A DNA stretch of 32,040 nucleotides from Coriobacteriia bacterium (GTDB lineage Bacteria; Actinomycetota; Coriobacteriia; Coriobacteriales; Eggerthellaceae). The stretch is taken from positions 1-32,040 of the forward strand of contig JAUNWQ010000017.1 of NCBI GenBank assembly GCA_030540225.1, given 5' to 3'. This document shows positions 1-32,040 of the stretch, one piece after another. Both the position numbers and the translations under genes were made by a program. Below the pieces are notes generated by a model that was not told where the DNA came from, ran no database searches, and saw only the letters and a program-made list of their open reading frames with translations. The number at the start of each line of letters is the position of its first letter. Position 1 is the stretch's first letter.

Positions 1-1043
1 GGCTTTCCGACCCCGCGCAGATGGAGGAAATCATCGCGAGCGGTCAGGCCGACGCTGTCGCCATGGCGCGCGGCCTTCTGGCCGACCCCGAACTACCCTC
101 TAAGGTGATGGCAAATCGTGGCGATGACGTGGTGAAATGTCTTCGCTGCTACGTGTGCATGGCCGAGCGTGCCGTGACGCAGACGCGCCGCTGCGCGGTA
201 AACCCGCTCATCGGGCGCGAGTTCGAGGGGATGGACATCGCGCGCTCGCCCCGTTCGCGCAAGGTGCTCGTCATGGGCGGCGGCATCGCTGGCATGGTCG
301 CCGCGGCAACGGCGGCTCGCCGCGGGCACGACGTCGTCCTGTGCGAGCGCGAGGGCGAGCTCGGTGGCATCCTGCGCACCGAGGCGGCGCTGCCTTTCAA
401 GCGCGACATGTACGAGCTGGGACGCACCTACGCGCATCTGCTCGGTCGCCTTGGGGTGGACGTTCGGCTGAACACCGAGGTCGATGCGGCGTTCGCGGAG
501 AGGATTGCGGCCGATGCGGTGATTGTCGCCGTAGGGTCGGCTCCGATTCCGATGCCGCTTCCCGTCGAAGAGGGTGCGCGCGTGCTCTCGATTGACGACC
601 TGTACCTGGAAGGCGAGCAACCGGGGGATGAGGTTGTCGTTCTTGGCGGTGGGCTGACGGGCTGCGAATGCGCGATCAACCAGGTGCGACTTGGTAGGCG
701 TGCGCACATCGTCGAGATGCGCGACGGGCTTGCCATCGACGCCAATATCCGGCATAGGCCCATCTTGCTTGCGGAAGTCGAGCGTGCGGGCATTGACGTC
801 AACCTGAACGCCCGTGGGGTGCGCGTGGAGCGTGGTGGCCTTGTCGTTGCGGACGGGGAGGGGAAGGAGCACCTTGTTCCTGGTGACACGGTGATTTGCG
901 CCATCGGCCAGCGCTCGCGCAGCGATGTCGCGGACGCCCTGCGGGATGCGGCGCCGTTCGTGCGCATCGTCGGTGATGCGGTACGTCCTTCCAACATCAC
1001 GACGGCGGTGTACGAGGCTTACCACGCGGCGTTCGACATCTAA
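1..1043 (+). CDS. NADH:flavin oxidoreductase / 2,4-dienoyl-CoA reductase-like Fe-S flavoprotein (5' truncated)
   Basis: The reading frame is open to the window edge (first whole codon at base 3), so this is the C-terminal half of a longer protein. The visible start matches the end of an old-yellow-enzyme TIM barrel (GQADAVAMARGLLADPELPSK). A cysteine cluster at bases 138-194 then binds a presumed 4Fe-4S centre. Next come two Rossmann folds, GGGIAGMVAAATAARRG (FAD) and GGGLTGCECAINQ (NADH). This order is that of FadH, enoate reductase and bile-acid BaiCD/BaiH enzymes, which reduce activated C=C bonds with NAD(P)H. The cysteine spacing is CX2CX2CX11C rather than the CX2CX3CX11C of FadH. Coriobacteriia carry many such paralogues, so the substrate cannot be named. 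The ATG at 21 is internal to the barrel and is not the start. Confidence 0.9.
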   Translation, partial: LSDPAQMEEIIASGQADAVAMARGLLADPELPSKVMANRGDDVVKCLRCYVCMAERAVTQTRRCAVNPLIGREFEGMDIARSPRSRKVLVMGGGIAGMVAAATAARRGHDVVLCEREGELGGILRTEAALPFKRDMYELGRTYAHLLGRLGVDVRLNTEVDAAFAERIAADAVIVAVGSAPIPMPLPVEEGARVLSIDDLYLEGEQPGDEVVVLGGGLTGCECAINQVRLGRRAHIVEMRDGLAIDANIRHRPILLAEVERAGIDVNLNARGVRVERGGLVVADGEGKEHLVPGDTVICAIGQRSRSDVADALRDAAPFVRIVGDAVRPSNITTAVYEAYHAAFDI

Positions 1044-1108
1044 GGCGGCGTTGGCAGTGCGGCGCTGGCCAGCTGAGGTGGCTCCTACCACGCGGCGTTC
1101 GACATCTA
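1020..1108 (+). repeat. 23-bp direct repeat copying the end of the upstream gene
   Basis: Bases 1020-1042, which hold the last seven codons and most of the stop codon of the flavoprotein gene, recur without mismatch at 1086-1108. The offset is 66 bases, so the second copy stays in the same frame and again encodes YHAAFDI followed by a stop. The 43 bases between the copies show no gene. Confidence 0.9.
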
Positions 1109-1122
1109 GCTAAAACGCCGGA

Positions 1123-1159
1123 GCTGGTCAATTTCGCCAGCTGCTGGTTAATCTCGCCA
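1123..1159 (+). repeat. Two near-identical 17-bp direct repeats
   Basis: Bases 1123-1139 and 1143-1159 match at 15 of 17 positions with a 20-bp period (gctggtyaatytcgcca). Closely spaced repeats of this size occur at the ends of IS21-family elements, but there is no transposase here. The repeat is seen; the IS origin is a guess. Confidence 0.6.
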
Positions 1160-1170
1160 CCTTCTCAAAC

Positions 1171-1197
1171 GCGCGGCGGCTCGCAAGGCCGCCGCGC
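1171..1197 (+). terminator. Hairpin, possible terminator of the flavoprotein gene
   Basis: The arms 1171-1180 (gcgcggcggc) and 1188-1197 pair perfectly over 10 bp around a 7-base loop. The bases that follow (tcatcattc) are only mildly T-rich, so intrinsic termination would be weak. Confidence 0.5.
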
Positions 1198-1204
1198 TCA
1201 TCAT

Positions 1205-1400
1205 TCGGCGCGCAGGGCCGCCGCCCCGCACCATCCGCCCCGTCCCCCCGATGCGCGGGACGTCGCCCCGCCCCTACAGGGGCTCGGGACCGCTCCGCAC
1301 CCGCTGCTGCTCAGGGACGCCCCGCCCCTTCCACTTAGCCCCTCGCCGCCCCGTCCCTTCCGCTCCGCATCGTCCGCCGTGCCTCCGCACCTTCCGATGC
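1205..1400. other. C-rich, strand-asymmetric gene-free tract
   Basis: The plus strand is dominated by C runs (cccc, ccccc and cccccc) broken by G, T or A, with very few plus-strand G runs. The complementary strand therefore has many GGGG runs and could form G-quadruplexes. I see no credible gene on either strand. It is the first half of the 646-base interval between the flavoprotein and the XRE regulator. Confidence 0.5.
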
Positions 1401-1418
1401 ACTGCCAGTGAAGAAAAA

Positions 1419-1557
1419 TGCCCGATGTGCGTAGGCTTTGGCGCAGGGCCTTTCGCAGCAGGCGCTTCGGAATCAGAAAAGCCCAGGTCACGCATATGAC
1501 AACTAATCGGCATTCGAGCTCGCTCCGCGCAAGCCTACGCACATCGAGCAATTTTTT
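1419..1557 (+). ncRNA. Candidate structured RNA, bidirectional terminator or small MITE-like element
   Basis: Arms 1419-1438 and 1531-1550 are inverted copies with 19 of 20 positions matching. Between them, 1446-1454 pairs with 1476-1484 (8 of 9) and 1487-1490 with 1497-1500, which gives a multibranched fold. A five-A tract lies just before the left arm (1414-1418) and a six-T tract just after the right arm (1552-1557). A transcript from either strand would thus end as a long stem plus U run. This fits a structured small RNA with a built-in terminator, a bidirectional terminator, or a short element with 20-bp inverted ends. I see no promoter that decides between them. Confidence 0.45.
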
Positions 1558-1689
1558 GAATTCTTCGGTGTGTAAAGGCTGAAATGGGGTATGCGCTTCA
1601 TGTCGATTGGGCTCGCAACTGAAGGTTGCTAGGAATTCGCGCTTGGTTCGGATAGAGTTTTGCCAACAGAATCGAGAGAGGAGCTTTCG

Positions 1690-2529
1690 ATGGATTTCGC
1701 AACAAAACTGATTGAGCTGCGCAAACGCAAGGGCCTGACGCAGGAAGGGCTTGCGGCGAAGCTGTACGTGACGCGGCAGGCGGTGTCACGTTGGGAGCGC
1801 GGCGAGGTTGTGCCGGGCATCGACATGATGAAGCTCATCGCGAACGTGCTCGACGAGCCCATTATACATCTGCTCGATTTGCCCGAGCGCTATTGCGAGA
1901 GCTGCGGCATGATTTTGACGCCGGCCGATTACGGCTCCGACGCCGACGGCTCCAAAGATGAGCATTACTGTAAATGGTGCTATGAACAGGGAAAATATAC
2001 CTACGAAACCACGATGGACGCCATGATCGAGGATTGCGCGCCGCGCTTGGCCGAAAACACAGGCATGTCTCGCGACGAAGCGGTGTCGCTTATGGGCGCG
2101 GTGCTGCCGCATTTGAAGCGCTGGAGTGCTGTTCATGCCAACGAGATGAGGCACGGGAAAGAAGCGCGCGAGCGTTACGGCGATGCTGCCGTCGATGCCG
2201 CGAATGAAAGGCTGCTCGGTATGAGCGAAGCTGAATGGAGCGCGAAAGAAACGCTTGAACAGGCGATTATCGAGCAGTTGAAAGCGGCAGCGGCCGCAGG
2301 GAATGCGATGGGTCCCGAGGCGGCGAAGCTCGCTCAGATGCATGCCCGGTGGATTCGCATGCAATGGGGCGAAGGGGCGTATTCGCTGGATGCGCATGTT
2401 GCGCTCGCGCAAAGCTACCTCGAAGACGAGCGGTTCGTCAATTACTACGACTCGCGAGCGGGCGAGGGTGCGACGGCGTTTTTGGTTGAGGCGATCGAGG
2501 CTGCAATGGGGGATGGGGAAATCGATTAA
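1690..2529 (+). CDS. XRE-family regulator with zinc ribbon and TipAS-like antibiotic-recognition domain
   Basis: This 279-residue protein has three parts. Residues about 3-57 form an XRE/Cro helix-turn-helix (LTQEGLAAKLYVTRQAVSRWE). Residues about 66-145 match the 'putative zinc ribbon' family, with Cys69, Cys72, Cys94 and Cys97 as ligands, a DGSKDEHYCKWCYEQGKYT core and a closing LKRW. Residues about 150-275 resemble TipAS, the thiopeptide-binding domain of TipA (ERYGDAAVDAAN, then LEDERFVNYYDSRAGEGATAFLVEAIEAA). In TipA the sensor sits behind a MerR-type domain, so an XRE partner is a different arrangement. It probably senses a small molecule and controls nearby export or its own gene. The start at 1690 is chosen for the gagaggag ribosome site 6 bases upstream; an in-frame start at 1660 has none. 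The TipAS call rests on pattern, not on a search. Confidence 0.85.
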   Translation: MDFATKLIELRKRKGLTQEGLAAKLYVTRQAVSRWERGEVVPGIDMMKLIANVLDEPIIHLLDLPERYCESCGMILTPADYGSDADGSKDEHYCKWCYEQGKYTYETTMDAMIEDCAPRLAENTGMSRDEAVSLMGAVLPHLKRWSAVHANEMRHGKEARERYGDAAVDAANERLLGMSEAEWSAKETLEQAIIEQLKAAAAAGNAMGPEAAKLAQMHARWIRMQWGEGAYSLDAHVALAQSYLEDERFVNYYDSRAGEGATAFLVEAIEAAMGDGEID

Positions 2530-2630
2530 GGCTGCTGTCTCTGTTTTTGGCATGTGGCGGTGGCGGCAGGGCCGAAACACGTTGAATAGGGGGCACTGAT
2601 GGGCTCGCGAATATGGCTTGAAGCCCGCTT

Positions 2631-2646
2631 GCCCACGTCGGTGGGC
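2631..2646 (+). terminator. Small GC hairpin downstream of the XRE regulator
   Basis: The arms gcccac and gtgggc enclose a gtcg tetraloop and are followed by gtgttt. It is the only compact hairpin in the first half of the 321-base interval 2530-2850, which otherwise shows no supportable gene. Confidence 0.3.
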
Positions 2647-2777
2647 GTGTTTGGCCTTAGAGTCGCCGCGCCGCGCACGCTGTTTGCGATTCACGCGGCC
2701 CCTTTGCGCGTCTACGGGATTTCGCGCCCCTCTGCGAAGATACCGCGAACTTCTCGCGCAGCGGCGCGGGGCTTGGA

Positions 2778-2783
2778 TACAAT
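2778..2783 (+). promoter_or_regulatory. Probable -10 box of the prs-pth operon
   Basis: TACAAT lies 73 bases before the prs start codon. I see no good -35 at normal spacing. A 5-bp hairpin (2799-2811) falls in the resulting leader. Confidence 0.4.
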
Positions 2784-2850
2784 GAACGGTACGGGTCTTG
2801 CCCTCTGGGCAGGAAGAAGATGAGTCGACTGGCACAAGAAGGAGCGCCGC

Positions 2851-3822
2851 ATGGAATTCGAGAAGATGAAGAGAATCGCTGTATTTTCGGGATCTTCCAA
2901 CCCGAGGCTGTCTGACGAAATCGCTCACGAGCTGGGCATTTCCTTGGGCAATGTGAAGCTTGAGAAGTTCGCGAACGGCGAAATCTACGCGCGCTATCTC
3001 GAAAGCGTGCGCGGCGCGGACGTGTTCATCGTGCAGTCCGTGTGCTCGAGCCCCAACGGCCTCGACGTCAACGACAACCTGATGGAACTGCTCATCATGA
3101 TCGACGCCGCCAAGCGCGCGAGCGCCCATAGCGTGAGCGCCGTCATCACGCACTACGGCTACGCTCGCCAAGATCGCAAGGCCGCTCCGCGCGAGCCGAT
3201 CACGGCGAAGCTCGTCGCCGACCTGCTCACCACCGCCGGCGCTGACAACATCATCGCGATCGACCTGCACCAGGATGCCATCCAGGGCTTCTTCGACAAG
3301 CCGGTGAACCACATGACGGCGATGCCCATCTTCGTGGACTACTACAAGGCCATGGGCTTCGACCCCGAGGAGCTTTGCGTGGTGTCCCCCGACGTGGGCC
3401 GCGCGAAGGCCGCGAAGAAGTTCTCCACGCTGCTCGATTGCGACATCGCGATCATGCACAAGGACCGTCCCAAGCACAACCAGGCCGAGATCACGGCGCT
3501 TATCGGCAACGTCGAGGGCAAGGTCTGCATCCTGAACGACGACATGATCGACACTGCCGGCTCCCTCGTTGCCGCGGCGACCACGCTGAAGGCGAAGGGT
3601 GCGAAGAAGGTGTTCGCCTGCGCAACGCACGGCCTGTTCAGCGGCCCGGCATACGATCGCATCGAGAACAGCTGCATCGAGGAAGTCGTCGTGACCGACG
3701 CTGTCCCCGTGCCGCTCGAGCGCCAGACTGGCAAGATCAAGGTCCTCACGCTTGCCCCGCTGTTCGCTCAGACCATCAAAAACGTCTACAGCAACGGCTC
3801 GGTGGCTTCGCTGTTCGAATAG
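2851..3822 (+). CDS. prs: Ribose-phosphate pyrophosphokinase (PRPP synthetase)
   Basis: This cytosolic enzyme makes PRPP from ribose 5-phosphate and ATP, for nucleotide, histidine, tryptophan and NAD synthesis. Its 323 residues are the usual length for class I enzymes. Diagnostic segments are FSGSSNPRLSDEIAHELG at the N-terminus, YARQDRKAAPREPITAKLVADLL, the metal-binding DLHQDAIQGFFD, the flexible-loop KDRPKHNQAE and the PRPP-binding loop DDMIDTAGS. The start is supported by an aaggag site about 8 bases upstream. The second methionine (MKRIAVFSGS) is a less likely alternative. pth follows after 12 bases, a pairing common in bacteria, so the two are probably cotranscribed. Confidence 0.97.
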   Translation: MEFEKMKRIAVFSGSSNPRLSDEIAHELGISLGNVKLEKFANGEIYARYLESVRGADVFIVQSVCSSPNGLDVNDNLMELLIMIDAAKRASAHSVSAVITHYGYARQDRKAAPREPITAKLVADLLTTAGADNIIAIDLHQDAIQGFFDKPVNHMTAMPIFVDYYKAMGFDPEELCVVSPDVGRAKAAKKFSTLLDCDIAIMHKDRPKHNQAEITALIGNVEGKVCILNDDMIDTAGSLVAAATTLKAKGAKKVFACATHGLFSGPAYDRIENSCIEEVVVTDAVPVPLERQTGKIKVLTLAPLFAQTIKNVYSNGSVASLFE

Positions 3823-3834
3823 GGTACGAAGTAT

Positions 3835-4392
3835 ATGTTTCTCATTGTTGGCCTGGGGAATCCCGGGGAGGAGTACGAGCATACGCGCCATAACGCCGGG
3901 TTCGATACGGTCGATAAGATCGCAGCGGAAATCGGCGTGCGCTACTGGAAGAACGAGCGCGGCGCGCTGACTGGCAAAGGGGCTTACCACGACATCGACG
4001 TGGTGCTCGCAAAGCCGCAAAGCTACATGAACACATCGGGCGGCCCGGTGAAGCAGCTCATGAACGCCTACGGCGTGTCGCCCGATCACCTCGTCGTCAT
4101 CCACGACGAGCTCGATATCGACCCGGGCACGATTCGCGTGAAGTTCGGCGGCGGGCATGCGGGCCACAACGGCCTGCGCTCGATCTGCGACAAGCTGGGT
4201 ATGCGCGACTGGTTCCGCGTGCGCTGCGGAATCGGGCGCCCGCCGGGACGCATGCCGGTGGCGGACTACGTGCTGTCCCTTCCCAAGAAGGACGCGGCGG
4301 ACGACTTTGCGCAGGCGACTGACTTGGGATGCGAGGCGGCGCTGTTCCTCATCGAGCATGGCCTGGAGAAGACGCAGCAGAAATTCAACTAG
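3835..4392 (+). CDS. pth: Peptidyl-tRNA hydrolase
   Basis: The protein releases peptides from prematurely dropped peptidyl-tRNA and so recycles tRNA. It has 185 residues, as expected for bacterial Pth. All family landmarks are present: GLGNPGEEYEHTRHNAGF holds the catalytic His and the conserved Asn of GNPG, YMNTSG holds the substrate-binding Asn, and HDELDIDPG holds the catalytic Asp. GGGHAGHNGLRSI and RCGIGRPPGRMPVADYVL follow. There is no clear Shine-Dalgarno before the ATG, so translation may be coupled to prs 12 bases upstream. An intrinsic terminator follows at 4496. Confidence 0.97.
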   Translation: MFLIVGLGNPGEEYEHTRHNAGFDTVDKIAAEIGVRYWKNERGALTGKGAYHDIDVVLAKPQSYMNTSGGPVKQLMNAYGVSPDHLVVIHDELDIDPGTIRVKFGGGHAGHNGLRSICDKLGMRDWFRVRCGIGRPPGRMPVADYVLSLPKKDAADDFAQATDLGCEAALFLIEHGLEKTQQKFN

Positions 4393-4495
4393 CGCGTTGC
4401 GACGGCGCTGGCCCGATAAGGTGCCAGACATCGCTGATCGTCTATCAGGCGCTCAAGATGCGGAATTCCGCTAGTGACCAAACGTTATCTCGATT

Positions 4496-4529
4496 GGCCC
4501 GATTTCCAACCTTGGGAGTCGGGCCTTTT
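4496..4529 (+). terminator. Intrinsic terminator of prs-pth
   Basis: ggcccga (4496-4502) pairs with tcgggcc (4519-4525). An inner ccaa/ttgg pairing shortens the loop, and the right arm runs straight into tttt. This is a good Rho-independent terminator. Confidence 0.8.
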
Positions 4530-4564
4530 CTCGTCTCTCCTCCTGCCGACACCGACCGTGTTCT

Positions 4565-4594
4565 TTGTCCCCCTTCCTGATTGAAGGGTATAAT
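4565..4594 (+). promoter_or_regulatory. Sigma70-type promoter of the MFS gene
   Basis: A perfect TATAAT (4589-4594) stands 18 bases after TTGTCC (4565-4570). The start of transcription would be near 4601, giving a leader of about 94 bases. That leader holds a hairpin (gcgtcgg / ccgacgc) before the ribosome site. Confidence 0.65.
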
Positions 4595-4694
4595 GGGCGC
4601 TGCTTGCGCGTCGGGCGGGGCTCCGACGCGAAACGTTCCTACTTGGGCAGTGAGATAGGTGCGTAGCGCCCCGGAGCACAGGAAGTGGGGCATC

Positions 4695-6068
4695 ATGTCG
4701 TTGTCCGAAAAAGGGCGCACTTATGCACTCTTTGCGATTGTCGTTTTGGCGTGCGCGCTTGGGTCGCTCACGCAAACGGTGATGAATTCCATGCTCGGCG
4801 GCGTGGAAGCTGACTTCGGTGTGAACGCGAGCGTCGGGCAGTGGCTCACGACGATCTACATGCTCGTGCTCGGCATCACCGTTCCGGCTGTGACGTTTTT
4901 GTCGCAGCGTCTTTCCCTTCGCAACGTCGTTTTCCTCGCATTGGGCTTGTTCCTGGTCGGAGGCGTCGTCGATGCGCTCGCCCCGACGTTTGGGGTGCTT
5001 GTTTTCGGGCGCGTGCTGCAGGCCGTCGGCGCGGGCATTACGCTTCCCGTCCTGCAGTCGATCGCGATGACGCGCTTTCCCAAAGGGCAAAACGGCACGG
5101 CGATGGGCATCGCGGGCATCGCTATGGGGTTCGCCCCGAACATCGGCCCGCTTATCGGGGGCGCGCTCGTCGACTCGTGGGGGTGGCGCAGCTTCTTCTG
5201 GCTGTTCATCGCCATCGTCGTCCTTTTGATTCTTGCGGCGTCCTTGCTGGTAGCGCGCGAAGACGCCCCGATGCGCGATGCGCGCTTCGAAGGCGTGTCC
5301 TTCCTCTATTCTGCCCTCGGCTTCGGTGGGCTTCTGCTTGCCTTCTCCAACGCGGCAAGCCTGGGCGTGCAAAGCCCGCTCGTGTGGGTGCCTGCGGTCG
5401 TGGGCATTGCGTGCCTCGTGCTTTTCGTGGCGCGCCAAAAGCGGATCGAGCACCCGCTCATCAGCATGCGCATCTTCGAGTCGTCCCACTTCCGCATTAG
5501 CTTTATCGCGCAGAATTGCCTGTTCGCGTCGTTCATGGGAATCACGCTGATTGTACCGTTGTACGTGCAGGGGCTCTGCGGGGGCAGCGCCGTCGAAGCT
5601 GGGATTGTGTTCATCCCCGCGACTATCCTGGCCGTGGTGGTGAACCCCCTTGCGGGCATTCTCTCCGACAAGGTGGGCGCGCGTCCGGTGGTGATTGTCG
5701 CGGCGGCGCTCCTCACGGTGGGCGCCGTGTCCATGGCGTTCATGGATGAGAACACGCCGCTTTGGATGACGACGCTCATGCAGACGGTTCGCGGCATGGG
5801 GGTGAGTGCGCTGATCGGGCCTTTGAACTCGTGGGGAATGAGCGGGCTTCCGCGCGAGATCATGATGGACGCGAGCGCGTTCTTCGCGGCGGTTCGCCAG
5901 GCGTGCGCGTCGCTCGGTACGGCGATTATGGTGCTTGTGATCACGTCGCTTTCTGCGACTGCGCAGTCAGGTGCGATGGACATGTCGTTCGCCTATCAGG
6001 CGGCGTTCGGCATCTCGGCTGTGCTCGCCGCCTGCGTGCTTGTCATGGTGATCGCGAAGGTGCGCTAG
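4695..6068 (+). CDS. MFS drug-efflux-type transporter (DHA2 / EmrB-QacA-like)
   Basis: This 457-residue protein is almost entirely hydrophobic and has the length and spacing of a 14-helix DHA2 permease, which exports drugs by proton antiport across the inner membrane. Family features are QTVMNSMLGGVEADFGVNASVGQWLTTIYML in the first helix-loop-helix, the motif-A-like loop SQRLSLRNV, and the motif-C-like GFAPNIGPLIGGAL. GWRSFFW follows, as in EmrB relatives. The start at 4695 is preferred for its caggaag ribosome site. The substrate is not predictable. It lies two genes from a TipAS-type regulator, but prs-pth separate them, so a regulatory link is only a suggestion. Confidence 0.9.
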   Translation: MSLSEKGRTYALFAIVVLACALGSLTQTVMNSMLGGVEADFGVNASVGQWLTTIYMLVLGITVPAVTFLSQRLSLRNVVFLALGLFLVGGVVDALAPTFGVLVFGRVLQAVGAGITLPVLQSIAMTRFPKGQNGTAMGIAGIAMGFAPNIGPLIGGALVDSWGWRSFFWLFIAIVVLLILAASLLVAREDAPMRDARFEGVSFLYSALGFGGLLLAFSNAASLGVQSPLVWVPAVVGIACLVLFVARQKRIEHPLISMRIFESSHFRISFIAQNCLFASFMGITLIVPLYVQGLCGGSAVEAGIVFIPATILAVVVNPLAGILSDKVGARPVVIVAAALLTVGAVSMAFMDENTPLWMTTLMQTVRGMGVSALIGPLNSWGMSGLPREIMMDASAFFAAVRQACASLGTAIMVLVITSLSATAQSGAMDMSFAYQAAFGISAVLAACVLVMVIAKVR

Positions 6069-6139
6069 GCGAGCGGGGGTTCGCTGGTCACGGCGGCTGG
6101 TCGCGGCCTCATTTCCCTCGCTAGGCGATCGCGGGTTCG
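6063..6139 (+). repeat. 21-bp direct repeat copying the end of the MFS gene
   Basis: Bases 6063-6083 carry the MFS stop codon. They recur at 6119-6139 with 19 of 21 matches, offset by 56 bases. The rest of the 270-base interval to the lipoprotein shows no gene and no strong promoter. Confidence 0.75.
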
Positions 6140-6338
6140 ACGCCCGTCCTGCGTTGCCCTCCTCGCTTCTCGCCTTGCTCCGCCGGCGGCCGCATTCCCG
6201 CCCCGTGTGCCCGCCTTCCTGCGGCTTTGGACTTGCAGGGGAGGGACCTTCGCAAATTTGGGCCTTCGGGTGCTTTATGTCGCAGCTCTTTTCGCAGATG
6301 CTGTACGAGGAGGAATGGCCACTGCGGAAAGGAACCTC

Positions 6339-7091
6339 ATGAAAGTCACTCGACGACATATTGGTTGGCATGGATCGAAGGCCCTGACGGCTCTGCTCGT
6401 CGCGTGTTGCGCGGCGGTGCTCGCCTTTTCCCTTGCAGGCTGCGGCGGAAATGACGGAGGCGGCGCGGTGGCGAAGAAGGAACCCGCTGCTAACGAGCAT
6501 CCTCGGATGCTCGAGACGTGCGGCCCGAACGACTTCGGCGATCCGAGCGGCTCGAACGACATGTGGTACGTGGACGGCGATAAGTCGAAGGGCGGTCTGT
6601 TCTTCGAAAACTTCTATTACCCCCAGGCCGTGTTCGTCGATGCCGACGGTACGATCACCGAGCCCGGCAGCTCGAAGGTCGAGGACAAGCACCTGCGCCC
6701 CGAAAGCACCGACGTCCGTGATTACGACATCGTGTTCAACGACGCGATGACCTGCTACGACTACGTGACCGAGACGTGGTACCTGCGCGGCGACGGCGAT
6801 GTTGCCAAGTACGAGAAGTTGGTCGCGGACACTTCCTGGGCCGAGAAGGACGATCCCGACAATAACTACTTCACGCTGAACGCCGATGGTACGGTCGACG
6901 CTGGCCCTAAGTGCAGCAACTTCGAAAAATGGAAGGTGACGGCGGTCGATCGCATCACCATCTATTTCAAGTCTTACGATTACGAGAACGCTGACGGCGG
7001 CGACTTCATCTACAACTTCTATTACGACGGCGACAAGGTGGTCAAGCTCGACTGGGGCGACGGCATCGTGGGCTGCTACCTCAGGAAGTAG
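6339..7091 (+). CDS. Lipoprotein of unknown function
   Basis: I do not recognise a family. The 250-residue product begins with a basic stretch (MKVTRRHIGWHGSK), a hydrophobic core and the lipobox LAGC, so Cys35 should be lipidated and the protein anchored outside the membrane. A short Gly/Asn linker follows. The mature part is acidic and rich in Tyr, Phe, Trp and Asp (YVDGDKSKGGLFFENFYYPQ, YYDGDKVVKLDWGDGIVGCY), consistent with a beta-rich fold. Besides the lipid Cys it has Cys in LETCGPND, MTCYDY, PKCSNF and VGCYLRK, which could form two disulfides. The start at 6339 follows an aaagga site 6 bases away. An upstream ATG at 6315 sits too close to its own purine run. A terminator hairpin follows. 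Confidence 0.8.
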   Translation: MKVTRRHIGWHGSKALTALLVACCAAVLAFSLAGCGGNDGGGAVAKKEPAANEHPRMLETCGPNDFGDPSGSNDMWYVDGDKSKGGLFFENFYYPQAVFVDADGTITEPGSSKVEDKHLRPESTDVRDYDIVFNDAMTCYDYVTETWYLRGDGDVAKYEKLVADTSWAEKDDPDNNYFTLNADGTVDAGPKCSNFEKWKVTAVDRITIYFKSYDYENADGGDFIYNFYYDGDKVVKLDWGDGIVGCYLRK

Positions 7092-7127
7092 TGTGCCGTA
7101 GCTGCAGAAACACAAGAGAACTTCGTT

Positions 7128-7154
7128 CGAGGGCGCCTTACGCGGGCGCCCTCG
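7128..7154 (+). terminator. Hairpin terminator after the lipoprotein gene
   Basis: cgagggcgcc (7128-7137) and ggcgccctcg (7145-7154) form a perfect 10-bp stem with a 7-base loop. It is followed by tcattt, so the T tract is short. Confidence 0.65.
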
Positions 7155-7158
7155 TCAT

Positions 7159-7187
7159 TTGGGAATCTCGCCCGCTTGCGGTATCCT
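7159..7187 (+). promoter_or_regulatory. Possible promoter of the ABC-F gene
   Basis: TTGGGA (7159-7164) and TATCCT (7182-7187) are 17 bases apart, each matching four of six consensus bases. They lie directly after the preceding terminator and 96 bases before the start codon. Confidence 0.35.
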
Positions 7188-7282
7188 CTCATGATGAAAA
7201 AACGCACGGCGGATGAAGCCGCGTGCAGGTTGAATGCGGCGGGGTGCCCGGTATGGTGCCCCGCGAACGAAGGACGAATGGT

Positions 7283-9118
7283 ATGGCGTTTCTGCTTGGT
7301 TGTGAGAAGGCGCGGGTCGAGTTCCCCACGAAAACGGTGTTCGAGGATGTCTCCCTCGGGCTTGACGAGGGCGACCGCATCGGCGTCGTCGGCAAGAACG
7401 GCGATGGGAAATCCACGCTGCTCTCTTTACTTGCAGGTATTATCGAGCCTGATGAGGGCCGCGTAATCCGCACGCGCGGCGTTCGCGTGGGCGTGCTCGG
7501 GCAGGCGGACGCGCTCTCCGACGACGACACGGTGGAACATGCCGTGGTGGGCGATACCCCCGAATACGAATGGGCAGGAGATGCCCGCGTCCGCGACATC
7601 ATCTCTGGGCTTGCAGCCGATATTCCCTGGCAGGGGCGTGTGGGCGACCTGTCGGGCGGACAGCGCCGCCGCGTTGACCTGGCGCGTTTGCTTATCGGCG
7701 ACTGGGACGTGCTCATGCTCGACGAGCCCACCAACCATCTCGACATGCGCGCCATCACCTGGCTTGCGAATCATCTGAAGGCACGTTGGAAACATGGGAC
7801 GGGCGCGCTTTTGGTGGTCACGCACGACCGCTGGTTCCTCGACGAAGTGTGCCTTTCGATGTGGGAAGTGCACGACCGCACGATCGACCCGTTCGAGGGC
7901 GGTTTCTCTGCCTATATCCAGCAGCGCGTCGAGCGTGACCGTCAGGCGCAGGTGGCCGAGCAGCGTCGCCAAAACCAGCTGCGCCGCGAGCTCGCCTGGC
8001 TTGCCCGTGGGGCGCAAGCGCGCTCGACCAAGCCGAAGTTCCGCATCGACGCTGCCCGCGAGCTGATCGCCGACGTGCCGCCACTGCGTAACACGCTCGA
8101 GCTCAAGCGGATGGCCGTCGCGCGCTTGGGCAAGCAGGTGGTCGACTTGACCGATGTGTCTGTGCGCCTCGGCGGGAAGACCGTGCTCGACGATGTGTCG
8201 TGGATCATCGGCCCTGGCGATCGCTTCGGCATCGTCGGCGAGAACGGTGCGGGCAAGACCACGCTTCTGCGGGTGATCGAGGGCGCGCTCGCTCCGAGTG
8301 CGGGACGTGTGAAGATCGGCAAGACCGTGAAGTTTGCCGTGTTGTCGCAGCACCTCGATAACCTGGTGAAACTGGGAAGCGACCGCGTGCGTGAGGTCAT
8401 CGGCCGCTATTCGCGCCGCGTGATGCTCGACGGCAAGGAGGCCACGCCCGCGCAGCTGCTCGAGCGTCTCGGCTTCACCCGCGATGACCTGAACGAGCCG
8501 GTGTGTGACCTATCGGGCGGGCAGAAGCGTCGTCTTGCGCTGATGCTCATCTTGCTTGACGAGCCGAACGTGCTCATCTTGGACGAGCCGGGCAACGATC
8601 TGGACACCGACATGCTCGCGCAGGTGGAAGACCTGCTCGACGGATGGCCCGGCACGCTGCTTTTAGTCACGCACGACCGCTATCTCATGGAGCGCGTGAC
8701 CGACAACCAGTATGCGCTGATCAACGGCAAGATTCGCCATCTGCCGCGCGGCGTCGACGAGTATCTGGAACTTGTGGGGCGCACCACCGACGAGCGCGGC
8801 GGTGTGGTTGCCTCTTCAAGCGGGAAGGCCTCTGCTTCCAAACAGCCTTCAACGTCGGCGGGCGAGCAGGCGACGGGCGTGGCGTCGAAGCTCTCGGGCG
8901 GCGAGATTCGCGCACTTCGGAAGTCGATGGCGTCGGCCGAGCGCAAGATGGACTCGCTACGCGGCAAGATCGATGGCATTCACCAGGCCATGACCGAGGT
9001 CGATCCCTCCGATTACGTGAAGCTCGGCGATATGCAGAAGGAAATCAAGCAAATCGAAGCGCAGATCGAGGCGCTCGAGGAAGAGTGGATGGAAGCCGCG
9101 GAGGCGCTCGGCGAGTAG
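7283..9118 (+). CDS. ABC-F family ATPase (Uup-like, no membrane domain)
   Basis: Two ATP-binding cassettes lie in one soluble 611-residue chain with no membrane segments, as in ABC-F proteins that act on ribosomes. Cassette 1 has GKNGDGKST, LSGGQRRR and LDEPTNHLD. The linker RGAQARSTKPKFRIDAARE follows. Cassette 2 has GENGAGKTT, LSGGQKRR and LDEPGNDLD. The last 60 residues (LRKSMASAERKMDSLRGKIDGIH, then IEAQIEALEEEW) are a predicted coiled coil, which points to the Uup/EttA side of the family rather than to resistance proteins. In cassette 2 Gly replaces the usual Thr of DEPTN. The start at 7283 has an aagga site 8 bases upstream and begins MAFLLG. Its stop lies only 9 bases from that of the convergent deacetylase. 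Confidence 0.93.
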   Translation: MAFLLGCEKARVEFPTKTVFEDVSLGLDEGDRIGVVGKNGDGKSTLLSLLAGIIEPDEGRVIRTRGVRVGVLGQADALSDDDTVEHAVVGDTPEYEWAGDARVRDIISGLAADIPWQGRVGDLSGGQRRRVDLARLLIGDWDVLMLDEPTNHLDMRAITWLANHLKARWKHGTGALLVVTHDRWFLDEVCLSMWEVHDRTIDPFEGGFSAYIQQRVERDRQAQVAEQRRQNQLRRELAWLARGAQARSTKPKFRIDAARELIADVPPLRNTLELKRMAVARLGKQVVDLTDVSVRLGGKTVLDDVSWIIGPGDRFGIVGENGAGKTTLLRVIEGALAPSAGRVKIGKTVKFAVLSQHLDNLVKLGSDRVREVIGRYSRRVMLDGKEATPAQLLERLGFTRDDLNEPVCDLSGGQKRRLALMLILLDEPNVLILDEPGNDLDTDMLAQVEDLLDGWPGTLLLVTHDRYLMERVTDNQYALINGKIRHLPRGVDEYLELVGRTTDERGGVVASSSGKASASKQPSTSAGEQATGVASKLSGGEIRALRKSMASAERKMDSLRGKIDGIHQAMTEVDPSDYVKLGDMQKEIKQIEAQIEALEEEWMEAAEALGE

Positions 9119-9127
9119 ACGCTTTCC

Positions 9128-10036
9128 CTATGCGCGCGTCGAAAGGCTTGCGATCAGCTTCGCCTCAGCGTCGCGGTTAGGGGAGGCGCACGCTTGCGCG
9201 AACGGCAGGTTCTCGGGATCGAGGCACTGCTCGACAGGGACGCTGATCGGGTGGAAAAGCACTTCGAGATCGCGTCCACGCTTGGTGGCTCGCGCCTCCA
9301 TGTCGGCAATCAGGCTGGGCGTGGTTTTCTGCATGCAGCCCGAAAGCACGATGCCGGAAAAGTCGGCGACGTGGCTTCCCCCTTCCAAATCCTTGCGGCA
9401 GTGCGGGGCGAGAAGGGCGAGCAGCGCGTCTTTCACGAGGTTGACAGGCGAAATCGCCGCGATGCGTCGCAGGCTCTTAAGGTGCGGGCCGATCGGCTCC
9501 ACGGGAAGGCGTGCGGTCGTGACCAGGCAATCGGTGCGCCGGCAAGCAGCCAGGAGCGCATCGTGCACGAGGGGCACCATATGCGTGTGCTGATGCGTGT
9601 CGACACGGAGACTGCGACGCTGGTCGGGGAAGGCCTCGAGATAGCGCTTGATCTGCTCGCTGAATTCGCGGGCAAGCTGCTCGCGAATGCCGTCACGGTC
9701 GCCGGTGCGCAGTGTCGATGCCATCAGGTATCCCGTAAAGGAATGGGAGAAGGTTCCGCGCTCGTTTACCAGCAGCGGCACGTCATCGGGGTTGGAGACA
9801 GGATGCCCTTCCACGATATTGAGGTGCAGGCCAAGCTCTATCTTTCCCGCGTCGACGAAAGGACGGACAAGCTCGGCGCATTCGTTAAATGCCGGGCTGT
9901 TCGCGAACATGCTCATGCTCGACAGGGCTCCATGGCCGCCGCATGCGTCCGAAAGCTCGAGGATGGCCTTCGATTGCTCGACGGTAATCCCAAAGTCGTC
10001 TGCGTGAATGATGAGCGCCACAAGCCTCCCTTTCAT
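9128..10036 (-). CDS. YdjC/ChbG-family carbohydrate deacetylase
   Basis: This metal-dependent deacetylase family removes acetyl groups from chito-oligosaccharides or other N-acetyl sugars. The 302-residue protein has LIIHADDFGIT at its start (metal-binding Asp), IELGLHLNIVEGHPVS, and VDTHQHTHMVP with the metal-binding histidines. It has no signal peptide and is probably cytosolic. The start is uncertain: the ATG at 10036 has no clear ribosome site. A GTG at 10021, preceded by gggagg with only 3 bases between, would give MALIIHADD, typical of the family. The neighbouring divergent GT-C glycosyltransferase suggests a shared role in a cell-envelope glycan, which is inference. The intergenic palindrome at 10052-10083 may control both. 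Confidence 0.88.
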   Translation of the reverse strand: MKGRLVALIIHADDFGITVEQSKAILELSDACGGHGALSSMSMFANSPAFNECAELVRPFVDAGKIELGLHLNIVEGHPVSNPDDVPLLVNERGTFSHSFTGYLMASTLRTGDRDGIREQLAREFSEQIKRYLEAFPDQRRSLRVDTHQHTHMVPLVHDALLAACRRTDCLVTTARLPVEPIGPHLKSLRRIAAISPVNLVKDALLALLAPHCRKDLEGGSHVADFSGIVLSGCMQKTTPSLIADMEARATKRGRDLEVLFHPISVPVEQCLDPENLPFAQACASPNRDAEAKLIASLSTRA

Positions 10037-10051
10037 GTTCGTGCGCGGTGT

Positions 10052-10083
10052 TTGTCTTCAAAACGCTATCTTTTTGAAGACAA
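10052..10083. promoter_or_regulatory. 12-bp palindrome in the divergent promoter region
   Basis: ttgtcttcaaaa (10052-10063) is exactly inverted at 10072-10083 with an 8-base centre. On the plus strand TTGAAG (10074-10079) and AATAAT (10097-10102), 17 bases apart, form a promoter for the glycosyltransferase, and its -35 lies in the right arm. On the minus strand TATTAT (bases 10097-10102 read in reverse) could be the -10 for the deacetylase, placing the palindrome over its start of transcription. It looks like an operator for both genes. Confidence 0.6.
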
Positions 10084-10152
10084 GCGAGACAAACGAAATA
10101 ATAGTACTCTCATGCAGGTGCGTTATTGGGGATCGATTGCTCGGGAGGGTTT

Positions 10153-12045
10153 ATGAAGCGTGCGAGCGGAGCAGAGGCTCAGGGGGTGCTTTCGTCTCGT
10201 TGGTTCCATCTTGCCGTTCTTGCTTTGGGGTCGGCGTTTGTGCTTGTGGGGGCTTTCCATGGCTATATCTGGTTCGATGAGAGCTATTCGGTTGCCATAG
10301 CGAACCATTCGTTCTCCGAGATTTGGCGCATCGGCTCGGGCGATGTGCATCCCGTGCTCTTCTACTGGGCGCTGCATGTCCTCAACCTGGTTTTCGGGCA
10401 GAACATTCTTGTGTATCGCCTGTTCACGGTTCTGGGGTCGATCGCCCTTGCAAGCCTTGGATACACGCATGTCCGTCGCGATTTCGGCTGGAAGCCTGGT
10501 GTGCTGTTCACCGCATTCGTCCTGTTCATTCCCTATACCGCCATTATGTCGACCGAGATTCGCATGTACTCGTGGGCGACGTTTTCCGTCATGCTGTGCG
10601 CGCTCACCGCGTGGCGCATTGCGTGCGCTTTGCGCGAGCCGGCGCGCGAAGGCTCTGTGGCCTGCGTCCAGAAACGCGCGCAGGGGAAGAGACTTCTTGC
10701 GGGTGCGCCGCTTTCGTGGTGGGCTGTCTTCGCTGTGTCAAGCCTGTTCAGCGCATACCTGCACTACTTTGGCGCCATGTCCGCCTTTATGGTGAACCTG
10801 CTGCTGCTCATCTTCTGCATCAATCGAGCCGCCCGTCGACGTGGCGCGGCGGCTTTGGGGGTACTCGTTGCGAGCGCCGTCATCCAGGTTGCGCTCTATG
10901 CGCCCTGGCTTATGGTGCTCGTGCATCAGATGGGCGTTGTGTCGAACACGTACTGGGCGAACATGGTGTTTCCCGTCACCTACATCGAGTTCGCGACGTA
11001 CCCGGTGCGAACGAGCTTCGTGCATTTCGCGCTGGAGGGGAACTACGGCGCCGTGCCCCAGGTGGTGGGGCGGGTTCTCCTGGCAGCGACGCTCGTGTGG
11101 CTTTGCGCGTGGGTCATCTGGTCTCTCGTGCGCCTGGTGAAGTCGCATGTTCTTGCGGGCGAACGTGCGGAAGGCGGCTCGCGCGCTGCGACGGGGAAGC
11201 CTGCGGGAGGCGAGGACTTCGGGGAGCGGGCTGCCGTGGGCTTTGCGAACGAAGACAGCTCGTGTTCTACGAATGCGCCCGCCGAGGATGGTGAGCTTCC
11301 TGCGAATTTCACCCCCGAGTCCGAAAGCCCCCGCGCTCAGCGCGATTCGCTTTCTCGGCGCCTTGCCGTTTGGGCCTCGCGCGATTCGGTTGCCCCCGTG
11401 CTCTGTGCGCTCGCGATTTACCTGGGCGTTTTCGCGATTTCCTTTTCGGCCTCCATCCTGATGGACTCGCTTATCGTGTACTACCGCTACCTCGGGGTGG
11501 CAATCGGTCCGCTCCTATTTGCGGCGGTAATGCTTCTTTCCCGTATTTGCTCGCGCGTACTCGTCGGTGCGGCATGCGCTATCCTCCTTTCCGTCTCCGC
11601 CCTCAACATGACGCTCCTCGTCGGCGACTTCTACAGCTTCGACAACCAGGAGGCGCTCGACGAAGTGCGCCAGACGGTCGATCGCGTGACGCAGGAAAAC
11701 GACGGGAAGGCTCCGCTTGTCGTCTCGTCCGATATCGGCTACATCAGCCTGACGTCGCTTGCCTATCCCGACATTTCCCAAACGTACATGGATTGGCAGA
11801 AAGGCAACTGGAACTTGGCGTATGAAGCGTATTCTCCTACCCTCACCTGCAAAAACTCTTGGGAAGAGATTCTTGGTGGCTACCATGGCCCGATTGTCGT
11901 TTTAGGGCAGACCCAAAACGGCGCCATGTCGCGCGACGTTGAGGATCTCTCGAAGCGTGATGGGTTCGAGCTGCGGGAATCGGGCACCCGCTACCGTCCC
12001 TACGAACGCGCCTGGTTTACCGTTGCGGTCATCGATAAAGATTAG
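10153..12045 (+). CDS. GT-C membrane glycosyltransferase (GT39/ArnT-like)
   Basis: The 630-residue protein has many hydrophobic helices. An early extracytoplasmic loop after helix 1 contains WFDESYSVAIANHSF and GDVHPVLFYWALHVL, the acidic DE and HP pattern of GT-C enzymes. These transfer a sugar from a polyprenyl-phosphate donor to protein, lipid or wall polymer outside the membrane. TEIRMYSWATF matches the next conserved segment. A hydrophilic stretch of about 85 residues, rich in Glu, Ala, Gly and Ser (roughly bases 11150-11390), splits the helices into two groups and is probably a cytoplasmic loop. The start at 10153 is chosen for the cgggagggt site just upstream. Donor and acceptor are unknown. 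Confidence 0.88.
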   Translation: MKRASGAEAQGVLSSRWFHLAVLALGSAFVLVGAFHGYIWFDESYSVAIANHSFSEIWRIGSGDVHPVLFYWALHVLNLVFGQNILVYRLFTVLGSIALASLGYTHVRRDFGWKPGVLFTAFVLFIPYTAIMSTEIRMYSWATFSVMLCALTAWRIACALREPAREGSVACVQKRAQGKRLLAGAPLSWWAVFAVSSLFSAYLHYFGAMSAFMVNLLLLIFCINRAARRRGAAALGVLVASAVIQVALYAPWLMVLVHQMGVVSNTYWANMVFPVTYIEFATYPVRTSFVHFALEGNYGAVPQVVGRVLLAATLVWLCAWVIWSLVRLVKSHVLAGERAEGGSRAATGKPAGGEDFGERAAVGFANEDSSCSTNAPAEDGELPANFTPESESPRAQRDSLSRRLAVWASRDSVAPVLCALAIYLGVFAISFSASILMDSLIVYYRYLGVAIGPLLFAAVMLLSRICSRVLVGAACAILLSVSALNMTLLVGDFYSFDNQEALDEVRQTVDRVTQENDGKAPLVVSSDIGYISLTSLAYPDISQTYMDWQKGNWNLAYEAYSPTLTCKNSWEEILGGYHGPIVVLGQTQNGAMSRDVEDLSKRDGFELRESGTRYRPYERAWFTVAVIDKD

Positions 12046-12237
12046 AGTGCTTGCAAGGGGCTTCCAAGGGGCCGATACATGGCATTTTGCGAATGAGCTT
12101 GTATCAGGAGATGTGCGCAGCTGATAAGCTGGGGGAGGGGAAGGCGACCGCTGGTGTGACCTCGTTTTCCGCACTGTGCGACGTAGTCGCCATTGAAGGC
12201 GCTTTCCATTTATGTGCGTCTTGTGTGCGCTTTAGCA

Positions 12238-12246
12238 TGCTAGAAT
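12238..12246 (+). promoter_or_regulatory. Extended -10 promoter of the purine permease
   Basis: TGCTAGAAT is an extended -10 (TGn plus TAGAAT) 122 bases before the start codon. No good -35 is visible, as is common with extended -10 sites. Upstream, 12046-12237 shows no gene. Confidence 0.5.
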
Positions 12247-12257
12247 CCTTCCGTTGA

Positions 12258-12269
12258 GAAAATGTTTTC
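12258..12269. promoter_or_regulatory. Candidate operator downstream of the permease promoter
   Basis: The palindrome GAAAATGTTTTC (5-bp arms, 2-base centre) begins 12 bases after the -10 box. It lies at or just after the expected start of transcription, where a repressor would block it. The shape resembles LacI-family half-sites, but the protein is unknown. Confidence 0.35.
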
Positions 12270-12270
12270 A

Positions 12271-12343
12271 CGCGAAAGTGCCCAGTTTGGGTTCACCTCG
12301 GCAGCTGAGTCTTCAGGTGCGGGCTTGACTGATCGCTTTCGCG
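12271..12343 (+). ncRNA. Candidate structured leader RNA of the purine permease
   Basis: 12271-12280 pairs with 12334-12343 over 10 bp (one G-U). Inside, ccca/tggg (12281-12291) and cacct/aggtg (12294-12298 with 12315-12319) form two hairpins. The result is a 73-base three-way junction ending just before the aagggagg ribosome site. The layout recalls purine riboswitches, but their conserved core (ATA, TTTCTACC, GACTAT) is absent. It is either a different element or chance pairing. Confidence 0.3.
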
Positions 12344-12367
12344 CGGGCGCAAGGGAAAGGGAGGAAA

Positions 12368-13687
12368 GTGGACTCGTTTTTTAAGATTTCGGAGCGCAAG
12401 AGCACGATCGGAAACGAGATCATCGGCGGCTTGACGACGTTTCTCGCGATGGCATACATCATCGCAGTGAACCCGAATATGCTGGTGGTCGCAGGTGTTC
12501 CGTTTGATGCGGCGCTCACGGCGACGTGCTTCGGCGCGGCGATCATGACCATAGCGATGGGTCTTATCGCGAACCGGCCGATTGCGCTTGCATCCGGTAT
12601 GGGCATCAACGCAATCGTGGCGTACACGCTCTGCCTTGGCGGCGCTGCCGTCGACTGGCGCGTGGCGATGGCCATCGTCTTCTTGGAAGGTATCGTAATC
12701 CTTATCCTGGTTGCCTGCGGTTTGCGCAAGGCGGTCATGGACGCGATTCCCGTGAGCTTGCGCCATGCAATCGGCATTGGCATCGGTCTGTTCATCGCAT
12801 TCATCGGTCTTAAAGGCGGCGGCATCATCGTCGCCAACGAGTCGACCATCTTGGGGCTTGGCGACCTGTCGGCGCCGGTTGCGATCGTGTCGCTGATCGC
12901 GATCGCGGTTGCCGTGGTGCTTCAGGTTCTCAATGTGAAGGGCGGCCTGCTCATCTCCATTATTGTTGCCACCATCGCGGGCATTCCCCTGGGCGTCACC
13001 CCGCTTCCCTCATCGTGGAGCTTCGGGCTCGACTTCTCGGCCTTCGCGGCACCGTTTCAGACGATTCCCGGCACCGACACGATGGCCATCGCGCAGGTCT
13101 TCCTGCAGCCCGCGCTGCTGCTGTTCGTGTTCTCCCTGCTCATGAGCGACTTCTTCGACACCATGGGCACGGTCGTCGCCGTTGGCGAACAGGCTGATTT
13201 CGTCGACGAGAACGGCGATGTGAAGGACATCCAGCCGATTCTCATGGTCGACTCCGCCGCAGCCGCCGTCGGCGGTTTCGTCGGCGCAAGCTCGGTCACG
13301 AGCTTCGTTGAGTCCACTTCGGGCGCTGCCGCCGGTGCGCGCACGGGCCTCTCGAACTTGGTGGTCGGCATCCTGTTCGTGATCTTCGCGTTCGCGTCGC
13401 CCATCATCGGCATGGTGTCGAGCTCCGCGACCTGCGGTGCGCTCGTCGTCGTTGGCTATCTCATGCTCTCCGACGTCATCAACATCGACTGGACGCGCAT
13501 CGAGTTCGCCTTCCCGGCGTTCGCGACCATCATGGGCATCCCGATGACCTACTCGATTACCAACGGCATCGGCTTCGGCTTCATCTCCTACTGCGTGATT
13601 ATGCTGGTCACCGGCAAGGCGCGCGAGGTCAAGCCCCTCATGTGGGTGGCCGCCATCGCGTTTTTGGCCATGTTCATCTTAAGCTAG
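12368..13687 (+). CDS. AzgA-type adenine/guanine/hypoxanthine permease (NCS2 superfamily)
   Basis: The 439-residue polytopic protein imports purine bases by proton symport. It starts FFKISERKSTIGNEIIGGLTTFLAMAYIIAVNP, the hallmark of the AzgA/PbuG branch, and continues with ALASGMGINAIVAYT and SLRHAIGIGIGLFIAFIGLKGGGIIV. SDFFDTMGTVVAVGEQADFVDENGDV and SSVTSFVESTSGAAAGARTGLSNLVVG, the substrate-site segments, follow. Translation starts at a GTG (12368) behind a strong aagggaggaa site. The leader carries an extended -10, a palindrome and a foldable 73-base segment, so expression is probably controlled by purine status. A large terminator hairpin follows. Confidence 0.95.
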   Translation: MDSFFKISERKSTIGNEIIGGLTTFLAMAYIIAVNPNMLVVAGVPFDAALTATCFGAAIMTIAMGLIANRPIALASGMGINAIVAYTLCLGGAAVDWRVAMAIVFLEGIVILILVACGLRKAVMDAIPVSLRHAIGIGIGLFIAFIGLKGGGIIVANESTILGLGDLSAPVAIVSLIAIAVAVVLQVLNVKGGLLISIIVATIAGIPLGVTPLPSSWSFGLDFSAFAAPFQTIPGTDTMAIAQVFLQPALLLFVFSLLMSDFFDTMGTVVAVGEQADFVDENGDVKDIQPILMVDSAAAAVGGFVGASSVTSFVESTSGAAAGARTGLSNLVVGILFVIFAFASPIIGMVSSSATCGALVVVGYLMLSDVINIDWTRIEFAFPAFATIMGIPMTYSITNGIGFGFISYCVIMLVTGKAREVKPLMWVAAIAFLAMFILS

Positions 13688-13706
13688 CAGTTTCGTTCGC
13701 CACACT

Positions 13707-13769
13707 CGAAGGGCCTCGCTTGTCGAATCGTCCCCTCTCTCGGAGACCGTTCGACGGCGGGGCCCTTCG
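13707..13769 (+). terminator. Long hairpin terminator after the purine permease
   Basis: cgaagggcc (13707-13715) pairs with ggcccttcg (13761-13769), and an inner gtcgaa/ttcgac adds 6 bp. It is followed by ctttct. The remaining interval up to 14009 holds the SDR promoter region and no supportable gene. Confidence 0.6.
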
Positions 13770-13895
13770 CTTTCTGGCGCCCCGACCGCGATGACGTGAT
13801 ATCCAAGGAAACTTAAGGAGTTGCGTCGCTTGGCGTCTGCAGCGGTTCGGTCGGCTCCTTGCAGCCTCTCCCTCGATGCTGGTCGTATTGCCCAA

Positions 13896-13910
13896 GAGGA
13901 ATTATTCCTC
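13896..13910. promoter_or_regulatory. 15-bp palindrome upstream of the SDR promoter
   Basis: GAGGAATTATTCCTC has 7-bp arms around a single base and lies 42 bases upstream of the SDR -10 box. It could bind a dimeric regulator. Confidence 0.35.
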
Positions 13911-13951
13911 AGATGTGGTGAAGCCTATTCTCGCATTCGCTTCACGCGTCA

Positions 13952-13957
13952 TACAAT
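13952..13957 (+). promoter_or_regulatory. Probable -10 box of the SDR gene
   Basis: TACAAT lies 53 bases before the start codon. The -35 region is poorly defined. Confidence 0.4.
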
Positions 13958-14009
13958 GATGCTACATTGCCGACGGCCGTAAACGCGACGGACTGAAAGG
14001 TTGTGAGCT

Positions 14010-14804
14010 ATGGGAACCAAGGATTGGAAAACGGCGCTCGTCACAGGGGGCGCAGGCGGTTTGGGGTTCGAGCTTGCGCGGCAGTGCGCGGCGCGAGGGA
14101 TGGACGTGGTGCTCGTCGGCCGCAACGAGGAGCGTCTCGTCGACGCGGCGGCGCAACTGGAATTCGAGCACAACATAAAGGCCCACGTCATCGTGTGCGA
14201 TCTCGCGAAAGTGGGCGCGGCGGCGAAGGTTTCCGCCCGCGTGCGCGAGATGGGGCTTGTCGTCGATGTGCTCGTGAACAACGCAGGCTTCGGCTACGAT
14301 GCGCGCTTTGTGGAAAGCGACATGGCCCGCCAACGAGAACTTATCCTGACAAACGACCTCGCGCTCGTCGAGCTTGTGGGCGAGTTCGCCCCTGACATGG
14401 CCGAGCGTAAATGCGGAGGCATCTTAAACGTTGCGTCCGTGGCGGGCTTCATGCCCGGCCCGGGAATGGCGACCTACTACGCCTCGAAGGCGTTCGTCCA
14501 GTCGTTTTCCCAGGCCATCCATGTCGAGTTGCGTCGCGCCGGCGTGCACGTGAGCGCCCTGTGCCCCGGCCCCGTGCGCACGGCGTTTTGGGAAAATGCC
14601 GATGCGGCACATACCCCGATTTCGCGCGTCGCGCTCGATGCCCCCTTCGTTGCGAGTGAGGGCTTTAACGCGCTTTGCCGCAACAAGGCTCTCTGCGTGC
14701 CCGGTGCGCTCGCAAAGACGATCGTCTTCGCAACGCGCCTTGCCCCGCGCGGTTTCGTGGCGAGGACGGCGGCAGCACTCCAACGCCCGCGTAAGAGGAA
14801 ATAG
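14010..14804 (+). CDS. Short-chain dehydrogenase/reductase
   Basis: A classical SDR of 264 residues: the cofactor motif TGGAGGLG (12-19), VGRNEERL after beta-2, NNAG (90-93), catalytic Ser143, and Tyr156 with Lys160 in the YxxxK motif. PGPVRTAFW follows as usual. Arg38 after beta-2 (GRN) suggests NADPH rather than NADH. The closest general type is the DltE/YqjQ-like group that acts on acyl or keto groups, but the substrate cannot be read. The ATG at 14010 has a gaaagg site upstream. The gene is convergent with the carbonic anhydrase, and their stop codons abut a shared hairpin. Confidence 0.92.
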   Translation: MGTKDWKTALVTGGAGGLGFELARQCAARGMDVVLVGRNEERLVDAAAQLEFEHNIKAHVIVCDLAKVGAAAKVSARVREMGLVVDVLVNNAGFGYDARFVESDMARQRELILTNDLALVELVGEFAPDMAERKCGGILNVASVAGFMPGPGMATYYASKAFVQSFSQAIHVELRRAGVHVSALCPGPVRTAFWENADAAHTPISRVALDAPFVASEGFNALCRNKALCVPGALAKTIVFATRLAPRGFVARTAAALQRPRKRK

Positions 14805-14805
14805 G

Positions 14806-14896
14806 AACGCGGACCCGGCGCCTCTTCCCCATAAGGCGAAAGGAGCGGCTCGCCCGCTCGAAACGCCGAAGGGGGAAGGCTCGTCAGGTCCGCGTT
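14806..14896. terminator. Bidirectional terminator-like hairpin between convergent genes
   Basis: Four nested stems form one 91-base hairpin: 14806-14815 with 14887-14896 (10 bp, perfect), 14824-14830 with 14872-14878, 14835-14838 with 14864-14867, and 14843-14848 with 14854-14859. The left arm begins one base after the SDR stop, and the right arm overlaps the stop codon of the carbonic anhydrase. No T tract flanks it. Confidence 0.5.
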
Positions 14897-15515
14897 AGCT
14901 CGCCGGGCCCGCGCCTGCCGTCCACCTGCGAGGCGCCGGCGCTCTTGGCAGATGCTGATCCGCGACGCGAATGAGCTCGCCGGTTTCGGAATCCATGATG
15001 AATCCGGCGACGCGCACGTGCGGCGGCATGACCGGGTGGTTGCGCACCACGTCGACGCTTTTGCGCACTGCCTCCTCGGTGTCGCCGAAACCCGCGAGCC
15101 ACTGGTCGAAGTCGATGCCGCAATGGTGCGCCATCTTGATGTGGTCAGCGCTCACGCCAAGGCGCATCATGTCGGAAACCATGCCCTCGCCGCTCATGTG
15201 CTGGGCGCCGCAGTTCGTGTGCGCGACGATCATGATGTCCTCGACGCCGAGCTCGCACACGGCGATGAGCAGCGATCTCATGACGCTGCCGAAGGGGTGG
15301 GAAACCTCGGCACCTGCAACTTTGATGATCTTCGCGTCGCCGTTCTTAAGCCCGAGCGCCGCCATGAGCAGCGCTGTCAGACGCGTGTCCATGCACGAGA
15401 CCACGGCGAGCTTTTTGTCGGGGTATTTGTCCGTCTTGAATTGCTCGTATTCGCGTTCTTCCACGAAGCGCGCATTGTGTTCCAGAATCTGATCAATCGT
15501 CGACTTCTCGGCCAT
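14895..15515 (-). CDS. Beta-class carbonic anhydrase
   Basis: The enzyme interconverts CO2 and bicarbonate in the cytosol. The 206-residue protein has the beta-class zinc site: Cys41 with the Asp43-Arg45 dyad (SCMDTRL), and His99 with Cys102 (HTNCG). The sequence KIIKVAGAEVSHPFGSVMRSLLIAV lies between, as in the family. It could supply bicarbonate to the biotin carboxylase encoded about 9 kb downstream, which is inference. The start is clear: an aagggcgg site precedes the ATG at 15515, and TGCTAAACT on the minus strand (bases 15543-15551) is a likely extended -10. The C-terminal 20 residues are Arg/Ala/Pro-rich and atypical. Confidence 0.93.
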   Translation of the reverse strand: MAEKSTIDQILEHNARFVEEREYEQFKTDKYPDKKLAVVSCMDTRLTALLMAALGLKNGDAKIIKVAGAEVSHPFGSVMRSLLIAVCELGVEDIMIVAHTNCGAQHMSGEGMVSDMMRLGVSADHIKMAHHCGIDFDQWLAGFGDTEEAVRKSVDVVRNHPVMPPHVRVAGFIMDSETGELIRVADQHLPRAPAPRRWTAGAGPAS

Positions 15516-15580
15516 TTTCCGCCCTTTCTCTTGACGAGTGACAGTTTAGCATCGTCTGCGCCCCGCGCCCGCCTGTTTGC

Positions 15581-15596
15581 GCGCATGCGCTATGAT
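15581..15596 (+). promoter_or_regulatory. Promoter of the IMPACT-family gene with adjacent palindrome
   Basis: TATGAT (15591-15596) is a likely -10, 40 bases before the start codon. It directly follows the perfect palindrome GCGCATGCGC (15581-15590), which would lie in the spacer and could be an operator. Confidence 0.35.
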
Positions 15597-15635
15597 GGGG
15601 CAAAGCTGAGTTTTCCCGAAGACGAAAGGAACCGC

Positions 15636-16310
15636 ATGGCCTCGTATTGCACAACTCAGGGTCGTGCGCGCGCCGAGATCGTCGAGAAGAAGAGTCGCTT
15701 CATCGCCACCGTCCAGCATGTCGAAACCGAGGAAGAGGCGCTCGCGTTCCTCGACGAGATCCGCAGCGAGCACCGCATGGCGCGCCACAACGCGTACGCC
15801 TACGTGTTGCGCGAGAACGGTCGCGTGCGCTACTCCGACGACGGCGAGCCCCAGAAAACGGCGGGCATGCCGACGCTCGAGGCTATCCAGCATGCGGGCC
15901 TGACCGACGTCGCCGTGGTTGTCACGCGGTATTTCGGCGGGATCCTGCTTGGCACGGGAGGGCTCGTGCGCGCCTACACGCAGGCGACGCAGGCCGGTAT
16001 CGCTGCGGCGGACATCGTGTCTGTCTCGCGGTGCATTGACGTGCTGATCGAGGTCCCGTATTCCCTTTACGAGCAGGCTCAACGCCTTGCCAGCCAACAC
16101 GGCGCCCAGACCGTCGACGCCGATTTCGCGGCACAGGTCGCCCTCACGTTCCGCATGCTCGACGGCACGCAGGAGCCCTTCGAGACGGCCCTCACGGAGC
16201 TCGTGCGCGGGCGGTGTCCGATCATCGAGAGCGACCCCTACGATGCGCCTTTCGCGGTGCCCGGGCAAGCCGACTCCTCGGCGCCCGACGCTGCGCCAAA
16301 CCTTACGTGA
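15636..16310 (+). CDS. IMPACT-family protein (YigZ/UPF0029)
   Basis: The 224-residue product matches the YigZ family: EIVEKKSRFIATVQHVETEEEALAFLDEIRSEHRMARHNAYAYVL, YSDDGEPQKTAGMPTLEAI and VVTRYFGGILLGTGGLVRAYT. The C-terminal part has the ferredoxin-like fold of this family. Its biochemical role in bacteria is not settled; eukaryotic IMPACT modulates the Gcn2 translation stress pathway. The ATG at 15636 has a gaaagga site. The frame is open far upstream, opposite the carbonic anhydrase, but that part has no family similarity. The tandem PPK2 gene starts 13 bases after the stop, so the two are probably cotranscribed. Confidence 0.93.
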   Translation: MASYCTTQGRARAEIVEKKSRFIATVQHVETEEEALAFLDEIRSEHRMARHNAYAYVLRENGRVRYSDDGEPQKTAGMPTLEAIQHAGLTDVAVVVTRYFGGILLGTGGLVRAYTQATQAGIAAADIVSVSRCIDVLIEVPYSLYEQAQRLASQHGAQTVDADFAAQVALTFRMLDGTQEPFETALTELVRGRCPIIESDPYDAPFAVPGQADSSAPDAAPNLT

Positions 16311-16323
16311 AAAGAGGTTTTCC

Positions 16324-18015
16324 ATGCTCGACCAGGTCAATCTGAACCAACCAGATATCGATAAGGGCACGTACAAGGAAACTCACGACGCGCTCATCGA
16401 GCGGCTCGTGACGTTGCAGCAGCAGGCACGTCTTCAGGGCGTAGGGCTTGTGGTGCTCTTCGAAGGATGGAACGGCGCGGGCAAGGGAAGCCGCATCTCC
16501 GACCTTATGTTCAATCTGGATGCGCGCGCGACGAGCGTTCATGTGACGGGAGATTTCGACGTGGACGAGGCGCGGGCGTTCTCGGATGCTGGACATGATG
16601 TCACCGGGTACTGGCCTTTCATGCAGCAGTTCTGGCAGGCGCTCGGGCCACGCGGGGCGATCACGTTCTACGATCGCGGCTGGTATTCCGTGGCCGCTGA
16701 GCGCGCGATGTGCCGTGCATTCGGCGGGCTTAACCCGAAGCGCAAGGAAGGCAAGAAGGGCACTGTCCGAGGTGACCAGCTTGCGGCGCGCAAGGAGGCC
16801 GGGGTGTGCCTCGCGTCTATACGCGAGTTCGAGCGCGGCCTTGTCGACGACGGCTACGAGGTCGTGAAGTTTTTCATTCACGTGTCCGCCGAAGGCCAGA
16901 GGGAGCGCCTCGAGCGCCTGGCTGCCGACCCCACCACGGCGTGGCGCGTCGACAAGAAGCGTCTCGAGCGCATTGGGAACTACGAGTACGCCTACAGCAT
17001 CTACGACCTCATGCTCGAGGGCAGCAATTTCGCGTTTGCGCCTTGGACGCTTGTGAACGGGGAGGACAAGCGCCGTGCGAACATCGTCATCGCGCAGACG
17101 CTCGTGCGTGCGCTCGAGTCTGCGCTCGCGCGCAAGGAGGCCGCGAACTCGGCGAAGGCCGCAAGTGCCGCGGGCTCGGCGGATGCCGCAGACGCCTCGA
17201 CCCCCGCAGACGCCTCGGCTTCCGCGGACGGTGCCATGAGACAGCCCCCGCGCTTTGCCGCCCCCGCGACTTCCCGCTTCCACCTTATCGACGACCCACC
17301 GACGCTTGCGGGCGTCGACCATTCGCTCGCGCTCTCACCTGAGGAGTACAAAGACGAGCTCAAGAGCCTGCAGAAGCGCTTGTTCCGCCTGGAGAACAAC
17401 ATGTATCAGGCACGCATTCCGCTCATGGTGATGTACGAGGGCTGGGACGCCGCGGGCAAGGGTGGCAACATCAAGCGCGTGGCACAATCGCTCGACGCGC
17501 GCGCCTACACGATCTTCCCGAGCCCCGCCCCCACGGCGCCCGAGCTCGCGCACCCGCACTTGTGGCGCTACTGGACGCGCCTGCCGAAGGCGGGCCATGT
17601 GGGTATCTACGATCGCAGCTGGTACGGCCGCGTGCTTGTGGAGCGGGTGGAGGGCTACGCCTCGCCCGAGCGCCTCACCCAGGCGTACGACGAGATCAAT
17701 GCCTTTGAGAAAGACCTGGTGGATTGGGGTGCCATCCTCCTGAAGTTCTGGGTGGAGGTCAGTCCCGACGAGCAGCTGCGCCGTTTCGAGGAGCGGCAGT
17801 CGAACCCCGCCAAGCAGTGGAAGATAACCGACGACGACTGGCGCAACCGTGAGAAGTATCCCCAGTACAAGGAAGCTATCGAGGACATGTTCCGCCTGAC
17901 GTCGACCTCGTTCGCGCCCTGGATTATTCTCGAGTCCGACGACAAACGCTACGCGCGCGTGAAGGCCCTGCGCACGATCGTCGCCGCGCTCGAGGACGCG
18001 GGACTCTCCGACTAG
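16324..18015 (+). CDS. ppk2: Two-domain polyphosphate kinase 2 (PPK2)
   Basis: PPK2 enzymes move phosphate between polyphosphate and nucleotides. This 563-residue protein has two PPK2 domains, the arrangement of class II enzymes such as PA3455, which phosphorylate AMP to ADP. Domain 1 (about 10-268) has EGWNGAGK (Glu47 to Lys54) and YDRGWYS (Asp117, Arg118). Domain 2 (about 330-560) has the canonical EGWDAAGKGG (Glu372 to Gly381) and YDRSWYGR (Asp430, Arg431). The Walker A Asp of domain 1 is replaced by Asn50, so domain 2 is probably the catalytic one, as known for PA3455. The linker at 269-316 is low-complexity Ala/Ser/Asp. The ATG at 16324 has an aaagaggt site. Confidence 0.95.
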   Translation: MLDQVNLNQPDIDKGTYKETHDALIERLVTLQQQARLQGVGLVVLFEGWNGAGKGSRISDLMFNLDARATSVHVTGDFDVDEARAFSDAGHDVTGYWPFMQQFWQALGPRGAITFYDRGWYSVAAERAMCRAFGGLNPKRKEGKKGTVRGDQLAARKEAGVCLASIREFERGLVDDGYEVVKFFIHVSAEGQRERLERLAADPTTAWRVDKKRLERIGNYEYAYSIYDLMLEGSNFAFAPWTLVNGEDKRRANIVIAQTLVRALESALARKEAANSAKAASAAGSADAADASTPADASASADGAMRQPPRFAAPATSRFHLIDDPPTLAGVDHSLALSPEEYKDELKSLQKRLFRLENNMYQARIPLMVMYEGWDAAGKGGNIKRVAQSLDARAYTIFPSPAPTAPELAHPHLWRYWTRLPKAGHVGIYDRSWYGRVLVERVEGYASPERLTQAYDEINAFEKDLVDWGAILLKFWVEVSPDEQLRRFEERQSNPAKQWKITDDDWRNREKYPQYKEAIEDMFRLTSTSFAPWIILESDDKRYARVKALRTIVAALEDAGLSD

Positions 18016-18016
18016 G

Positions 18017-18150
18017 CCCTTCGCCTTTCGCCCCCGAGGCTGCCGCGAGGCCGTTGCGAGGTTGCCGCGCCCCGATGCCGCCGCAATGTTGCCGCCCCGA
18101 GGTCGCCCCGAGGCTGCCGCCCCTTCGCCTTCGCCCCCTGCGCCCGCCGC
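18017..18150 (+). repeat. Degenerate GC-rich repeats after PPK2
   Basis: The unit cgaggctgccgc occurs exactly at 18035-18046 and 18109-18120, and with one mismatch at 18057-18068. The phrase cccttcgcc-tttcgcccc flanks the block at both ends (18017 and 18121). There is no credible gene in the 249 bases to the next start. Confidence 0.5.
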
Positions 18151-18196
18151 AGACGGTCCGTGACGTTCCCTTAACCTTTTCTTTATACGCGCCCGC

Positions 18197-18202
18197 TACA
18201 AT
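18197..18202 (+). promoter_or_regulatory. Probable -10 box of the HAD gene
   Basis: TACAAT lies 63 bases before the HAD start codon, in a short AT-richer stretch. No convincing -35 is seen. Confidence 0.4.
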
Positions 18203-18264
18203 GCAGGCGTTGGAAACGCGAAGAGAACAGGCTGGCGAAGGGGCCGGCAAGAAGGAGAACCTGC

Positions 18265-19065
18265 ATGATCAAGCTTATCGCAAGCGATATGGACGGCACG
18301 CTGCTCGATGCGGAAGGCAACGTCCCGCCTGAAACGTTTGAGCTCATCAGTGGACTTCGCCGCTGCGGAGTCCACTTCGTCGCGTCTTCGGGGCGCCGCT
18401 TCGACACGCTTTCCGAGCAGTTCGCGCCCGTGATCGAGCTTATGGACTTCGTCGCGTCGAACGGCGCGCAGGTCGTCGTCGGCGGCAAGCTGGTTGACCG
18501 CGAGGTCTTCTCTCATGCCGCCGTGTGCCGCCTCTACCGCGCGGTCACCATGTTCGACGTGCTTCACCTGGCCCTATTCGATCGGACGAACAGCTTCCTC
18601 CTCGACGACGAGGCCGTTTTCGAGCGCGAGATCGACAAGAACCTTCCCAACCCCGTGCGCGCCTACGAGGTGCCTTCCCCGGAGACGAGCATCATCAAGG
18701 CGTCGGTGTATGTGAGCGACGGCACCGTCATGGACATGTCCTATGCGCTCACCCGCGAGCTGGGGGAGGACTTCGTGTTCGCTCCCTCGGGCCGCAAATG
18801 GATCGACGTCATGCAGCGCGGCGTGAACAAAGCGACGGGAATTCGCCAGGTCATGGAGGCGCACGGCGTCTCGGCCGACGAGGTCGCGGCGTTCGGCGAT
18901 TCCATGAACGACTACGAGATCCTGCGCATGGTCGGCATGCCCATCGCGATGGAGAACGGTCGCTCGGCCGTAAAGCAGGTTGCGCGCAAGGTCATCGGCC
19001 CCAACACCGAGCACAGCGTGCAGAAGGAGCTGCGCCGCATGCTCGAGGAGCTTTCCGCTCGATAG
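18265..19065 (+). CDS. Cof-type HAD-IIB phosphatase
   Basis: The 266-residue protein is a haloacid-dehalogenase hydrolase of the Cof subfamily, cytosolic phosphatases of sugar phosphates, nucleotides or cofactors. Motif I is DMDGTLLD with the nucleophile Asp8, motif II is ASSGR (VASSGRRFDTL), motif III uses Lys in SGRKWIDVMQRGVNKATGI, and motif IV is FGDSMNDYEILRMVG. The IIB cap lies between motifs II and III. The start is decided by an aaggag site 7 bases upstream. Its substrate cannot be assigned. The last codons are echoed just past the stop. Confidence 0.93.
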   Translation: MIKLIASDMDGTLLDAEGNVPPETFELISGLRRCGVHFVASSGRRFDTLSEQFAPVIELMDFVASNGAQVVVGGKLVDREVFSHAAVCRLYRAVTMFDVLHLALFDRTNSFLLDDEAVFEREIDKNLPNPVRAYEVPSPETSIIKASVYVSDGTVMDMSYALTRELGEDFVFAPSGRKWIDVMQRGVNKATGIRQVMEAHGVSADEVAAFGDSMNDYEILRMVGMPIAMENGRSAVKQVARKVIGPNTEHSVQKELRRMLEELSAR

Positions 19066-19106
19066 CTCGCGGGGCGAGGAGCTTCCCGCTTGGCAACTCG
19101 TAGGGC
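19045..19106 (+). repeat. 31-bp diverged tandem repeat across the HAD stop codon
   Basis: Bases 19045-19075, spanning the last codons and the stop of the HAD gene, are followed directly by a second copy at 19076-19106. They match at 24 of 31 positions, and all seven differences are transitions. Confidence 0.6.
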
Positions 19107-19204
19107 ATGGATATTTCTCGGCCGTTCGGGAAGATGTTCTTGCGCTCGCGCCCGTTACGCGCAACGATAAGCAGTTGAAAGTTAGCGCGGGGGGCGAGGT
19201 TTGC

Positions 19205-21736
19205 ATGACACGGGAAAAAAACGATGCGGCGAGAGTCGATTCGGGGGATGGGGGAGCGCTCCTGGAAGGCGGTTCGTCTGGAGAAGACTCATCTTCGGGC
19301 GATTCGCTCGCAGGTGGTGAACCCGCAGGTCGCAAGCATGATTCGAATGATGGGCCCACGCTTGACACCTTGAAGGCGGGGCAGTGCGCGATTATCAAGG
19401 CGGTGCGCGGCCACGGCGAGCTGCGTCGCCATCTGCTCGACATGGGGCTTACGCCCGGCATTGGGGTGCGCGTGCGCAAGGTTGCCCCGATGGGCGACCC
19501 TATCCAGATCGAGCTGCGCGGCTACGAGCTGACGCTGCGCCTCGACGACGCCCGCTTCGCCCTGATTGAGCCCGTGGAGTCCCTTCCCAAGACGCCCGTT
19601 CCCGTCGAACCGTTGTCCCGCGCGTCCGCGCACCCCGGCATCGGCGAGGTGAGCGCGACAGGCGACGACTACATCCGCAACCTCGGTGAGCCTCTGCCCA
19701 AGGGCGCGCCGATTACCTTTGCGCTCGCTGGCAACCAAAACTGCGGCAAGACCACGCTGTTCAACCAGCTCACAGGTGCAAATCAGCATGTTGGCAACTT
19801 CCCTGGTGTCACTGTCGACAAGAAGGAGGGCCAGCTGCGCCGTCATCCCGAGGCGACGGTGGTCGACCTTCCCGGCGTCTACTCGCTCTCGCCGTACTCG
19901 AACGAGGAGGTCGTGACGCGCGACTTCCTGATCAAGGAGAAGCCCACCGCGATCATCAACATCGTCGATGCGACCAACATCGAGCGCAACCTTTATCTCA
20001 CGTTGCAGTTGATGGAGCTCAACATCCCGATGGTGCTCGCGCTCAACATGATGGACGAGCTCTCCGCGAACGGCGGCTCGGTGCGCATCAACGAGCTCGA
20101 GGCGGCGCTCGGCATTCCCGTCGTGCCCATCTCCGCGGTGAAGAACCAGGGCATCGACGAGCTTGTCGACCACGCAATGCACGTTGCGATGAACCGCGAG
20201 GTCCCCGGGTACATCGACTTTTGCCCCGCAGGCGAGAAGTCGGGCGATCCGCTCGGCGAGGTGCACCGCTGCGTTCATGCGTTCATGCACCTCATCGACC
20301 CCTATGCGAAGGCAGCGGGTCTGCCTGTGCGCTTTGCGGCGACGAAGATGGTCGAAGGCGACCCGCTGATCGAGCGCGAGCTCGGCGTTCCCGAGCGCGA
20401 GCGTGAGGCGCTCACCGGCTTCATCGAGGCCCTTGAGCGCCAAGGCGGGCTCGACCGCGAGGCGGCGCTCGCGAACATGCGGTTCTCGTTCATCGAGCGC
20501 CTCTGCGCGCGCACCATCGTCCGCCCGCACGAAAGTCGCGAGCATGTCCGCAGCGTGGCGGCAGACCGCATCCTGACCGGGCGCTTCACCGCCATCCCGT
20601 GCTTTATTCTCATCATGGGGTTCGTGTTCCTCATGACGTTCAGCTGGCTTGGGGCGTGGCTGTCGGATTGGCTGCAGACGGGTATCGACTTTGTGGTCGG
20701 CGCCATCGGCGATGCGCTTGCCGCGGCGGAGGTGAGCCCGATTGTAAGCTCGCTCGTGACCGACGGCATCTGCGGCGGCGTGGGAAGCGTGCTTGGGTTT
20801 CTGCCGGTCATCGTCACGTTGTTTTTGTTCCTGTCCATTCTTGAGGACAGCGGGTACATGGCGCGCGTGGCCTTCGTGATGGACAAGCCGCTGCGCCGCC
20901 TTGGCCTTTCGGGCAGAAGCTTCGTTCCCATGCTCATGGGGTTCGGCTGCTCGGTGCCGGCGATCATGGCATCGCGCACCTTGTCGAGCGAGCGCGATCG
21001 CAAGATGACGATCCTTCTCGTCCCCTTCATGAGCTGCAGCGCGAAACTTCCGATATACGGCCTGCTCACAAGCGTATTCTTCCCGCCTGAGATGCGTGGC
21101 CTCGTGGTGCTTGCCCTCTACTTGCTCGGCATGGCGGTAGGCGTCCTCTATGCGCTTGCGCTCAAGCGGTTCAAATTCACCGGCGAGCCCGTGCCGTTTG
21201 TGATGGAGCTTCCCAACTACCGCCTTCCCAGCGCGAAAAGCGTGCTTCGCCTCGTATGGGACAAGGCGAAAGGGTTCATCCAGAAGGCGTTCACCGTCGT
21301 GTTCCTCGCGACGCTCGTCATCTGGTTCCTGCAGACCTTCGACGCGGGGCTCGGTCTTGCGGCAAGCGCTGACGAGAGCCTGCTCGCCCTGATCGGCGGC
21401 GCGATCGCCCCGGTGTTTGCCCCGCTTGGCTTCGGCGACTGGCGCGCATCGACGGCGCTGCTCACCGGCTTCATGGCCAAGGAGAGCGTCGTGTCCACCT
21501 TGACCGTGCTCGTCGGCGGCGGCGTCGCGGCGCTGCAAGAGGTGTTCACGCCTTTCACGGCATTTGTGTTCCTCGTGTTCACCCTGCTCTACACGCCCTG
21601 CGTGGCCGCTATCGCGACGGTGAAGAAGGAGACGAACGGTCGCACGGCCGCGAAGCTCGTGGTGTCCCAGTGCGTCGTCGCGTGGGTCGTGGCGTTCTGT
21701 ATCCGCGCCGTGGGGCTTGCGTTCGGGCTTGTGTAG
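19205..21736 (+). CDS. feoB: FeoA-FeoB fusion, ferrous iron transporter
   Basis: The protein imports Fe2+ across the inner membrane. In its 843 residues the order is: an N-terminal tail (1-50) of Ser, Gly, Asp and Glu; a FeoA SH3-like domain (51-124, LKAGQCAIIKAVRGHGELRRHLLDMGLTPG); a G domain with GNQNCGKTT (176-184), GNFPGVTVDKKEG, DLPGVYSLSPYSNEE and NMMD; then the membrane part. The two gate motifs GFGCSVPAIMASR and SCSAKLPIYG are intact, with the conserved Cys residues. FeoA and FeoB are usually separate, but fusions are known, for example in Porphyromonas. The start at 19205 is the most likely: the frame runs open back into the HAD gene, but the upstream part has no FeoA similarity. The ribosome site (gggcgagg) is weak. 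I found no clear Fur or DtxR box. Confidence 0.95.
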   Translation: MTREKNDAARVDSGDGGALLEGGSSGEDSSSGDSLAGGEPAGRKHDSNDGPTLDTLKAGQCAIIKAVRGHGELRRHLLDMGLTPGIGVRVRKVAPMGDPIQIELRGYELTLRLDDARFALIEPVESLPKTPVPVEPLSRASAHPGIGEVSATGDDYIRNLGEPLPKGAPITFALAGNQNCGKTTLFNQLTGANQHVGNFPGVTVDKKEGQLRRHPEATVVDLPGVYSLSPYSNEEVVTRDFLIKEKPTAIINIVDATNIERNLYLTLQLMELNIPMVLALNMMDELSANGGSVRINELEAALGIPVVPISAVKNQGIDELVDHAMHVAMNREVPGYIDFCPAGEKSGDPLGEVHRCVHAFMHLIDPYAKAAGLPVRFAATKMVEGDPLIERELGVPEREREALTGFIEALERQGGLDREAALANMRFSFIERLCARTIVRPHESREHVRSVAADRILTGRFTAIPCFILIMGFVFLMTFSWLGAWLSDWLQTGIDFVVGAIGDALAAAEVSPIVSSLVTDGICGGVGSVLGFLPVIVTLFLFLSILEDSGYMARVAFVMDKPLRRLGLSGRSFVPMLMGFGCSVPAIMASRTLSSERDRKMTILLVPFMSCSAKLPIYGLLTSVFFPPEMRGLVVLALYLLGMAVGVLYALALKRFKFTGEPVPFVMELPNYRLPSAKSVLRLVWDKAKGFIQKAFTVVFLATLVIWFLQTFDAGLGLAASADESLLALIGGAIAPVFAPLGFGDWRASTALLTGFMAKESVVSTLTVLVGGGVAALQEVFTPFTAFVFLVFTLLYTPCVAAIATVKKETNGRTAAKLVVSQCVVAWVVAFCIRAVGLAFGLV

Positions 21737-21763
21737 AGGCTCTTTTCGTCGGGCTGCGCGTGG

Positions 21764-21769
21764 TACACT
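21764..21769 (+). promoter_or_regulatory. Possible -10 box of the PEBP-like gene
   Basis: TACACT lies 37 bases before the start codon, between feoAB and the PEBP-like gene. The -35 is unclear. Confidence 0.3.
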
Positions 21770-21805
21770 CGCTGTGTCACGCCGTCGAACGAAAGGGGTC
21801 CTGCC

Positions 21806-22318
21806 ATGCGTGTGAGCGTCGAGCTTGAGGGGAATTTGCTGTCCGATCGATTCGGGAAGTACGCGTCCGAGGCCGACAGGCTCGAGGGCTTTCCTGTGCG
21901 CTCTTTCCCCATCCATATAGAAGAGGTGCCCGAAGGCGCTGCCTCGCTCGCGCTCGCGTTCATCGACTTCGACGCGATTCCCGTGGGCGGCTTTTGTTGG
22001 ATTCATTGGTTGGCCTGCGATTTCGATCCGTCGACTACGCTTATTCCCGAAGATGCCTCGCGCACGGGAGCCATCGCGTGCACGCAGGGCGCGAACTCCA
22101 ACTGGTCGCCGATGGCGCACGGCAGCTTAAATCCCGCGGTGTTCAATCGCTATTGCGGCCCCCAGCCGCCCGACAAGACGCATGTCTACACGCTCGTCGT
22201 CTACGCGCTCGACTGCAAGCTGGGGCTTTCCGAGGGGTACTATCTCAACGAGTTTCGCCGTGCGATCGAGGGCCACGTGCTCGCGAAGTCGGTCGTCGAG
22301 CTCCCGAGCCGCGCATAG
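21806..22318 (+). CDS. YbhB/YbcL-type PEBP-family protein
   Basis: The 170-residue protein matches the bacterial phosphatidylethanolamine-binding / Raf-kinase-inhibitor-like family. ALAFIDFDAIPVGGFCWIHWLACDFDP carries the conserved D-x-D and IHW segments, and GPQPPDKTHVYTLVVYALD is the family signature forming the anion-binding pocket. It lacks a signal peptide. The molecular role of this family in bacteria is not well defined. The ATG at 21806 has an aaagggg site. It lies alone between feoAB and the carboxylase operon. ANSNWSPMAHGSLNPAVF replaces the usual loop that ends in a G(T/S)N(D/S)-type motif. Confidence 0.88.
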   Translation: MRVSVELEGNLLSDRFGKYASEADRLEGFPVRSFPIHIEEVPEGAASLALAFIDFDAIPVGGFCWIHWLACDFDPSTTLIPEDASRTGAIACTQGANSNWSPMAHGSLNPAVFNRYCGPQPPDKTHVYTLVVYALDCKLGLSEGYYLNEFRRAIEGHVLAKSVVELPSRA

Positions 22319-22438
22319 TAAAGCCAGGCCCGCCCGGCGCGCACAACTCGCCCAGTTGACCACGAATGGGCCTCTTCGCTCCATACGCCCGCGCCGCCTA
22401 CCCGTTCATGTGTTGCTTGTCCGTGAAATTCGGATGCC

Positions 22439-22462
22439 AGAAGGCCGTTTGAGCGGCCTTCT
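22439..22462 (+). terminator. Hairpin between the PEBP gene and the carboxylase operon
   Basis: agaaggccg (22439-22447) pairs perfectly with cggccttct (22454-22462) around a 6-base loop. The following cctataattctgatttc is only moderately T-rich, so it may be a weak terminator. It occupies the -35 position of the next promoter. Confidence 0.45.
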
Positions 22463-22464
22463 CC

Positions 22465-22470
22465 TATAAT
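22465..22470 (+). promoter_or_regulatory. -10 box of the carboxylase-dxs operon
   Basis: A perfect TATAAT lies 46 bases before the first start codon, 2 bases after the right arm of the hairpin. No -35 can be seen because that position lies inside the hairpin. Confidence 0.5.
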
Positions 22471-22516
22471 TCTGATTTCGTTCTTTGACTTAAACAACCG
22501 AAGGAGGTGTGAGTTC

Positions 22517-24403
22517 ATGCCACGGCTTCAAATTATGGATACCACCATCCGTGACGGCCAGCAGAGCTTGTGGGCCACGCGCATGCAGATTGGCGACATG
22601 CTGCCGATTCTGCCGAAGATGGACCGAGTAGGGTATTGGGCTATCGAGGCTTGGGGCGGCGCAACGTTCGATACGTGCCTCCGCTTCCTCGACGAGAATC
22701 CTTGGGAGCGCCTGCGCTCCATCAAGGCGAACACCCCGAACACGCCGCTTTCGATGCTCTCTCGCGGGCAAAATTTGGTTGGCTACAAGCATTACTCGCG
22801 CGAGATCTGCAACCGCTTCATCAAGGCGGCCAACCGAAACGGCATCCATGTGTTCCGCGTGTTCGATGCGCTGAACGACATTCGAAACGTGGTGGACAAC
22901 GCCGACGCTATCAAGGAGTGCGGCGCGCATTTCGAGGGTGCAATTTCTTACACCATCAGCCCTGTTCATACGCTTGACAGCTTCCTTGATTACGGTCAGC
23001 AGCTCAAGGATCTGGGCGCCGACTCCATCTGCATCAAGGACATGGCGGGCATGCTCACGCCGTATCGCACCGAGCGCATCGTGAAGGCGTTCAATGCGGA
23101 AATCGGTCTGCCCCTGCACCTGCATTGCCACTATGTCGGCGGCATGGCCCCGGCAAACTACATCAAGGCCGCCGAGGCCGGTGCCGCGATCGTTGACACG
23201 GCGACCGCGCCACTCGCTTTCGGCAACTCCCAGCCCGCCGTCGAGATGCTTGCGGCGGCGCTCCAGGAGAGCCGTTACGATACTGGTCTTGACCTGGGTC
23301 TTCTGTTCGAGATTGCGGAATACTGGGAAGGCGTGCGCAAGCGCTGCCACTACAAGCGCGGCGTCTCCTCGCTCACACATATGAAGGTGTATTCCCACCA
23401 GGTTCCGGGCGGCATGATGTCGAACCTCATGAGCCAGCTGGAAATCCAGAACGCTACGGACCGCCTGGGCGAGGTTATGGCCGAAATCCCGAAGGTCCGC
23501 GCCGAGGTCGGCTACCCGCCGCTCGTCACGCCGATGTCCCAGATCGTGGGCACCCAGGCCGTGTTCAACGTGATCACGGGCAAGCGCTGGAGCGTCGTGT
23601 CCAAGGAGATGAAGGACTACATCTGCGGCTACTACGGCAAGGCGCCCGGCCGCATGGACAAGGAAATCGTGAAGAAGGTCGTGGGCAACTCCGACGTCCT
23701 CGATCCCGATATCGCTCCCGGCTCTCTCGTTACCACGACGTTTGACGAGGTGGCGGAAGAAATCGGAGACCTCGCGCAGAGCGAGGAAGACGTCCTCATG
23801 TACGCGCTGTTCCCCAACGAGGCGCGCACGTACCTGAGCAAGCACCGCACGTCCGAGAAGGTTGACTTCTTGCTCGAGCAGGAATCGAGCGGTACCAAGG
23901 AGGAAGATTACGTGGATATCAATCAGATTCGCGAGCTGGTTCGCGTTGCCGAGGAAAGCGGCGTCGGCGAAATCGTAGTCGAGGAGGAAGGCACCCGCAT
24001 CGCGGTGCGCATGCCCGGTCAGGCTGTGGCAGCCCCTGCGGCAGCCGCCGTCCCCGCCGCAGCTCCCACCGCTGCCGTGGCTCCCGCCCCTGCGGCGCCC
24101 GCTCCCGCGCAGGAGAGCGAGCACCCCGCCAACTGGTACGCCGTGAAGGCGCCGATGGTAGGCACCTTCTACGCGGCTCCCGCTCCCGATGAGCCGCCGT
24201 TCGTCAAGGTAGGCGACGAGGTTGCCGCCAACCAGACGCTGTGCATCGTCGAGGCGATGAAGCTCATGAACGAGATCACCGCCGAAGAGATGGGCACCGT
24301 CCGCGAGGTGTGCGTCGAGGACGCCACCCCGGTTGAGTTCGGCACCGTGCTCTTCTATATCGAGCCGCACGCGAAGACCCCGCTTGTCTCGGAGCAGTCA
24401 TAA
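22517..24403 (+). CDS. pycB: Carboxyltransferase-biotin carrier fusion (pyruvate carboxylase B / oxaloacetate decarboxylase alpha-like)
   Basis: This 628-residue protein carries CO2 between biotin and pyruvate/oxaloacetate. Residues 1 to about 300 are the HMGL-like barrel (MDTTIRDGQQS, GGATFDTCLRFL, CIKDMAGML with the active Lys, and metal ligands in HLHCHYVGG). A PYC/OadA conserved domain extends to about 460. From residue 466 the sequence changes to a complete AccB: VDINQIRELVRVAEESGVGE, a Pro/Ala linker (about 500-530), and the biotinyl domain with Lys582 in EAMKLMNE. Most OadA/PycB proteins end in a bare biotinyl domain, so the AccB N-terminal segment is unusual. Translation starts behind a perfect aaggaggtg. 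The biotin carboxylase gene overlaps by one base, which fits a two-subunit pyruvate carboxylase; no sodium-pump subunit is visible. Confidence 0.93.
   Translation: MPRLQIMDTTIRDGQQSLWATRMQIGDMLPILPKMDRVGYWAIEAWGGATFDTCLRFLDENPWERLRSIKANTPNTPLSMLSRGQNLVGYKHYSREICNRFIKAANRNGIHVFRVFDALNDIRNVVDNADAIKECGAHFEGAISYTISPVHTLDSFLDYGQQLKDLGADSICIKDMAGMLTPYRTERIVKAFNAEIGLPLHLHCHYVGGMAPANYIKAAEAGAAIVDTATAPLAFGNSQPAVEMLAAALQESRYDTGLDLGLLFEIAEYWEGVRKRCHYKRGVSSLTHMKVYSHQVPGGMMSNLMSQLEIQNATDRLGEVMAEIPKVRAEVGYPPLVTPMSQIVGTQAVFNVITGKRWSVVSKEMKDYICGYYGKAPGRMDKEIVKKVVGNSDVLDPDIAPGSLVTTTFDEVAEEIGDLAQSEEDVLMYALFPNEARTYLSKHRTSEKVDFLLEQESSGTKEEDYVDINQIRELVRVAEESGVGEIVVEEEGTRIAVRMPGQAVAAPAAAAVPAAAPTAAVAPAPAAPAPAQESEHPANWYAVKAPMVGTFYAAPAPDEPPFVKVGDEVAANQTLCIVEAMKLMNEITAEEMGTVREVCVEDATPVEFGTVLFYIEPHAKTPLVSEQS
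23897..23914 (+). promoter_or_regulatory. Internal Shine-Dalgarno and GTG start at the CT-AccB junction
   Basis: AAGGAGG (23897-23903) stands 8 bases before an in-frame GTG (23912-23914) inside the carboxyltransferase-BCCP gene. This is a perfect ribosome site at optimal spacing. The codon coincides with the first residue of the AccB-like part (VDINQIRELV compared with the MDIRKIKKLI start of E. coli AccB). Confidence 0.6.
23912..24403 (+). CDS. accB: Nested in-frame AccB (biotin carboxyl carrier protein), predicted internal start
   Basis: From the internal GTG this frame would encode a free 163-residue biotin carrier with the biotinyl Lys at position 117. E. coli AccB has 156 residues with Lys122, so the nested product has the size and layout of a normal AccB: an N-terminal D-I-x-x-I-x-x-L segment, a Pro/Ala-rich linker, and APMVGTFYAAPAPDEPPFVKVGD before EAMKLMNE. 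It precedes accC with a one-base overlap, the usual accB-accC order. If made, it would let the same biotin carboxylase serve acetyl-CoA carboxylase as well as the pyruvate enzyme. That it is translated is inference; the site may instead be the remnant of the gene fusion. Confidence 0.5.
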   Translation: MDINQIRELVRVAEESGVGEIVVEEEGTRIAVRMPGQAVAAPAAAAVPAAAPTAAVAPAPAAPAPAQESEHPANWYAVKAPMVGTFYAAPAPDEPPFVKVGDEVAANQTLCIVEAMKLMNEITAEEMGTVREVCVEDATPVEFGTVLFYIEPHAKTPLVSEQS

Positions 24404-25755
24404 TGTTTAAGAAGATCCTCATCGCCAATCGCGGGGAAGTTGCGCTGCGCGTCATGCGTGCCTGCAAGGAGCTCGGGGTGAAGACCGTGGCGGTTTACTC
24501 GACCGCCGACAAGGACACCTACCCGGTTCGCTACGCTGATGAAAAGGTTTGCATCGGACCTGCTCAGGCGAATAAAAGCTATCTCGTGATGTCGAACATC
24601 ATCGAGGCGGCGAAGATTACCGGCGCCGAGGCGATCCATCCCGGCTACGGCTTTTTGGCTGAAAACGCCGACTTCGCCCGCGCCTGCGTCGACAACGACC
24701 TCGTGTTCATCGGGCCTTCCGCCGAGTGCATCGAGCGCATGGGCGACAAGTCTTCCGCGCGCGAGACCATGAAGGCCTGCGGTGTCCCCACGGTGCCCGG
24801 CTCCGACGGCTGCATCGACACCGTTGAGGAAGCGCGCGCCTTCGCCGAGGAAGTCGGCTACCCGGTGCTCATCAAGGCCACGGCGGGCGGCGGCGGAAAG
24901 GGTATGCGTGAAGTGCACGACCCGGCTGACCTCGAATCCCACTACAAGGCCGCTCGTGCCGAGGCTGGCGCGGCGTTCGGCAACGACGAAGTGTACCTCG
25001 AGAAGCTCGTGCTGCGCCCTCGCCACGTCGAGGTGCAGGTGCTCGCCGACAACCACGGCAACAACGTGGCGCTTTGCGAGCGCGACTGCTCGGTGCAGCG
25101 TCGCCACCAGAAGCTCATCGAAGAGGCTCCGTCCCCGGCGCTTACCGAGGAGCTGCGTCGCGCGATGGGCGTTGCAGCCATCAAAGCGGTGCGCGCGGTC
25201 GACTACAAAAACGCCGGCACGATCGAGTTTCTGCTCGACACCACGGGCAAGTTCTACTTCATGGAGATGAACACGCGCGTGCAGGTCGAACATCCCGTTT
25301 CCGAGCAGATCACGGGCACCGACATCATCAAAGAGCAGCTGCGAATTGCGGCTGGCGAACCTATGAGCTGCGCCGATCGCGCTCCGTTCACCCCCTTCGG
25401 CCATGCGATGGAGTTCCGCATCAACGCCGAGGACCCCGATCACGGCTTCCGTCCGTGCCCGGGCAAGATCACGCGCTTCGAGCCCCCGATGGGCCCGGGC
25501 GTGCGCGTGGAGACCTACGTTCACGAAGGCTCCTCGATTTCGCCTTATTATGACTCCATGGTGGCGAAGGTCATCGTGAGCGGGCAGGATCGCGAGGAAT
25601 GCCTTGCACGCGGTCGCCGCGCGCTCGACGAGTTCAAGATCGAAGGCATCGCCACCACGTTGCCGTTCCACCGTCGCGTGCTCGACAACGAGGTGTTCCG
25701 TGCGGGTGAAGCCACGACTGACTTCATCGAGACCCAGATGGGAGACTTGTTATGA
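24403..25755 (+). CDS. accC: Biotin carboxylase
   Basis: The enzyme carboxylates biotin on its carrier with ATP and bicarbonate. At 450 residues it equals E. coli AccC (449) in length. It shows KKILIANRGEVALRVMRACKELG, HPGYGFLAENADFA, the ATP-grasp glycine loop KATAGGGGKGMR, ERDCSVQRRHQKLIEEAPSP, FYFMEMNTRVQVEHPVSE with metal-binding Glu and Asn, and the catalytic Arg of RVQVEHP. The ATG overlaps the stop of the preceding gene (TAATG). Its partner is either the fused carboxyltransferase (pyruvate carboxylase), the nested AccB (acetyl-CoA carboxylase), or both. The next gene overlaps by four bases. Confidence 0.96.
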   Translation: MFKKILIANRGEVALRVMRACKELGVKTVAVYSTADKDTYPVRYADEKVCIGPAQANKSYLVMSNIIEAAKITGAEAIHPGYGFLAENADFARACVDNDLVFIGPSAECIERMGDKSSARETMKACGVPTVPGSDGCIDTVEEARAFAEEVGYPVLIKATAGGGGKGMREVHDPADLESHYKAARAEAGAAFGNDEVYLEKLVLRPRHVEVQVLADNHGNNVALCERDCSVQRRHQKLIEEAPSPALTEELRRAMGVAAIKAVRAVDYKNAGTIEFLLDTTGKFYFMEMNTRVQVEHPVSEQITGTDIIKEQLRIAAGEPMSCADRAPFTPFGHAMEFRINAEDPDHGFRPCPGKITRFEPPMGPGVRVETYVHEGSSISPYYDSMVAKVIVSGQDREECLARGRRALDEFKIEGIATTLPFHRRVLDNEVFRAGEATTDFIETQMGDLL

Positions 25756-26105
25756 GTGAGTTGAACGTCGAAGGTATGGCGCTCGCCCCGGGCGTCGTGG
25801 AAACAATCGTGTCCATCGCGGTCAGCGAGGTCGAGGGCGTTGCGTGCGTCGGCTCGGCGAGCACTCAGGGCCGCGGCATCCGTGCCGTGTTCGGCCAGAA
25901 GCCGTCGACCCAGGGAATCGAAATCACCGTAAACGAAGATAACAAACTGGCAGTCGCCGTGCGCATCGAGGTCTACTACGGCTTCGTGCTTCCCGAGGTC
26001 GCATCCAGCTTGCGCCAGGCTGTGGCCGATGCGGTGACAAGCCAGGTCGGCGTCGAGGTTGCCTCGGTCGATGTCTACATCGACGGCATCCAGTTCGCCG
26101 AATAG
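25752..26105 (+). CDS. Asp23/Gls24-family protein (YqhY-like)
   Basis: The 117-residue cytosolic protein matches the Asp23/DUF322 family: LAPGVVETIVSIAVSEVEGVACVGS, GIEITVNEDNKLAVAVRIEVYYGFVLPEVASSLRQAVADAV and VASVDVYIDGIQF. In Bacillus subtilis the homologue YqhY is encoded between accC and nusB and influences acetyl-CoA carboxylase activity. The same position here implies a link to the carboxylases, which is inference from gene order. The start overlaps the accC stop by four bases (ATGA), so translation is coupled. nusB follows after 7 bases. Confidence 0.92.
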   Translation: MSELNVEGMALAPGVVETIVSIAVSEVEGVACVGSASTQGRGIRAVFGQKPSTQGIEITVNEDNKLAVAVRIEVYYGFVLPEVASSLRQAVADAVTSQVGVEVASVDVYIDGIQFAE

Positions 26106-26112
26106 GAGATCA

Positions 26113-26784
26113 ATGGCATCACGACGACACGAACGCACCGCTGCGCGTCAAAGCGCGCTCCAGGTGCTCTATACCAGTGAAATAAAGGGCATCCGCCCGT
26201 CCGATTTGCTCGATTCGGGCCTTGTGCTCGAAGACGACGGCAAGTCGCTTTCGGACTACGCGATCGGGTTGATCGAGGGCGTCGACGAGAAGATGCTCCC
26301 CATCGACGTGCGTCTCAATTCGACTTCCGAGAACTGGAAGCTCAACCGCATGCCCATCGTCGACCGCTGCATCCTTCGTCTGGCGACGTATGAGATGCTC
26401 TTCGTCGACGAGGTTCCGGTTTCGGTTGCCATCAACGAGGCGGTCGAATTGGCGAAGGATTTCGGCGGCGAGGACGAGTCGCCCCGTTTCGTGAACGGCG
26501 TTTTGGGCCGCATTGCCCGTCAGCTCGAGGAAGACGCGAAAGATCCCGAGGCGGCGCGCCGTCGAGAGGAAGAGGCCCTGGCGGCCTACGCGTTCCCGAC
26601 CAATGAAGAAGATTCTGTAGCTGAAACCGCTGGCGAGCAGCCCGCAGCGGAAGGCGCCGTTGAGAACGCGCCCGCGGCAGAAGGCGAGGATACCTCGGCT
26701 GACGCCGTGTCGCCCGAAGAGCCGGCTTGCGCAGCAGAGGAACCAACCTGTGCTCCTGAGGAGCCGGTGAATGTCGGACTCTAA
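26113..26784 (+). CDS. nusB: Transcription antitermination factor NusB with acidic C-terminal extension
   Basis: NusB binds boxA RNA with NusE to promote antitermination on rRNA operons. Residues 1 to about 142 are NusB: RRHERTAARQSALQVLY, then NRMPIVDRCILRLATYEMLF, DEVPVSVAINEAVELAKDFGGEDESPRFVNGVLGRIA. The normal protein is about 140 residues, but here it continues to 223 with a tail rich in Glu, Ala and Pro (AAAEGAVENAPAAEGED-like composition, no fold evident). The start at 26113 follows aggagat and begins MASRRHERTAARQ, as in the family. The last 14 bases overlap xseB. Confidence 0.95.
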   Translation: MASRRHERTAARQSALQVLYTSEIKGIRPSDLLDSGLVLEDDGKSLSDYAIGLIEGVDEKMLPIDVRLNSTSENWKLNRMPIVDRCILRLATYEMLFVDEVPVSVAINEAVELAKDFGGEDESPRFVNGVLGRIARQLEEDAKDPEAARRREEEALAAYAFPTNEEDSVAETAGEQPAAEGAVENAPAAEGEDTSADAVSPEEPACAAEEPTCAPEEPVNVGL

Positions 26785-27085
26785 CGCTGCATCGTACGAT
26801 CAGGTTCGCGACCGCCTCGACGAAATCGTCGAGGCGGTAAGTGCGCCCGGCATCTCGCTCGACGAAGCGCTCGCGCTCTACGAGGAGGCGGTGAAGCTCG
26901 GCCTTTCCGCATGCGACCTGTCTGAGGAAGGCGCCGAGGAGCTTCTCGAGCAGGATGCTGCAAACCTCACAACCGAACAGGGCGAACAGGCCAACCAGGC
27001 CGAGGCGACCGACAATCAAGACTCGCCCGCCGAGGGCGAGGCGGCCGTTGCGCGTCAAGACGGGGCGACGCCGGCTGCGCGATAG
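26771..27085 (+). CDS. xseB: Exodeoxyribonuclease VII small subunit
   Basis: The first 60 residues are XseB: SYDQVRDRLDEIVEAVSAPGISLDEALALYEEAVKLGLSACDL, the helical hairpin that binds XseA to form the single-strand exonuclease VII. XseB is normally 60-85 residues, but this one has 104 because of an acidic Glu/Gln/Ala tail. The large subunit gene xseA, usually adjacent, is not in the window. The ATG at 26771 lies within the nusB 3' end and has a gaggag site inside that gene, so the two are translationally coupled. Confidence 0.88.
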   Translation: MSDSNAASYDQVRDRLDEIVEAVSAPGISLDEALALYEEAVKLGLSACDLSEEGAEELLEQDAANLTTEQGEQANQAEATDNQDSPAEGEAAVARQDGATPAAR

Positions 27086-27134
27086 CACCGCTTTTGCGAC
27101 GAAGGCGCGAGGGGGAAAGAGGAGTTCTTGCATT

Positions 27135-29018
27135 ATGGCGAATAAGCGCATACTTGACGTGGTCGATTCACCTGCCGACCTGAAACTTCTCACCGATGAT
27201 GAGCTCTCGATCCTTGCTCGCGAGATCAGGGAGCAGATCATCACCACCACTTCTAAAACGGGTGGCCATGTGGCGTCGTCCCTTGGCGCGGTCGAGATTA
27301 TCCTTGCAGTTCACAGCCTTCTTAACTGCCCGGAAGACAAGTTCATCTTCGACGTGGGGCACCAGTCGTACGCGCACAAGCTCGTGACGGGGCGGCGCGA
27401 TCGTTTCGATACGCTGCGCACGTTCCATGGCATTTCAGGTTTCCCGAAGCCTTCCGAGAGCGAATACGACGTGCATGCTTCCGGCCACGCGTCCGACTCG
27501 CTTTCGATTGCCGTGGGGCTCGCCAAGGCGCGAGCGCTTTCGGGCGGCTCGAACAAGATCGTCGCGCTCATCGGCGACGCGGCGTTAGGCGGAGGCATGG
27601 CCTTCGAGGCGCTCAACTACATCGGACAAGCCCAGCTTCCCATGGTCATCATCCTGAACGACAATGAGATGTCCATCTCGCGCAACGTCGGTGCGCTCAT
27701 GAAGCACCTTGGCTATTTGCGCACGTCATCGTCGTATCGTACGACGCGCGATCGCGTGCAGGAGGCTATGGAGCAGTCGGGCGCTCTCGGCAGCGCCCTC
27801 ATGCACTTCGGGCGCAACGCGAAGGAATCGATGAAGCAGTTCGTCATTCCCCACTCCATGATCTTCGAGCAGCTGGGCATCGTGTGCACGACGCCGGTCG
27901 ACGGGCACAACATCCACGAGCTGAAGGAAATGCTCTCGACGTGCCTGGCCGCAGATGGCCCGGTGCTCATGCACGTGGTCACCAAGAAGGGCGCCGGGTA
28001 TGGTCCCGCTATGGCGGAGCCGACGCGTTTCCATGGTACGGGTCCTTACGATATCGCCACGGGCAAGGCTATAAAGAAGCCTGCAAAGGCCCCGAGCTAC
28101 ACCTCGGTGTTCGGGAAGGCCCTCCTGAACGAGGCGCGCGCCGATGAGCGCATCGTTGCGATCACCGCCGCGATGGAAAGCGGCACGGGGCTCACTGACT
28201 TCGAAAGGGAGTTCCCCGACCGCTTCATCGACGTGGGCATTTGCGAGGAGAACGCAGCCGGTATGGCGGCGGGACTCGCTATCGGCGGGCGCAAGCCGGT
28301 GTTCGCCGTGTACTCTACGTTCCTGCAGCGCGCCATCGATCAGCTTATCGTCAATAACGCCCTCATGAACCTCGATGTCGTGTTCGCCATCGACCGCGCG
28401 GGCCTGGTGGGCGCCGATGGGCCGACGCACCACGGCGTGTTCGACCTGGTCTATACGCGCATGGTTCCCAATATGCGCGTGCTTGCGCCCTCCAACGAGG
28501 CGGAACTCGTGAACTCCCTTCATACCGCGCTTGTGCTCGGCGGGCCGTTCGCGGTGCGCTATCCGCGCGGCGAGGCGTGCGGCGTGCCCGTTCCCGACAA
28601 GCCCGAAACCTACGAGCCTGGCGTGTCTCGCCTGGTGAGAGAAGGGTCCGATGTCGCGATTCTCGCGTTCGGGAATATGGTTGAGCCTGCGAACGAGGCT
28701 GCGGCTGTGCTTGAGGAAGCGGGCCTGTCCGTTCGTGTCGTTGACATGCGTTGGGTGAAGCCACTCGATACTGAGGCGATTCGCAAGGCATCCGAAACCC
28801 GTCTCGTGGTGACGGTCGAAGACGGTGTGGCCGCAGGCGGTGTCGGGGAAGAGGTGATCGCCGAGCTCGCGCGCCAGAACGAGAAGGTGCCCGTGCTCAC
28901 GCTGGGCATTCCCGACCGCTACATCATGCAAGGCGCCCCCGACTTCCTCATGCACGAACTCGGCCTCGACGCCGAAGGAATCACCGCTGCCATTCAGGAG
29001 AAACTCGAAGCGCTCTAA
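27135..29018 (+). CDS. dxs: 1-deoxy-D-xylulose-5-phosphate synthase (variant active-site motifs)
   Basis: The enzyme joins pyruvate and glyceraldehyde 3-phosphate to begin the MEP isoprenoid pathway, using thiamine diphosphate. The 627 residues follow DXS throughout: KTGGHVASSLGAVEIILAVH, FDVGHQSYAHKLVTGRRDRFDTLR, LNDNEMSIS, VTKKGAGYGPA, YSTFLQRAIDQ, DRAGLVGADGPTHHGVFD. Several usually fixed positions differ: the thiamine motif reads GDA (Asp148, Ala149) rather than GDG, and the AEQHAVT segment around the catalytic Glu371 reads CEENAAG. The catalytic Glu, the His residues of GGH, DGH and THHG, and the Mg-binding Asp and Asn are kept, so activity is likely. The start at 27135 follows agaggag at 10 bases. 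Confidence 0.93.
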   Translation: MANKRILDVVDSPADLKLLTDDELSILAREIREQIITTTSKTGGHVASSLGAVEIILAVHSLLNCPEDKFIFDVGHQSYAHKLVTGRRDRFDTLRTFHGISGFPKPSESEYDVHASGHASDSLSIAVGLAKARALSGGSNKIVALIGDAALGGGMAFEALNYIGQAQLPMVIILNDNEMSISRNVGALMKHLGYLRTSSSYRTTRDRVQEAMEQSGALGSALMHFGRNAKESMKQFVIPHSMIFEQLGIVCTTPVDGHNIHELKEMLSTCLAADGPVLMHVVTKKGAGYGPAMAEPTRFHGTGPYDIATGKAIKKPAKAPSYTSVFGKALLNEARADERIVAITAAMESGTGLTDFEREFPDRFIDVGICEENAAGMAAGLAIGGRKPVFAVYSTFLQRAIDQLIVNNALMNLDVVFAIDRAGLVGADGPTHHGVFDLVYTRMVPNMRVLAPSNEAELVNSLHTALVLGGPFAVRYPRGEACGVPVPDKPETYEPGVSRLVREGSDVAILAFGNMVEPANEAAAVLEEAGLSVRVVDMRWVKPLDTEAIRKASETRLVVTVEDGVAAGGVGEEVIAELARQNEKVPVLTLGIPDRYIMQGAPDFLMHELGLDAEGITAAIQEKLEAL

Positions 29019-29096
29019 CAAGCTCAACAGGCGATGCTTGTGCGTAGAAGGTGCTGACTTTTCGTCATTTCTGCATATACTTAGGTGAGCTCGTAG

Positions 29097-29125
29097 CGAA
29101 GGCGCGGGCTTCTGTCGTGCCTTCG
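29097..29125 (+). terminator. Hairpin downstream of dxs
   Basis: cgaaggcgcg (29097-29106) pairs with cgtgccttcg (29116-29125) over 10 positions with one G-U. There is no T tract. It probably ends the carboxylase-dxs operon. Confidence 0.4.
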
Positions 29126-29173
29126 AGTCCATCCTCCAGCATCGAGGATTCAAAATACCTATTATTCATGATA

Positions 29174-29202
29174 TTGCGATACTATTAAATTTTCTGTATA
29201 TT
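29174..29202 (+). promoter_or_regulatory. Promoter of hipBA
   Basis: TTGCGA (29174-29179) and TATATT (29197-29202) are 17 bases apart. They lie in a markedly AT-rich stretch (29150-29235), unlike the rest of the window. Transcription would start near 29209, which favours translation from 29248 over the in-frame GTG at 29215. Confidence 0.6.
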
Positions 29203-29247
29203 TTTATCAGTAGAGTGAATATAAAATATTTTGAACGGCGGCATAGC

Positions 29248-29484
29248 ATGTGGACCAACGCTTATTCATACGAGGATATCGGTGAGTTTCTGCGCGAGGC
29301 GCGCAGGGATCGCGGCATCACACAGGTCGAGATGGCGAAAAAGCTTGGCTTCTCGTCGGTGACGCTTTCGGCGCTTGAGACGGGCAAGAATGTGTCGGCG
29401 GCCAAGGTTGACCGTTACCTGCAGCAGTTGGGCTTTCGCATGGTCATCGTTCCCAAGGGCGCGGACGTGAAGGTGACCGAATGA
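29248..29484 (+). CDS. hipB: HipB-like antitoxin, XRE helix-turn-helix
   Basis: The 78-residue protein is a small Cro/C1-type DNA-binding protein: DIGEFLREARRDRGITQVEMAKKLGFSSVTLSALETGKNVSAAKVDRYLQQLGFRMVIVPKGADV. It should bind its own promoter and neutralise the HipA kinase encoded next. The start at 29248 (MWTNAYSYEDI) is preferred because the promoter places the transcript start too close to the alternative GTG at 29215. Its ribosome site is weak. The stop overlaps the hipA start by four bases (ATGA). Confidence 0.88.
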   Translation: MWTNAYSYEDIGEFLREARRDRGITQVEMAKKLGFSSVTLSALETGKNVSAAKVDRYLQQLGFRMVIVPKGADVKVTE

Positions 29485-30761
29485 GGCAGCTCGACGTATT
29501 TCTGGGGGATAACCTGATCGGGCATGTTATCGAGAACCGCAAGGGAGGACGCTTCGAGTACGAGCGGTCGGTCGTCGATAAGCTCGCTGGTCGGCCAGTA
29601 CTCTCGATGGCGTTTCCCGCGAAGGATCGCCCGTTCGGCGAGGCAAAGACCTCTGCATGGTTCAACGGTCTGCTTCCCGAGGGAAACCGTCGCGACGAGA
29701 TCTGCAGGAGCCTTGGTGTTTCGCCCTACGATTGGATCGGCCTTCTTGCCGAGATAGGCTGGGAGTGTGCTGGTGCTGTGAGGGTGTTTGAGTGCGGCCG
29801 CAAGAGAACTCGTGAATTGCGGTTCGAGGCGATTTCCCCATCGGCGCTAGCCGAAAAGCTCTCGAGCGTTACGGAGCGGCTTCCGCAAGCGGAGAGCGGA
29901 TTGTTTCGCATGTCGCTTGGCGGATTCCAGGAGAAGATGTGCGTTGTTATGCCGAGGATTCCCGAGGGCGCGCGCTTCGTCACTGCCGATGACGTCCTGC
30001 TGCCGATGGACGACAGTCCCAGCACGCATATCCTTAAACCTGAAAGCGAACATTACCCTGGCTTGGCGGAGTCCGAGGCCTGGGCCGTGACGGCAGCCGG
30101 GCACGCGGCGCGTGCGTCTAGGGTGGCTCTGCTCGACTTGGACGACGCACCGGGCACGCTTGTGGTCGAACGCTATGACAGAATTGTCGATGACGTCTCC
30201 AAGCGTGTAGTTAGACTTCATCAAGAGGACGCTTGTCAAGCGCTTGGAATCGATCCGCACGGCAAGTACGCCGCCGCGAGCGCGCCTAAGGGCGATGATC
30301 CAACGTATGCCGCAATCGCCGACTTGCTGCAGAAGTTCTCTCCCGACCCCGAGAGTGAGAAGGAAGAGTTGTTGCGCCAGCTCGTTGCGAATCTGGTGCT
30401 TGGAAATTGGGACGCGCACGCCAAGAACACGTCGTTTCTCTACCGCGAGCAGATGGTTCCCACGCTCGCGCCGCTCTATGATGTGGTGCCCATCGCCGAG
30501 GTTGAGCCCCGGACGGAGATCCTTTCCATGCGCGTCAACGGGGTGATAGACCCTGCGAAGTTAACGAGGAACGATGTTGTCGCCGAGGCCTCTGCCTGGG
30601 GGTTGGACACGGTGTGCGCAGAGGAGGTTATAGACTGCGCGCTCCAGAATCTCGAGGAGGGAATTCGCATTGCGTCGATAGCGTACTCGGGTGCTGCGGC
30701 CCGCCATGAGGCCAAAGCCTTGGGAAGGGTATGCAGGCTGAAAAGGGATTCTTGCCCTTGA
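29481..30761 (+). CDS. hipA: HipA-family serine/threonine kinase toxin
   Basis: HipA-type kinases phosphorylate translation factors, such as GltX in E. coli, and induce dormancy. The 426 residues carry the N-terminal subdomain (LSMAFPAKDRPFGEAKTSAWFNGLLPEG), MSLGGFQEK with Ser145 matching the autophosphorylated Ser150 of E. coli HipA, the nucleotide-binding ILKPE, GNWDAHAKN with Asp311 matching the catalytic Asp309, and LYDV with Asp334 matching Asp332. Those equivalences are by position and motif. It is coupled to hipB by a four-base overlap. Target unknown. The pair stands alone between the dxs operon and amt, a typical position for a horizontally acquired toxin-antitoxin module. Confidence 0.93.
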   Translation: MRQLDVFLGDNLIGHVIENRKGGRFEYERSVVDKLAGRPVLSMAFPAKDRPFGEAKTSAWFNGLLPEGNRRDEICRSLGVSPYDWIGLLAEIGWECAGAVRVFECGRKRTRELRFEAISPSALAEKLSSVTERLPQAESGLFRMSLGGFQEKMCVVMPRIPEGARFVTADDVLLPMDDSPSTHILKPESEHYPGLAESEAWAVTAAGHAARASRVALLDLDDAPGTLVVERYDRIVDDVSKRVVRLHQEDACQALGIDPHGKYAAASAPKGDDPTYAAIADLLQKFSPDPESEKEELLRQLVANLVLGNWDAHAKNTSFLYREQMVPTLAPLYDVVPIAEVEPRTEILSMRVNGVIDPAKLTRNDVVAEASAWGLDTVCAEEVIDCALQNLEEGIRIASIAYSGAAARHEAKALGRVCRLKRDSCP

Positions 30762-30856
30762 GACGGCGGCTCCATAAGCGAGCGGCGGCACTCCAAGAAC
30801 GGGGGGCACCAACCCCCACCTCATCGGCGAGCGGCGTCCTGAAATCCGCTTGAAAC

Positions 30857-30896
30857 AATAACCCTAGGCCAAGTGACCTGGGGTTATTTCTTTTTT
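30857..30896 (+). terminator. Strong intrinsic terminator after hipA
   Basis: aataaccctagg (30857-30868) pairs with cctggggttatt (30877-30888) over 12 positions with one G-U and an 8-base loop, followed by tcttttttg. It is the best terminator in the window. In 30762-31038 the rest shows only a ggggg/ccccc hairpin at 30801-30817 and the amt leader. Confidence 0.9.
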
Positions 30897-31038
30897 GTTT
30901 CGCTCGCGCTTCCCGTTTGTTACGGTGCGTTTGAATGAACGTTAACACTGGGCATCGCGCCGTTTGAGCGCGTCTTCTGGTGCGATTATCTTCCCTGTCA
31001 TACAGATGCACGTTAGTGAGATCAGAGGAGGTAATGCA

Positions 31039-32040
31039 ATGTTTGACACAGGATCAACGGCATTCATGATCGTTTGCGCCATGCTCGTCCTGCTCATGAC
31101 GCCCGGCCTCGCGTTCTTCTACGGCGGCCTTTCGCGTCGCAAGAACGTGGTTAACACGATGGTCATGGTGTTCGGAGTTATTGGCATCGTTGCAATCACG
31201 TGGACGATTTGCGGATGGTCGTTCGCCTACGGCGGAGACGGTTCGATCCCCTTTTTCGGGGGCTTTGATCAGCTGGGCTTCTTAAGCGGCACGAGCGATA
31301 TGCTTGCTGAAGCCGAAGCAGTTCCCGAAGACGCGGTTTATCCGTCCATCATCGACTTCGTCTTCCAGATGGCCTTCTGCATGATCACCACGGCTATCAT
31401 CACTGGCTCCCTTGCAGGCCGCATGAAGTTCGGCGCAGTGTGCGCGTTCGTGGCCATTTGGACCATCGTGGTGTACCCGCCGCTGGCGCACATGGTCTGG
31501 GGCGGCGACGGCTCCCTCATCGGCGACACCATCGGCGCGCTCGACTTCGCAGGTGGCGACGTTGTCCACATCTCCTCCGGCTTGACCGGCCTTATCCTCT
31601 GCCTGCTTTTGGGCAAGCGCAAGGGCTTCGGCATGATGAGCTACCGCCCGCACAACGTTCCCTTCGTTGCCCTGGGTGCTGCGCTTCTGTGGTTCGGCTG
31701 GTTCGGCTTCAACGCCGGCTCCCAGTTCGCTGCTGATGGCGTTGCGGGCCTCGCCCTCATCAACACGGTCGTCGCCTCCGGCGCGGCGCTCGTTTCCTGG
31801 ATGATCGTCGAGCGCGTGAAGGTCGGCAAGCCCACCCTCGTTGGCGCTGCCACTGGTCTTGTCGCAGGCCTCGTCGTTATCACCCCTGCTGCCGGCTTCG
31901 TTGAGCCTTGGGCTGCAATTATCATGGGCCTCATCGTGTCCCCGATCTGCTACTTCGCAATTTCCTTCTGCACGGCGAAGATCGGCTACGACGACGCGCT
32001 TGACGCGTTCGGTTGCCACTGCGTCGGCGGCATCGTCGGC
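31039..32040 (+). CDS. amt: Ammonium channel AmtB (3' truncated by the window)
   Basis: Amt trimers conduct NH3/NH4+ across the inner membrane. The 334 visible residues begin MFDTGSTAFMIVCAMLVLLMTPGLAFFYGGLSRRKNVVNTM, the family start, and include IVYP-type helix 4 (VVYPPLAHMVWGGDGSL), DFAGGDVVHISSGLTGL with the first pore His, FGWFGFNAGS, and DDALDAFGCHCVGGIVG with the second pore His. The ATG at 31039 has a strong agaggaggt site 6 bases away; an ATG at 31034 is out of frame. The leader has a weak TTGAGC/TATCTT pair near 30964-30992. A glnB/glnK gene often follows and would lie outside the window. Confidence 0.96.
   Translation, partial: MFDTGSTAFMIVCAMLVLLMTPGLAFFYGGLSRRKNVVNTMVMVFGVIGIVAITWTICGWSFAYGGDGSIPFFGGFDQLGFLSGTSDMLAEAEAVPEDAVYPSIIDFVFQMAFCMITTAIITGSLAGRMKFGAVCAFVAIWTIVVYPPLAHMVWGGDGSLIGDTIGALDFAGGDVVHISSGLTGLILCLLLGKRKGFGMMSYRPHNVPFVALGAALLWFGWFGFNAGSQFAADGVAGLALINTVVASGAALVSWMIVERVKVGKPTLVGAATGLVAGLVVITPAAGFVEPWAAIIMGLIVSPICYFAISFCTAKIGYDDALDAFGCHCVGGIVG

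Follow-up and report, generated by a model that had tools for sequence, protein, structure and literature searches.

Here, we describe a pycB-type carboxyltransferase gene of a Coriobacteriia bacterium that carries a complete accB at its 3' end, in the same reading frame and behind a Shine-Dalgarno (SD) sequence of its own, and that probably supplies subunits to two different enzymes. The gene lies in a window of 32,040 nucleotides, i.e., the whole stretch of DNA that was analysed, to which all positions refer unless a contig is named. We propose that a pycB-type gene was joined, in the same reading frame, to the start of accB in an accB-accC-yqhY-nusB locus, and that accB would have kept its own ribosome-binding site after the fusion. 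Initiation at 22517 would then yield a CT-BCCP subunit of about 67 kDa, expected to form oxaloacetate together with AccC, and independent initiation at 23912 would yield a free AccB of about 17 kDa, which with AccC and an AccDA fusion would make malonyl-CoA. As judged from sequence comparison, this explanation as a whole, with a fusion, an internal start and one gene for both oxaloacetate and malonyl-CoA, is likely to hold. Initiation at 23912 is its firmest part and appears very probable, and there is a good probability that the internal product serves acetyl-CoA carboxylase (ACC) in most carriers. We infer with less certainty than for the start itself that free AccB acts in fatty-acid synthesis and shares AccC, and fatty-acid supply as the only role of free AccB is not supported.

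The fusion gene (22517 to 24403, plus strand, as are all features of the window named here) starts with ATG behind an AAGGAGG at 22501 to 22507 with a hybridisation energy of -14.8 kcal/mol. Its 628 residues match HMGL-like, PYC_OADA and Biotin_lipoyl, and its best NCBIfam match is PRK09282.1, pyruvate carboxylase subunit B, in line with the first-pass annotation, which had taken it for a 628-residue pyruvate carboxylase subunit. Domain profiles and an AlphaFold2 model delimit the carboxyltransferase part to residues 1-446 (22517 to 23854). It is followed by a linker of low pLDDT, residues 447-465 (23855 to 23911), which carries the internal ribosome site: an AAGGAGG at 23897 to 23903 (-10.9 kcal/mol), a spacer of eight bases, and an in-frame GTG as codon 466 (23912 to 23914), a start codon conserved across the 149 and 29 fusion loci described below. 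The first-pass annotation had pointed out exactly this arrangement and had regarded the GTG as the first residue of a 163-residue AccB module. The profile and structure alignments, both of which start at residue 1, bear this out. The nested accB (23912 to 24403, 163 aa) matches TIGR00531 over its full length, with positions 1-155 of 156 aligned from AccB residue 1 and 161.8 bits against a cut-off of 115.2, and its residues 1-151 align to a BCCP chain of 4hr7 (chain residues 21-176), which we take to be the BCCP of E. coli with a tag of 20 residues in front. EAMKxMNE is the biotinyl lysine motif; it occurs here as EAMKLMNE, its lysine (codon at 24260 to 24262) is Lys582 of the fusion and, as had been claimed, Lys117 of AccB, and it is invariant in all 23 rows of the alignment. 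Thus, both the full-length match above the cut-off and the lysine motif of an AccB are present. The one-base overlap with accC that had been noted was found as well: accC (24403 to 25755), a biotin carboxylase of 450 aa with 680 bits to TIGR00514 and an SD of -5.8 kcal/mol, starts at the last base of the stop codon of the fusion gene.

In the AlphaFold2 model of the fusion (23-sequence alignment, mean pLDDT 74.9), pLDDT falls below 50 at residues 447-466 and the first AccB helix spans residues 468-481, which places the internal start at a predicted domain boundary. The gene resembles the beta subunit of a two-subunit pyruvate carboxylase in having a PYC_OADA/HMGL-like carboxyltransferase and a C-terminal BCCP next to a biotin carboxylase gene. 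In such enzymes, as described in PMC5059739, the linker is a BT-like beta-sheet and the alpha subunit, of about 471 aa, ends in a docking helix. Neither feature was found here: CT and BCCP are linked by the complete N-terminal module of an ACC-type AccB, AccC has 450 aa, and the gene, unlike that class, has an internal start. A sodium-extruding oxaloacetate decarboxylase alpha subunit was rejected as an assignment, as TIGR01108 gives 631.6 bits, under its equivalog cut-off of 756.5.

Downstream of the fusion gene the window holds accC, an Asp23/YqhY-family gene (25752 to 26105), nusB, xseB and dxs, and the Asp23/YqhY-family gene together with the latter three marks an accB-accC-type locus. In a set of 29 loci from relatives, some of them short, 28 hold accC, 26 nusB, 17 Asp23 and 16 dxs. 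PMC5437119 describes accBC-yqhY as the operon for acetyl-CoA carboxylase in Bacillus subtilis, conserved among Firmicutes. The AccB part shares with the AccB of such operons the full-length TIGR00531 match and the same neighbours, accC and the Asp23/YqhY family; it differs in lacking a gene of its own, its coding sequence being the 3' part of a longer one. From the accC-Asp23/YqhY-nusB neighbourhood it follows that this part stands in the normal place of accB, with the carboxyltransferase in front. For Actinobacteria, PMC5437119 reports that accBC-yqhY lacks such conservation; the order accC-Asp23/YqhY-nusB-xseB-dxs (24403 to 29018) is nevertheless seen in this Coriobacteriia genome. Two other genes of the window may be recorded here: an ORF of 918 aa at 18980 to 21736, with an uncertain TTG start, combines FeoB with an N-terminal FeoA-like stretch, and 29481 to 30761 encodes a HipA-like protein with Couple_hipA and HipA_C domains.

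The bare motif is weak evidence on its own. AAGGAGG-N5-9-RTG occurs four times in the window, where 0.28 occurrences are expected, and two of these lie inside other ORFs. Likewise, 436 of 87,689 other in-frame codons of fusion genes (0.5%) are start codons with an SD of -7 kcal/mol or stronger. Although the motif is not rare, its exact position and a synonymous conservation beyond that of control columns rule out chance.

The junction was read in 155 rows, six of which were left out: L202 and L207, which have an ATG at the column in a frame without carboxyltransferase and are ordinary accB genes behind fabF, and the divergent Actinomycetota fusions L044, L045, L048 and L049. The remaining 149 loci, mostly from Coriobacteriia, include the window and represent 143 distinct sequences when 600 bases about the site are compared; in every one of the 148 other than the window, the carboxyltransferase lies in the same frame. 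Among the matches listed, long frames outside this reading include those of G011, G038, G123, G135, G137, G139 and G145, and frames of 166 aa and 162 aa occur in G023 and G035.

The internal codon is a start codon in 149 of 149 loci (118 GTG, 29 ATG, 2 TTG), while the encoded residue varies between V, M and L. Valine at this position is GTG in 118 out of 118 cases, compared with 71% in the next-best valine column and 44% gene-wide. Fitch counts on a tree of the 143 distinct sequences give six switches among start codons and none to a non-start codon. Once columns of invariant methionine are set aside, 46 V/M/L columns remain, and among these it is the only one without a change between start and non-start, the next best having six; and among valine sequences V466 shows no synonymous step, where 40 other valine columns show 23-59. 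The SD is conserved in a similar manner. The E462 column in its middle has no synonymous step against at least nine in the other 32 glutamate columns, and GAG encodes 139 of 139 glutamates in the aligned column, where the median over 49 glutamate columns is 73%; the 139 of 139 depends on the alignment and becomes 128 of 129 when the offset is fixed at -4 codons. At five codons ahead of the start, arginine is encoded by AGA or AGG in 38 of 40 cases, with 4.5 expected. The SD at the correct distance is the strongest among 592 columns (-10.2 kcal/mol, the mean being -3.0); columns 465 and 467, whose windows overlap that of the start column, are also high. The SD reaches -7 kcal/mol in 133 of the 143 distinct sequences; the other ten are weaker, at -5.6 to -6.5. 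Predicted local mRNA folding is also reduced at the site, -5.9 against a background of -11.1 kcal/mol in 60 sampled sequences.

Synonymous shuffles of the SD region give a mean of -8.2 kcal/mol against -10.2 observed (Wilcoxon over sequences, p 3e-20), with a median per-sequence p of only 0.52. A single sequence is thus no proof, and the amino acids already account for much of the SD strength. The Wilcoxon value, like the Poisson-binomial value for codon use, ignores phylogeny; the Fitch counts take the tree into account. At the synonymous level, start codon and SD are both constrained beyond the protein, as is expected of genes with internal in-frame initiation. Conservation in related genomes, named in the first-pass annotation as a check on its reading, was found in 119 of 119 fusions read from the Coriobacteriia class and in 29 of 29 from the Desulfosporosinus class. 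Its interpretation of a nested accB is supported by this comparative evidence, on which dual translation is predicted.

From the Desulfosporosinus class 30 loci were taken (L218-L247), 29 of which are fusions with the carboxyltransferase in frame. All 29, a count that leaves out the window and L237, have a start codon at the column (11 ATG, 11 TTG, 7 GTG) and an SD of -7 kcal/mol or stronger, and the linker ahead of the SD differs widely among them. Desulfosporosinus fructosivorans and, outside this class, Enteroscipio rubneri are examples of carriers in culture. The thirtieth locus, L237 (genome G284, 60-2050, minus strand), holds an accB that stands alone, right behind accD- and accA-like ORFs. 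It keeps the same AAGGAGG, an ATG at AccB residue 1 and an in-frame, fusion-like linker remnant of about 12 residues, with stop codons in the same stretch ahead of it; a BCCP search of G284 found no fusion. We read L237 as a nested module that probably works as a free ACC gene, in one case and on one contig. Among 82 genomes of the class, a fusion-size frame is present in 49 and a stand-alone accB over the cut-off in 21, with G296 alone having both; 29 of the 49 frames were read and the others rest on frame length, and G284 is counted as stand-alone. Of 69 genomes with accD, 45 have the fusion only, 19 the stand-alone gene only, one both and four neither. This near-exclusion is expected if the fusion gene replaces accB. 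G296 itself has two BCCP matches in fusion-size frames as well as a stand-alone accB (C12:6246-6731, C50:16406-16855, C41:21069-21479).

The first-pass annotation had also proposed a search for a separate accB, the absence of which would support a dual role. In the home genome, which is 94.5% complete, the outcome is divided. A whole-genome PF00364 search together with the ORFs found no stand-alone accB beside accDA. The fatty-acid cluster (L086, C52:1-13000, 279-7569) reads fabK-fabD-fabG-fabF-fabZ-accDA, with fabF and accDA named by profile and the other fab genes by eye; accD and accA are fused into one protein of 856 aa, and the cluster holds neither accB nor accC. The sole other Biotin_lipoyl match of the genome is a 200-aa AccB on contig C7 (131.7 bits), with its own AccC, in a 5-oxoprolinase cluster (L087, C7:5000-20000, 5659-13710) of the order pxpB-pxpC-accB-accC-hydro-lyase, a protease-like ORF (by eye) and pxpA. 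The arrangement pxpB-pxpC-accB-accC recurs in five of five other genomes of the family that were checked (L210-L213, L217). This second AccB and AccC could in principle serve ACC, and the full-length fusion itself might do so too. Among 119 Coriobacteriia genomes with the fusion, not all of them 90% complete, 66 have accD and fabF and the fusion as their only TIGR00531 match. A single accC over the cut-off was found in six of 16 genomes searched, all among the 66 (G136, G003, G211, G072, G058, G016).

Several results stand against the simplest fatty-acid story. Sixteen fusion genomes lack a strong accD match; every one of them keeps the internal start codon, 14 with an SD of -7 kcal/mol or stronger. 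The five without any PF01039 carboxyltransferase (G102, G163, G204, G219, G227) all keep GTG, with SDs of -10.9 to -11.3 kcal/mol; in G163 and G204 the codons agree with those of the nearest relative having fatty-acid genes at only about 30% of the shared residues. The start and a strong SD are likewise present in all eight genomes that have three TIGR00531 matches, and in G066, the one of the eight that was checked, a second accB lies inside the fab cluster. A relaxed start where fatty-acid synthesis is missing was looked for and not seen in this sample. Since the start is kept without a PF01039 carboxyltransferase and in G066, ACC supply cannot be its whole reason, and the start is a fixed property of the fusion family and not only a response to a missing accB. 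Its persistence may mean either that the fatty-acid losses are too recent, or that free AccB additionally has a role in pyruvate carboxylase assembly, or that the site additionally feeds the translation of accC.

Loss of the internal SD in close relatives that keep the fusion had been named as evidence against the nested gene. Close relatives keep the start; more divergent fusions do not have it. The codons at the column are GAC, ACG, GCC and GGC in the divergent Actinomycetota fusions L044, L045, L048 and L049, and GTA in L035 of the Deltaproteobacteria (42% identity); the archaeal L038 and L047 have no start at the column either. The genome of L035 (G268) has a separate 153-aa accB over the cut-off, that of L044 (G270) has no accD match, in that of L045 (G271) a further frame with a BCCP lies about 1 kb from accD, and those of L048 and L049 (G272, G273) have only weak extra matches. 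What these genomes with startless fusions contain agrees with the proposed role of the nested gene, in few cases.

Internal initiation may be real and free AccB still act, for the most part, in the structure or stoichiometry of pyruvate carboxylase, rather than primarily as a fatty-acid subunit; AccC and AccB would form a subcomplex to which CT-AccB attaches. The start that is kept in the five genomes without PF01039 carboxyltransferases and in G066 fits such a role. So does the possibility that the biotin carboxylase docks via AccB and not via a BT-like domain, as in the excerpt of PMC5059739, which is suggested by the length of AccC and by the match of the linker region to the AccB N-terminal module. 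We nevertheless hold this explanation to be unlikely, as it leaves aside that fusion and stand-alone accB nearly exclude each other in the Desulfosporosinus class, that G284 has the module as a separate gene behind accD-accA, and the 66 genomes with accD and fabF in which the fusion is the only TIGR00531 match; moreover, at least 14 of the 49 Desulfosporosinus-class fusion genomes also have a frame of the length of a single-chain pyruvate carboxylase. The internal site could, on the other hand, mainly load ribosomes for a weakly initiated accC, with free AccB as a by-product. The one-base overlap and the weak SD of accC in the window point in this direction, and accC, which was located in 115 of the 143 distinct loci, overlaps in 37 of these, only three of the 37 having an SD of -7 kcal/mol or stronger. 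In 78 of the 115, however, there is no overlap, in 41 accC has an SD of its own of that strength, and the internal start is kept in 143 of 143; nor would coupling need a start exactly at AccB residue 1, which makes it distinctly unlikely as the main function.

Two further explanations dispense with a second protein altogether. An SD-like purine run might be kept only for ribosome pausing between two domains that fold, or for its amino acids: it sits in an interdomain linker, the residues K/R-E-E/D are themselves conserved, random synonymous codons for these residues already average -8.2 kcal/mol, and the 436 other in-frame sites show that a start plus SD can occur by chance. The exclusive use of NTG across V, M and L, the lack of synonymous change at V466 and the dip in mRNA structure would all be left unexplained, and we regard this as highly improbable. 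A site left over from a two-gene state and now inactive, with ACC using the full-length fusion or another BCCP, would account for the motif in any single genome, and the second AccB of the home genome and the existence of divergent fusions without a start are compatible with it. Such a fossil would hardly have been retained at the codon divergence of G163 and G204 and in relatives from two phyla, so that we consider it extremely improbable. The fusion with an internal start that yields free AccB is thus the explanation that we prefer.

Internal in-frame initiation is already known, and the proposed AccB nested in a pycB gene would be another form of it; no report of such a nested AccB was found in the open-access PMC literature, which is not proof of absence. 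PMC11899642 describes Cas11 small subunits such as Cas11b, in which the C-terminal domain alone is made from an internal in-frame start in a cas8-type gene with a potential SD. The present case is alike in that a C-terminal domain would be made alone from a start in the same frame, its short product being predicted; it is unlike in that both Cas products join one complex, whereas the products described here would serve two enzymes. Truncated products from internal starts are also given, in PMC11005335, for the long and short forms of CcmM and for proteoforms of CheA, InfB and SsaQ/SpaO. These share with the predicted AccB the truncation from an internal start, but they are not biotin enzymes. 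From the side of the enzymes, a passage of PMC3199775 discusses a hypothetical ancestral promiscuous biotin carboxylase, common to a PCT-BCCP subunit and to independent BCCP and CCT subunits. It resembles our proposal in that one biotin carboxylase serves pyruvate and CoA substrates, and differs in that separate BCCPs and no nested gene are proposed there.

A serious, but still tentative, extension is that we see an ancient nested gene of Coriobacteriia and Desulfosporosinus-type Bacillota, in which the ratio of the two starts would divide one biotin carboxylase between oxaloacetate for anaplerosis and malonyl-CoA for fatty acids, possibly in mixed AccC-AccB/PycB-AccB assemblies. If the fusion with its internal start works as proposed, it would explain the apparent absence of accB in many genomes, among them the 66 of 119 fusion-bearing Coriobacteriia genomes, and pathway reconstructions in which the gene figures solely as pyruvate carboxylase subunit B would have to be corrected. 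It would also be a compact case in which the two starts of one gene feed two enzymes with a common third subunit.
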